Shown here one piece after another: positions 1 to 64,000 of a DNA stretch of 64,000 nucleotides. Both the position numbers and the translations under genes were made by a program. The notes below the pieces were generated by a model. The model worked only from the letters and a program-made list of their open reading frames with translations, had not been told where the DNA came from and did not search any database. Positions within the stretch are counted from its first letter, which is position 1; the number at the start of each line of letters is the position of its first letter. This DNA is from Taxawa tesnikishii (nom. ined.) (Eukaryota; Ascomycota; Dothideomycetes; Dothideales). The stretch is taken from positions 450,558-514,557 of the forward strand of contig JAPDRO010000026.1 in NCBI GenBank assembly GCA_030247885.1. The letters run 5' to 3'.

Positions 1-1039
1 CCTTCCCTGCAAACTGGAGCCAGGCTCGCGGGTCCTCCTTTGGACGAACCTTTGGCTGCAGTTTTCGGTACTCCTGATGTCTGATGAAGTAATGAAATAG
101 GTCAACCAACATTAACCCGTCTCTGTACTGGTCTTCGTCGAGTACGAAACCGAGCTCGTTGAACAATAACCGGGCCTTGACCTTAGGACGGTCTGTACGC
201 CCAGTCTTGTCCATCTCAAGCCCAGCGCGGCCTGTAACGGGCTTGAGGATGAACTGGTGTTCTTTCAGTTCTTCGCTGTCCTTTTTGGTGATCATCTCCC
301 TGAACTTCTCCAGCACAGCGTCGTGGTCGATGCCTTGTTCCTCTGCAGTTTCAGAGCCCTTGCCCGTACCCAGCAAAGTAGTGTCTGTGTCCCAGTATAT
401 GGCCAAAGCGCCGAGAGTGGCAAGTTTGTGCGTCGTACCCGACGTGCTTTGGATGAAGGTCGGCTTCCAGTTCTCGTCAGTGCTCACGGCGCTCAGTTCC
501 TGCAGCGTCAATCCTGCAGCGAAGGGGTGACCCGGATCTGATATGGAGTCTTCGTAACGGATATGCACGTTCTTGACCGAGATCTGCAGGTTGTCCACAA
601 TGGCAGTCGTCAAACTGGCGGTAAAACTCTGGTTTCTCTGCTGCTCTTCTGCGCTCATTCCTTCGGCGTTGCGCTCCTTGAGCAGCTCCGCGCTGTCCAG
701 CTTCTCCATCTTGACCGCGTGTTCGCGCCGATCCTCCTCTTCTGGGTCATACTCTGCGTCTTCTTTCGGCGCTGCAAGAACAAAGACATCTTCGATGTGC
801 ACCCTGACGGGTTTGCCTCGCAAGTTCGACCAGGGAATGGCAAGAGTCAACTGTCCAATGTGGCCTTCAATAACGTTAAGAGGTAGATGAAGTTGATCGA
901 GCGCTTCTCTTTTCAACTCGAGGTTCCTGAGTTTGACATCGCCAGACCAGATGCCAACGTTCAGCTGCTTGGGATCGAAGTTCTTGACGTACATGCCCAG
1001 GAACCTGTTGAGCAGGTTTGCGACCAAGCCTTCCAACAT
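1..1039 (-). CDS. VPS13: VPS13-family lipid-transfer protein, 5' end only
   Basis: The minus strand is open without a stop from an ATG at 1039 to the window edge (346 codons), so the gene is cut by the boundary and most of it lies outside. The product starts MLEGLVANLLNRFLGMYVKN, the chorein-N start of VPS13 proteins, followed by the typical 'WSGDVKLRNLELKREAL' and 'VHIEDVFVLAAPK' segments. A charged stretch, then 'NVHIRYEDSISDPGHPFAAG', also matches the family. VPS13 proteins are very long rod-shaped bulk lipid carriers at membrane contact sites, active in vacuolar sorting, mitochondrial lipid supply and prospore membranes. No intron is needed in this part. The gene diverges from the DUF3429 gene at 1782, and the two share a spacer of about 740 bp. 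The family call is secure; nothing can be said about the C-terminal adaptor and ATG2-like domains. Confidence 0.93.
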   Translation of the reverse strand, partial: MLEGLVANLLNRFLGMYVKNFDPKQLNVGIWSGDVKLRNLELKREALDQLHLPLNVIEGHIGQLTLAIPWSNLRGKPVRVHIEDVFVLAAPKEDAEYDPEEEDRREHAVKMEKLDSAELLKERNAEGMSAEEQQRNQSFTASLTTAIVDNLQISVKNVHIRYEDSISDPGHPFAAGLTLQELSAVSTDENWKPTFIQSTSGTTHKLATLGALAIYWDTDTTLLGTGKGSETAEEQGIDHDAVLEKFREMITKKDSEELKEHQFILKPVTGRAGLEMDKTGRTDRPKVKARLLFNELGFVLDEDQYRDGLMLVDLFHYFIRHQEYRKLQPKVRPKEDPRAWLQFAGK

Positions 1040-1781
1040 GGCGGCGGCGTGTGGCCGTAACCCGGGCCGGGGAGGGTCGCGAAAGGGTCAAGAAAGGTAG
1101 AAATAGGTATACGTAGGTCGTTAAGTCGGCGAATGAATGGCCGTTAGCTCATCAGTGCTGCAAACTGGGAGGACCGTGGTCTGTGGGCAGTCTTTGAGAT
1201 GTCTTTGTCGGCGATGAATGCTTGTGATAGGCAGCCAGATAGGCGGATGGTACCTACTGTATGAGAGGAGTGGGTTGTTGTTGTTGTTCGAAGTTGAGGC
1301 AAAGCGAACAGTAGAGGCAATGCTCCCTTCTCACGGGACTGTCTGGCTTGCTCCTGCTGCTTGGGATCTCCAGAACGCAGCTGCCAATAGTTTGGTTGGT
1401 GTTTCCCTTCTGGGAAGAAGCAGGGATCAGTCTATGATATAGGCAAGAAACAGTCCTGGAAGGCACGACCCCGCCAAAAGTCCGCACACCAACCAATCCT
1501 TCCCGTCCGTTGCGCGTGCTGGCTCCATCGACGTCACCGCGCGTATCTTTTGCCAAGGCCAAAGGACTTTGGGGAGGTGAGAAGCCGAGCTCTAGCTTCC
1601 AGCTCGGACCCCGGTCTCAGGAAGAAGCTCGACCTCACAACAGCATCAGCTGTATCATATACCTCGACTCGCTACTCTCCACTCTCCGCCCTCCACTCTA
1701 CCACCGGTGCTCGTACCAGTACCGGGTCAATTGACCTCCTGTCGAATCTTCTCCACGTCTATCGTGCAGAACATCATCGCA
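1040..1781. other. Divergent intergenic region VPS13 / DUF3429 gene
   Basis: About 740 bp between two divergently transcribed genes, so it should hold both promoters. Part of it near 1620-1740 is pyrimidine-rich with CTCC/CACC runs, as is usual for fungal 5' leaders. An in-frame ATG at 1707 precedes the chosen DUF3429 start, so the leader boundary is not certain. I see no further gene. Confidence 0.5.
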
Positions 1782-2983
1782 ATGCTTCGCACCGGAGCTC
1801 CTCGCGCGGCTTTCCGCAGTCTCAACAGCTTTGCTGCTGTTGCTGCTGCTGCTTCTGGCCGCACTACATTCACCCGCAATGCGCCTCACTTTTCCTCCAA
1901 GCTCTGCATCCTCAGCAGCAGCAGGCCTGTTGCCGTTGCCAAGCCAACGACCATGGCTCTCGCCCGGTTCGCGTCCAATCGCAACTCGCCAATGGACACC
2001 ATTGACAGGAAGCACGAGATGGCCGTAAGCAAGGAGAACCTTCCAGCAAGCCCGGATACCGTTAGTGCCGACTCTTCGACTCACCCAGTTTTCGGTGAGG
2101 TTGGCATGCGGGAGGACCAGGAGAAGGACACCGACATGATGGCCGGTATCAAGCAGGACATGGTGAGTATCCCCTCTGCGCCTAGTGGGATCGGTGCGGA
2201 TGCTACGGCATTACGAAGTTTGGCGTCTTACTGGACCACAGAAAACCATCAGGGACACTTTCTCCCTTGACGAGGTCCCACGTGCGGCTTACAATGTTGG
2301 TATGGCTGGTGTTCTGCCATACGCTGCGACCTCCCTCTCCACCGTGTACTGCGCGTGGGAGATCAACCACGCGGCGGCGAACGGTGTCGGCTTCTTGATG
2401 TCCGAGCGCACTGCTGAGCTCTGCCTACACATCCTTGAGCCTCTCCAGGTCGGCTACGGCGCAGTGGTATGTTGCACGCAAGCCTAACGCGAACGGCATC
2501 GATCTCACGCGACAGCAGATTATCTCTTTCCTCGGCGCCATCCACTGGGGTCTTGAGTTCGCCGGCTACGGAGGCACTTACGGTTACAGACGTTATGCAA
2601 TTGGTATTGCTGCCACTGCTGTTGCCTGGCCCAGCATCCTTTTGCCCGTCGAGTACGCTCTGATCACTCAGTTCTTGGCCTTCAACTTCCTCTACTACAC
2701 TGATGCCCGCGCCACCAACCGTGGCTGGGCACCAGCGTGGTACGGCGTCTACCGTTTCGTGCTTACCTTCATCGTCGGTGCCGCTATCGTCGTCTCCTTG
2801 ATTGGCCGTGGCCAGATCGCCGACAGGATTGGCAAGCTGCCAGGACCGGCTGACAGGGTCAAGGCATTGAGGGACGCCCAGATGAAGGAGCTCGAGGAGG
2901 AGGAGATGCAGAGGCGCGCCAAGGTCGTCGCCAAGGACGAGGACGACGACGAGGATGACGACGAGGATGAGGATGAGGAGTAG
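1782..2983 (+). CDS. DUF3429 (TMEM69-like) mitochondrial inner-membrane protein
   Basis: Three exons: 1782-2162, 2242-2466 and 2519-2983, giving about 356 aa. Intron 1 (79 nt) starts GTGAGT and ends CAG; intron 2 (52 nt) starts GTATGT and ends CAG. The N-terminus is rich in Arg, Ala and Ser with almost no acidic residues, like a mitochondrial presequence. The core 'VPRAAYNVGMAGVLPYAATS', 'HILEPLQVGYGAV' and 'IISFLGAIHWGLEFAGYGG' is the DUF3429 signature. It forms about four to five hydrophobic helices and ends in an Asp/Glu-rich tail after a coiled-coil-like 'KELEEEEMQRRA'. The split of GYGAV/IISFLG by intron 2 restores the family sequence exactly, which fixes the splice sites. An ATG 25 codons upstream (1707) is in frame but would give a less typical targeting peptide. 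The biochemical role of the family is poorly defined. Confidence 0.88.
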
Positions 2984-4331
2984 AGTTGGGATCGCATCGA
3001 TTTACGTTGTTCTCGGGACGAAACGGGAGGTGGGATGCGGACAGCATGTGTGGAGGGCCAACCCGTTGCCATGTTGCCGGAATCTCGGACGTGTGCTGTA
3101 ACCATATGTAAATATCTCCACGAACGTTTTGGCACAGTTTGGAGCATTCGATTGACCGGGATGCGCTGCATTGAGATTCGTTTTGAGGCAAACATACGAC
3201 AGCAGGTCATGTAGATAGGGCTGCACGTGCTGTGATTCAATTCTTTTTATCTCTAAAAGTGGTTCCTGATCGTCACTATTCCATGCTTTTACGGTTCTCT
3301 CCAAGAGTCAAGGCGGATCAATGACTCTCTCACGACGGGCATGCATCCGTACATACGCGCATTTTGTATGAATATATGTGTTTTGTGTGTATGCGCAAAG
3401 TCGCTGCTCGAGATGACCATTCCACAGCATCCAGCAGTGCGTCGTGAGCAATGCCGTGCTGGAAAGGCGAATGTCTATGCCAAAGACATTGTGTCACTCG
3501 GTGGACAGTGCTGCGGTTCTCCTTCGGTTCTCCAAGTGTCTTGAAGGTTCGTTCCTTCGCAGAAGAGTGGGCTGCGCGTCTCTAATCGATGATCCTCTTG
3601 GAAAAGTGGACTGCGATTCTCGGAACACATAAGCCAAGCTTCTCGAGAATCTCGATTCAGACCAAAGCCCATGCCACAGCATGACTTGGGCCAACGTCAA
3701 GAGGGCGACTCTGCGTACCGCCCGCGTACCGCCCGCGTACCTGCATTCCGAATGCCCCTTTCTGAGCATCAAACTCGCTGCAGGGCGTTTGTGCCGGACC
3801 CCTCGGGCGAGTTGTTGTGGAAAGATTCGTTGTCTGCCGAGCCGTCGTCGTCCGGCCCGCAATTTTCCTTTTTCGTGACATTCACATCCGTTGCGATGCG
3901 GCTCCGAAGACGTACGAGCAGCTCCGATCGTCCCTCGTCGGTCTCTGCAGGCGCTGCGTTAGCTCAAGTGCGGGGCACTTGTGATGAAATCCGTCAACTT
4001 TTCTGTGGAGTCCCCGAAGTCGCGAGGCCGGTCACATGCTGAATCAATCTTCGTTTCCATGCTCTTGAGCGACTTCTCCTTCTTCTTCTCTTCTCAATTG
4101 CACTTTCTCAGTAGGATACCCGACATCTCCAAGTCATCCTCCTGTTTTTCCGTGTCTTTTCGAAAATTTCCACCGCGAGAGTCTGCACCCGGCTTCGCTT
4201 TCTCCTCGCATCTGTCTCCATTTCACCCGCACTCACAGCGGCCGAGAACCCCCATAGTCCAAGGTCGTTTTTCTCGCAACTCGACGATTCCGCCTTTCTC
4301 GAGGCACACTATACTCAATCGCATATTCGCA
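2984..4331. other. Intergenic region before glycerol kinase
   Basis: About 1.35 kb. It holds the 3' flank of the DUF3429 gene and the promoter and leader of glycerol kinase. Near 3711-3742 a GCGTACCGCCC unit is repeated head to tail. From about 4070 to 4330 the plus strand is CT-rich, as expected for a fungal 5' leader. Open frames here (up to 163 codons on the minus strand over 2749-3240) overlap the acidic tail of the neighbour and have poor codon structure. No gene is supported. Confidence 0.5.
3711..3742. repeat. Short tandem repeat, 11-bp unit GCGTACCGCCC
   Basis: The unit GCGTACCGCCC is repeated about two and a half times in the region upstream of glycerol kinase. It could be chance or a small minisatellite; no function can be assigned from sequence. 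Confidence 0.6.
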
Positions 4332-6160
4332 ATGGACGGCTCAAATGCAGACGCATCAACGCTGAACCAGAGCAGTCAGAAGCCAGATCCTACACTCACC
4401 CAGGCTGGATCGAGCTCCAAGAAGGTTGTGACAGAGAAGCAGAGCGAGGGCGCACAGAGACCCCCTCTGAACAGGTTCACGACCAGTCACGAAAACATCC
4501 TCCACCAGTACTACCTTGGCGCGATCGACCAAGGAACGACAAGTACGAGGTTCATCATTTTCGACGGAGTGGGCGAACCCGTTACTATGCACCAGCATGA
4601 GTTCAAACAGCACTATCCCGAATCTGGGTGAGTTTTCTTCATAGACTCACTCTGGGATTGAGGAGCTGATTGGATGCGCAGATGGCACGAACACGACCCA
4701 GAGGAGCTCATTAGCTCGGTGGAGACGTGCATAAGCATTGCTACCGAAAAGTTCATCCAGATGGGCCACAACATCCAGGACATCAAAGCAGTCGGCATCA
4801 CAAACCAGAGAGAGACGACTCTGGTCTGGGACCGTGAGACCGGTGAACCCCTTCACAATGCGATCTGCTGGCCAGATACGCGGACGAAGGGCCTTGTCCG
4901 TGAGTTTAAGGAGAAGAAAGACGGCATGGATCTGTCTCAAATCTGCGGTATTCCACTGTCCACCTACCCAGCTTGCCTCAAGCTGGTCTGGTTATTACGT
5001 CACGTGCCAAAGGTCAAGGAAGCGTATGACGAGGGTCGGTTGATGTTTGGCACGGTAGACAGCTGGCTGATCTACCGGTTGAACGGAGGAAAGGAGCGGA
5101 ACGTGCATGTCACGGATTCTACAAACGCTTCGAGGACGATGTTCATGAACCTGCACACCGTCAAATACGACGACACCCTGCTCGACTTTTTCGAAATCGA
5201 CAAGAACAAGATTCATCTGCCCCGGATCGTTCCATCCTCATGCGCGGAGTCATACGGTAGCATTGCTTCCGGCCCATTGCAGGGCATGAAGATTGCTGGA
5301 TGCCTCGGAGACCAGTCAGCTGCATTAGTGGGACAGCAAGGTTTCACGCCCGGCTCCGCGAAGAACACATACGGTACCGGTTGTTTCCTGCTTTACAACG
5401 TTGGCGAGAAGCCAGTCATCAGTAGCCATGGTCTCCTGGCGACGATCGCATACGACTTTGGAGGAGCAAGGAAACCGGTATACGCCCTCGAGGGTAGTAT
5501 AGCTGTGGCAGGAAGTGGTGTTAAGTTTTTGATGAACAACATGGGTTTCATTACACACTCTCACAAGATCAGTGATCTTGCGGCCACGGTGGACGACAAC
5601 GGCGGTTGTGTCTTCGTCACGGCTTTCTCGGGACTGTTCGCCCCGTACTGGATAGACGACGCCAAGGGAACCATTTTCGGAATCACACAGCACACACAAA
5701 GAGGTCACATCGCAAGAGCAACGCTGGAAGCGACATGTTTCCAGACCAAGGCTATCTTGGATGCCATGGAGAAGGACTCTGGCCACAAGCTCAGCGATCT
5801 CGCCGTCGACGGTGGCATGAGTAACTCGAACCTTGCCATGCAGGTGAGACCTCTTGCCCTCATCCATGCCAGCGTTGCAGGGAGCTAACAAATTGATAGA
5901 CACAAGCGAATATCATCGGCATCTCCGTCAACCGCCCAGCAATGCGCGAGACGACCGCTCTCGGTGCCGCAATCGCGGCCGGTTTCGCCGTCGACATCTG
6001 GAAAGAATTCAAAGAACTCAAGGCTATCAACCAGAAGGATCGCAAGATCTTCACCCCGGACATCGAGCCTGAGCAGAGCGAGAAGATGTTCAAGAAGTGG
6101 TCTCGTGCCGTCCAGATGTGCAGAGGCTGGCTCGACGCTGGTGAATACGGAGAAGAATAA
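4332..6160 (+). CDS. GUT1: Glycerol kinase (FGGY family)
   Basis: Three exons: 4332-4627, 4682-5843 and 5900-6160, about 572 aa. Intron 1 (54 nt, GTGAGT...CAG) splits a Gly codon; intron 2 (56 nt) has a CTAAC branch site near its 3' end. After a hydrophilic N-terminal extension of about 60 residues the FGGY N-domain starts at 'GAIDQGTTSTRFIIFD' (phosphate-binding loop), then 'GWHEHDPEEL', 'GITNQRETTLVWDRETGEP' and 'CWPDTRTK'. The C-domain carries 'GSAKNTYGTGCFLLYN' and 'DGGMSNSNLAMQ'. The enzyme phosphorylates glycerol with ATP to sn-glycerol 3-phosphate, feeding glycolysis and lipid synthesis. Length and motif order are complete with no frame break. The extension is longer than in bacterial GlpK (about 500 aa). 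The ATG at 4332 follows a TCGCA leader; longer in-frame starts exist upstream but encode a low-quality Ser/Phe-rich leader. Confidence 0.96.
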
Positions 6161-8869
6161 ACGACACTTGAGAAAATGGTGGTGGTTTGTTGGTTTGTTA
6201 GGTGCTTGGATCCTTGATATGTAAGCGGCATTCTTGATTTCTGATACCCTCGTGTCTGTGGGTTTATTGTTAGAGATCGCTGCACGGGGTTTCGGTGACG
6301 GTCCTATACAGTTAGATGTGTGCATAATATTATTAGACAAAAGCACTTCGAGCTTTGTTCACTTATTATGTTTTCCCCATGCCGTTGTTGCGTCAGTAAA
6401 CATATCACATACTCACGAGTATGAAAGCTAACGGTCCCTCACACCTGCAGGGCAGGCTTGCTCTTTGCTGGTATAGAACCGCCGCTGCCATTCCTTTCCA
6501 GTTGCTTAGTCCTAAGGAATTCAACAGTAAATAACTTTATAGCCATACGTGTAAACAGATGTATAAGCTCAGAATGATGGCATTAATCCTGCCAGTTGTT
6601 GTATTTATTACACTAGAGTATACAAACACACGAAGCCTACAGCTATGGCTACACATCCGGAATTCGGCTTTCGTTCTGATTTGCCATGCAGTCGACGCCA
6701 GATGACGAAGACGCTTGCATCTGCCGAAGGAACAATGCCCTACCACCACGCGCGCCCTTCTGCGGCTCTGGCCTCTGCTGCCGATCTCCTATCTGCCACC
6801 AATCGCATCAGCAGGCAATCTGCCTCTCTGTCGACCTACTAGAGAGGTCCTGTGCCAATCTAGCGCGCCTCAGCCGCGGGCGCAACAGCCGCGAAAGCGT
6901 ACACGCCTAGTGTGATAGTGGTGGTACTAGTGGAGGTGGAGGCCGCTTCCTGGAGGACTGGCAACAGGATCTGGGTTGCAAACTCCGTATGTGTCGGCTC
7001 GGAGCACCACAGCACTTTCGTTTGTTGTTGTTGTGAGCTGCGATGTGCCCCTCGTGTCAATTGGCTATTGATCTCAAGGAACCCCAGCGCGGTACAGTCT
7101 GCGGAGCCTCCGCCGTCCCACACGGGGTAAATCCGAGCTCAAGTGCACTTGGCGAGGGCTGCGAGATGCGGTGCAATGTCTACTTCGAGGCCGATCCTGT
7201 TCGCAGGCGTGCTTGCTAGCCGACAGAGCACGGGTTCTTCGAGTAGGGGCCGGGGAAAGCATGCAGAAGGTGCGCTATTGTTCCACACCCAATGCGCGCC
7301 AGTCTAAAACGTCGCGCGCGCGAGAACTGATGGTGGTGGCTGACGTTGGCCGCTATACTATTTTGCACTTTGCGCTGAACCGGTCGCCCGGTATTCTGTA
7401 TCTCGGTCGCTCGATGTTGTGCAGAGGATCTTGGTCGGAAGCAATCTAAGAGACTTCATGCGATGTTGAGCAGCTGATGGTGTGCTTCACTTAACTAGTC
7501 CTTTGCCGGCAGCGCACCCTTCGCTTGAGAACTACTGCCGCGTGCTCTATTCCGCTGGTGGGCGACTGCTCCTGCGAATCCGCCGTCAGGGCTGAACTAG
7601 GTAACGAAGCTACTTTAGTCTCACAGACCGCTACCTCGTGGTATTTCCACGTGGCCTTCAGCCTCTCCCCGCCAACCTGAAGCTCCCCCAATTGACTCGG
7701 ATCAGACCTTCGATGAAACGCTTGACAGCGGCGGCTGCCTGACGCCGGATGTGTTTGAAATGGCAGCCGAACGTGCTCGACACGAGCTGCCGATGCTCCG
7801 TTCGGTAGCCCTCGAGCAGGTAGACCGCCGCTTGCTGCGGCTTGCCGGAACTCTGAGGGAGGGCTTCCGCCTCGCCGATGCATGGTAGCACGGTAGCATG
7901 GTAGCATGGAGCATGGAGCAACGAGCTGTCTTCTCCGGAACTGCTGCCCCGGCATAGCTAGGACTGATCAGCCTTTCTCGCTCCTTTGGGTCGAAACAGA
8001 CACCTTGATTGGCGAGCGCATATTAGAAACGGTCATCCTGCCGCTAATCACGGCCTATGGGAAGAAGGCCCGACCCTTGTACCACGTCCTTCCTTTCCGT
8101 AAATTACCGCTGTGAGGAAGACACATGCTGGACGTGAGAGATGACGCTCGTTCTCGAACCTAGCCAACTCTACAATGTTAGAGCTACAACGCTAGACTGT
8201 CCAAGGGCCAAGGGTGCGACAACAGATGGAAAGCTGAGGGCCAAGTCTACACCTGTGCTGAATTCGCGGCGGTCGCGCAAGAACACTTTTGCTATCTAAT
8301 CCCCTCCACGAAGGCTTCCACTCCGTAACCTGGAATAGACCAAACTCCTGTGAGCTGACAGATGGCGTCTCAAATCATTGCTCGGCTGGCCGACCAACCG
8401 ATTCTCGAGAAGTGTCCGATCTTCTGGGCTAATGCACCCCATCGCTTGTGCGCAACCAGAAGCCCGTCAAACAGAAGCCGGACGTGCCCTTCGTGTATCA
8501 TCGCCCTGGTCGGTGGTGGTAGCCCTGCCGTGACTCGGGACCAGGCGTTTCAGAAATTCTTAGGGAAGAAGCAGGAACGAAAGTTCCCGTCCCGCCCGCG
8601 CCCATCAATCCTCTTACTGTCCTTCTTGAGTACCTTGCTGGGGAGGTACAAGCTTGCTCCCTGACCTGCTATTGCGTAGGCGAAGAAGAAAGCAATATAT
8701 AGACTTCTAAACGGCGCTCCGAAGTGCTGCATTTTCCTGTCCATCGCTTTCAGTCAAGATCGGCACCCATTCACCTAATCCAGACCTCGTCACAAGTATT
8801 GTATACGATCTGCGAGCCTCGAGTGGCATCCTTTCGTTCCCATATCAAGAGCTTTCGCCCCGCCTCAAC
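6161..8869. other. Gene-poor 2.7-kb intergenic region
   Basis: No gene could be supported. Base composition is that of normal genic DNA, not AT-rich, so this is not a RIP-degraded repeat. A 77-codon open frame ending at about 7890 on the plus strand (7652-7890) has a reasonable amphipathic-helix composition, but no start, donor or upstream exon could be joined to it. A minus-strand open frame at 6860-7139 ends in a hydrophobic segment but also lacks a start. Both may be relics. Confidence 0.4.
8692..8701 (+). promoter_or_regulatory. TATA-like element before the small Cys-rich gene
   Basis: CAATATATAG lies about 170 bp before the ATG at 8870, and the sequence after it becomes CT/CA-rich like a leader. 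Position and sequence fit a TATA box, but this is only inference. Confidence 0.35.
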
Positions 8870-9168
8870 ATGTGCGATTACACCCAGGTCGAGTACACTT
8901 GTGGCCATCTTCGCTACACCGTCCGAGCGTGGTGTGTACGGTATCAAGAGACACACCGGCGTTGCGCTCCCAATGTCGTTGCAATGTACGTGCAACAACT
9001 CCAACCTGCTCCCAAAAGTACATGCTCACGCCTATGCACAGAGAATACCGGCTTGATGAGAGATGCGGTATGCGGTGATGCGCCCCGACCCAGAAAACAT
9101 CAAACTCACCTCGCATTGCAGGTGATTGCAGACCGCCTCCTCCACCCAGGTTCCCCTCAGCAGAGTAA
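8870..9168 (+). CDS. Small cysteine-rich conserved fungal protein (62 aa, three exons)
   Basis: Three short exons: 8870-8985, 9042-9067 and 9122-9168. The introns are 56 nt (GTACGT...ACAG) and 54 nt (GTATGC...GCAG). The joined product is 62 aa, begins MCDYTQVEYTCGHLRYTV and ends in a proline-rich 'CRPPPPPRFPSAE'. It has Cys at 2, 11, 22, 32, 47 and 50 and His at 13 and 29, a spacing that could bind zinc. I recall very similar small 'MCDYTQ..Y.CGH.RYTVRAWC' proteins as hypothetical proteins in Dothideomycetes, with 'VVAIEYRLDERCGDC' downstream. That is exactly what the splice junctions rebuild, and it is the main evidence for both introns. Function is unknown. The 26-nt middle exon makes it easy to miss in gene prediction. 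Confidence 0.8.
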
Positions 9169-10700
9169 AGTCAGCGTCCGTGGCCGGAAAGTGAAAGCAC
9201 CGCGCTCTCAATAGCCAAGTCGCTTGCAGGCAGAGATCTAGCTGGCTAGACCGTCCATGAGATTACGAATTATGTCTTATGCAAAGATCATGTCAAATGT
9301 CTATTTTCTGAGGGGAAAAAAAAACAAAGTACGGCCTCTTCTCCAATGTTTCTTCTTACCGCTTGTCGTCGTCTTTGCGTTTGCCCTGCTCGATTTGCGG
9401 CGCTGTGTCACCATTGCTTTGCAGTTACTGATGCGGCAAGCTGCAGGCTCTGTACCACCCGGAACATATACCCGCGGTAACGATGCCGCAAGCACGCTCC
9501 GGATCAAAGCTTCTTTACCGGTGACTTTCTCGCTGGAGGCCGGGACACATGTCGTGCAATGACAATTTACACACATCAGGTCCTGCGAAACCGGTCCGAA
9601 ACCTGGGAATGACCACCTGCCAGACCCTGTCGGATGCATGCCATTCTGTGCCTCGTTCCAAGCCGTCCCAGGATCTCAGTGCGATGACACCCCCTTTCCG
9701 CCATTGGGATTGCGGAATCCTTGGCTACCCGCGTGCTGGTAGCGCAGTCACGGCATTTGGAATAGTCGCCTCTGCATGACAATGGTTGCTCAAGGAATTG
9801 GAAGTACAAGTATCAGGATTGCGCGACGACAGAAATCCAAAAACCCTCCTCTCTGGAGACCGATTTATACAAATCACACCCCAAAATCAGGAACTCGCCC
9901 CGCAAAAGACCCGGACCGATTTCGTAACCTGTCACAAACCCTTGGTGACAGATAGGCGATGATGAGCGGATGGCTGCAAGGGCGGTCAGGAAGCCGTATG
10001 CCGTTGTTGGTCCGTTCTAGGTCGCGTTTGCAGACTCTTGCCGTCAGCCCCTGTGCGACCGATTCGCCTTGTGGAGAAAAACAAAGACCGGCACATACTA
10101 CAGTCAGGCTAGGAAGGTCGTGTCTTCATAAACTGATGTATAATGATCCGGAAAGGCTTCAGCCGAAACTGATCGTCGAGATGGACCTGGTTCTTCATCC
10201 GGACGTGTAACGCAAACATACGCACGAGTCTTCACCTCGGGAATAAGACGAATCCTATCGCGACGTTTCAGAGGGAGATCCGCAGGCCGTTTGGTGGGAT
10301 ACATTTGCATGCGCGTTGCGAGAAGCATAACGCGGCACTTGAAGCGAACGCTCGGTGGTGTTGTTTGGGACGCGGATGACTGCCTTTTCCGAAGACATTC
10401 TTCGCTTAAGTGCACACGGGGAATTCAAACGCTGTCCTACATGAAGAAAGTACACAATCCTATCGTCGGGGCAAGCCTCATCGCTATGCCCGTTTACGTA
10501 GCTAGTGCCCAACCCTAATACCTGGTCCCTGAGATCCTGTACTGTTTTAAACACCGTGATCCCATATCCGACAAAACCCCTCTGAGAAATTAGACTAGAC
10601 TGAACCGGGACGACATTTCCGCCTGGGCATGGCGTCGAGCGACAGTGCCGGGGGCGCTGAGTCCCAGGGCCATGTCCGTTCCTTTCCGCCACTCATCAAC
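9169..10700. other. Intergenic region, no gene seen
   Basis: About 1.5 kb between the small Cys-rich gene and the decayed gene at 10701. Only short open frames in all six frames, none with a recognisable motif or plausible splice structure. Composition is ordinary. Confidence 0.45.
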
Positions 10701-12110
10701 CTAACAAGTGTCGGAAACGACACCGATCAGCCCATCCGCCTTCCTCGGTCTCTGTGCGTCCGCCTCGGACAAGTGCCCGGAAGGAAGCATGTCAGCTTCG
10801 GGCACGTTCGCGCCGATCTGCGCCCATGGCGGGGGCATTGAAGGCGCTTGTCCCAGTATGCATATGGCAGGTGTACCAAGTGAGAAGGATGAGGCCTGCA
10901 AGCTGAAGGACGATCAGGGTACCGATGATGACGGTGCCGGTCAACGTTGTGGCTGGCTTGCTGATCGTTGTCCCTGACACCGTGTAGATCGGTCTCGCGA
11001 GTTTGTAGGGCGTTCCAGCTGTTACCGTTTCGGCGAGCATGGCCAGGTTGCTACAGGAGACGCTGAGATCTAGTGCCCGCCTTTACCATATGCTTTTTGG
11101 TTGAAGGACTGAACCCACCGGAACTTGGGATCTTCTATTGCTTCTTTTGATTCGTCATCTGTGCAGTGTTCGGTTCGAAACTAGGTTCTATCTGTCCCGA
11201 AGAGAATATAGGGCCGGATGCTGACCCGCTTGGAGTGGCATACTTGCTCTTGGATAGTGAAAGCGCATGCCCAGGCCTAAGTAGTCATCGAAATCCATCT
11301 CGACCTCCTGGCTTGGTCAGCTACTTAGTATTGGACCGGACATGGAATTGTTGCGATTATTCCCGAGATCGAAACAGCCCCTTGTCGCTCTCACAGCGCA
11401 GGGAAGAGTGAAGCTTGCGTTGCGTCTCTGTTCGTCTTCAGCCGAGACGTCGAGAAAGAGCCCTTCGACGATGTCTTGACGGTCCCGAGACCCGCTCCAA
11501 GGGGAGACATCGTGCTGACCGGAAACATTGACAGAGATTTCCGTACTGATCTCGAACGGGTGGGATTCGAAATGTTTGCCCCAGATGGGTGCAAATCGCA
11601 ACGATCCAAGGCATGAGGATGGGAAATTGCTTCGTGAGATGTCATGACGTTCCACAGAAGAGTTGGATCTTATTTCGTACTGACGGAGTGCACCGGTAGT
11701 TGTACCGTCTTGGAGTGCAGCGAGGAAGAAGTTCGGCGGTGTTGAACGAAACTATTGCCACAGTTGCGTAAAAGTGAATCCATGACCAGGTTTCGGCCGT
11801 ATCACAGGCTCCGTAGTCCGAAGATCGATCACGTTGAGCCTGCTTACAACGCTTAGAGTCACCAGGCTTTGTGGTGTTTCTCCTAGATGACTAGATTCAG
11901 GGTTATAGCCTAGTGAATTACAGACCCATTATAAGCTCCATGGAATGTCAAGAGCACCCGTGACCGCGATGAAGGACCAGTAGATGCGTTGTAGCTGATG
12001 TGTAGAGAGACCTTCCAATCGTATATTGTAGGAAGGAGCATTGAGAGGGCGCACAGCAAGTGTGCAGGTCAGGATCCATGGTACAATAAGCAGAGGGACA
12101 ACGGCGGTTG
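10701..12110 (-). pseudogene. Decayed gene for a large fungal membrane protein
   Basis: Reading the minus strand from about 12110 gives a long protein-like text interrupted by stops. It starts around 'TAVVPLLIVPWILTCTLAVR' (hydrophobic), then 'YWSFIAVTGALDIPW', 'FFLAALQDGTTTGALRQYEI', 'FTLPCAVRATRGCFDLGNN', 'GPILSS', a stop, and 'PSQEVEMDFDDYLGLG'. The C-terminal part has 'DLSVSCSNLAMLAETVTAG', one clear membrane helix 'TVIIGTLIVLQLAGLILLTW', then 'WAQIGANVPEADMLPSGHL' and 'RKADGLIGVV', ending at a TAG at 10701. I recognise these blocks as a recurrent but unnamed family of fungal multi-domain membrane proteins. In-frame stops are TAA (about 11927), TAG (about 11754) and TGA (about 11310). The last stands where the family has Trp, and the other two could be CAA/CAG by C-to-T change. 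Frame also changes between 11280 and 11090 and near 10822. The 5' end is not defined. Confidence 0.75.
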
Positions 12111-12758
12111 ACGCGCTTCGTTTGGTTTGATATGTTTGTGTTTGTTCGGTTTGTTTCGTGTCATTACGTCGACTCGTGGCTTTATCGCACGTCTTATACA
12201 GTCTGTCTTGACCAGTACGGGGTGCTTTCTATTTCCGTACGAAAGGGTTCATAATCGGAGTGTCGGTCGTGAACGATTGGCCCATTCGGTCGACGGCATC
12301 AGTCGGGGACTGCGGTCGGAATTTGTCGCTGAGCGCTTCTCTGAAGATGCTAGATATAAACAGTTTCGCTTGCGGAAAGTGTGACGGTGGACGTGACGGC
12401 AATCCGGAGGGGAAGTGTCGAGCTTCACGTCCGGCCGTAGTTGTTGTCGGGAAAGAGAGGCGGATACTGAGCCCACATGTGAAAGAGCTTGACGTGCATG
12501 ATAACCATGAGATCAAGAGGGAAAGGAGGGAACGCATGAGCGCACTTAGCTTGCAAACCACAATATGGTTATACCTACCAAGGATTCCTCGGCAGTATGT
12601 GCATTAACCTGTGGTTGTGAAGACAGACCAAGTCCAGTTGCACATGATCGCAGTCGGTAGAATGATTGCGCTGCACAAGGACTTTGGATGTAGAAGTTTG
12701 ATGCGAAGTTAATCTGCTCACGCGGGTATCACTTTATGCTTGAACAACAACCTTCTAC
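12111..12758. other. 3' flank of VPS60 and possible 5' remains of the decayed gene
   Basis: About 650 bp. Minus-strand open frames (for example 12229-12561) end in text that could be an upstream exon of the pseudogene, but I could not join them. Nothing else is seen. Confidence 0.4.
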
Positions 12759-13451
12759 TCAACCAGCGGCCTCCTTCACCTTGTTCTTCTCTGGCGGCTC
12801 GTCGATGAACTGCGGCGGTCCCGCTTCTTGTAGGAAAGCAGGCATCGACTCTCCCGTCTCACCAAGGCCCTCGCCAAGATCAACCTCCTCGCCCAAAGCC
12901 TCCAATTCCGCATCCAGCTCCGCCTCGTCCACGTCTTCCGGTAGATCATAGCTCCTGCTGATGCTATCCTGAATCTCATTGCCAATCTCCATCAAGTCCG
13001 CCATCTCATCCTGCAGTTTCTCAATCTTGTCGATGTCCACCTTGCCGTACTGCTTCTTCAACTCTTTGGTCGTGGTCTTCATCGCATCCACGGTAACCAT
13101 GGTATTCCGTAGATTGTCTTGCATCATGCCCGCCTGCTCCATGTTCCATGATTGCTGGTAGAGCTGATCCTTCTGGCTTTCGTACATGCGTCTTCGTTCT
13201 AAGCATGCCTTCGCTCTTTGTCGGATCGCGTTCTTGCCCGGTCCATCGCGCATTCGGGACAGCTTTTGTTGATAGGTGGTGAGCTCGCCGTTGACCTTGG
13301 CTATTTGGACGTCGATATTGTCGATGCGCGTTTGGACCTGTGGCAGGCGTCAGCACGTACGGCAGGACGACCCTAGTAGACATACGTTGCCGATGGCATC
13401 GTTCAAGCTCGGTTTCGGGGCGTTGCTCTTTGCGCCGAAGAGGCGATTCAT
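12759..13451 (-). CDS. VPS60: ESCRT-III subunit Vps60/CHMP5
   Basis: Two exons on the minus strand: 13451-13386 (22 codons) and 13337-12759, split by a 48-nt intron (GTATGT...CACAG). The product is 214 aa. It starts MNRLFGAKSNAPKPSLNDAI and continues 'VQTRIDNIDVQIAKVNGEL', 'RMRDGPGKNAIRQRAKACL', 'RRRMYESQKDQLYQQSWNME' and 'VDAMKTTTKELKKQYGKVDI', which align closely to human CHMP5 (MNRLFGKAK...) and yeast Vps60/Mos10. It has the Snf7-fold pattern: a basic N-terminal half of long helices, an acidic C-terminal half and a C-terminal tail for Vta1 or other partners. Vps60 is an accessory ESCRT-III filament subunit that recruits Vta1-Vps4 at endosomes. Length matches the family and the frame is intact. 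It diverges from the SAP gene at 14427. Confidence 0.95.
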
Positions 13452-14426
13452 AGTGTGGGTCGATGCACGAATGCTTCTCCAAAAATGTAATCCCGAGGCG
13501 AGACAAGTCGATATCAAGCGGGCTGGAGTGGTAAAGGTGCAATCAGATAAAGCGAGATGTGTCGCTCAGTTGCCTGGCAGCTGGCAGTTGACGTAGGCAA
13601 AGGTGGGCTGGCTGGACGGTTCGATCAGATTGGGGAAAGCGCGCATGACGGGACGAGCCGAGAGTCAAACCTCGGCGTCCGTTCAGGGCGGTCGGTCAGT
13701 CGGGTTGGGTGCACACGTGAGGAGGGCCACGTTCACTGCAGTAGCGACGAATAGCGACAGCGACAGCGACAGCGACACAGACCATTGTTGTCGTCGCCCG
13801 ACCGTCCCGCCAAGTCCTCAGCACATCAAAGACACCTAAGCCCTGCTTGCGTCCGGCAACCGGGACTTCAGGTAGACCAAGCGCTGCGGGACTTTCCACT
13901 TCCAGCGCGCTCTTGCCTGCACACCGTTGCTACCATAATACCTCTATCTTTGGACAACCGAAATACCAAAAACCAAGAACTCAGACCTCAGACCCGTGGG
14001 GAACATTGCAAGCAGCTGGACAGCATGTGAGTGTCTCCTCTGCTCCTCTGCACCGGCGCATATATCAGCAGTTCTCGCCCTCTGAGACATTGACGCTGCG
14101 TGCGCGTGCACCCCCACTCGTCTCGACGTGTCCACGCATTTCGCATGAGGTTACACCGCTGAAGCTGATGCTAATGCTGATGCTCGACCCAAAGGCTCCG
14201 ATAAACCTTTCCTCAAGCCGCCCGCAACGCACCTTCCTCACCTGCAACCCAGCTGCCCTTCTCGATTCTCGACTCTCGATTCCACTTCCACTTCCACTTC
14301 CACCTCCACTTTTCCACTTGGACCCGGGCATGCTTGAGCGCCGTACCAATACCCATTGTTTCGGTCTCCACTATTCTATTCTGCAACATTGCCTAGCGCA
14401 GGAGTCTGGCGTGACCTGAGCCCAAT
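13452..14426. other. Divergent intergenic region VPS60 / SAP
   Basis: About 975 bp shared promoter region. It contains a short GACAGC-type microsatellite near 13751-13780 and a CTTCCA run near 14281-14310. Several open frames cross it, but they are driven by the repeats. The part from 14200 is pyrimidine-rich, as in a 5' leader. Confidence 0.45.
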
Positions 14427-17417
14427 ATGTTCTGGCGTTTTGGCGGCTACGCCAATATATCTTCCCTCGACACCATACTCGACAAGCCCGATGTCACTGT
14501 GGAGGAGTTGCTGGACGAGAGCGACCTTATCCAGGAATTGAAACAGCAAAACTCCAAGCTTATCGAGTTCTTGCGCGAGGAGCCGGTACTTCACAAGCTC
14601 CTACGCTATGTCGTTGCAGACAAACCACTTGAGGACGTGACTCCTTCACTTGGGGACAGTGAGAAGAGCAGCGGAATTAGTCTGTTCGGAAGGGGCAAAT
14701 CGCGGTCGCGCTCAAAGTCAGTCAACAAGTCCGACAATGATGAGACGGAGGAGGACAAAAAGAGGCGCAGAGAAAGAAATATGCATACGTCTCATGCGAA
14801 GTCCTGTCTTCGGAGGTATGGTCCATCACAGAAGCTCTCCTCGATTCTCGCGATCAACTTCGGAAATTCTGGGAGTACATAAGGAGACCCGCACCCCTTG
14901 ATGCTCTCCAGGCCGGCTATTTCACCAAGGTCAACGAAGCCCTACTCGACAAGAAGACTGGTGATATGCTGGCGTTCATCAAATCACTGGACAACATTGT
15001 GCCCGCAATGCTGCAACATGTAGACTGCCCCATGGTAATGGACCTGCTCCTCAAGATCATCAGCTTGGAGAAGCACGAAGAAGGTCAAGGCATCGTAGAC
15101 GTGAGTTTTTGAAGTCAATTTGTTTCTTTGCTTTACGCACCAATTAACAAAACGCACAGTGGCTGCAAATGCAAGGCCTTGTTCCGCAGCTCCTCTCATA
15201 CCTTTCCCCTGAGCATCCGTCGGCGACCCAAACTTCAGCAGGCGATTTCCTCAAAGCTATCATCACCATCTCTGCAAACGCGACAGCCCAGGACCAATCT
15301 GTCATTGGCCCTAACGAACTAACCCGCCAACTGGTATCCGAACAATGCGTTTCCACTTTAATCTCGGACATGCTTCGTGGCGGGAACCCGCTCACAGTCG
15401 GTGTCGGTATCATCATCGAGGTGATCCGGAAGAATAACTCGGACTATGACCTCGACAACCAGATTGGGCCGGAGCCCAAGACTTCTGATCCCATCTACCT
15501 TGGTACCTTGCTTCGACAGTTTGCAAAGCACGTTCCAGATTTTATGCGTCTGATTAGAAGTCCTTCAGCCAAGAAGCCAGATCTCAAGACTGCGTTTGGC
15601 GACAAAGTCGAACCCCTCGGCTTTGACCGTTTCAAGACATGCGAATTGATGGCAGAGCTGCTGCACTGCAGTAACATGGGTCTTCTGAACGAGCGAGGAA
15701 GCGAGGCAGAGATCAAGCGTCGCGACGCCGAGAGAGAAAGGCTGAAGGCCGAGGGCAAGCTTTCAAGTCCGCAACTGCCGAGCGCTTCGCAAGATGACCC
15801 ATTTGGCAGCAGTGTGGATAGCCATGGATTCCACCACGCCAGGAAGCCAGAAGACGACCTTAGCGAGTCCCCTGAAGAGATTAAGAAACTCGAAGTCCAG
15901 AATGGCATGGACGAAGACGGCTACGAGAAGGTTGCGGTACCCGAGACAGAGGCGCTGCCAGATGAGGTCTCCTTTGATGATTTTAACGAAAAGATTGAGG
16001 AGTTGACACCTTTGACGAAGTCGGATAATCCTATGAGCATACACCACGGTTCCGAGAAGTCCGATCTGTCCTCAGGAAAGCCCAACTCGCCACCGGCTCA
16101 GTCATTGCAATTCGACCCTCCTCCGACAGAGCCTTCGGAACCATTGCCATCCGTGGATATCTCTGACAAGTTTAGCCGCCTCGACATCAGTCCAGATGAG
16201 CAGATCGCGCCCGAAGCAAAACCAGAGGGTAAGCGTCGTGTTTCTTTGTTGACCCAACAGCTTCAAGACCAGATCGAAGAGTCTGAGCTCAGTCCTGTTA
16301 CAGATCAACATCTGGCTGCTGAGCCAGACTCCGAGCTGAGGTCGCATCCTGAAGACAAGCCCGCACCTCTTTCCATTAGCCCAAAGAAAGAGAAGGTTGC
16401 CAAGCCCTTGGACGAGGAACACGAGTCCACTACAGAAAGTACTGCTACTTTGCAGCCTGAGAGCTCACACGCTACGAACCCAGGAGATGAGCGCGACGAT
16501 CACGAGACGGATGTCGATGGAACACCCGTTGTTGGTGACTTGCTCAAGATGATGTTCGTTGAGCACCAAGTCGTTCCAACCATTCTGGTGAGTTACATGC
16601 GCTGCCTTTCTGTCTGTGTCGGTCTTCCGTCGTCGAATCGCTTCTTACGTGAGGTTCCAATATAACAGGATTTCTTCTTCCGCTTCCCATGGAACAACTT
16701 CCTTCACAACGTTGTGTATGATGTTGTTCAGCAAGTTTTCAACGGCACTCTCGACCGCGGCTACAACCGGACACTGGCCCTGGATCTGTTTTGCAAGTCT
16801 TCCAGCAGTGAGCTTGCTTCGGCAGCCGATGTCACACAGCGAATTCTGGACGGTCAGCTCGCTTCAGAGGTCTCTCAGAAGGAGAAGGGCATGCGTCTTG
16901 GTTACATGGGTCACCTGACTTTGATTGCCGAGGAAGTATGCAAATTCGCCGAACGCCATCCACCGGAGGTTCTTGGTGAGCAGGTCATGGAGCGTATCAT
17001 GCGCGAAGAGTGGATCCGATATGTCGAGGGAACCCTTTCTGAGACACGCGATAGGGACAATGCCGTTTTGGGTGGTGTTCGTCCCGAGAACGCGATGAGC
17101 GTGCGGCAGATGGGTGTCGGAGGTGGTTTGCTCGGTCAGAGCGGCTTCTCGGCTTCCAACAACAACAACTCCAACGCCCTTGCAAACGCTGGCCTTGGGG
17201 TGCACCAGCAGACAGCCTTGCTCTAGTAGAAGCAGCCGAGAACAGCGGATACGAGATCAATTCTGGGTCCAGCGGCTTGCTTAGCGGCTTCGGTGATGGC
17301 GAAGAGGATGAGGAGCTCGAGGAAGAAGCTGAAAGAGACAGGAGGACTGCGGCTGTCAGCGATGATGAACAGGTCGGTGAACTCTCGTTTGATGACGTTG
17401 ATATGAATTTCCGATGA
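14427..17417 (+). CDS. SIT4-associated protein (SAP185/SAP190 family) phosphatase regulator
   Basis: It starts MFWRFGGYANISSLDTILDK, the SAP N-terminus, followed by 'LREEPVLHKLLRYVV'. Conserved blocks are 'YAYVSCEVLSSEVWSI', 'AGYFTKVNEALLDKKTGDML', 'MLQHVDCPMVMDLLLKIISL', 'QLLSYLSPEH', 'FLKAIITISANATAQD' and 'DFFFRFPWNNFLHNVVYDVV'. Sure introns are 15101-15159 (59 nt) and 16588-16668 (81 nt). SAPs bind the PP2A-like phosphatase Sit4/PP6 and link it to G1 and nutrient (TOR) signalling. Two frame changes lack a clear intron. Near 14775 a lost base would explain it; an intron 14659-14744 is a weaker alternative. Near 17220 the text resumes as 'LVEAAENSGYEINSG' and runs through 'VGELSFDDVDMNFR' to TGA at 17415-17417. 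As literally read, the last frame stops at 17226. The gene may continue into the exon at 17759. Confidence 0.88.
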
Positions 17418-17758
17418 TGCCCGTCATTTCCATAAATCTCGTGTCTCTTTGTGTTCGAGTACGGGAAGAAGGAGAAGGCATCCCAGCCTTTCCAAGGATG
17501 GAAATGGCTATATATAACTGACTATACCTCGGACGTGTATACGTACAAAGGGCTGATTTCCTTCCTTGTATGATAAATGTCAATGCACACATTCCTATAT
17601 CACCACCACCGCACCCTTTCTCGCGTTCTTCACATCCCGTTCTGCGTTTTCTTGATTCACCGTTTCGTCAGGTCGAATCACTCCACCATCTCCTTACCCA
17701 GGTACGCGTTGCACACACACCGCCGTGCCTATACTGACTAACTCTTCTGCCGCTTCAG

Positions 17759-18484
17759 ACCTCGTTATCTCCAAACCCGGCTCATGTCCCGCCACCACTC
17801 AACGTTCCGCCCTCGCGCGCGCGTGAAAAGCTCGCCGCTCGTCTCGCGGCCCGCAACAAAGCTCCCCAGGCCGTCGAATCCGACCCAGATGCCGCAGATC
17901 CCGCCGCGCTCGAGACCGCGGCCGAGCTTCCAGACGAGCCGCTCGGCGACGTGGAAGAGCTAGATTTCGGCCCCGCGGCCGAGCGCGAGCTACAAGAAGC
18001 CGGACTGCCCGGTCTCCAGCTTTCGGGATCCAGGATGAAAGGTGTACCCCGTGGTGGAACCGAGAGATTCAGCCGGCTCTTTCAAGGCTCCGACAGCGAC
18101 GACACCAGCAGCTCGGGCTCGTCCTCCGAAGAAGCCGACGAAGGACAAGGCGAGGAGCAGGAAGAGCGCCGCGGCATGGCGGGGCTGGTCCGTCAACGCA
18201 GTCAGAAGGAGCGGAAGAGACGGCCCAGCACCACCGAGGCCAAAGTGCGCCGGCCGCTCGACGACGAGGAAATGGATTTCGGAGGTGATGGGCAAGGCAG
18301 TGTGAGTGCTAGCGCTTACAGGGCTTTTGCGCACGAAGGTGAGAGCGAGAGCCCTTTTGCAGACCCTGTCGAGATGGAGCAGAGTGATGATGAGGAGGAG
18401 GAGGAGGACGATGACGAGGATACAAGCGACGACGAGGATATCGTTGAGATCAGGCCGAGGAGACCTAGTGGGACTTCTGCTTAG
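17759..18484 (+). CDS. Acidic C-terminal exon, probably of the SAP gene
   Basis: The frame is open from a splice acceptor at 17757-17758 (intron 17702-17758, 57 nt, GTACGC donor, CTAAC branch) to TAG at 18482. The start 'VPPPLNVPPSRAREKLAARL' resembles the segment I recall after the 'GELSFDDVDM' block of filamentous-fungal SAP proteins. The rest is low-complexity Ser/Asp/Glu, with 'DDEEMDFGG' and a terminal 'DEDIVEIRPRRPSG'. Joined to the upstream gene it would give about 1,150 aa, close to what I expect for these proteins. What does not fit is the 340-bp gap: a TGA at 17415 lies between, and skipping it needs a weak donor near 17372 (CAG/GTCGGT). The alternative is a separate small acidic protein with its own 5' exon near 17650-17701. 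No ATG-headed structure convinces me. Confidence 0.5.
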   Translation, partial: TSLSPNPAHVPPPLNVPPSRAREKLAARLAARNKAPQAVESDPDAADPAALETAAELPDEPLGDVEELDFGPAAERELQEAGLPGLQLSGSRMKGVPRGGTERFSRLFQGSDSDDTSSSGSSSEEADEGQGEEQEERRGMAGLVRQRSQKERKRRPSTTEAKVRRPLDDEEMDFGGDGQGSVSASAYRAFAHEGESESPFADPVEMEQSDDEEEEEDDDEDTSDDEDIVEIRPRRPSGTSA

Positions 18485-18971
18485 TGTGCGTGTTGTTGCA
18501 TGGTAGAGGTAGCGAGGGCATGGGAGCGTGAAGGAGGTTGTGGTTTTTGGAGGAGGGGGCGTCAAACGTCAGGGATGCACGAATGGATGGACGAATGGGG
18601 GATGGGATCTTGGGTTTTGCGGTCGTTCTGTAAGATACCATGGCTATCGTTTCAGTGCATTGCCTCGAGGGTGTTTCTGACTCCACATGACACTGATGGA
18701 GGGGATGTGAATCGGCAATTCCGAAGCCATAAAGTTTGCACGCGAGAAGCAAGGAAAACCCTTTCTGATACAGATTGCACAAAACACGCTGTGGCGTCGC
18801 TGCCGAAGCGGCCAAAAGGGGAAAGGGCTTGCGATCAAGACGACGGAACAATCAAATCCCTCTGGCAAGGAAAAAAGATGCTAACAAACCCACCACATGA
18901 TCCATGCTCTGTACACGACTTGCACCCACTTATCCCTCTCCTTCCTTCCCCTTCGCCCATCCTCAAGCCCC
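18485..18971. other. Convergent 3' ends of SAP and SEC3
   Basis: About 490 bp between convergent genes; it should hold both 3' UTRs and poly(A) sites. No gene is seen. Confidence 0.5.
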
Positions 18972-21900
18972 TCACCTCCTAAAAGCAGCCCTAACATCCT
19001 CCCTCCCCACTCAATCTCAACCCCCTTCTCCTCCTCCCTATAAACCTCGCCGCAAACCCTCTTCAGTCTCTCCGCCACGTTCTCGTACCGTCTCTCGCAC
19101 TCCTTGTTCACCAAGACGACCAGCCCGCGGCTCAGCGCCTCCTCGTCGGCGTCGCCAAAGTGCTTCTCGATGCGCTTCCGCAGGGCTTCGATGCCGCGAC
19201 GGATTTCCTTTGCGTCATACGTGGCGAGGAGCTTCTTGGCCGCGCTGCGGGAGTGAGAGGGCCGCGCCGCTATTGCGGGACCGGAGATGTTCTGATTCAG
19301 GAGGGACTCCGTACTCTCGACGAAATCCTGCAAACGGGGGAAGGGGTTAGCTCTCGTTCGTTTTCCCTTCCAGTCCGCAAGTGAGATGAGAAAAGGGTGA
19401 CTGTTGGTGGTTGTGTGTGTGTTGGGGGGGGGGGTAAGAGAACAAAAAAGTGGCCGGCGAGACTCACCAAAACCTTGCCCAAGGGCCGACGGACTACGCG
19501 AGCGACGTATTCCTCCAGGTGCTCCGCCCGCTCCATCTGAGCTCTGCCTTTCCACTCCGCAAGCACGTGCTCCCCTCGTCCACTTCCTCGATGTAATGGT
19601 TCATGTTCTCGATTAGCAAGATGTGATAGTTCAGCACCTCTTTGTCCTCCGGATCGCCGCCCGCGGCCTGCACATGGGCCGCGCTGGGACTCTCCTTTGC
19701 AATAACCTTCAACGAATCCCACATGGCGCGATTGATCCTGTTGTATGCGTCGTCGAGCATCGCTCGCACCTCCGCGACCGCGGGCGAGGTCTGGGTAAGG
19801 TTAGGTGCGGAGCTGGCGGCGGTGGAGAAGACGTTTTCGACGGCGGCGGAGAAGGGAGGGAAGATCTTCATGAATGCGATGACACCTTTGCGTTTCTTGA
19901 TCTTGACTTTGGTGTCCTCGATAGCGCGGATTTGGTCGTCGATGAACTTTTGAAACAGGCTGGTCAGGTGCGTGGATAAGGTGGTTAGCGTGCGGAGGAG
20001 GTATTCTTGGGAGCTCTCGTGCAAGGGGTGCGAGTGGACGGCAATGATGGTCAGGATACCGACGCCTTGTCTGTGGAGTGTTGTTAGCATATGGTTGTCA
20101 GGTGTGTGGAATGCGGGCATGGCAGAGCAGGTGGGAGGATTGCAGGGACATCACTTACAGAGGATCACCACTGACGGCCCACTCGAGAAGGGCCTTCAGA
20201 TCCGCGGTCAGGAATCCAAAACAGTCATCCATGAACTCGGCAACTCGTCTTGCCATGGCGCGATCGGGCTCCATCAGGCGCCTGGTGCCTACATCCGGGG
20301 ACGTCCTCGCACTCGGTTCTACGGTCTGCACCGCATCCACAAAATCCATGTTCTCTAAGCTCGTGGCATGGAACAGATCGACGACGAAATTCTGCTCCAT
20401 GCTAACGAGCGGCGCGACCTCATCCAGGACGCCCGCAAAGACTTCGCACGGCAGCTGCTTTCCCGGCTGTCGGTTATCCGTCGGTGACGGTTTGTCGCCG
20501 CTCGCTGCGCGCAAACTCTTGGCGAGTGTTTGGGAGCGCTTGACGGTGAGTTTGCGGGCGGTGGAGGTCAGCCCTTCGGATGTGTCTTTCTCAACGGACG
20601 TGAACAGCACCTCTGATTCCTCACCCGTGGGCTTGCGGACGGCGCTCTTCCAGGCAGCAATTGTGCCTTTGAAAACGTCGGCGTAAAGAGGACGAGCACC
20701 GGTGTGGTATATGCGCATCATGGTCTGCCACGCTGGTTGGTTGACCTCTTTGGTGAAGAGAAGAAGTGGGCTGAAGGGCCACAGGCCGGCGCGAGCGGCG
20801 TTGTACGCAGTCGGGTTGAGCTTGAAGGCGTTGTTACCCGTAGCAGAGCGAGTGAGAGCCGGCCGAGCATTTGTGAGGGTAGTGTTGAACATGTACTCCA
20901 TGTGCTGCACGAAGCGCTGAGTGAACTCGGTGCTCTCCTGCAAGTAAATCTCGCGCTTTTCCTGCAGAGCATGCATGTTGGACAGCTCACTGCTACCTGC
21001 GACAATGCTGGGTTTCCGTTTGCCTGCATCAAGCATGTTCGACGAATGAATGGTGGGATCGATGGTAAGCATGGCCTTGTACAGCAACACTAGGGATGAC
21101 TCAATGTCCTCCAGCTGGCTGAGGTCACCGATCTTGCCGTATTTGAGAGCTTGTAACTGATTCGGCGTTATCGAAATCGTATCGACAAGGCGCTGCAGTT
21201 CAGTATGCAGAGTCTTTTGGTTGGCGGTTTGGACCTGCAGACCTTGCGACTGCGCTTCAATGAAGGCAATATCGTCGTTCAAACTGCTGAGCTCGACTCC
21301 GTAGAGCGTCAACAAACCCTCAAGCTCGTCGCATTCTGCGATTGCTCTGTCGAGCATCTGATCGACCATCTCGACCCTTTCGTCTTTTTGGTCTAGATGG
21401 CTTAGCCAACTGCCCGCCTCTACTCTGCCGAGCTCTCGCCTGAGGTCGGCCTCAAGATCATCAAGCTTCTTGCTCTGTAGGACATTGTTTCCCCAGCCAA
21501 AGTCGGTCAGGACTGCTTCAAATTCTAGGCCTCTGCCGTCAAATAGCCCCGGGTCAATGTGCAAGGCTCGGAGGTACTTTTCCTGCTGCTTGGATCTGCG
21601 CTTCTGTCGCCGCGGTTCTGGCGCAAGTGTGGGTTGCGTCTCATCCTTTATGTCTCGTGTGGGCGTGTGCGCTCGAGCAGGGCCATCTACAAGCTGAACA
21701 GGCCGTGCCTCATCCGGAACATCTTTAGACGTGGGCGAAGCTGTCGACAATTCGACTGTTGGAGGGCGTTGAGCGGATTTCGCGGGCGTTTGAGGGGCTG
21801 TTTCCTTGTCCTTCGCCGCCGAGTCGGGCGTGGCCGCTCTATCGGTGTCCATACTCTGCTTCCTGAGAGGCGCCGGCACGACAGCGTTAATGCCATCAGG

Positions 21901-24077
21901 CTCTCCGGCTGCGTTGGCTTTGGCGTGTCTGTCTCCAGCACCGCCCGCTCTTGGTTTGAAGGCATTGTATGCGGTAGCTGCTTTCGCGAATTTGTTAGCA
22001 AGTTCACCTCTGTTCTTCTTCTTGATCATTGGGCCAAGGCCGGGCCGATGCACTTCTTCCGGTTCGTTTTCTGCTTCCGGGGTTTCAACTTCCGGCGTAG
22101 CTGCGGGTGACGGTTCGAAAGCTCCCGGTATATTTTCTTTCTCGGCAGGCTGCACTTGTTGAGGTTCTTGCTTGGGTTGCGGTTGCGGCGCTGCGAGATC
22201 AGCGGTTGATGCGGCAGGCGTGTTCAAGAATCCACCGGGCATGCGATCGCGTCCCTGAGGCTCGGGGCTGAGCGGAGATATAGGAGTCTCGCTGTCCTTC
22301 CTGCGTGCTTCGTCTGGGAGAGCTCCAGCAGTCGCAAGTGGTGGTGGTGCTGCAGCCCTACCGGTAGTAAGTGGTGGGGGACGCATAGTCGGATCCATAC
22401 TTCCCTGTCGCTCCTGCATAAGTGGTCTCTTACGTTCCGGCAGGGTCTGCGGCTCAGGCAGCTGGTTGCGGCCGAAATCCTCAACGCTAGGTCGGCCTCT
22501 CACGTCCACGGAAACGGCCCCGCTTTGGCTTGTTGGCGGTCTGGAGTCGTCTGTCGGCGTCACTGGCGACCTATCTTCGTTCGGTTTCCATCGATTGACA
22601 GTCGAGTTGAACAAGGCCGCCCCATTCGCTGCACCACGGTCCTCGGGTATCGAACTAGAAGCTGCGCTTTGTACGCTCTGGTAGCTCCGTTGTCGACGCG
22701 GGCTTTGTGGAGGTATCATGTCTGGAGGCTGCCTCGAAGATGCTGTAACCGCCGTAGTTCTCGACGAAGTGGACGCGACTGAAACGTCGGGAGATTCTGC
22801 CCGCACTTTCGCCAAGTCTGAATGCGACGACTGAGGAGTGAGACGCTGTGGTGTTCCCGATTGACCGCGTCCGGGACCAAACTGTGCAGGACCAGGACGC
22901 ATCCTGTCTCGACTCGGAGCACGTAATCGTTCCTGACTGGGCCGCTGCATACGATCCATGCGCTCTTTGCTTGGGATCCGACGCAGACCTTGCTCGACCG
23001 ACGGGCGTGCCCTGGGCGCACGCATGCCCGGTGCTGGAGACGCTTGGCGCTGCTGAATTGGATCTGCGAACGGCGGCTGCGGTTGGTCTTGGGATGCTAC
23101 ACTTCTAGCAGCCGAAGGAGGACGTCCACCAGGCACCGAGGGGTCTGGAGATGGCCGGAACTTATCACTGCTCATCTGTCTTCGACGCGAATCCTGCGAA
23201 CCTGACGAAGAGGGACGCCCTTGCTGGGCAAACGGAGGCTGAGGTGGCATAGGACCTCCTCTCGGCTCCACGGAGGCGCGAGTTGGAGGTTGCTGCTGCG
23301 GAGGCGCAACCCCAAGATCATGTCCCTCTCCTTGTCCTCGAAACCTTGCAGATCCGGTACCTGGCCCTGAGTGTATTTTCTGTAGATCTTCACCAGCGAA
23401 GCAATGAAGAAGTCTTTTTCCTTGGCTGTCAAGGCCTGCCAGTAGTAAGGCTTGATGATTGTCACTATAAAGCCTACTGATCCTGCCCATTGCTGGTACT
23501 GTCTTTTGATCGGATTCGGCATGGGTCCCACGTTCGCAAACGTCTCAATGCTGGACAGATCCTCCAAGTTCCAGGTCTTGCCAACAGAAAAGGAGCCATT
23601 GTTGTTCTCTCGAGCCTTGTGCATGCGCACCTTGCCGTCACTCTTTACCGCGATGATGATTATGCGGGGCTTCTTGTTCTCTGGCGGAGAGTCCGGAGGC
23701 GGCGGAGCGGAGGGATACGAGGCATCTTCGTTTATGCGGATATGTGTGATGTACGACTCGAACACTGGGACAGTCTGAGCACAAGCCTCCAACTTTGGAT
23801 GCAATCCAGGACGACGTACATTGCCCGTTGGCGTCCACCTTGGAGAAGCAACTCTCTATGATGCGCCTCTTCTCATCCTCAAACCTTTGTGCGCGGTTCA
23901 TTCCCGAGTTGCCGGAGGAGCTCTGCATGCTCGGCGTGTTGGAGGGTCTCGCAGGATCGTGGGGGCCATAGACGAGTTGTTAGAGACGTTGCGCGACTGC
24001 GGCTGCGGCTGCTGGTAGCCATTGCTCCTGTTCATCCTGTCCAACTCTTGCCGCGTGGGCGTGAACTCCCTTGGCAT
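18972..24077 (-). CDS. SEC3: Exocyst complex component Sec3
   Basis: About 1,600 aa in four exons, with introns at 23765-23819 (55 nt), 20071-20158 (88 nt) and 19328-19467 (140 nt, holding a run of 11 C on the coding strand). The N-terminal 'RFEDEKRRIIESCFSK' and 'FESYITHIRINEDASYP' open the Sec3 PIP2-binding PH-like domain, which ends at 'FIASLVKIYRKYTQGQVPDL'. A Pro/Ser-rich linker of several hundred residues follows. The coiled-coil and helical-rod part starts around 'FDGRGLEFEAVLTDFGWGNN' and includes 'ELEGLLTLYGVELSSLNDDI' and 'FMKIFPPFSAAVENVF'. Sec3 marks exocytic sites by binding PI(4,5)P2 and Rho/Cdc42 and tethers secretory vesicles. Four frame changes are each cured by one extra base: near 23961-23965 (GGGGG), 23310-23313 (CCCC), 19572-19575 (CCCC) and 19001-19003 (CCC). 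Curing the last gives a normal 'AAFRR' C-terminus at 18972; uncorrected it would end at 18881. The start at 24077 is the least certain point. Confidence 0.9.
19424..19434. repeat. G11 homopolymer inside a SEC3 intron
   Basis: Eleven consecutive G on the plus strand, inside the 140-nt SEC3 intron; on the coding strand it forms part of a pyrimidine tract. Length variation here would not affect the protein. Confidence 0.9.
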
Positions 24078-24668
24078 AGAGCGCGCCTGTGCGTGAGTGT
24101 CGGTTGGAGACGCAGAGTATGTACAGCCGGCTCGTAGATGGGAGACAAGATTATGACGGCGCGTTAGCAGCGGAGGAACGCGCCGGGTATTGTTACAAGA
24201 CAGGCGGGTGAAGCATTCATTAGCAAGGAGGAGGCAGAAAGGTATATAGTGCGACCGCAGCCGAACACCTGGACGACTGTCTGGTATAGAGTACAGAGAA
24301 ACGAGGGTGGTACAAGGTACAAAGTGTCGGGTCACAGTGCCGGGTCACAGTGTCGCTGCAAGCAATGTTGATGTTGCTACCCCATGTCTGTCCATGTCTG
24401 TCCAAGTCTGTCTGTGTCCGTCCACATCCTTGGCCGGGCCTCGGGAGGTTCGGCGGCAGCCCTGCTCCCTCCTTCCTTCTCCGCAGAGCCGCAATCTCTT
24501 GGCACGCCTCGCTTGCTTGCCGATTGCGGTAGTGACCTAATACTTTTTTCCCAGCGCAAACAGTTTACTGGTAGATCCGACACTGCTCGTATAGCGCACC
24601 GTCGTATACAGACAATTTTCTTCCATTTACTGCAGGACCCTAATACATACACACATACACACATACAC

Positions 24669-24742
<74 letters not shown>

Positions 24743-24773
24743 CCCTTCACGCGCAACAGACTGAGAACACCCG
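24078..24773. other. Divergent intergenic region SEC3 / SRP40
   Basis: About 700 bp shared promoter. It contains a duplicated GGGTCACAGTG (near 24330-24352), repeated TGTCCATGTC/TGTCCGTCC motifs (24387-24425), and a long CA repeat next to the SRP40 start. No gene is supported. Confidence 0.5.
24643..24741. repeat. (CA)n microsatellite in the leader of the SRP40-like gene
   Basis: It starts as interrupted ACACAT/ACATAC units at 24643 and becomes a pure dinucleotide repeat from about 24677 to 24741 (about 32 units). It ends 32 bp before the ATG at 24774, so it probably lies in the 5' UTR or core promoter. Confidence 0.95.
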
Positions 24774-25354
24774 ATGACATCCAATGCGCAGCCTTTGCTG
24801 GGTCTTGTCGCCGACTTCCTCGCCCAGAATGGTTACGACAAGGCCGCACGCGAAGTGAAGAAACAGGCCGAGAAGAAGGGCGTCGCACTCGAAAGCGCCC
24901 AGGACGAGAGCGAGACCGCACCAACACTCGGAGAGCTATACGCGCAATGGCAAGCCCAGCAGCCCGCCGTTGCCAAGGCCGGCGACGACAGCAACGACTC
25001 CAGCAGTTCTTCCGACGATGACGACAGCGGCTCCAGCGAGGATGAAGAGGAGGAGAAGCAACCGAGCAAGAAGCGCAAGGCTTCCCCGACACCCAGTTCC
25101 TCGTCCGCTTCCAGCACGAGCGAGAGTGAGAGCGAGTGAAAGCGAAAGCGAGGACGTCGCGCCCCCACCGAAGAAGGCTAAGAAGGAAACAAAGAAGGCG
25201 CGTGCAGCCTCTCCTTCTTCTTCCTCTGCATCGAGCTCTGCCAGCAGCGAGAGCGACGACAGCGACGACGACAGCGGCAGTGCGAGCAGCAGCAGCGACG
25301 ACGATGATGAAGACGGGCGCTCATCCTCGTCTTCGAGTGGGTCAGAAGAGTCGG

Positions 25355-25389
<35 letters not shown>

Positions 25390-26095
25390 GACAGCGACAG
25401 CGACAGCTCAAGTTCCGAATCAGACTCAGATTCCGACTCCAGCTCTTCCAGCTCTTCCTCGGAAGAAGAGAAATCCAAGAAGAGCAAGAAGAAGAGCAAG
25501 GATACCAAGACAGTCAAGGTCACAATCAAGCCCGAGACCGACAACTCCCGCAGTTCAAGTGCCACCCTCACCGGCGACAGCGCCAACAAACCTACCGACA
25601 CCCTCCTCGTGCCCGCGCTCCCCGTCGCCGGCGCATCCGCCTCCACCTCCTCGGACGAGCACTCCGGCATGCACCCTGATAGACTCGCAGGCATGCAAAA
25701 CACTCAATCGCGCACCCTCAAGCGCAAGGCCTCGAACACTTTCGAGACGCCAGCCGCAGTCCCGGCGACCGACGAGAACATCAAGCGTCTGAAGAAGGCC
25801 AACGTGCCCTTCAGTCGTATCCCCACGGACCAGTACGTCGACCCTAAGTTCTCGGACAATAGATTCGTGCATTATGACTACGCACAAAAGGCGCACGAGG
25901 CATTGATCGTGACAAAGGGAAAGGGCTTCACCAAGGCCAAGAATAAGGTGAGTGGCATGAGCAAGGACAGACAGGGGAGAGCGAGAGTGAAACGGATTGC
26001 GTGCTGACGGATCATCGCAGGGCAAGCGCGGAAGCTACAAGGGTGGCAAGATCGACTTGGGTGTCGGAGCGGGCACAATCAAATTCGAGGATTGA
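24774..26095 (+). CDS. SRP40: SRP40/Nopp140-like nucleolar protein with LisH motif
   Basis: Two exons, 24774-25947 and 26021-26095; the intron (73 nt) starts GTGAGT and ends CGCAG. The N-terminus 'LLGLVADFLAQNGYDKAARE' is a LisH dimerisation motif. The middle is a long Ser/Asp/Glu tract with Lys-rich breaks (including an AGC run near 25361-25388), the typical casein-kinase-2 phosphorylated region. The C-terminus is the SRP40_C domain: 'PFSRIPTDQYVDPKFSDN', 'YAQKAHEALIVTKGKGFTKA', and across the intron 'GKRGSYKGGKIDLGVGAGTI'. These proteins chaperone snoRNPs in the nucleolus and Cajal bodies. One frame change lies in the Ser/Glu repeats near 25136 and needs one base removed or two added. Without it the protein would stop at 25139 and lose the conserved C-terminal domain, so I treat it as a sequence error in a repeat. 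Confidence 0.9.
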
Positions 26096-26851
26096 CCAAG
26101 CAATCAACAAAGGAAGGCATTCGAGCAATAGGCAGCAGAGTGCAGTGTGGAGAAGAGCTGGTATTGAAGGCGCGATAATACTGGCACTCGCAACCGCATA
26201 ATTTTGCACTCCTATCCGCGAGAGATAGCAATGGCGTTGCATCGGCAGGGAAAAAGGGATCATGGAGTCAAAGAGAAGCGACATAGATCTCATAGAGGCA
26301 TTGTAATAGACGGTTCTACCTCCCCGGCCAACACATTCATCGTAAACCTGCCTAAACCGGCTTCTCGCCACGTATAAAATCGAGTGTCAAGACAACGATG
26401 CAGTCTCCTCGATTCCTTACGGCTCCGTTCTCGCTATCCTCCCCAATCGGCGACTTGACTCGAGGCATGCCGTCCCTCTCCTACACACTCCTCATTTTCC
26501 TCGTCCGAATCGCCTTCCGTCTATCTCAAGATCCACCTCAGCGTCACTCCCTTACCAGACCCACCGTGCGCCAAGACTACGATGCATCTTTGATTGTATC
26601 AAAGGCGATCGGTGATGAAGATCAAAGGGGTACGGCGGTGCCGTGGATCATCAAACAATGTACGGGGTGGTTGTATGACATGTAGTCTTCTGTGAGCAGC
26701 GATCCGTGTCAGATAACTTCTTGAACGTCTGATCAGACCTCCTGCTTGAAGATGCTGGCATCTGCACCACCATCACACCATACAAAAGAAGCTTCGGGAG
26801 ACGGTCGTTGCATTCTTCATTCATGACGGAGTAATAGGTACTGTACCACCC
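26096..26851. other. Intergenic region (convergent ends)
   Basis: About 760 bp between the SRP40-like gene and the minus-strand regulator. A 95-codon open frame (26398-26685) has no recognisable feature. Nothing else is seen. Confidence 0.45.
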
Positions 26852-28552
26852 TCACTCAGACCCCGGCGATGAGAACGATGAGGAATCTTCCCTTCCCAGC
26901 ATCTTCCACAACTGTCTGCACTGCCCGATACAATAATGCTCCACCCAAGGGAAGATCTTCATTGCCCTCTCAAACTCGTCATAGCTTCCCATCTCCAGTT
27001 CGTCCATCACCCTATCCGTCATCCTTAGCAACCGTGGCAACACTGGACGCGAGTCTGCCGCCGTTGGGAACGGGGATCCCGTCCTCGCAAACGCGATACC
27101 GGTGAACAACACCCAGAGAAGCCCCTTCAGGTGTGCTTCGCGCTTCCACAGGTCCAGGATATCGTCTTCTGTTTCTTCGCCTTTGAGAAAGAGCTGGCAC
27201 AGCCGGCTGAAGAGGCCGTAGTCCGGTGATGGCGTGATGAGGTAGTCGTCAAAGACACCCCGCCACAACAGCATCTGGCACGTCAGAACCAGCGCTTGGT
27301 GCGTCAAGGGCGCTTCGATACCCTCTCCAGCAACGAGTGCCGTTGTGGCGCACATCTGATACATGATCCGGTGGAACGTGTTCAGCACCGTTGCTGGATG
27401 CCACATCTCCGTTTGAGTTTCGAACGCCAGAGTGACGAGGTGCAGGTCGAAGATGAGGTCGCAGCTGTTGAACTCGCCCTCGAGTGCGGGCACGTAAGGG
27501 AGAGTTTTGAGGGCGAGGATGCGTGCCCGACCGACCATCTCCGAGGATAGAGGTGGTGAGGGAATGGGAGGGAAGTGTGGTAGGCGCGGCTGGCGGATGC
27601 TGCTGGAGGCGCGGCGGAGCTCGTTGACGAAAAGTACACGCATGCTCGTCATGCTCACGGTCGCCAGGCCGCCCGCTTTGGTGATCAGTTGCGCTACGGC
27701 TTTCGAGTGGATTTCGCCTTCTTCGCTGTTGCTGAGCGCCAATGCCTCGAGAATTGAGACTGTGACGATGAACGTTTCGGCTATGTTCGCCCTCTCCGTT
27801 TTACGGGCTCTCTCAAGGCCTTTGTTGATCGTCAGTCATCTAGCTCTGTAGCCGATACGGGACTCAACTGACTCATTACTCGATCTCTGACTGTCGACAC
27901 CACTCGCCCTTTGATGATGTAGTATTGGGCGTTGTCTTGTCTCCCCGAGAGGAGAGCAAATTTGGCCTGCGCCACGCATAGCACGGCCTGGAAGAGAGTG
28001 GGATCTTTCAATCCTATCTCCCAGAGCGATCGGCTCCAGAAAGCGGTGCACATCTGCATCCAGGGTATCCGCTTTTGGACTCTGGGATAGGGCTCGTACG
28101 GATTACAGCATTGGAAATGCCATCGAGCCAGCTGGTCGACGGATGTGTCTGTTCTTATCGGTAAAGCATCGAATGGATCCACGCGATGCCCGTCAATGCT
28201 GTGGCACTTCAGCACGTGCTCAGACGTCGAAGCTCGGGCGGTTTGTGTCTGACCTTCGAGAGACCGAAGCGATGGAAGCATTGCTTCTCAGTTGGCGCTG
28301 CTTCCTCTCCAAGCGTTCCTCGTCGTCGAGGTTTCGCTCCAGTCTTTTCCCTTTCCTGGCCTTCAACTTTGTCTTCACTGGGTCCGGCAGTGAGGGATCC
28401 TTCTGCAGTGCTGCATTATTGGCAACATAGTCTTCCATGACGTTGCGAATGAGCGACAACGTCTGGTTGGTCATTGCGACCTGTTTCTCTAGATAGGTCG
28501 GCGCCGGCGCCGCAAACGCGTTCGAAGGCTGAGTTGCCGGCAAGCCTGCCAT
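26852..28552 (-). CDS. Fungal_trans_2 (DUF3468)-like regulatory protein
   Basis: Two exons on the minus strand, 28552-27873 and 27819-26852, with a 53-nt intron (GTCAGT...AAAG) that restores an 'RVMSLERARK' junction. The first part is basic (KTKLKARKGKRLERNLDDEE) and lacks the six-cysteine zinc cluster. Then come 'GHRVDPFDALPIRTDTSVDQ' and 'WMQMCTAFWSRSLWE', followed by an all-helical domain ending near 'AMKIFPWVEHYC'. This is the layout of fungal regulators with the PF11951-type domain, in which the DNA-binding N-terminus is often missing. It would be nuclear, with targets unknown. A frame change near 28250-28264 is not an intron; one base removed or two added joins the N-terminal part to the rest. 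As read, a shorter protein could start at 28281. The call rests on motif resemblance only. Confidence 0.65.
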
Positions 28553-29448
28553 GTTGACACTCGAGGGGCACAAGGACCGTCCATGTCACGAACGATCTGG
28601 GGGTTGGGGCCTTTTAGCAGATTTGTTCTCCGAACCACAATGACTGTCGGTAGGAGCAGCCGACGGGGGGCTAGACTACGCAGCAGCACGCATTGGTAAA
28701 GGGGTAGTGGTTCATGGGTGATTGAGCGTTGCCAAGCACGGCCTAGATATACGGCTAGGATGAACCATCTGCCGACCGGCCGCGGCACTCTCCGCACTCT
28801 ATAAGCCGGTCAAGGATAATGTTTGCGACACAACCTATCCTGCTTCTCGAACTCGATCCTTTCACCCCAAACGATCAAGATCGACGTTGCGTACTCCTGT
28901 CTCCCGGTTCTCGAACGCCGAGTCCGGCATCTCGGCCAAGGCGAGTTACAGTCACTAAACCAGCTCGCTTGTGCCAACTCTGAGACCTGCGCGGGGTTTG
29001 ATTTGGGCTCGGATGCAGGACTGTGCCGGCACGTACATGTGCCTGAAGGAGAACAACTCTGTGTGTAGGTTGTATGCATAGGCTTTCAACCCTGACCTGT
29101 GTCTTTGGGTCGGACCTGCCACTTCCGTGGGCTGGCGTACTCATATATTATTTCACTTACATGCTTCGATCATAGGTGTTCGCGGAGACTTATGCGGCAA
29201 CTTTCTCTTCACCTTCTGGAGACATATCCTTGGTTTCGCTAGCAACTACTGCTTACGTTGTACCTGCGGGCTCTCCATAAAGGACGCCATGTTCCCGCTC
29301 GCAGCAGAAGACCGTAGTAGTGTACGAAGAGCGTAAGTCTGCAATTGTATGGACAAGCAATCTCTTTTGCATCCCCACCGTAACCATTGCAACGTCTCAC
29401 GCAAGCACAACCGCAGCAACTTACCAGCCGAACTCGCACACCATTTCA
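28553..29448. other. Intergenic region
   Basis: About 900 bp between the divergent regulator gene and the methyltransferase. Small open frames only; no motif recognised. The frame of the methyltransferase is open from 29320, so the 3' part of this stretch is its leader. Confidence 0.45.
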
Positions 29449-30327
29449 ATGGCAAAGATGGCCGGAAGGTCCGACAACCTCCAGAAGCACTTCAACATTA
29501 ATGCCAGCATCTACGACCAACAAACCGGCGGCTGCACACGCGCCATGGCTAAACACATCCTCACTCTCCTTCCGCCCATCACGTCCACCTCCGTCATTCA
29601 TGACAACGCTTGCGGGCCCGGCGTCGCGACCTCTGAAATACTATCCCAGTACACCTTCCAACATCCCTCATTGCCGCTACCCACGATCCACGCCACAGAC
29701 TTCGCATCCGCAATGGTCTCCCTAATCCCTTCGTTACTCCAGGGCAACTCATCCGACCATGGAAAGGAATGGGCATCGCACGTGCAGACCGCCGTCATGG
29801 ACGGCTGCGACCTCTCCGCCTTTCCTGATGGCACGTTCACCCACTCCGTCACCAACTTTGGGCTATTTGCGTTCCCGGACGCTGTGAAGGGCGTCTCCGA
29901 AATCTACCGCGTGCTCAAGCCCGGCGGCGTCGCTGTCGTAACGACATGGAAGCGCGCCAGGAATCTGGAGGTCGCGCAGCAAGCCCAGCAAGCGATCCGA
30001 CCCGACTTACCCACCTTCAGACCTGTGGGTGATGAGTGGCTGACCGACTCGCATCTCCTCAACGTGCTTAGAGACGGTGGGTTTGAGCGTGAGGGTATCG
30101 CCATAAGCAGTAAGGAGGTGCGGGGTCAGTTTCCAAGCTTAGAGGCGCTGATCGCGGTGTTCGAGGGTCCTTTCTGGCAGCCGGCGAAGAAAGGGTGGAG
30201 GGCAGAGGACCTAGCGAAGTGGGAAGGTGACTTGAAGAAGGCGATGACGGAGGAGGAGAAGAGGGAGGCATCTTTGGGTATGACGGCCTGGATTGCAGTT
30301 GCCAGGAAAGGGAAGATGGAGGCATAG
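29449..30327 (+). CDS. Class I SAM-dependent methyltransferase
   Basis: A single exon of 292 aa from the ATG at 29449 (MAKMAGRSDNLQKHFN). The frame is open further upstream (29320), but those residues look like leader. Motif I is 'VIHDNACGPGVATSEIL' (a GxGxG-like SAM loop at about residues 45-60). An acidic residue for the ribose is in 'IHATDFASAMV', and motif IV-VI text is 'HSVTNFGLFAFPDAVKGV' and 'EIYRVLKPGGVAVVTTWKRA'. The pattern is that of the UbiE/Methyltransf_11 group of small-molecule methyltransferases, common near fungal secondary-metabolite genes. None of the neighbours here is a biosynthetic core enzyme, so the substrate is unknown. The frame is intact and the length usual. Confidence 0.9.
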   Translation: MAKMAGRSDNLQKHFNINASIYDQQTGGCTRAMAKHILTLLPPITSTSVIHDNACGPGVATSEILSQYTFQHPSLPLPTIHATDFASAMVSLIPSLLQGNSSDHGKEWASHVQTAVMDGCDLSAFPDGTFTHSVTNFGLFAFPDAVKGVSEIYRVLKPGGVAVVTTWKRARNLEVAQQAQQAIRPDLPTFRPVGDEWLTDSHLLNVLRDGGFEREGIAISSKEVRGQFPSLEALIAVFEGPFWQPAKKGWRAEDLAKWEGDLKKAMTEEEKREASLGMTAWIAVARKGKMEA

Positions 30328-31340
30328 CTCGCGTTCTTTGCGGCGGTCCTGTTTCCACACACCACTGGGTGCGTGGAAGGTGAAATGCGAGGAAGGGGTT
30401 GCGGTATAGTTGAAGGGAAGTGGAAAGAGAACAAGGCGTAGTGGAATCAATGCACCGAGGAGGCCTCTTGGCTGTATCTATGAGCCGTAGATGTCACAAC
30501 CACCGCTACTCTGTCATACTGGCTGTTTACCTCAATGCCACAACGAAGAGGATTCATTGATAGGAGCTGTGGGCCCGTGCTCCTGTTAGTCAGCAGAGAC
30601 CAACTCTTCCTTCGGAAGAGTAGCGAGGTTTAGTCTAGTAGATATCCACCCGTTGAGCTGTTCCAGTCATTGTTTGGGCCTACAGACCTTTCTGAGTGAG
30701 GGTAATGCATCAAAAAGCAGCGACTCTGATTGGCCTGTTCGGTGGGATTTGAGCGAAGTCCTAGGTCTTACCAGATCCGACGCTGCCTTCTGCAAACATC
30801 TGTCCACCTCCCAGACACAGCCTCCTATCTACACACTGCGCGCCCATCCTAGACGCCGTTGCATCTTTCGTGTGTCGCACAACACGAAGAGCGCAACGGC
30901 GTGTTGCTTACCGCATTACACGTGCGAACTTCACGGTTGCACCGCCATATCGCGAAGATCTTTCCCAGACGTGCCCGCGTTGCTGAAATCCGCACATCAA
31001 TAGCCAGGACGCAGGTGACTGATTTTGCAATGGACTTGGGGAGTGCCTGATGCAGCAACGAGAAGACCAGCGCCAGGGTAGGTGATGGCACCGCCATTAA
31101 CGTCGATTAACCGAAGCTTGACCTGCAAGGCGGGAGGGGATGGGACGCACCACATCCTCTTCGATCACGCATGAGCACCGCCATATGCACGTTTCGATAA
31201 CGTGTTTGCCTCAGCCGCGCTCAACACTTCTCCCTTATCCATACTTGTTTCAAGTCTCCATGCCTACACATCGCTTTCTTTTACTCACCTCCACCAATTC
31301 AGCTGGGAACCGGAGCCCCTTGCAGACGGTTGAAACTTGA
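30328..31340. other. Intergenic region
   Basis: About 1 kb with only short open frames and ordinary composition. No gene is supported. Confidence 0.45.
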
Positions 31341-31894
31341 GTGTTACCTGAGAAACCACGGATGACCTTGCATGTATGCCCGAGCTGTGGTAAAGGGTGC
31401 AGGAACGCACTCAGACTGCGAAAGCACCGTCGGACCCATACCAGTCTTGCGGACAGACAACGATTCGTCTGCTCGATAGTCCAAGTTTGGCCTTTTGTAG
31501 TATCTTTAATGTACATCGGAATAACAAGAGGCTGGTTTCTGCGCCGATCAATGATCAATGTCCGAGGAGTCGTGTGCTCGACGCTTTGTTTGAAGCAGAT
31601 GGTAGCAGATTCTTGCTTCCCTCAGCCGACAAGCCTGCATTCTCAGCGTAAAGCAAGAAGCAGAAGCAGCAACAAAAGCGCAACCTCGGGACCGAGAAGG
31701 CGCTGCGCACGTTAGCACAACTTTACGAGGGACAAGAGCGTGAGAAGGAAATGAAGTTACACGCTGACGCCAGGGGAAGGCTGAGCAGACGATACGAGAT
31801 TGCAGAAAAAGTCCATCGAGTCGGCGGGACAGCCTACGCGTGTTCGTTTGGGATGAACGGGGCTTGGAACGGTAGCGAACCAGCCTGCAACTAG
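31341..31894 (+). pseudogene. Broken zinc-finger-like gene fragment
   Basis: The plus strand at 31362-31480 encodes one clean C2H2 finger: 'CPSCGKGCRNALRLRKHRRT' plus H, with C-x2-C-x12-H-x3-H spacing. The frame then loses protein character. Another frame gives 'DQCPRSRVLDALFEADGSRF', a TAA at about 31649, and then 73 open codons of charged text ('RNLGTEKALRTLAQLYEGQE') up to a TAG at 31892. The pieces are consistent with one decayed gene broken by a frame change and one stop. They could also be chance, as no second finger or splice structure can be built. Confidence 0.35.
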
Positions 31895-31967
31895 CATACA
31901 ACTAGCGTGCAACTTAACGCACTACTCGTGGCATCTGTTTCTTGAACTGGGGTATGCAACGATATCT

Positions 31968-33322
31968 TCATCCACCTTTCCTGGCGGTATCCCACCCGTC
32001 ACCCTCGTTCTTAACCGATGCTGCTGGAGGCGTCCTCGTCGCTGTGTGCGGAACGCTCTTTTGCCCTCCAGCACCACCACCACCAGCGGCGAGATTCTGC
32101 TTCATCTGCTGCACGCCCTCCATCTTCTTCCACTTCTCCCAATCCGGCGCCGGCACGCTCAGAATCTTGCAAACCTCTTTCCTCCTCTGCCTAAAGCCAT
32201 CATACAGTCCCTTCCAAATCACCCTCTCCCGACAACTTCCCATGTGTTCACCCCCGCAATCCGGCTGCGTCTCCCTCAATCCTTCGTTCGGCCACATGAT
32301 CCACGGTTTCGGCAGCGGCCAGTCACTGAAATGGACCAACTTCGCTGCAGCGAGCTCGGCATCCGGGTCCCAGGGCGCGAGAGACGCGGGTCCGCCGAGG
32401 TAGGCGCTGTGTTCGTGCCGTCGGAATTCGGCGGAAAGGAGCGAGTATGGTCGATGTGGAAGCACAAGAGCGTTGGTGCCGAAGCGCGAGTTGAGAAGGT
32501 CCATGTCGTATTTGTCTCTGTGTGCGTTCGTCTCATCGGCCTGCCAGCTGCGCAAAGTGTCGAGTAGATTGTTGAGCTCGGTGGGGTTGGGCTCGAGGAG
32601 GATCAGCAGGCTTGTGAGGGAGGGCGCGCCGTTCGAGGGTGTGGACCAGTAGGCGCGTGGCATGGCGATGGGAGTGCTGGGGAGCAGGAAGAGCTCATCA
32701 AGGTGCTGGAGGAGCGTGATGTCGTTGTCGACATGCAAGATTCGATTGTAGTGGGTTAGGTTGAAGGCGAGGAGTTTGGTGATTGAAGTGTCCCATGTTT
32801 GCGCTGGATGATCTGTCGTTGGACGAGGCATAAGTGTTGTGCTGTGCGCTTCGCGGGAACGGCCACGATGCAGGATTACATACCGAATGAACCCGGCATG
32901 CCCATTCCATCCACGGCCAAGAGCTTGATCGGGTGTAGCTTGACCTTGTACTCCAGCTGCGCCAGATTGAGCAATTGACTGTCCCTATCCACTGCACTCT
33001 CTATTGTAGTATCCCATTGTTCCGGATACAACAGCACTCTTTCCGCTTTACTACCCAACCGGTGCAATGCCTCGAACACCATGACGGCGTTGCAGAGTGT
33101 TGCACTATCAGTAGCATACTGGCTGTAGGCGTACTTCGACCAGTCCACGCCATCGGTATAGCTGTAGCTCTCGCGTCGGGTTGGAGAGGTGTAGTAAACG
33201 AGGCAGAAGATGGCGAACCCGATCAGGGCGAGGGTGCGGCGGCGCCGCCGCCATGGGACGGCGCCTGGTTCGGCATTGGCGGGGCGGAAGTTGTTGTAGC
33301 GTTGGTGTGGGGGAGGGGCCAT
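31968..33322 (-). CDS. GT8-type glycosyltransferase, Gnt1-like (type II membrane protein)
   Basis: Two exons on the minus strand, 33322-32884 and 32812-31968, with a 71-nt intron (GTATGT...ACAG) splitting an Asp codon; 427 aa. A short basic N-terminus is followed by one membrane helix 'TLALIGFAIFCLVYYTS' (residues about 30-46), the layout of a Golgi type II protein. Luminal text: 'LCNAVMVFEALHRLGSKAER', 'KLLAFNLTHYNRILHVDNDI' (the DxD metal site read as DND), 'LDELFLLPSTPIAMPRAYW' and 'AAKLVHFSDWPLPKPWIMW'. This matches the fungal N-acetylglucosaminyltransferase Gnt1/glycogenin-like group, which adds a sugar from a UDP-sugar donor to cell-wall or secreted glycans. It ends in a Gly/Pro-rich tail. 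The frame is intact. The exact sugar and acceptor cannot be told from the sequence. Confidence 0.88.
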
Positions 33323-33819
33323 TCAGGCATGTCATATCTCTATGGAACGAGTAGCCCGCGGTGTGTCGGTATGTGAGCACAGGAAAGCGAAGGCAGAGAA
33401 AGGTTTCGGTGGTGAACGGATGTCTAGCGTACGCGTAAGTCAGATCTACCGGGATTAGGTATAGTTCCGCGATCCACTTCCCCGCAGTATACGTTACCGT
33501 AGATTACGGGGTACAAACCGAGTGCGGAAGCGGTCCACTGATCTGAATCTGGCTTAGGGTTATACGACTCGGGCTAGAGGGTCGTTTTCCAAGGGCTTCC
33601 AACTGCCTACACAAGTCAAATGGTTCGACTTTGACTCCCCACCTCGCTTCCCCGCGGTTTCCCCTACGTTTGCCCTTCTAGCCTTGCCTCCATCCTATCT
33701 CCATCTCCAGCGTCGCAGGACCGCTTGAGTTTCAGAGAAGAATACTAGATTAGCGTGTAGACACGAACCACTCCTTGGAATCCCTGATACTGCGCTGCAA
33801 AGGTTCGATTGCCATCAAC
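33323..33819. other. Divergent intergenic region GT8 / HET gene
   Basis: About 500 bp, with a CT-rich part at 33620-33720 that suits the HET-gene leader. No gene is seen. Confidence 0.5.
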
Positions 33820-35728
33820 ATGTGGCTGCTCTGTGCGAGGTCGTACAATCTCGAATTCTTTATCAACGACGATGTCGCGCCCCGTACGCGATTCTGTCGC
33901 ATACGTGGGGGAAGAAGAGGTGACGTTCCAAGACATGCGAGACACGCGACACCCTGATCAGGTACGTCGCAAAGCAGGATTCACCAAGATTGAGTACACA
34001 TGTGCTCAGGCCATTCTTGACGGGCTCGATTACGCATGGGTCGATACGTGCTGCATTGATAAGAGTAGCAGCGCAGAGCTGTCAGAGGCCATCAATTCCA
34101 TGTTTACATGGTATCAGCGGGCGGACCGTTGTTACGTGTATATGGTGGATGTTCCCAGAGACTGCATTAACCTCTCCGATGACCTGGATCCAACAGATGT
34201 GCTTCGAGGGGTGAAGTCCACATCGTCAACTGATGGACTTGTAGCCCGGACTCCATCTACAAAGCGGCTGGAGCTCTTCCGTAGGAGCAGGTGGTTTATC
34301 CGAGGCTGGACGCTGCAGGAGCTCCTTGCGCCGTTCTATGTCGAGTTCCGCAATCAGGATTGGGGCCTAATCGGAGCGCTACCCAACTTGGTGCTCACGG
34401 TTGGAGACGTGACAGGAATAGATCATATGGTCCTTACACATGATAGGGGCTTGGATGAGTGCTGTCTGGCGGAGAAGCTGTCTTGGGCATCGGAAAGATT
34501 GACATCTAGAGTCGAAGACATTGCATATTGTCTCCTCGGCATTTGCGGGGTGAATATGCCATTGCTCTATGGCGAACGCTCAAACGCTTTCAAACGACTC
34601 CAGGAAGAGCTCCTTCGAACATCCAACGATCAATCATTGCTAGCCTGGAATGGCACAACGCCTCGCATGTCAATTTCCTATAGAGTCCTTGTATCGAGAC
34701 CGTCACAGTTGCGGCAGCGCTTGTTGAATGAGCTAAGAAGTTCATTGCTCACCAGTACGCAAGTGTTGGCTTCGTCGCCGGCGGCCTTTCGCGATTGTGG
34801 GCCGGTTCGTGCGTCCACTTCCTCGACCGCCCAGTTTTCGATCGACTGGAGCAAGCATGGGGTCAAGGCACGGTTGCCTTTGCAACACATTGGCAACGGT
34901 TACTACGTGGCGCTGCTAGGCTGTACGTACGGGGCCCAGATTCCAAGGCTTTGGGAACTCGGAGTCGCTGTTGGACTTCTTCTGACACACAAATCCAAAG
35001 CCGGAGCTGAATCAGCAAGACATCTAGGTGTCACTGCCTATAGACCTTCACAGCTTTGGGGTAGGCTAACGTTTTTTGTCGACGAACTTCTAGTGGATAC
35101 GAGCCTTTCTGCTCAGGAGGAGATTTTGATTCTCTGGAGCGATAATGTTGATGACTCCAAATTGGGCGCTCACGGTGCTAGTCCTCGGAACGAACTTCGT
35201 GTTCGATTGCAGCATATCACTGTTCGTCTAAGCTCGAAATTTGATCTGGAGTTTATCGATGGATATCCTCGTACGGCGTGGAACTTAAAGGCAGCCTTGG
35301 GATTTCTTGATCTCAGAAACCGATTTGCGGCGTTGACGATTGAGTTCTCTGGCAGCGAACGGATCGTTCTCATTTTGTTTCTCGAACCCATCCAACGGGC
35401 GCCTCATGCGCCTCTGCTTAGGTTCATGAGGCATGACTCATGGCTAGACGTTCTGGCCGGGTTCAGGTTGCAGGATAGTCCACTAAGTGGAATCGACGCA
35501 CGACAAAAGCCAAACGATGATTCTACGTCTTATCGTAGACTAGTCTCTCTGCTCGGTATCGAGAACGACCGGTTTCTAACATACCCCGACTCTCGGATTA
35601 TGCGCGATCCGACGGCTCAAACAAGCGTTCATGGCTTTGGAACAATTAGCGCAACGCCTGTCGTCAAATGGTCAACGAGCATATCTATTGAAATACACTG
35701 TACTCTGGCAAACACACAGCCGAGATGA
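33820..35728 (+). CDS. HET-domain (heterokaryon incompatibility) protein
   Basis: An intronless gene. The first frame starts MWLLCARSYNLEFFINDDVA at 33820, the usual 'M-L-L' opening of HET proteins. The signature 'YAILSHTWGEEEVTF' is only obtained if one T is added near 33885 and one G in the run at 33907-33911. After that the frame is open to 35728. The rest of the domain is clear: 'KAGFTKIEYTCAQAILDGLD', 'YAWVDTCCIDKSSSAELSEA', 'INSMFTWYQRADRCYVYMVD', 'SRWFIRGWTLQELLAP' and 'EDIAYCLLGICGVNMPLLYG'. HET domains are TIR-related and trigger cell death when incompatible fungal strains fuse. The C-terminal half (about residues 300-640) has no WD40, ankyrin or NACHT repeats that I can see. The next gene downstream is the patatin/GTPase protein, same strand, about 470 bp away. 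Confidence 0.9.
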
Positions 35729-36198
35729 CTTTCGATGGGTGACGCTACCCTGACCCTACCCTAATTATGGGTTCGACCATGTTGATTAGTTCAAGCGGGA
35801 ACGCAACGCGCTCCGGGGCGGCCAACATGTTTGCGAGAGGACAAGAATGTGGGGTCGCGACACATTCCCCGCATTCGGGGACAAATCTGCGAGGTGGTCC
35901 GGGCACTGCAACATCAAAGCTACCAGAGTAGTATGGAATGTTTTTGAGAGATATCTATGACCAGTCCAACGTCTTGGTGCTCCAGCCTTGCATCAGAAGG
36001 CGCGCGTTATGCATCTAGTCCGAAAAAGACTCCAACTGAGTATTCCCCAAAATAGAAGCGTCAACATATCTTTCCTTCTTGGCGGCAAAGCTGAACATGG
36101 GCTGAGAAGTGTGGGCTTTGCTAGCGTTCGGCACTGCGACACCCTTCACTGGTGCATGTTCTCATATGTGTGACCCCGCCCGATTCATTCCTTTCGTC
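35729..36198. other. Intergenic region HET / patatin-GTPase gene
   Basis: About 470 bp, presumably the 3' UTR of the HET gene and the promoter of the next gene. The frame of the next gene is open from before 36109, so its start could lie further upstream than 36199. Confidence 0.45.
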
Positions 36199-39100
36199 AT
36201 GAACAAAGACTGCACCGCGATGCAGAATCATACTATATCGTATATATGTGAGGGCTACCAGTGCACATCTCCGGTACTGCCCATCTGGCACTGTGTTGAT
36301 TGCTCGACGAGTTACTGTAACCGCTGCTGGCACAGGCAGGGACCGCACCAACAGGGCAAGACTGGGCGCGATGGCTTACCACACGAGAAGACAGACTTCG
36401 GCGTACTCAAGCGGATGAGAAGCATCCTCAACCCACCCGAAAGTCAGGATGAGTTGAAGCGTCTTCATGAAGATGATGTTGACACGATCTGGTTTGGTGA
36501 GCAGGGATGTCCGCATCATGTTAAACCGAGAACTTACCATGATGTTGTAGGCGTCCAGAAGACGCAGTATGACTGCAGGTTTCTTGACTACGGTCGATAC
36601 GTCCAGCTGCTCCAGGAGAGCCCGCCTTCAAACAAGATTAAGTATCCCCAGCTTGTCTCATTCGTCGGCGCAACAAGTGCGAAAAGATCTGTGAACTTTC
36701 TTATCTGTCACTGATATCTCCCAGATGCTGGCAAAAGCACACTTATAGATATGCTCATCAAGTACCAAGAAGACAAACTCGAGCCGAAGCCAAGTTCGCC
36801 GTTTCCAAGCCCGGTCGTTGGCTCTTTAGTCCACGACAGCTTGCCTACCTCTGGCGATGTTCACCTCTACGCAGATCCTGGAACGTACTGCACGAACATG
36901 CCCATCCTTTACGCAGATTCAGAAGGACTTGGAGGTGGGGAAAAGCTTCCCGTCGGTATTTCGATTCGTCACGCCAACGATGATCAGCCAAGAAGAGAAC
37001 CACGTAGTTCTGAAGGCAGGTCGCGTACTATCCAATGGGCAACCAACTCGTATTATCGCAAGAGAGAAACCGCTGTCGCACAGTTGTATCCACGAATACT
37101 ATACACCTTCTCGGATGTTGTGGTGTTTGTTCTTACTGAACCAAAGTAAGTCTCAAACAGTCTTGTCAAAGGTGTGTCCTGATCTCGAAAGACTCACAAA
37201 CCGGCAGGCTATTCGAGTCTTCTGTTCTGCTTAGACTGCTCGATTGGGGCGCGGCATCTCTAGAGAAATCTACGAACCAGCCAGCATTGCCGCATATAAT
37301 CATAGTGTTGAATGCGACTGACGTTGGCGTGGACCAGCGTGACTGGGAAACTAAATTCGCGACTGACAATCTCCTTTCGAGTGTACGTGGTGCTTTCGAT
37401 CACCACACCGGGGTGCCTGAATTGAAGGAGCACAAGCGTACGTGGGAACGACGGGGGAAGAGGATCGACACCATCAAAGATCTCATTCTTTGCTATTACT
37501 CGTCTTTCGAAGTACTCCGGATACCGGTCAAAGGGCGCTATATGCTCATTCAGCAGCAGATTACCAAATTACACCATGCGATACAGGATGGCTGCGACGA
37601 CTCATTTTGGGTTAGGAGGATGGCTCGTATGCTTCCAAACTCAGACGAGTTGAGTGTCTACCTTCAGGCTGCCTTCGACCATTTTACCACAGACCTGGAC
37701 ATCCCATTCAACTTCGTGGAGGTCTCACTCCGAAGCAATTCGATTCCTGTTGATTTTGGCAGCCATATCTTACAGCTTGCAACTTACGTTCAGCGCGTTA
37801 CAAAGAAACAGCCTGCGTGGGTATTCAAGAGGCTAAGCGTCATTGTCGCTTCAAGTATATTCTTGGATTGTATTCGATATCGAAAAGGTGATGTTGTCCC
37901 TTTCATCGAAAGACTGGCAGATCAAGTCAGCAGGCTGTCGTGAGCCAACTGGATGACCAGTAGAGATACTGGAAAGCGACCCTGAGCCACTGACGCAGAT
38001 GCTGGCAGCGCGGACTGTCTAGACACATCTAACTTCATCGCTTGTTGTTAAATCAGCTTCTGTATCTACCCCCGGTCTTTCTAGAAATGTCAACTGTACC
38101 GTTGGGTGAGACAGCGGCTGACTCTACACAGGGCTTGCTGAAAACTTGTTCAGCGTTTACGAAGAATACTGCAATTTTGCAATCACCATTTTCTGCGATC
38201 TTCACTGTCCATGTTCTTACGCGGATACACGAGGACGCCGTTGTGTCAACGTCAGGTCAAGACATAGCCCCAAAGGCCATCAAGGCGAAGATGGCAAAAT
38301 CATGGCTACTGGAGAATACACGTCCGATTTTTCGGTGGAGCAGTATATGCCGAGCTGGTCAGCCGATATTCGGAGAAATGTAGCTAATATCCAGCGAACA
38401 TTCCAAGAGCAAGTGTCCGACAGTTCTGACAAGAGTGTCCCTGAACTTCGCATCGCCTTGAGGATCCATCAAGAGTCCATGCTGTCTTTCTTCAAGAAGT
38501 TGCGTTCTGCCAACCTCTACTTCAGCCATGCTACCTGCTTCTGCTGCCTGATGAAGGTTCCAATCCATGCTCTACCATGTGGCCATGTCTTGTGCTACAG
38601 GTGCGTCCAAGCGTATGGGAGCACCAAGAAATCAATGCACAGCACCGTCGAGATGTCAGCCTGCCCTTTACACCCACACGATAGATTCCCTAGACCACAT
38701 CCAATACGTTTCAAACCAGAGTATGCGGGAGTGCGCATATTGAGTCTCGACGGGTAAGTCTACGGTTTTTGTTACTAAGCATAACTGAACTGGACTGATA
38801 GTGGCGGTATCCGTGGAATTGTGGAGCTAAAGGTATTAGCGGCTATCCAAACCGCGCTCGGAGGTTTACCGGTGCAGGTATTCTTCGATCTGATCATGGG
38901 CACAAGGCAAGTTTCTCAAGACCGGTCCGTCGTTGAACGGCTCTCACCCAGAACAGTACTGGTGGTATTGTCGCCTTAGCGCTAGGCGCCAAAGAATGGT
39001 CTGTCAAGGAAGCCACGAAGGATTTCTTGAGTCTCTGTGAGACAGCGTTCACCGGCCGGAATTCCATGGCGTGCCTATTTTGCAACAAGCCACTACTCTG

Positions 39101-40910
39101 AGACACGGAAGCAAATACAAGAGCACGCCGTTGCGTAACACTCTACGGAGCGCTTTCGGGGAAGAAAGCCTTTTCGGTGGCCAGAACAAAGAAAGTACGT
39201 TTTCCTTTGTCAATACTGCAGTCATCTCAACCACAGAAACGTGGCAGGAAGCCGTCGTCCATGCAAATTACAACAGACCCGAGCCCTCTATGCCGCATTA
39301 TCGGTTCGAACGGCCAGATGACCCCCGGCAAGAGATGCATGCGTGGGAAGCAGCTGCCGCCACATCAGCTGCACCCGCCTTCTTCAAGCCATTTACAAGT
39401 GATCGTACAGGAGTACATATCTTGACGGCGCCATATTCCACAACAACCCAGTGCGGGTGGCGAACAGCGAGCGGAAGGTGCTTTGGCCTGACGTCGAGAA
39501 ATGTCATCCTGATCTTTTTCTTTCCATCGGGACTGGGAAACCTCGGGCAATCACACACGGTCGGATTCCAGATAATGAGCCAGAGGGATCTTCGCTTACG
39601 AAACGACGAGATCGCTTGGCAGTGCCCCAGCCAAAGGAAAGGAGAAGAAAAAATGGCGTGAACATGATGCAGACACTGCGGGGCTTGCACAGTCGGATGG
39701 ACAGCATCATCAATGCAGAATTCATATGGTCGAACTTTCGTCGGGATGCATACAATTCTACAGATCCAGACTCGATCAAGAGCCGCTACATCAGGCTCAA
39801 TCCCAGCCTAAGAGAGGAGCCGCCACCGCTCGATGCCAAAGACCAGATAAAAAGGCTCCAGAACGAGGTCCGCTCCCGACTGTCATCATCAACATATAAG
39901 ACCAGGATCGCTAAGGTTGCGAATCGTCTTGTTGCCAGTCAATTCTTCTTCGAGAAAGACAAGATCCTGAGAATGTCTCCGGAATTAGACCAGCTGCAAA
40001 CGTGTCATGGTATGTTACAGTCACCGATACCAGGAAGTATACTGACATTTCTAGGGTCAATCTATTGCAGGTTCGAGAATGGAACACCTTTACTAAGAGG
40101 GCTGGGTGAGCACCTGAGAACACACCAACGTGAAGACTTCCAGCCTTTCTTCTCTGTTGGAGGGTCAGAGGGAGAGCCTGAGCTTTGTAAGGTACGCATC
40201 GAATGCGCGAGTCTCCAAGACGCAGACTTACGGTTTCCATATACCCTGTTCTGCACGCTCAAAATTGTTCTGTTTACAGATTCCCTAACATACCTACAGA
40301 TCGAGTTGTCTGCAAACACCCTTGACCGAATGGTCAACCAAGCTCATTTTGCGATTGAGAAGATCAGGTTCGGAGTAAGAGGTCCTCAAACTGCCATCAC
40401 CATATCCCTCGCGCTCCAAGGTCACCGCTCACCCAATGATGAGGAATACCGCTTGTACCCCATCAGCGGGTTCCCAAGGTACTTAATCACGGAAGATAGA
40501 GTACAGCGTAAGTAACTCCACAATATCGGCGTCGCTCCTTCGCTGATTGGAAGGAAGTATCTAGCCAGCCTTCCACTGTCGGTCTCGCCCGATTACGGAG
40601 CAGGATGGCCCTAAGAAGTGTCAATAAGTCTATCATGGACACTGAGTCTGAAATCAGTGTTGCGGAAACCACGGTCGGTCGCGCTGTCCGAAGTGTCTCG
40701 CAGCCCTTGCCGTCGGTCATCCATAATGAGCCGCCAGCGCCCGCTGGGAGAGCAGCGAGGTTGTCTTATCCGCAGATCACTACTCGACCAAATCGACTCA
40801 CAGCGCGAAATCTAGAGGGGCTACAGAGAAACTCATCGCCTGCACACTCAGAGGATCAGAGCATCCAGGGTTTAGATCTGATGGGTCTGCGGTTGGAGGT
40901 CCATAGGTAG
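36199..40910 (+). CDS. Multidomain Zn-binding / GTPase-like / RING / patatin phospholipase protein
   Basis: A large spliced gene of about 1,400 aa. Its N-terminus is Cys/His-rich ('WHCVDCSTSYCNRCWHRQG'), like a B-box or ZZ finger. Next is a P-loop domain: Walker A 'VGATNAGKSTLI' (about residues 156-167, restored exactly by intron 36677-36724), 'ADSEGL' (G3-like, about residue 223) and 'NATD' (G4-like, about residue 335). A RING-like block follows, 'CFCCLMKVPIHALPCGHVLC' plus YRC, and then a patatin domain: 'RILSLDGGGIRG' (oxyanion loop), 'MGTSTGGIVAL' (Ser nucleophile) and 'HILDGA' (catalytic Asp). Patatins cleave acyl chains from membrane lipids. Further introns: 37146-37207, 38754-38801, 38907-38956 (GC-AG) and 40508-40557. 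The junction between 37930 and 38140 is unresolved. Two lost bases (near 39058 and 39424) break the patatin frame. I recall similar proteins named 'FabD/lysophospholipase-like' in ascomycetes. A defence or cell-death role is inference. Confidence 0.82.
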
Positions 40911-41446
40911 TTCACTTAAGTATGCCTTGAATCAACTTCAGTTTAGACAGAACTGTCATTACTCGCAGCATCAAATACGAAGTGTACAGTTTCCGATACT
41001 GATGCACAGTCAGAGCCGAACGTGCGTTCATCGAGGCCTGGCGTTTCTTACAAGGTGTATAGACTGCTTTGAGTGAAGGGCACATCATTACTTTAATACG
41101 GGGCTATACACACACTGATAGTTCCGAGTTTACTATCTCAGGTAACATATACCAGAAGGGAAGTTTATATTCAGTATTCGAGGAGTACTCGAAACCGCAA
41201 GGAAAGCGAAAGTAAATGCAGCAAACCAAAAGCTACGTAACAGGCTACGCAGGTATCTAATCCAGAAGATAGTCGAAGGCAAGGAAGAAAAACCACCTAA
41301 GAATATCTGGTTCATACTACATGATGATCGCGACACGTAGATAGCAAACAAACTTGCAGAGGTATTAGCTTAGCAGTCAGTTTCCGTACCAAGTCGACTT
41401 TCTCGCGCTTTACGCTAACTCTTTCGTATAAAGAGCTTGAGTATCT
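40911..41446. other. Convergent intergenic region
   Basis: About 540 bp between the patatin-GTPase gene and the carboxylesterase gene. It becomes more AT-rich from about 41080, with TA-rich text. No gene is seen. Confidence 0.5.
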
Positions 41447-43408
41447 CTATCCCAGGGATAGATACGCTCCAAGAAGCGTCGCAATGCCGACCATGTACGG
41501 CATCTTAGCGATCGTAAATGCCGCAGCCCCGGTATAGGTTGCAACAGCTGGGGTTGTGGAAGTCGAATTGCGGCTGCCAGAGCTGCCGCTGCCTGTGGAA
41601 GTCGAATTCGACGTAGAGGTCCCAAAGATCGTTGCGTTAACTTGATTCCAGAAGCTGCAGACCGAGTAATCCACGACACCAGGAGTCGCCGAGGAAGATC
41701 CGTTGATAACATTAAGCCCCATGGAAGAGTTTGTGAAGAACTGGGGCCATTGGCTTCCTGGATTTCCGCTCGCCATCCCGGTCCAGAACCCAATGAACTC
41801 TCTGCTGAGCGAGTTCTCCGCCGCAGTGAAGTTACAGTCACCGTTTGGTGGAGGGTTGTTGTATGTATTGCCGAAGACGAATGGGATCTCGGATGTGTGG
41901 GCTGCTCCGAAGATTGGCAACACCGAAGCGTCGAAGTTGTTGTACCAGGGACAAGTGGGAGCTTGCGACCAGAGGTACGTCCATACAGGAGTGCCTACTT
42001 GGTTCGCCCGCATGAGACCTTGATAAGCTGGGCAGAGGAAGCCGGTCTGGGTAGCGACTTCCACAAGGGCTTCAAAGGCCGGAAATTCCGCGCTGCTGAA
42101 GGCTGAGACGGGGTATCGGTTGTTGACAAGCGAAGCCGCTCGGCCAAATGTAGAGTTGAGATAGGCGGCATAGACGGCTGGCGTGATTTGTGCTGGTGAT
42201 GTCACGCCGGGTTGACTCAAGAGAAGCAGGCTGTACTCGCGGCTATCTAAGATTTTGTCAGTGAAGTTGTGCAGGTATCTCGGAGACACGTACTAGAGCC
42301 GAATATAAAAGGCACTTGCATGCCAGCATCCGCAGGATTGGCTGGGATGACATTGCCATCGACGAATGGACCAAATGAGCGGACGTTGTTGCGGTTGTAT
42401 GAAGGACCGGGGTTGGGATTAGGCACAGTCGATAGAGTAATGTTGAGTTCCGACAAGGACTTCGATCGGAGACATGCGATCTAGTGGTGTTAGTAACAGC
42501 AAGGTACACGAACAGCCAGAGAACTCACATCACTGCACCCGATGGTTTGTGCCCACAGAGCGCCGAAGGCGTTGGCGGATGAGGCAGGAGGCAATCCTCT
42601 CCCGCCACCGGACTCGGACACACCACCTTGGAAGAGAGAAGGTGCTTGAGGTAGAGATCCAAGTGTAAAAACGTCGACGGCGCCTGCCGACTCTCCAAAA
42701 ATCATGACTTTGGACTACGAAGAGATTAGCCTGGCCACCAATGTTTTTTGCATGATGGCCTGATTCGCTAACCGGGTCGCCACCGAAAGCCTGTATGTTC
42801 TTCTGAACCCAACTCAAGCCTAGCAGCTGGTCTTGAATTCCAAAATTGCCGCCGATACCGAAGCTCTGAAGACCTAGAAAGCCCAGTGGTCCAAGACGGT
42901 AGTTAATCGAGACGACAATGGCGCCGGTAGCAGCAAGATTGCATCCGTTGTAGGTGGGGTTGGAAATGCTTCCAGCGAAGTTGCCACCGCCATAAATCCA
43001 AACCTTCACCGGCAATTTGTCGCCTGCTTTGGCGTTGGCTGGTACCCAGATGTTCAGATAGAGACTGGAAAGTCATCAGTGACAGGAAAAGCGAGGTGAG
43101 AATCAATTGCGGCGGCCTCACCAATCTTCAGATTGATTAGGTTCGGTGAACTGCTGCCCGAACTGCGGACAACTCGGCGCTGGCGTAGTCGCTTGTCCCA
43201 AAGTGCCATTATAGGCTTGGGGAGGAGCGAAGCGCAGCTGGCCCGTGGGCGGCTGCGCATAAGGGACAGAATAGAAATACGAAGCATTTGAGCCCGCATA
43301 CGAAGCTTCACCCAAGCTTGCGCATATCCCTCCTTGAAGAGTGCCAGCTGGGAGAGTGACCGACTGGGCCATGCACGAAGCGGCCAACAACCCAAGGAGT
43401 GCTAGCAT
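41447..43408 (-). CDS. Secreted, GPI-anchored type-B carboxylesterase
   Basis: Five exons on the minus strand (43408-43122, 43064-42773, 42714-42529, 42480-42294, 42246-41447), with introns of 57, 58, 48 and 47 nt, all GT-AG; 583 aa with no frame break. A signal peptide (MLALLGLLAASCMAQS) is followed by the carboxylesterase fold. This shows 'YSVPYAQPPTGQLRFAPPQA', 'SEDCLYLNIWVP', the oxyanion loop 'VWIYGGGNFAG', and the nucleophile elbow 'VMIFGESAGAVDV' (Ser in GESAG). The catalytic His lies in 'AAHTSEIPFVFGN'. The C-terminus has a Ser/Thr/Gly-rich linker and a final hydrophobic segment (PYMVGIATLLGAYLSLG), a classical GPI-attachment signal. The enzyme probably hydrolyses small or lipid esters at the cell surface or in the wall. 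The natural substrate is unknown. Confidence 0.93.
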
Positions 43409-44189
43409 CGCTGCAAACGATTGAACGAGATAACAAGAGACAACAGGAGATTATGGGAGATGATAAGAGATTATAGGAGACGGTTTTCTGCCTAGCTAGA
43501 GGGAGGCATTCGGTTTATATGGTCTTGCAGAGCCGGCTATAGTGTCCGCACGGTGGCACAGGAACACTATCACTACTGTCTCCCAGTGCGGAGTCGTCTA
43601 CCCGTACTCCAGGGATCGTATGCATTGTCCCCGCATTGCTGTCGAAGCTGGCTGAAAGTCCTCGGTATAACCTACTTAGTGAGCTCATTCATAGTGTTCG
43701 GTGACCTATATGGAGTATACAATGCAAACGAGACCGAGGTCTAAGATATTAGAGAAGGCGGGGAAAGCGGTAAAGGCGGCGTAGGCGGGGTCAATTATAA
43801 TTAGATTAATACGTAGATAAGAAAGAGATAGAAGTCCGAGGTCTAGAGTAGCTTATACTTCCGTAGCCGTGCCGTAATAAGTAACTAGGAAAGTTTAGAG
43901 TAAAGTTTAAAGTAAGGTTTAAGCTAGTCTATTTTCCCTTTTAATAATTAGTTACCAAATAGAAAGATAATTATAATCTAAAGAGCTTACTAAAAACCCT
44001 TTTTTATAATAAAGATAGTATTCTAGACATTAGCTTTAGCATAAGTAAATCTCTTAAGTATAGAAATCTATCTTGTTAGTAGTAGTAACAATAATAATGA
44101 TAAAAGATTGCAAATCTCCTTTAGGTAGTTCGCTACTTACCTATTTCGCTATACCTAGGGTCTCGAGTAGGATTCTCAAATCTGCATGT
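43409..44189. other. AT-rich, RIP-like tract between genes
   Basis: From about 43740 to 44110 the sequence changes to TA-rich text with almost no CA/TG-rich coding structure, similar in style to the 47.3-57.7 kb block. It is probably a small fragment of a mutated repeat. 43409-43740 is ordinary promoter-like sequence of the carboxylesterase gene. No gene is seen. Confidence 0.55.
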
Positions 44190-45319
44190 CTAATCTTGCA
44201 GGTTTGCTCTAGACAGTGCGTCCGCCAAGATAGCGGCCCAGATGATGGAGACATCTCCCACCGGATTTTGGTCGATCGAGTACGAATATTGGAAGTTGCC
44301 CGAGCAATCGCTCACGCTCCCACCGTAGAAATAATTCATCATCGAGGTGGAAGAGCTGCTTGGACCATTGAGGATATCTGCCAAACCGGTGTCGATACTG
44401 ATCAATTCAACAGCCATATCGTCAGGCTGGGTGCCAGTGAGCTGTATCAGGAGGTTGACTGGGCTCGGATACTAATGCAGGGTGGGGTTATCAAGTGACC
44501 GGTTGAGGTTTCGTTTGGAACAGTAACGATGTGAGGTGTCCATCTTACATCAATACTGCAAGTGATGACCGCATTGGGATCCCTTGTCTCGACATCAGAG
44601 GAACAGGGTGGGAGAAACGGTGCATACCAACTGAAGGAACAACGGTAGCAGCGGGATCGTGCTGCGCCAGGTGAACCCATCTGAAACAGATGGAGCCGTT
44701 GCTCATCCGCATGCGAAGCAGCTCTTGATCTCCAACCGCTGTAGAAGCAGCAGTTAAGATCCGGTCTCCATAGATATTGTTGCCTTGGCCAAGAAGGAAG
44801 CGTCCAAAGTTCGCTGCGCGGGAACTCCATAGTCGACGAGTTGTACCGTGAACCGTTACAATGCACCTGCCCGAGAGGTTTGAATGATCCGTGCACCAGA
44901 CTTTTGATATTCAAGTCTGGGTGCGCTAAGTCATACTTGTTCTCGAAACCAAACAGGGGCGAAAGACTGACAGTGTTTTGATGAAGATATCAAGCGTCTG
45001 TCGCCATTTCCATGTATGTAACAGAGCTCGCGTAGGTAGAGTTGTCTCTATCCACAAATCGCGCGGACGTCAAAGACTGTGTAAAGGATAGGCTAATCCC
45101 ATCAACGATCGTCAGCTTGATGCAGTAAAGATAACTGCAGGAGGAAGCGGTGAGGTTGTCTGAACTATTTTCACTAGCGTCGTACCATTTCTTGATTTGA
45201 GATTGGCTATACGCAAGACGATACTTGTGAAAAGCGGTCAAAAAACATCTCACCCGATCAGCGGGTGGGATACCAGAAAGGTTTGACGCGTTCCAAACAT
45301 GCACCTCAGCGTTAGCCAT
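44190..45319 (-). pseudogene. Decayed hypothetical (secreted or membrane) protein gene
   Basis: On the minus strand the text 'VHVWNASNLSGIPPADRVRC', 'AYSQSQIKKWYDASENSSDN' and 'YASSVTYMEMATDA' runs into a TGA (44990-44992). It continues in the same frame with 'NTVSLSPLFGFENKYDLAHP'. The frame then changes to 'GRFLLGQGNNIYGDRILTAA' and 'SICFRWVHLAQHD', and after a probable intron to 'VITCSIDVRWTPHIVTV'. It ends with 'MAVELISIDTGLADILNG' and 'SIIWAAILADALSRANLQD' before a TAG at 44190. The blocks are clearly protein-like but lie in different frames with one true stop. I cannot name the family; it resembles the extracellular part of an unnamed fungal family. It lies beside a RIP-like AT-rich tract, so RIP leakage is a plausible cause. 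Confidence 0.6.
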
Positions 45320-45426
45320 CAGATTCTTCTGGAACGCGTCGCATTCCAGAGAAGAATACTAGAGTGGAATATGGAAACCCGAACTTGGTGTCAAGGAAAT
45401 GCGAAGAACAGGATTATCGCTGATAG

Positions 45427-46140
45427 ATACCCGACCTGAGCGTCTGCTGAGCTTGAGGTTGTAGCAAAGCCTGATGCACATTGTGATGAGGCTCTTGGGA
45501 TTCTCCACGGCCACTTTGAAACTTTTACTGAAGAAGAAGAAAAATAAGAAGAAGGAGAAGGAGTTGTCCGATGTACCAATTGGACATTGGTCCTTGTTAT
45601 GATGGCTACTGACAGTCTCCAGCTAATCGACAATAACGTGCGTGTGCTGCCTCCTCAACCCCTCATTTAGACTCAGGCAGCTTCGGCCTAGAACAAACTA
45701 ACAGAACCGCCTAGATTCTCGCTACTGCTGCGACACAAGGTGTTTACACACAAGCAAACCTGAAGAACCAAGAGTATAGCCTCTTGGTCATTTTGTTCTA
45801 CATTGGGTGCCTCATCGCAGAATATCCTTCGATCTACTTGATGCAGAAGTTCCCCACCGGAAAATGCATCACAGAACTTCCTATCATGGGGTACAAGCCA
45901 TGGACTTCTGCTACTTACGCGTCCCTACCTTCCCGTATATGCTTATTCCGTTTTAGGTGCCGTTCCAACGTGCTCCGCTGCTGCTACGAATTTCCAAGCT
46001 TGGCAGCATGCCGATTTCTCTTTGAAGTCTTCGAAGCTCCTGTCAATCCTAGATTTTGTGATAGTGTCATCATGGTAGAGGACCGGAGAGCAAGCTGGAC
46101 GCATCGGCATATGGTACTCCGCGGCCGGTTTCGTGAACAT
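45427..46140 (+). pseudogene. Remnant of an MFS allantoate-permease-type transporter
   Basis: An N-terminal piece reads 'SAELEVVAKPDAHCDEALGI' and 'LHGHFETFTEEEEK', followed by a TAA. Further on come 'VYTQANLKNQEYSLLVILFY', 'IGCLIAEYPSIYLMQKFPTG' and, in other frames, 'SLAACRFLFEVFEAPVNPRF'. These are the start of transmembrane helices 2-4 of the Dal5/allantoate permease subfamily (usual text: FYIGYLIAEYPS...QKFPTGK...CRFLLGVFEAPVNP). Only about the first third of a roughly 500-aa transporter is present, and it is broken by stops and frame changes. The 3' end of the DUF3632 gene lies at once downstream, so the rest was probably deleted. Confidence 0.75.
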
Positions 46141-46184
46141 TGTGGTGGTGTTACACTTCTATGCTATCGCCCTTATCATCCTCG

Positions 46185-47303
46185 TCAGCCCTCAAAACTA
46201 AACCCCTCAATGGCCCTCTTCGCCTGCAGACACCGTTCCACCGCCTCCGGATACCCTTCCATCCCCTCCCCTCCTCTCCGACCATGCCCGCAAGCTCTCC
46301 GAACCTCTTGCCCCAAAATTGCCATCGCTCATCCCCAACCTCCCACTTCTGCTCTCTCACTTGTTGCCCGTCTCGTCCCCGCAACGCATCCACGGCAGCG
46401 GTCCAGAGAGGCCCGGGCTTGAGGCGGGTAGAGTTCTCGATAGCAGAACGACGAAGTACGTCCCCGCGATGACGATCCAGTTTGCGGCAGCGCGAGCTCT
46501 GAGACGGGTCGGCACGCCCCAGCGGTTTTCCGGGTGGTAGGCGATACGCGCGCGGGAGGGGTATTCGAGGGATTCGAGGATGGACCACCAGGCGTAGGCG
46601 AGACATTGGTTTGACAGGGGTTGCAAGAGGGGAAGGGAATACGCCTCAGCTGCCACTGTTGCGCAGAACGCGTTGATAGCACTCCAGCGCCTTTCAGCAT
46701 TCTGTTCTTCCTCTGGACTCTCGTCGAAGCTACCGCCGAAGCCTCCAGTGCCGTTGGAAAATGGGATCGGCCTTGAGCGGTTCTGGTATGCTTCTGCTCC
46801 TTGCACGCGATCCGCAACGAAGACTTTCAATTCGTCTAGGATGCCCCCCACGGCCCGACTTCTATCGCTTCCAAAGGTTGAGTTACTTCGCTGGGGTGAA
46901 CGACGACGCCTCCATTTGCGCTCCCGCTACAGTCCGGGCCATCACTGAGTGAGTACCGCAACGTATAAGGCTGGAAGTTTTTCGGCTCAACCAAAGGCGA
47001 CAGGGCTGCGATGAGTCTAAGGAGACGGGCGAAGTAGTGTTCGGATGAGAGGAAGATGCTGTTGAAGACCAGTGCCAAGAGGTCTCCATACGCTGCACGT
47101 GCATCCGGCACTGCCGAAACAATGTCTGCGATCTTTTCTGCTGCCACGGCAGGTGCAATGGTTGCTTCGAAGACGGCGCGGAAGAGTTGGATCAGTGTTT
47201 TCCGGCATTGTATGATGGAGTCGGGATTAGGCGTAGACCTTTGATAGAGTGATGCGGGGGCTATGTCGAAGCATCTTAGCTGTTCTACTTCCCATGCATC
47301 CAT
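46185..47303 (-). CDS. DUF3632 family protein
   Basis: The minus strand from the ATG at 47303 (MDAWEVEQLRCFDIAPASLY) encodes an all-helical protein. Conserved text: 'ARAAYGDLLALVFNSIFLSS', 'WGGILDELKVFVADRVQG', 'RRWSAINAFCATVAAEAYSL', 'YAWWSILESLEYPSRARIAY', 'ENSTRLKPGPLWTAAVDALR' and, at the end, 'YPEAVERCLQAKRAIEGFSF'. This is the pattern of the fungal DUF3632 family (unknown function, often 330-370 aa). Three frame changes, near 46844-46849 (run of C), near 46440 and near 46261-46270 (C-rich), are each cured by one added base, giving about 370 aa and a stop at 46185-46187. As read, the frame is closed at 46836. It is the last gene before the RIP-degraded block. Confidence 0.75.
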
Positions 47304-47628
47304 TGAGACTATTATCCGAAAAACGCCGTAGGACGGATAATATAATCGACGTTTAAGAGCTAAAGAAGGCTATCTTATATTCTCGCGTTCCGGAGGTTTA
47401 AGTCTTAAGCTAGCGAATCCGCTATTATTTTCGCTTTTAAAAGGTCCGAGTCTTAAGCGAGAAAATCTACTATTTAACTTACTAAAATTATATTCTTATT
47501 CTAGTTAATACTTATTTCTATTATAAGATAGTAGGTACCTAGTATTATAATAAAAGTATAATTATAACTAATTTATTTCTCTTAAAGTAACTAGTTTACT
47601 TATAAAATCTAATTATCTAAATACTATA
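47304..47628. other. Transition into RIP-degraded DNA
   Basis: Right after the DUF3632 start the composition falls to very AT-rich within about 100 bp. Short repeated words (GGTCCGAGTCTTAAGC-like) remain. It may be part of an older inserted element. No coding potential. Confidence 0.5.
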
Positions 47629-48020
47629 ATATATTTTATAAGTAAGTTAGCTACTTAAGTAAGTCGGTTACCTTATAAAAGTAGAATACTTATATAATAA
47701 CATTATATAATACTATAATAATTTATAGTAGTATATAAAATAGTTTATTATTATTTAAAAATATTACTATCTTTTATATCCTTTATTTCTACCTTATAAA
47801 TATAGGAATTATACTTAGTTTTATTATAATAGCTATAATATTACTTTATACGTACTTTCTTTATAGGCTTCTTATTATTATTATAATTACTACTTTCCTT
47901 AATAGTAATTAAATTAGTTATTTTACTTACTATTAAAGTCTCTTCTATTTATATATATTATCTTTTATAGTTTTTACGCTTTATAGTTACTTTAATTACG
48001 TCTTATAAGCGCGCTATTTC
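47629..48020 (-). repeat. Left direct LTR-like repeat
   Basis: Matches 57309-57695 along its whole length in the same orientation. It begins with ATTTTATAAGTAAG and shares words such as TTTATACGTACTTTCTT and TTTTACGCTTTATAG with only transition-type differences. It has lost more C and G than the right copy. Edges are placed by where similarity stops. Confidence 0.85.
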
Positions 48021-49899
48021 TTTATATATTAATACTATCTTATATACTATTTACTAAGCGCTCTTTATAAGTTACTTAACTTACTTATTTAAAGAACTTA
48101 CTAGAAATTCTTAATATTTTTATATACGATTTTGAATTAGTATTAACTATACTTTTATTTTACTAGTATTATATAGTATTTTTGCCTCCTATTTAACTAT
48201 ACTTAGTATAAGTAGCGTTAGCGTATATAGCTTAATATTTAACTTTAGTAATATAGCTTTTAAGTCGTATAAAATTAGCCTAGCGCCTCGAAACCTTATA
48301 TAAATATTCTTTTATATAAATACCTTCTTAAAAGCTACTTTAAAGGTAATTAAGAAGGTTTCTTTCTTAATAATATAAATGTAACTATATACTAAGACTA
48401 AGATCTTATTATTATATAGGCGCTTTAATAGTAAGTAGTAAATAATATTAAGTAACTATAGTAAGTATAAGGAATATAAATATACATAGAAAGTTATAGT
48501 ATTATTTTCCTTATAGTAACCTTAAAATTCAACTAAGTAGTAACTCTTATAGTTATTAATAATAAGTAACTTATATACTCTAATAATATAAGCCTTTATA
48601 TATATATTAAAGTACTTAAGCTATATAAGTACGAGCTTATTATTAGTTTAACTAGTAGAAGAGACCTTAATAATCTAGTTATAAAGTAAATTATTAAACT
48701 AAGTTAAAATAAGGACTTTACTTATAAAGATAATAAAGAGTAAAATAACGCGCCCTATTACTTTAATACCTTATACTAAAGTAAATTACTTGCAATTACT
48801 AGGCTATAGTTTCTTTTATTTACTAGGTTTTTCTAAGCTTATAGTAATTAGCTAAGATAATATCTTACTTATTAAAAAGCTAGATTTATTAAAGTTATAA
48901 GTGTCCTTATTTAAGATATTATACTTTACTTTTATTAACTAAATAAGCGTAAACTAAAGCTAAATAACTACTAGATTCTTATAAGTAACTTACTAGTAGT
49001 ATAGTAGGGTAGCTACTAAATAGTTATAAGTTATTAGTTATATAGAAGTTACCTTTAATTTCTACTTATTTAGTTTATATATAAGATAATTACTTATTTA
49101 ATTAATAACTACTTTACTTTAGGTTTTACTATTATCTTATTATTTACTACTATCTTTATTACTACTTATATAGCTTCCTTTTATAGTTTTAACTTAACTT
49201 AATATAGAGTTCTTTCTACTATATTTTAGTAATTATATTAAGGGAAAATAAAGCCCTTAAGGAAATAGTTAATAGAAAGAAGTATATAGAGTAGTAAGAG
49301 TATAATATAAATACTAGTCGATATAAAAAGATAATTAACTACTTTAATAACTCGCGTACTTATAATAATATAAAGATCTTAAAGGCTAAAGATAATTCCT
49401 TTATTAATAGTATAATATATATAGAAGCCTTATAAGATATTATATAGCTAGTATCTTAAGACTTCTTATTTTAGGAATAAAGTATACTTAAGTAAAATAA
49501 GATTTAAAGGTATTTATAGATATAAGTATTACTTAAAGTCTAGTCAATTTAAATTATAAGTAACTACTAAATTTATAACTCGTACTTATATTAAAAGTAA
49601 TCCTTCTAGAATATTAAAATAAAAGTCTAAAATAGTAAATTACTAAAAAGGATTAAGATAGTAGTATTACTTTTACTAGAGATATTTATTTGTTTACTCT
49701 AGATAGTATTAGGTACTTTATTATACTAGTTATATATTTATTATAGTTCTAAAAAATCTATAAAATAAACAATATTTAAACAAATTAATAATACCTTCAA
49801 AGGATTCGATTTATACTAGTAAGTTAAAGAGGATTATTACTCTAATAGTAAGTTTATACTTTCTACTAAGTATAATAGTATTTCGAGACTAAGATTAAA

Positions 49900-50650
49900 T
49901 ATTAACTTTAAACTATTTATTACTACTATAATAACTTCTTCTATTAGCTTAACTATTTATATCCCTAATACTAGATAGAATATTACTATAATAGTTACTA
50001 CTACTATTTAGCTTATTACTCCTAGTAATACTTTTATTAACGTAAGTAGAGAATATAATTTATCTATTAGAAATTTCCGCTACTTTATTACTAGTAGTAA
50101 TTTACTAGGACTTAATATTACTAAGTTCCTACGCTTTAATAGTAATAATATAACTCGGTTCTTAAAAGACTAGAAAGAATAATATATAAATAACTTTATT
50201 ATACTAAAGGTAACTATTAAATTACTTCCTTAGTATATAAATAAGAGACTTATAAAGTTTATTTAGTCCTTAGACTTCTATTTTAATAGGAACTAAACTA
50301 AACTAAAAAATAAGCTTCTTTATAAATATTAAAAGGATAATATCGATTACTCGCAAAATATAAGATAGCGCTAGTTACTCTTAGTAATAAGGCTATAAAT
50401 TAGAAAGGTAAATCTTTAAAAGACTAAAAAGGATATTACTAGCATTTTTAAGTTTTATAAAAAGAGTACTTAATAAGTCTATAAACTTAGTCGAATGTAT
50501 TACTTTACTATTACGTAAACTAATACTTACTATATTTAAAAAGGTATTTTATAAGACGAGACTATTTAAGATAATAAATTCCCTTAGAGCTTAAAGAAAT
50601 TAATTTATTAGTACTAAGAAATATATAGGAACTAAAATCCTATAGTATTT
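49900..50650 (+). other. Plus-strand gag-like relic inside the element
   Basis: One plus-strand frame reads as protein if TAG/TAA stops are taken as mutated Trp/Gln codons: 'NNITRFLKD', a stop, 'KE', a stop, 'YINNFIILK', then 'YINKRLIKFI' and 'SLDFYFNRN'. This resembles the 'G-x-N-V-T-x-F-L-x-x-W' start of capsid (gag) proteins of fungal LTR elements. It lies on the strand opposite to the copia pol relic. Confidence 0.5.
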
Positions 50651-52899
50651 ATTATTATAAAGGGTAGAGGGAATTAACTTAAAAAGGTAAAGGGAATTTT
50701 ATTTCCGTATTAGATTTATCTTATATTTAAGTATATTTATTATATATACGCGCCGTATTTCTAGTCGTAATTTTAGAGCTAGAATTATATACTAAAGGTA
50801 AGTTAAAGTTACATTAAGGTTATAAGTTAAATATTTTAATATTTATAGAAAACGACTATATAGTAACTAAGCTAATATAAAGAGTAGGAAAGATAAGAGT
50901 TTAAACAATATACTATATTAAATCTATAAATAGTACGCTAATTAACTACGTAAAAGATATAAACTTATATTAACCTTATAGTAAGGGAGTTACGTATTTA
51001 TGCTAATATAATATATAAGAGTTACGTACTTATATTAAGTTAAGGAAATACGTAAATACTTAAGTAGAATATTTAAATACTACTTATTTTATATTTTTAT
51101 AACTTATTTACCGTTATATTATAAGCGTTATAATAAATTTAATAAAGAACGTTTTTAAGATAATAGATACTACGTAATATATCAGTATTTACTAAAATAT
51201 AAAGTATTAATTTATCGTAAGTATAAGTATAAAGTTTAGTTATATAAAGTTATAAATTATTTTAAAAGTAAGTATTATAAGTTAAGTTATAAGGAATCTA
51301 ATAGTATTTTATAGGAGGCTAGAGTATAATTTAAAGGTTTATAAGCTAGCTTAAAGGAGTTTAAATAGTTAACTAAGATATAAAAAGAAATTTTAAAGTT
51401 AGCGATTTTTAAAGATAATTAATAGTACTAAATTAACTTATAGAAATACTACTATATTCGACAAATAGATAAATATATTATCGAATAGTATAAAGTTATA
51501 TATAGATAGAAACGATTTAAGAGGAAAAGCTACTTAATTAAAGTTAAGTAATTAAAGACTAAAGAAGGAAAGATATAAGTATAAAAGATAGTTAAGTACT
51601 AGTAGATTTTTATTTAAAGTTAATATTTAGGATTTTAGTAAGTAAAAGAACATAAGTATAAAGGGTAAAATAATAGTAAAGCGTAAAACATTTTAGATAG
51701 TAAGATAATATAGTCTAAGTTTATAGTTAATATAATTAAGAACGTAAATAATATTAAAGTAAAAATAAAGGTAAAAATCGATAAAGGAAAAGTAAATAAA
51801 GTAAACTAGTAATTAAATAAAATAGGATGAATTACGTATTTAGTAAGTTTCGATTATACGTAGTTAATAGGAAGTATAAATAAGTTAAATAAGACGGTAA
51901 AGCTAATAGAAATAGTAATTTAAATAGTAATAAGAAGATTAGTCTAGTTTACGTAGTAAATAGTTATATAAAGAGCCGAGTATTTTGTACGTATTAAGGC
52001 CGTTCAAATAAAGAATAAGTAGACGAGATATATACTATTAATAGTATACTAAGATATAAAGGAAATATCGACGTATATATAACTATAAAGGTAACTATTA
52101 ATATTTTTTATATAGACTATATATAAGAAGTATAAATAAGATAGTTTAAAGTACTATTTTAATAAGAAGTAATAAAAGGTATAAAGAGTATTATAAAGGT
52201 AAGTAAAGAAAGAAGTAATATAGTCGTAACTAATATAGTTATAAGTAAGGAGTATTTTAGCTAGACGAGGATATAATAAATAAGTAGTATTAAATAATAA
52301 AGAAGAGTTAAAAGTAAGTAAAAGAGAAGAGTAAGCTAAAGAGGTAAATACGGAAAAATAAAGGAAGTTATTAAAAGTAAAAGAAGCGTATTTAGAGTTT
52401 TATATTATATTATTAGACTAGAGTAATATGTCGAAGGATTATAAGTACGTAATAGTATATATTATAGTAGTTTTTAGAGTTAAAGAAGGAAAATAAAAGG
52501 GGACAAATAGTTACTTACTAATTTTATTTAAGTTAATAGTTAAACTAAGTACTTAACTATAACTAAATATATAATAAAACTAACTATAACTTATTAATTA
52601 ATTAAGCTATTTATAATAGTACTTAGGAAATAAAGAGATTCTTCGCTTAAGTTAATAAGTTATATAACTATTTATTTAGACTAAGTAGCTACTATCTTAT
52701 AATACTCTTTCTTAGCTAAATTAGTCCTCTTTAAATAGTTTAAGTTAATTAGTAAACCTCTAGAAATACTAACCTTAAAGAGGCTTTATAAAGCTATTAG
52801 TAACTATTTCTTATATACTAATAAACTTAATATTATCTTCTTCCTCTTATATAAATCTCTAATATAATAATAGGCTATATCGATATACTTTAATTTATT

Positions 52900-53900
52900 A
52901 TAAGTATATATATCTTAAATAAGAGAGAAAGTAGCTTAGTTATCTCCTTTAAGTATAATAAGTAATCTAATAGTAAACTTTAGCTCTTTTTAAACTATTA
53001 GCTTAAAGGAGTTGCTACTAATAAGGTACTAATAGCCTATATTTCTTAAGAGTAATATAAGTTATTATAATTACTTTAAGTAAGTATATATTACTATATA
53101 CTTAGTATTTATAATAAAAGTTACTATTAACTTTTACTTCTTACTTATCTAACTAATTAACTTTCTTCTAAGTATAAATATATTACTAAGGATAAAAATC
53201 CTATCTCGTTTATTTATTATATAGTTAAAGTTAGAAAAGCTAGTTAAATATTAGTTTTAATATACTCTTAAAATAATTACTAAATTAGTATTTAATCTTA
53301 AGTACTTTAAGATTCCTTTAGTTACCTTAATATAAAACTCTACTAGATTTATAAGGTACTAGCTTAGTTTACTTAAGGTAAAGGTAATATTAAGCTTTAT
53401 TAAAATATTAAGGTAAACTATCTTTCTAATTAGATATAAGTACTCTCTTTAGTTTACTCTTATATCTTAGAGTCTAACTAGTCTTAGTATATTATAGTTA
53501 TTTAATAGTACCTTTACTAGGTAAGCTTTATCTTTCTTTATATTATATTTAGTAAGAATATCTTTAATATAATAAGACTAGTTTATTTTAATTATTTTAG
53601 CCTCCCTATCTCTTATAATTTTTACTTTAAGAATAAAGTTAATTTCTCTTAAGTCCTTAATCTTAAAGATAAAAGTAAAAGCCTCTTTAAACTATAGGAT
53701 ATTATTAATATCCTTATACGCTACTTAGATATTATCTATGTAAATAAAGAGAAGTATCTTCCTTTTTAAGTAAATTAAAAGATATAAGTTTACTTTACTT
53801 TAAATAAAGCCTAGGTTTTAAAGTTATAATATATAATTCTATTTTAGTTCCTTACTACTTACTTAAGACTATATAGGCTCTTAAGAACCTTAAGTACTTA
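52900..53900 (-). mobile_element. Copia-type reverse transcriptase / RNase H relic
   Basis: On the minus strand the text 'LLFIYIDNI' at about 53725-53755 is the mutated reverse-transcriptase catalytic motif (YVDD in active copia elements). It is followed by 'VAYKDINNIL', 'FKEAFTFIFKIKDLREIN', then 'YYIKDILTKYNIKKDKAYLV', 'KLNITFTLSKLS', a stop, and 'TKGILKYLRLNTNL'. The order and spacing match the RT-to-RNase H connection of Ty1/copia polyproteins. Many stops are present and it cannot be active. Confidence 0.8.
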
Positions 53901-56900
53901 GCTAAGGGCGAGATTAATACTAGGTAAAAGTACTATATAAATCTCTTTCTTTAAAAATAAATTAGTAAAAGTATTATTAATATTTACTTAATAGTACTCT
54001 AAGTCCTCGATTATAATAATAGTTAGGAAGACTCTTAAAGTATTATACCTTAAGGTAGGAGTAAAAGTATATTTAAAATTAATATTATATTCTTAAGAGA
54101 ATCCTCTTACTACTAACTTAACCTTTAGTTTATTAAGAGATTTATTTAAGTTAAACTTAGTATTAAAAACTTATTTACTTAATATAATATTATACCCCTT
54201 TAATAGAGTAGCTATTTTAAATATTACGTTTACTTATAAAGTATTTAGTTCCTTCTTAATAGCCTCCTTTTAGAGTTTTCTCTAAATAGGGTTATAAATA
54301 ACTTTTAAATAAGTTTATAAAATTAAGATATTTATCTTACCTTTTACTATAAAAGCGGACTCTTCTTCTACTTAATTAACCCTAGATAGAGCGATAATTT
54401 AGCTTTATTTTTCTTTTATAAGTAGGGCTATAAGAGTCTTAAATATCTTAGCTAACTTATAGTTAATTTTTAACTTATCTTTATTAAGATTCCTTCTTAT
54501 TTTCTTAAGTATTAGGATTTTAACGTAAGAGAAGACTTTCTTTAGTAAAGTTAAGGTAAGAATCTTAACGTAAGAAAATACGTTTCTTAGTTAAGTTAAA
54601 ATAATTATTTCTTATTTCTCCTATTATAGTTCTTTTTATAGAGACTCTTTCTACTAGGTTATATAAGGCTCCTCTTAATTTATAGTCTTAAGAAGCTCTT
54701 CCTACTATAGTATATCCTTATAAATATATAGTATAAGTTCTATTAATTACCTCCTTAGTCTACTAATTAGCTTTCTTTAAGGTACTATATTTAAAGTAAA
54801 TTTAATAGGTATATTAAGCTTAATATTCCCTCCTTTTTTATCCTTAAAGAACTTAATTACTTTACTTATAATTATCTTTCTTATATCTAATACTTAGAGC
54901 TTTTATTACTTAGTAGTACCTTTAATATAACTTATAAAGATTCTAACTTTACCTTTATTTATTAGCTTATTTTATCTTAAGAATAAAGGTAAGGATTTTA
55001 AGTTTATATAAGTAATAACTTTATAACTCTAAACTCTAATATAGTCGGTTAATAAGGTAATTTTAGTAAAAGCTTCCTTAAGACTAAGCTATTTACTATT
55101 AATAACTAGTTTATTAAATATAAAGTTTCTAAAGTAAATATTAGTTTATATTACCTCGAACTAGAACTTATTTAGTAGCTTTATATTCTTAAGTATTACC
55201 CTTATATTAAACTCTATAGTCTAGTTATTTCTTTTAATAACTCTATTTTATAAAGATATTTAAGTAATAGTAAACTAAGGTTAAATTCTCTCTTATTTCT
55301 CTTACTCTTAAAAGACTTCCTTTAGCTTAGAAGTATTATTACTTTTAATAGCTTTAAGTTTAGCTTTACCTTAAAGTTCCGCCTTTTTCTTTTATTATTA
55401 AAGGTAAGTAAGAGCTTTATTTCTAGTCTTTAGTTTATAAATCTAAGCTTTCCTTAAGTAGTTATTTATAATAAGAAGGAATATAATATACCCTTATTAT
55501 AATAGATTAAATAGCTCGTAAATATTTATATAAACTAAGTTAAAAACTTTTAGCTTTCTTATTAAGAGAAGTCCCTTCTTATTTCTAATCTTAGTAAGTA
55601 TATAGATCTTATATTAATAGCTTCTATTAATTTAAATTAATTTAGTAAGTATTATAACCTTATATAAGTTACTAATCTTTTTAGCCTTAAGATAAGTAAG
55701 CCTTTTATAATATAGTTAGTATTTCTACTTTTAAGTTATATCTTTTATTAGTACCTTTTCAAGACTATTTATAAATCTTTATATAACTCCGGAACTATAT
55801 AATATTTACTTTAGCTTTTATTAGTAAATCTTTAAGTATATTAACTAGCTAATTACTTAGCTCTTAAAGCTATATAAATTCTACTTATTAGTAAGTAACC
55901 TTATCTCGTAAATTTAATAAAATAATACTTTAATAAGTACTCGATATAACTCGAAATATATATTAACTATTTAGTAAGGTAATCTTATTTATAATATAGA
56001 TACTACCTTCGTATCTTACCTTTACTATAATATTTCCTTATTTATCTTTTAAGTATATACTATCTTTATCGAAGGTTATATAAAGTTTACTCTTATATAT
56101 TTTCCTTTTAAATATTAAGTTAACTTTAAGATTAAGAATATATAGTATCTTTAATAAAAGAATTAAGTTCTTATTTTTATTTATTATTTCTACTATATTC
56201 TAGTAGTTTAAGAATAAAACTCCTCCTCCTATTATAATCTTCTATCTTAAGATATTTTAAAGTAGTCCCTTAAATAACTAGAGTTAGTTAATTATATATA
56301 AACTTATATTAATATTAGAAGCTTAACTTTAGTAAGGAACCTTACTTCTTACTTTCTTAAAGAAATAAGTAACTTCCTTAATAAAGTTTATAGACTTTAA
56401 TCTTAACTTAATAGGTTTAACTCTATAGTTTAAAATTTACTTAAAGTTAAAGTTTCCTTAACTTTAAAGGCTTTATACTTCCTCTTTTTTACTTTAAGCT
56501 TATCTTTTTTACTTTAAACTTATAACTTCCTTATAAAGCTTATTAATTAAATCTATTATATTATTATTACTTCTCTTTAACTTAGCTCAAGATTTCCTTT
56601 ATTTTCTCTTATCTTTAGCTATAGCCTTTATATCTTTAAAGGAAGAGTAATCTTTTATTTAATAGCTACTATTATAAAACTAATATTTAGTTTATTTTAA
56701 GAATAAGGATTTCCTTCTATTAAATAGTTACTTTCGTCTTACTAATATAATTATAGAAACTTAATTTCTAAGTTAAGCCTCTTTTTCTTTAAGTAAGATA
56801 AGACCTTTATTTAAGTCTATATTTAGTTAACTATTAATAGTATCTTTAAGTATAAAGTACTCTTTTAGTAATACTATTAAAAGTTACTAGAATCGCTTCT

Positions 56901-57308
56901 TTTAAGTTATAAATACGTCGTAATTATTATTTATTATAACTATCTTTCTTCCTAGTATAGTAAGGTATATCTAGGCTTTATTAACTATTATAACTTATCT
57001 TATAATATAATTAGTATATTCTTAAATATATTACCTTCCCTTACTTAAAAGCCTAATATTATACTTTATATATAAAGTATCTTATATTTCTTTTATACTA
57101 TTTATATTATCTACTATGTTTTAATTATTATTATTAATATATATTATAATCTAGTATTATACTTCTTTATTATCTTTCTAACTCTTAAACCTCGAGAGTC
57201 TATTAAAGATAAATTTCCTACTAGATTTTATACTCTATAGTATTTTTACTATATTTCCCTTAATAATATAATAAACTCCTTTTAATATTAACTACCTTTA
57301 TATCTAAC

Positions 57309-57695
57309 GTATTTTATAAGTAAGTCGGCTACCTAAGTAAGTCGACTACCTTATAAAACTAGAACGCTTACGTAGTAATATTACGTAATACTATAATACT
57401 TTATAGTAGTCTATAAAATAGTATATAATTATTTAGAAACGTTACTATCTTCTATATCTTTTATTTCTACTTTATAAGTATAGGAGTTATATTTAGTCTT
57501 ACTATAATAGCTATAATACTACTTTATACGTACTTTCTTCGTAGTCTTCTTGCCGTTATTATTACTACTACTCTCCTTAGTAGTAACTAAATTAGCTACC
57601 TTACTTACTATTAGAGTCTTTTCTATTTATACGTATTACTTTTTATAGCTCTTACGCTTTATAGTCGCCTTAATTACGTCTCGTAAATATACTAC
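57309..57695 (-). repeat. Right direct LTR-like repeat (5' LTR for the minus-strand copia)
   Basis: Same-orientation partner of 47629-48020. It is less mutated: where the left copy has TTAGCTACTTAAG this one has TCGGCTACCTAAG. For a minus-strand element this is the upstream LTR. Confidence 0.85.
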
Positions 57696-57705
57696 TCGTA
57701 GAAGT

Positions 57706-57730
57706 CAAACGAATGGCCACGATTCGTTTG
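57706..57730. repeat. Inverted repeat CAAACGAAT / ATTCGTTTG
   Basis: CAAACGAAT at 57706-57714 is the exact reverse complement of ATTCGTTTG at 57722-57730, with a 7-nt spacer GGCCACG. The right arm is part of the repeated unit below. The form suits a dimeric DNA-binding protein or a small hairpin. Confidence 0.8.
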
Positions 57731-57808
57731 CTTTTGCGTGGGCTATAACCCTAAGGGTTAGAGGAACGACCACGATTCGTTTGCACCTGTTGACCACGAT
57801 TCGTTTGC
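57715..57808 (+). repeat. Three copies of a 17-bp unit GRCCACGATTCGTTTGC
   Basis: Copies at 57715-57731, 57768-57784 and 57792-57808 are identical except for one base in the first. Start-to-start spacings are 53 and 24 bp. They sit about 350-430 bp before the helicase ATG. Confidence 0.9.
57746..57760. promoter_or_regulatory. Head-to-head telomere-like palindrome TAACCCTAAGGGTTA
   Basis: TAACCCT-A-AGGGTTA is a perfect 15-nt palindrome made of one CCCTAA and one GGGTTA half, as if two telomere repeats faced each other. It lies between repeat copies 1 and 2 above. It could be an interstitial telomeric scar or a site for a telomere-repeat-binding Myb protein. Confidence 0.6.
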
Positions 57809-58099
57809 CTTCCCGAGCCCCAACCTTCTCGAAACCCACACACTATACTGTCATAAGGTTATTCTCTCTGCATGCCAAACACCACTCATATATATGCCAT
57901 ATACATGGAACATCAAGGGCGGCGGTCTTAAAAGGAAAAAGATGAGGCGCCTTGTGCATAGGCCACTCCCGCATTTTCGCAGGGCGGCCTCTCCAAACAA
58001 AGACCAGCCCTGTGTCTATGCGACGTGATCAGTACGCTCTAAACAATTGATCCTGAGCATCACATGGATCCTTTAAATCCTTAGAAAGGTAATATAGCT

Positions 58100-58156
58100 A
58101 TGTCTGGCCTCGCAAGTATGGCAGCCGTGAAGGCAAGCCAAGACTCAGATGGATGA
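58100..58156 (+). CDS. Short upstream open frame overlapping the helicase start
   Basis: ATG at 58100 opens 18 codons (MSGLASMAAVKASQDSDG) ending in TGA at 58154-58156, overlapping the helicase ATG at 58149 (ATGGATGA). If the transcript starts upstream, ribosomes would meet this first. Given the lost bases elsewhere, it could instead be the true N-terminus of the helicase with one base missing. Confidence 0.4.
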   Translation: MSGLASMAAVKASQDSDG

Positions 58157-61100
58157 TTTTCATCGTCTCTTCCAAGTAGTCGCCCAGCACCGCATCCTTG
58201 TTTGCATCCATTGTCAGTATGCAGTCGTACCTTCGCAGCTCGCCAAACATCTTCGTGTGCATCACAAGCGTCTCAGCTTACAACAACGGCGGGACATTAT
58301 TGCCAAAGTCGGGTCTTTTACCGAACTTGCGCAAGTCGAGGCAGATGTCATCTATCCAGCAGCAACAGAGCCTCCCGTAACGGGACTTCCGGTGTACTTC
58401 GACGGCTTGAAGTGTGGCGGGAAAGATGGCGAAGGCAGGCTTTGTCCCTATATATGCCGCACTCCGCGTGGCATGCAAGATCATTGTGAGCGGCAACACG
58501 GCTGGGTCAACGGACAGAAGCGAGGCGGCGATGCTCGTTTGAAGCAGGTCCATACCCACAACAAGCTGTGGTCTTGCGACCGCGCCTGTCAGCGTTTCTT
58601 CAAGGTCGGAAGCTGGCAGAGGTACTTCGAGGTCCAAGTAGCGGACCTGGAGATTTGCGGTCGGAGGCGAGCCGGTCACCAGCGTGACTTCTTCCGGACG
58701 CAAGAAGAAGACATCCTTCAGGCAGAGCGCGACGCCGCATCTGCGGCCAACCGTGTCCGCGGATTCGACGAGCATCGTTCTACCGTGGTACCATGGCTCA
58801 GAGAGACCGGCATCGTCGACCATGTCTGCGGCTTGAAGAAAGACGAGATCCGAGCAGCGATCGCCGTGCCCTCGCGAGACGAAGGATGTCCTCTGCGGAC
58901 GATCGTCGATGCGATGGAGGACGTGCTCAGGGAGGCGCACGGCTGGTGTTTCGACGGACCCGACTGTATGCTCACTTGGCCATGTCGCGTCGTTCTCAGT
59001 CGGTTCCAGTCGTCGCAGGTCGAGTCGATTGGGAAGGTTCGGCCGTTCGATCCTTACAAGGAGCCCGGCACGCTCAAGGTCTACTTCAAGCTGGCGTCAC
59101 AGTTCCTGTCGTACCTGGAGCGAGTGGCGATCTGTGACGAGTACCACTTCAGTGCTGACTCGGAGGAGACGATCCGGCCAGAGGACGTGATCGAACCGAC
59201 GGACAAGCAAAGGGTGGTGTGGCATAACCTCCGTCGGTTAGCAGAACGGGGAGCGACGGGCACGGGTGAAGGGATCAAGGGCCAACTGAGAGATGGGCTG
59301 GTTGAGTTATGGATGCTCGTTATCCGTCACACTACCGGAGCCCGACGGTACCGCTCGCCAATAGTGAGCTTCTGCGCGATGCTAAGCATCAAGCCGTCTA
59401 CGCAAGGCTGGATGGAACCCGGCAACTTCAACAGCAGTCTGTCTGCGATGATATGGGTCGCGCAGCTGCTGATCTTCTATGACTGTGCTCGCAAAGAGCG
59501 GCAGGGTGGGGAGAAACGCTCGCGCTCGTCAAGGAATGCTGTGAGAGTTATCTGCAGCAGACGGCCGAGACGCCGATGGGGAGATACTCCGCTGGCGCCT
59601 GTTGCTGTTTCGCATCTCGAAGGACAGCGTGGGTGATCATGAGGCCTGTTGGGACGAAAGCGAACAGGTCCTGACATACGAAGATACAGAGCTGCGTATG
59701 GACCAGATCCCCACGCTACTGCTCTCCGAATACCGTGAGTGCGAACGGCTACTGTACGACGACTTGCTGCTGGGTCAGAAGGACCTACGCCGCATGCAGT
59801 CTTGGGCGCTTAGAGATAGCGGCAACGTCGATACCGTCGGCTGGAGCTTGATCCAGCATCGTGACAACGCTCTCCTGCTGAGGGGGACGGACAAAGCTCT
59901 GTTGGCCGCCGTTGAGCGTTCCGAGCAACTGTGCCGCCTTTTCCTTCAGCAAGACCGTCGATCAGCGAGCGGCTTCGTTTGGAGGGACAGTGCGCTAGCC
60001 GGCTACGAGGCAACTGTGCAGGAGTTCTTGAAACGCTTGTGTGTCCTCGTTCACATCAGTGGCGGTCAGCCCATCCGCGAAAGCGAGTTCTTCTCCATGA
60101 CCTGGCGGAACACGCAACGACGACGATCCATCACACTCCGCCACGATCGTGTCATGATACATGTCAAATACCACAAAGGTCAGCAGCAGACGGGCAGGTA
60201 CAAGGAAAACATCCGGTTTCTCGCCAATCCGGTGGGCGACCTGTTGCTGGATTACCTCGTCTATGTCGTGCCGCTACGACAGGTCTTTCTGCGGCAGCAA
60301 TCACCAAAGGCACTGCTCTCCTCGTTCTTGTGGGAGAAAGACGGAAAGGTGTGGGGCGAAGGACGGTTGAGTCGTTGTCTGGAGGAAGCCAGTGCTCGGG
60401 CGTGCACACCCCGGCTTCACGTTTCCAACTGGCGCCAGATGAGCGTGGCCATCGTCAAGACCAAGTTTGCGAGCAACATAGGCTGCTTCGAAGTCAACGA
60501 AGACGACGAGGACGCCGAGGAGATGGAGGAGGATATCCGAGCGATGACGAGACAGCGCAACCACAAGACACGCACGGTCAACAGGGCGTATGCCAATCAG
60601 ACGGGAGCGACCTTCGGCAACGTGTGGGACGGGCTGATCCGAATGGGACTTCGCGCGTCAACGTTGTGGCAGGACTTCTGGGGAGTGGAGACGATGCTAA
60701 AAGGCAAGAAGCGAAAGAGGGACGGAGAAGAGTGTCGACTGAAGGAACGACTTGCCAAGGGTGTCTATCGGCCCCGCAAACCGTGGTCGGCAGAGGCTCT
60801 GCTGGAAGGGCTCAGAAAGCTCTACGGCAACCAGAGAATGATGTGGAAATCGAGGGAGCAGGAACAGACCCTCACCACGATCATGTCGTGGACGGAGCAG
60901 GTGGTGGCCATCTTGCCAACCGGAGCCGGAAAGAGCCTGTCCTTCATGTTGCCGTGTACGCTGCCTGATGCCGGGATCACCATCCTCATCGTGCCGCTCG
61001 TATCCCTTCGGGCAGACCTGCTTCGGCGGATACGGGAACTGAACATCGCTCACCTCGAATGGTTGCCGGGAGAAAGTCGAGAAGCATCGCTGATAATCGT

Positions 61101-62582
61101 CAGCGTTGAGGCTGCGGCCACAACACACTTCACGAAATACGCACGAAGCCTGATCGTCCAGCAGAAACTCGATCGAATCGTGATCGACGAATGCCACCTG
61201 ACGGTGACTGCCGTTGACTACCGATCGAGCATCGTCGACCTTACTGCGGTCCGCAATCTCAGGACGCAGTTTGTCTACCTGACAGCCACACTGCCTCCGT
61301 CCATGAAAGAGGAGTTTGAGGAGCGCAACTACCTCTACCGTCCGACAACCATCAGAGCATCGAGCAACCGACCCAACATATTCTACATGGTCCGCAGGGC
61401 AGACCCTCGCAAAGGCAGCCTTCTGGAGCAGAGTGCGGTCGAAGCGCAAGACGCGTGGCGCGACTCCGACCTGTTCGATCATTCCCGTGACAAGATCGTC
61501 CTATACGTCCGAACGTGTGAGGACGCGGACAGCCTGTGCCAACTGCTTGGTTGTGCTGCATACACCGCAAAGAGCGGAACGCCGGAACAGAAGAAGCTCA
61601 TCGTTGATCGCTGGATCCATACCTCCGACCGCCCGTATCTCGTTGCCACGACCGCTCTTGCCGAAGGCTTCGACCACGCTCATGTACGTCTGGTCATGAA
61701 CGTAGGGAGCCGGACTCGTTGGTCACCTTCGCGCAGGAGTCGGGTCGGGCCGGCCGCGACGGGATGGAGGCGTACTCGATGGTTCTCCTGCCGGCGACGT
61801 GGCAGGCACAGCTCGAAGACGACGTCGACGTCGGTTCGGAGCAGACGGGCAGCTGCAGGGACGACGTGTCACTTCGCAAGCGACGGGACAAGCAGGCCGT
61901 GCACAAGTACTTACGAGGCGAGCAATGTTTCCGAACTTCGCTGAGCGAACACCTCGATCTCGCTCAGCACCGAAGGTGGTGCATGCCGGAAGACGTGGCT
62001 TGCGACGTCTGCAAAGCGGCTCACGAGGATCCAATCGCAGCCTCGGACGCGACAAGACGGCAGACCGCCCACACCGGACTCGATCTCATCCAGCAAGAGC
62101 GGCTGCAGGCTCACTCCGAACTTGTCAACTACCGTCTGGACCTGGCCAGCGTGCGCGGGACATGCTTGCTCTGCCGTGCGATGGACGAGGAATGGAAGCA
62201 CGAGTTCTCCAAGTGTGCCCGGCGGCATGAGGTGTTTCACGAGCGCAGTCGAGTACGGCAGCGGCACGAGACACGCGGACGAAAGTGGTTGCGTCCGTAC
62301 ACGAGCTGCTTCTGGTGCCTAAACCCTCAGTCCATCTGCCAAAGGGCTGAGCTCAGCAAGACCAGTAAGGAAGAAGCGTGTGAGCACGGAGACGTGGTCC
62401 TGCCGCTCTGTTACGGGATATTCGTGAGCGCCGGAGGAGCCAGATGGCTAGAGGACCACTTCCGGCGCAGATTCGCCGGGGTGGAGGATTTCTTTGACTG
62501 GTTGGGAGAGGAGACAAGATTTGGAGGCGGAATGGCGGTACAGGGAGTCAGAGTAGCGGCAAAGGCTTTATTGTCGTTCTAA
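58149..62582 (+). CDS. Subtelomeric OrsD-like / RecQ-family helicase
   Basis: The N-terminus 'ILVCIHCQYAVVPSQLAKHL' with RVHH is an OrsD/DUF3505-like zinc-finger start. A middle region with 'HISGGQPIRESEFFSMTW' and 'VMIHVKYHKGQQQT' is a domain usual in fungal subtelomeric helicases. The helicase core has motif I 'AILPTGAGKSLSFMLP', motif II 'VIDECHL', motif III 'VYLTATLPPSM', 'SSNRPNIFYMVRR' (motif IV region), motif V 'VATTALAEGFDHAHVRLVMN' and motif VI 'QESGRAGRDGME'. The C-terminal part is Cys/His-rich ('WCMPEDVACDVCKAAH', 'CLLCRAMDEEWKHEFSKC'). It is a superfamily-2 3'-5' DNA helicase of the telomere-linked type found at many fungal chromosome ends. Three frame changes (near 59516, at GGGG 59579-59582, at GGG 61705-61707) are each cured by one base, giving about 1,480 aa. 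GC content is high with no RIP-type stops, in contrast to the adjoining element. Confidence 0.9.
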
Positions 62583-62617
62583 GATAGCGAGGTCAGAGAC
62601 AACTAATAGCAACGACC
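62583..62617. other. 3' flank of the helicase
   Basis: A short stretch between the helicase stop and the 24-bp tandem repeat. Confidence 0.5.
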
Positions 62618-62727
62618 TATAAGAAAAAACAGAAGAAGTAGTGAAGGAAAAAACAGAAGAAGTAGTGAAGGAAAAAACAGAAGAAGTAGTGAAGGAAAAA
62701 ACAGAAGAAGTAGCGAAGGAAAAAAAT
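62618..62727 (+). repeat. 24-bp tandem repeat, about 4.5 copies
   Basis: The unit GAAGGAAAAAACAGAAGAAGTAGT is repeated head to tail; the last copy has AGC for AGT. Because the period is a multiple of three, one frame reads as a VKEKTEEV octapeptide repeat with no stop inside the array. It is not in frame with an ATG-led gene that I can see. Confidence 0.9.
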
Positions 62728-63861
62728 AGATAATAGCTTAAGAGGTAAATACGTTAGGTCCTTACTAGCTCCGACAAGCAAGAAGAGTCCTAACAAAAAG
62801 TAAACGCCTAATAATAAGTTAGTTAGAGTAGTTAAGAAGAAGTCTAATAGATAAGGAAAGTAACTTAGTTAAATAGACTTAAGCTAAGTTATAAAGAAGT
62901 TAAGAAAGAATCCTAAAGTATAATAAAGTTCTTCTTAAACCTTAGGGATTATATAGGATAATATAGAACTAAGAGTTAGGGTTTAGATAAATAAGGGTAA
63001 AAAGTAAGTATATAAATGAAGAAGACGATAATCATAGAAAAGCTAAGTTTTAAAGAAAGAAACAATATTTCTCTATATAGGATTTTCAAAAAAAAAGGTA
63101 ATATTTCTCTCTATAACAAGTATAATATTTTAAAGAGAAAAAGATATATCTCTTAAGATAAAAAAAGATAAAAGAAAGAAAAAGAAAAACTAATAGATTT
63201 AATAGTAAAGTAAAAGAAATTAAAGTAAAATAGTGGAATATAAAAAGAAAAAGGAGATTAGTTAAGAATAAGAGAAAAAAAGTAAAAAGGAAAGTAAAGT
63301 AAGGGAGGATAATATAAAAGAAAAAGAAGATAATAAAAAGAAAAGGTAATAAAAAGAGAAGGAATAAAATAAGTAAGTTAGAAAATAAGAGTTATAATAA
63401 GGAAGGAATAAAGAAAGAAAGTTTAAGTAATAGGGATATAATAATATAGAAATAGAATAAAAGTAAAAAATAGGAAAATAAGAAGAGATAAAATAAAAGA
63501 AAGAAAAGAAATAAAAGAAAAAAGTTAAAATAAGAGATTTATAGTAAAAGATAAGGAGTAAAGTAATAGAGATATAGTAATATAAGAATGGAATAATAAA
63601 TTAGTAGAGTTAAAGTAATATTTAAAAAAGAATAAGAAAGTAATAAAAATATAGTAATAAAGTAATAAAATAATAAAGTAGTAAAGTAGTAAAGTAATAA
63701 AATAATAGAGTAATAAAATAGTAGAGTAATAGAATAGTAGAGTAATAGAGTAGTAAAGTAATAAAGTAGTAGAGTAATAAGATATAAGAAGAATAAAAGA
63801 AGTAGAGAGATAAAATAGAAAGAAAGAAATAAAGTAGAAAGAGAAAAAAACATTGAAAAAG
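62728..63861. other. Subtelomeric AT-rich, purine-biased tract
   Basis: From about 62990 the plus strand is mostly A and G (AAAGAAAGAAAAGAAATAAAAG-like), with few C. Around 63640-63790 an AGTAATAAA/AGTAGTAAAG pattern repeats imperfectly. The minus-strand open frame at 63539-63853 (Leu/Tyr/Phe-rich) is only a by-product of this. No gene. Confidence 0.75.
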
Positions 63862-63943
63862 AGTGAGTGAGTGAGAGTAAGAATGAGTAAGAATAAGAGT
63901 GAGTGAGTGAGTGAGTGAGTGAGTGAGTGAGTGAGTGAGTGGG
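63862..63943 (+). repeat. GAGT microsatellite next to the telomere
   Basis: GAGT units, at first interrupted by GAGAGTAAGAATGAGTAAG-like text and then pure from about 63899, run straight into the telomere repeats. Confidence 0.95.
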
Positions 63944-64000
63944 TTAGGGTTAGGGTTAGGGTTAGGGTTAGGGTTAGGGTTAGGGTTAGGGTTAGGGTTA
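63944..64000 (+). repeat. Telomere, (TTAGGG)n
   Basis: Nine and a half uninterrupted TTAGGG units, G-rich strand 5' to 3' toward the window end. This fixes the window as the right end of a chromosome. TTAGGG is the usual repeat of filamentous ascomycetes. Confidence 0.99.

Follow-up and report, generated by a model that had tools for sequence, protein, structure and literature searches.

A single large gene on the forward strand of the Taxawa tesnikishii genome (29.4 Mb, of fungal type) appears to encode a protein in which a B-box-like zinc finger, a GTPase-type P-loop, a Cys/His knuckle, a RING and a patatin phospholipase domain follow one another in one chain. The gene is located at positions 36199..40910 (+) of the window, by which we mean the entire stretch of 64,000 nucleotides that was analysed, and this domain order was obtained with a splice model. 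The predicted protein is large, with an uncertain length of roughly 1,200-1,350 residues. We consider the chances about even that it represents one large intracellular nucleotide-gated phospholipase effector through which the fungus carries out regulated cell death or defence. The earlier note on this DNA had proposed that one chain combines a GTPase-type P-loop, a RING and a patatin domain, and this proposal is supported by a paralog on contig C31 that displays the same domain order, which is thus unlikely to be accidental, and is 48-58% identical to the window gene in the main matches (58% in the B-box part, and 49%, 58% and 48% in the others). The motifs named there, namely Walker A, DSEG, NATD, a Zn finger, a RING-like block and a patatin with GTSTG and DGA, were all located in the sequence.

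Exons and domains of the predicted gene

Exon 1 (36199..36496) begins at the proposed ATG start and carries the B-box-like Cys/His zinc finger at 36247-36384. It was delimited with the splice model and the alignment with the C31 paralog, in which the Cys/His ligands of this finger are kept. The match of the finger to the Pfam ANCHR-like B-box family was weak (19.2 bits, cut-off 27). Exon 2 (36551..36676), which is collinear with the paralog, is flanked by the GT-AG introns 36497-36550 and 36677-36724. The first of these takes out residues that a plain reading would keep, and the second (48 nt) interrupts the Walker A motif GATNAGKST (36667-36741), so that its first part (GAT..) lies in exon 2 and the remainder (NAGKST) in exon 3 (36725..37145; 53% identical to the paralog, 122 codons). 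Exon 3 also includes the G3 motif DSEG, within ILYADSEGL at 36904-36930. Exon 4 (37208..37887) contains the G4 motif NATD, within IIIVLNATD at 37296-37322, followed by a conserved region; it is 58% identical to the paralog, with a pS of 0.90 and a pN of 0.27. The G1, G3 and G4 motifs of a P-loop GTPase (TRAFAC) are present in this order, and the corresponding motifs of the paralog (GVTNAGKST, DCEG and NATD) are near identical.

Exon 4 is followed by a proposed GT-AG intron of 244 nt (37888..38131). In the paralog, both halves of the protein are joined across an intron of 45 nt that interrupts the same codon. We therefore read the junction at 37.9-38.1 kb, which the earlier note had singled out for an RNA-seq check (37930-38140), as this intron and the whole as one gene.

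Exon 5 (38132..38753), recognised by a Pfam scan, the match to the paralog and motif reading, contains the Cys/His knuckle (38206-38280), the RING block (38536-38673) and the start of the patatin domain (from 38731). Exon 6 (38802..38906; splice model and Pfam) has the patatin DGGGIRG loop and the first part of GTSTG, and exon 7 (38957..39058; splice model) extends to a first frame break. The Ser codon within GTSTGG (38899-38966) is divided by a GC-AG intron and completed after it. A HMMER search had been proposed as a check on the patatin and RING domains. The patatin domain was confirmed by it, as the window copy up to the first break scored 41.4 bits with Pfam Patatin (PF01734; cut-off 27.7), but all matches of the window models to the Pfam RING and B-box families were under the cut-offs. 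The RING was instead read from the spacing of its eight Zn ligands (C-x2-C, C-x-H, C-x2-C, C-x2-H/C), which are retained by three divergent members, those of the window, of C31 and of C2.

The patatin middle (39062..39409; 46% identical to the paralog) includes a WEAAAATSAAP block, and the stretch 39041-39424 alone scored 25.2 bits with Pfam Patatin (cut-off 27.7). The patatin end, in which YLDGA was read (DGA codons at 39424-39432), and the region following it occupy 39412..40009 (47% identical to the paralog). After an intron at 40010-40054 comes the C-terminal part (40055..40910), of which the exon limits are uncertain and the similarity to the paralog was seen by eye only; further introns are likely at ~40190-40300 and after 40507. 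No Pfam families (E up to 1), including TPR, ANK and WD repeats, were found in the two ORFs of this part, where the exon limits are uncertain.

Frame breaks within the patatin domain

The patatin domain had been described as having both catalytic residues. GTSTG and DGA are indeed present, but two frame changes inside the domain, which place the Ser (GxSxG) and the Asp (DGA) of the dyad in different frames, had been missed. The shifts occur near 39058-39062 and near 39409-39412, and each is one base short. The first break was placed approximately at 39059..39061, after which the conserved part of the patatin is resumed in a different frame, and the second approximately at 39410..39411. The paralog is open through both positions in one 589-residue ORF. 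Introns in place of the breaks are possible on paper but less likely, since the several GT-AG pairs that would restore an open frame (e.g. 39037-39089 and 39343-39410) would delete paralog-aligned residues, the latter removing the WEAAAATSAAP block.

Assembly indels are the most probable cause of both frame breaks, because the same one-base-short breaks are seen elsewhere, namely two in the paralog and one each in a chaperonin gene (C1) and a SAPS gene (this window). It is somewhat unlikely, although it deserves serious attention, that both frame breaks are real, the window copy having recently decayed to a pseudogene, and that the other family members alone work. Such decay would be in line with the occurrence of two breaks within one gene and with the subtelomeric locus, ~23 kb from the TTAGGG repeats at the contig end and followed, beyond the gene, by a block rich in AT (~21-26% GC) at ~48 to 58 kb of the window. 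Likewise, the parts of the adjoining carboxylesterase are in different frames, and some stretches of the C2 relatives seem degenerate. However, the chaperonin and SAPS genes belong to the conserved core of this assembly, and the splice sites, catalytic residues and Zn ligands of the window copy have been retained. Moreover, the constraint relative to the paralog is about equal after and before the breaks. The synonymous sites are at or near saturation, and 46-59% of the residues are kept in five of the six segments compared, which lie before, between and after the breaks (34% in the sixth segment of 32 codons). The comparison thus shows constraint at the protein level.

The class of the GTPase part

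At E up to 5, neither NB-ARC nor NACHT was matched by the 784-residue window model, and both copies keep DxEG and NxxD. This is in line with the earlier suggestion that a GTPase-type switch has taken the place of NACHT/NB-ARC. The scores with Pfam MMR_HSR1 were 18.2 bits for this model and 19.9 bits for the GTPase slice (cut-off 21.9). Dynamin_N reached 12.3 bits on the window model, over the P-loop only, and no GBP or Dynamin_N HMM was over cut-off at the locus. The fold predicted for exon 4 alone (226 residues) had a mean pLDDT of 35.9, which is too low for a fold search. Searches of solved structures gave no match at E below 0.06; the best one, 3h2y around the P-loop, had an E of 0.42 with the single sequence and 0.068 with a two-row profile. 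Other matches were GTPase Der (E 1.3) and MsbA (E 1.8) with the single sequence, and, with the profile, NOA1 (E 1.3) and Midline-1, the latter aligning to the B-box-like finger at E 0.8. A PHROGs search returned nothing useful for the GTPase part. The prokaryote and viral collections were searched with two short peptide patterns each, and none of the 591 and 56 matches could be confirmed as a relative of the N-terminal part.

With hhalign, the GTPase part matched the genome's Sey1 with P-values of 0.00067 and 0.00071 in two runs. The second run included 15 further targets, among which a dynamin-family ORF (0.0009) came closest, followed by two ORFs with NACHT hits (both 0.0017). Since 6 of 30 P-loop-keeping shuffles reached 0.00062 or lower in this run, the Sey1 match was not accepted as an argument for a GBP/atlastin class. 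The dynamin superfamily (GBP, atlastin/Sey1-like) is similar in having the P-loop, the G3 DxEG and the NxxD G4 in the same order, and in its membrane-linked theme. In contrast, the window protein has no match over cut-off to its HMMs, and the similarity to Sey1 does not exceed that of the shuffles.

Proposed function

In the proposed effector, a membrane phospholipase would be gated by a GTPase switch and not by a STAND switch. The B-box-like finger, together with the stretch ahead of the P-loop, may sense or bind a partner; binding and hydrolysis of GTP, the presumed nucleotide, by the GTPase-type domain would lead to self-assembly, and assembly could bring the patatin domains together, so that their Ser-Asp dyad would start to cleave membrane phospholipids. 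The role of RING and B-box may be to set stability or recruit ubiquitin. Membrane damage and cell death would be the putative outcome of this switching and lipase activity.

The end of a HET-domain ORF (33788..35725, +; Pfam HET 44.6 bits, cut-off 22.5), which is not part of the protein, lies ~0.5 kb upstream of the gene. This neighbour counts in favour of an effector, and its lack of conservation at the other three RING-patatin loci counts against it, as none of the 95 HET matches listed was within ~95 kb of these loci. A conserved two-gene system of HET and GTPase-RING-patatin was rejected, since a near HET match occurs at the window copy only (1 of 4 loci). A further point against an effector is that the paralog, with a Pfam Patatin score of 59.1 bits (cut-off 27.7), carries Gly instead of the catalytic Ser (GTGTG); lipase activity is thus not kept in all members.

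Patatin domains are also found in ordinary lipid metabolism, and GTPases frequently act at membranes. The protein might hence be a housekeeping or stress-related lipid-remodelling enzyme, its GTPase part serving membrane trafficking and not cell death, which we regard as rather unlikely. The genome does contain 17 patatin matches of several kinds, 16 of them over cut-off, in a scan that missed the window copy, itself split by introns and breaks. On the other hand, the gene has a subtelomeric place and belongs to a divergent few-copy family, the only clear relatives found within the genome being C31 and two loci on C2, the latter as regards the RING-patatin part. In addition, neither a paralog that has lost the catalytic Ser nor the combination of B-box with RING points to a conserved core enzyme. 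Two separate adjoining genes, encoding a zinc finger-GTPase and a RING-patatin, are highly improbable: although 37888-38131 has stops in all three frames and RING-patatin also occurs at the C2 loci, of which the one tested (L023) had no significant GTPase HMM match, the paralog links the same parts via its GT-AG intron. The C2 relatives look collinear with the GTPase by eye, with a blastp E of 0.007 in a two-sequence comparison, and a degenerate GTPase is not claimed for them as the HMM score of L023 was negative. RING-patatin proteins are presumably listed by automatic annotation in many ascomycetes.

Comparison with known systems

A likeness to anti-phage patatin effectors had also been proposed. 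CBASS phospholipase models do match, with the PADLOC Effector model giving an E of 1.1e-18 for the window model and 5.8e-36 for the C-terminal ORF of the paralog, which NF041079 matched with an E of 5.5e-27 (94.8 bits, under the equivalog cut-off of 200 bits). However, this match is not specific, because three of the four other patatin ORFs tested from this genome also match CBASS-type models. The patatin is of the same kind as in CBASS/CapV phospholipases and in other patatins of fungi, but here it is fused to a GTPase and a RING with no cyclase context seen, a Pfam scan of 19 stretches covering part of the window having found no cyclase family. TRIM-type proteins likewise have RING and B-box in one chain, whereas in the window protein the two are separated by the GTPase and the B-box-like finger comes first.

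It is unlikely, but conceivable, that these proteins form a fungal non-NLR class of cell-autonomous immune effectors, in which a GBP/dynamin-like assembling GTPase is joined to RING/B-box and a CapV-like patatin, with dead paralogs as possible regulators. No description of a GTPase-RING-patatin protein was found in the literature searches. According to the accessible part of the respective reports, cell death by PLP-1 of Neurospora crassa needs its own patatin activity and its NB-ARC nucleotide-binding motif (PMC12881547), six of nine patatin genes rise during Podospora incompatibility (PMC3689799), and Dyrka and colleagues found the patatin of fungal NLRs almost invariably with NB-ARC (PMC4986451). 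As far as these sources go, PLP-1 and Pa_1_11380, two NB-ARC-patatin NLRs linked to non-self cell death in fungi, combine a patatin and a P-loop nucleotide switch in one chain, as is presumably the case here, but their patatin is N-terminal and accompanied by NB-ARC and TPR, whereas that of the window protein is C-terminal and accompanied by GTPase motifs. Unlike them, the window protein has RING and B-box-like fingers, and searches of it revealed neither NB-ARC nor a repeat family. The genome itself gave no NB-ARC match over cut-off in an exon-by-exon search, and one may speculate that GTPase-RING-patatin proteins fill the role of NB-ARC there. If the proposed effector is real, fungi would have a second way of gating the same lipase, and fungal cell death would be placed beside bacterial CapV and animal GBP/TRIM themes. 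Fungal patatin death effectors with an NB-ARC switch are known; the present sequence suggests, as a new element, a switch of the GTPase type that is accompanied by RING and B-box.

Gene structure and the interrupted patatin domain

The gene on the forward strand at 36199..40910 was modelled from a six-frame reading and splice signals, and the model was checked against the paralog on the minus strand of contig C31 (locus L022, C31:411000-420000, at about 5780-1700 of that locus). Up to the first frame break it comprises exons at 36199-36496, 36551-36676, 36725-37145, 37208-37887, 38132-38753, 38802-38906 and 38957 to about 39058, which together encode 784 residues. The coding stretches that follow, 39062 to about 39409 and 39412-40009, lie in other frames, and the limits of the C-terminal part are uncertain. 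The first five introns (54, 48, 62, 244 and 48 nt) are GT-AG introns; the sixth, a 50-nt GC-AG intron, splits the codon of the catalytic Ser of the patatin. The P-loop of the paralog is free of introns. It had been doubtful whether one gene or two should be read across 37930-38140. Because the paralog has a 45-nt GT-AG intron exactly at the place of the 244-nt intron (37888-38131), the GTPase and RING-patatin parts are, judged by homology, one gene.

Within the patatin domain, the conserved sequence shifts frame twice, near 39058-39062 and near 39409-39412, and is one base short at both sites; the paralog reads through them in one 589-residue ORF. Assembly error is the likelier source of these breaks. 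A break of this type, again one base short, is present in the window SAPS gene near 14776; another, within a G run, lies on C1 (near 528264) in a gene for a chaperonin (Cpn60_TCP1). Both suggest that the assembly of this genome contains indels. Two further pairs, one of the HSP70 family on C3 and one of HET on C29, directly adjoin, their profile positions running on and no space being left for an intron. The paralog has two such breaks in its N-terminal half, by eye at runs of C. Decay of the gene is less likely. Synonymous sites between window gene and paralog have reached or nearly reached saturation (pS 0.72-0.90 over six segments), and residue identity in gene order is 53, 59, 48, 34, 46 and 47%, the value of 34% coming from 32 codons; constraint after the breaks is about as strong as before them. 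Introns are disfavoured, because the GT-AG pairs able to keep the frame open over both breaks (e.g. 39037-39089, which ends in CAAG, and 39343-39410) would delete residues that align with the paralog.

Domains and the class of the GTPase

The B-box-like Cys/His block of the window copy scored 19.2 bits with the Pfam ANCHR-like B-box model (cut-off 27), and a two-copy profile, in which only the window row covers this finger, matched Midline-1 at E 0.8 among solved structures. The P-loop motifs GATNAGKST, DSEG and NATD are conserved: the paralog reads GVTNAGKST, DCEG and NATD. Pfam MMR_HSR1 reached 18.2-19.9 bits at the window P-loop, below its cut-off of 21.9, and neither NB-ARC nor NACHT was found in the window model at E up to 5 (Pfam). 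The conserved G1/G3/G4-type motifs and this negative result agree with the proposal of the earlier note that a GTPase-type P-loop takes the place of NACHT or NB-ARC.

The DxEG form of G3 and the motif spacing recall the GBP/atlastin GTPases. In this genome, the Pfam GBP model matches only an ORF that we take, from its sequence, to be Sey1, and the window locus is absent among the 25 matches of Dynamin_N. A link to Sey1 obtained by hhalign (P 0.0007) was rejected, as 6 of 30 shuffles that kept the P-loop scored as low. Solved structures gave no match at E below 0.06, and the predicted fold of exon 4 has a pLDDT of 36. As to the suggested choice between a dynamin/GBP-like and a STAND fold, NB-ARC and NACHT gave no match at E up to 5, and HMMs, hhalign and solved structures did not establish the GBP/dynamin class. 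The label supported by these data goes no further than a GTPase-type P-loop.

The postulated RING-like block has its eight ligands in the window copy, the C31 copy and two relatives on contig C2, but every Pfam RING family stayed under its cut-off. The patatin domain, also claimed earlier, matches Pfam above cut-off in both the window copy and the paralog. The C-terminal ORF of the paralog matched NF041079, a model of CBASS phospholipases (E 5.5e-27, 94.8 of 200 bits), and the PADLOC Effector phospholipases (E 5.8e-36), and the window model, which includes the patatin only up to the first frame break, matched the latter at E 1.1e-18. Of four other patatin ORFs of the genome that were compared, three matched the same library too (best E 2.8e-43, 1.9e-23 and 1.7e-17; none for the fourth), so the CBASS likeness marks a kind of patatin and not a special tie.

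Relatives and genomic setting

Counts of family members and of NB-ARC, NACHT and HET domains were made exon by exon and are lower bounds. The GTPase part has one relative in the genome, the C31 paralog. The RING part has three at E below 1e-11 besides itself, namely the paralog and two near-identical C2 loci; three further matches (E 0.06-0.15) were excluded. RING and a GTSAG motif are conserved at both C2 loci, and the one tested (L023) had no significant GTPase similarity by HMM. The two loci lie about 470 kb from each other on this contig (L023 at C2:469000-475500, L024 at C2:936500-944000) and are inverted relative to one another; either a segment was duplicated here or the assembly produced the second copy. 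The paralog reads GTGTG, with Gly replacing the catalytic Ser, and is possibly a pseudo-phospholipase; such a dead copy may, speculatively, serve as decoy or regulator. Over the whole genome, 0 of 3 NB-ARC matches and 5 of 13 NACHT matches passed the cut-off, one of the latter only jointly with its neighbours, and 95 HET matches had an E-value of 0.001 or lower. A same-strand HET-domain ORF (33788-35725) adjoins the window gene at a distance of 0.5 kb on its upstream side; among the matches listed, none lies within about 95 kb of the other three RING-patatin loci.

The genome comprises 29,367,862 bases in 34 contigs, the window being C19 450558-514557. TTAGGG repeats run from 63944 to the window end, and these telomere-type repeats lie about 23 kb beyond the end of the gene. 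An AT-rich block (48001-58000, about 21-26% GC) lies between stretches of about 45% and 57% GC and looks like a RIP-type AT-rich subtelomere, and beyond it is a subtelomeric ORF with DEAD and Helicase_C domains (59545-61941). Together with the short introns and the HET genes, this arrangement suggests a filamentous fungus resembling ascomycetes. A carboxylesterase on the minus strand (41450-43300) has its parts in different frames and is either broken or affected by an assembly error.

Possible mode of action

Searches of the literature at listing level returned no description of a GTPase-RING-patatin protein. Everything beyond the anatomy of the protein is what we infer: by analogy with known fungal patatin proteins, GTPase-driven assembly would most likely switch on the patatin, which would then attack membrane lipids, with the RING and B-box exerting control. 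Patatin is reported to be almost invariably paired with NB-ARC in fungal NLRs (PMC4986451), incompatibility in Podospora raises the expression of 6 of 9 patatin genes (PMC3689799), and cell death by PLP-1 of Neurospora needs both the nucleotide-binding motif and an active patatin (PMC12881547). Whereas PLP-1 joins its patatin to NB-ARC-TPR, the window protein has a GTPase-type P-loop, a RING-like block and a B-box-like finger.
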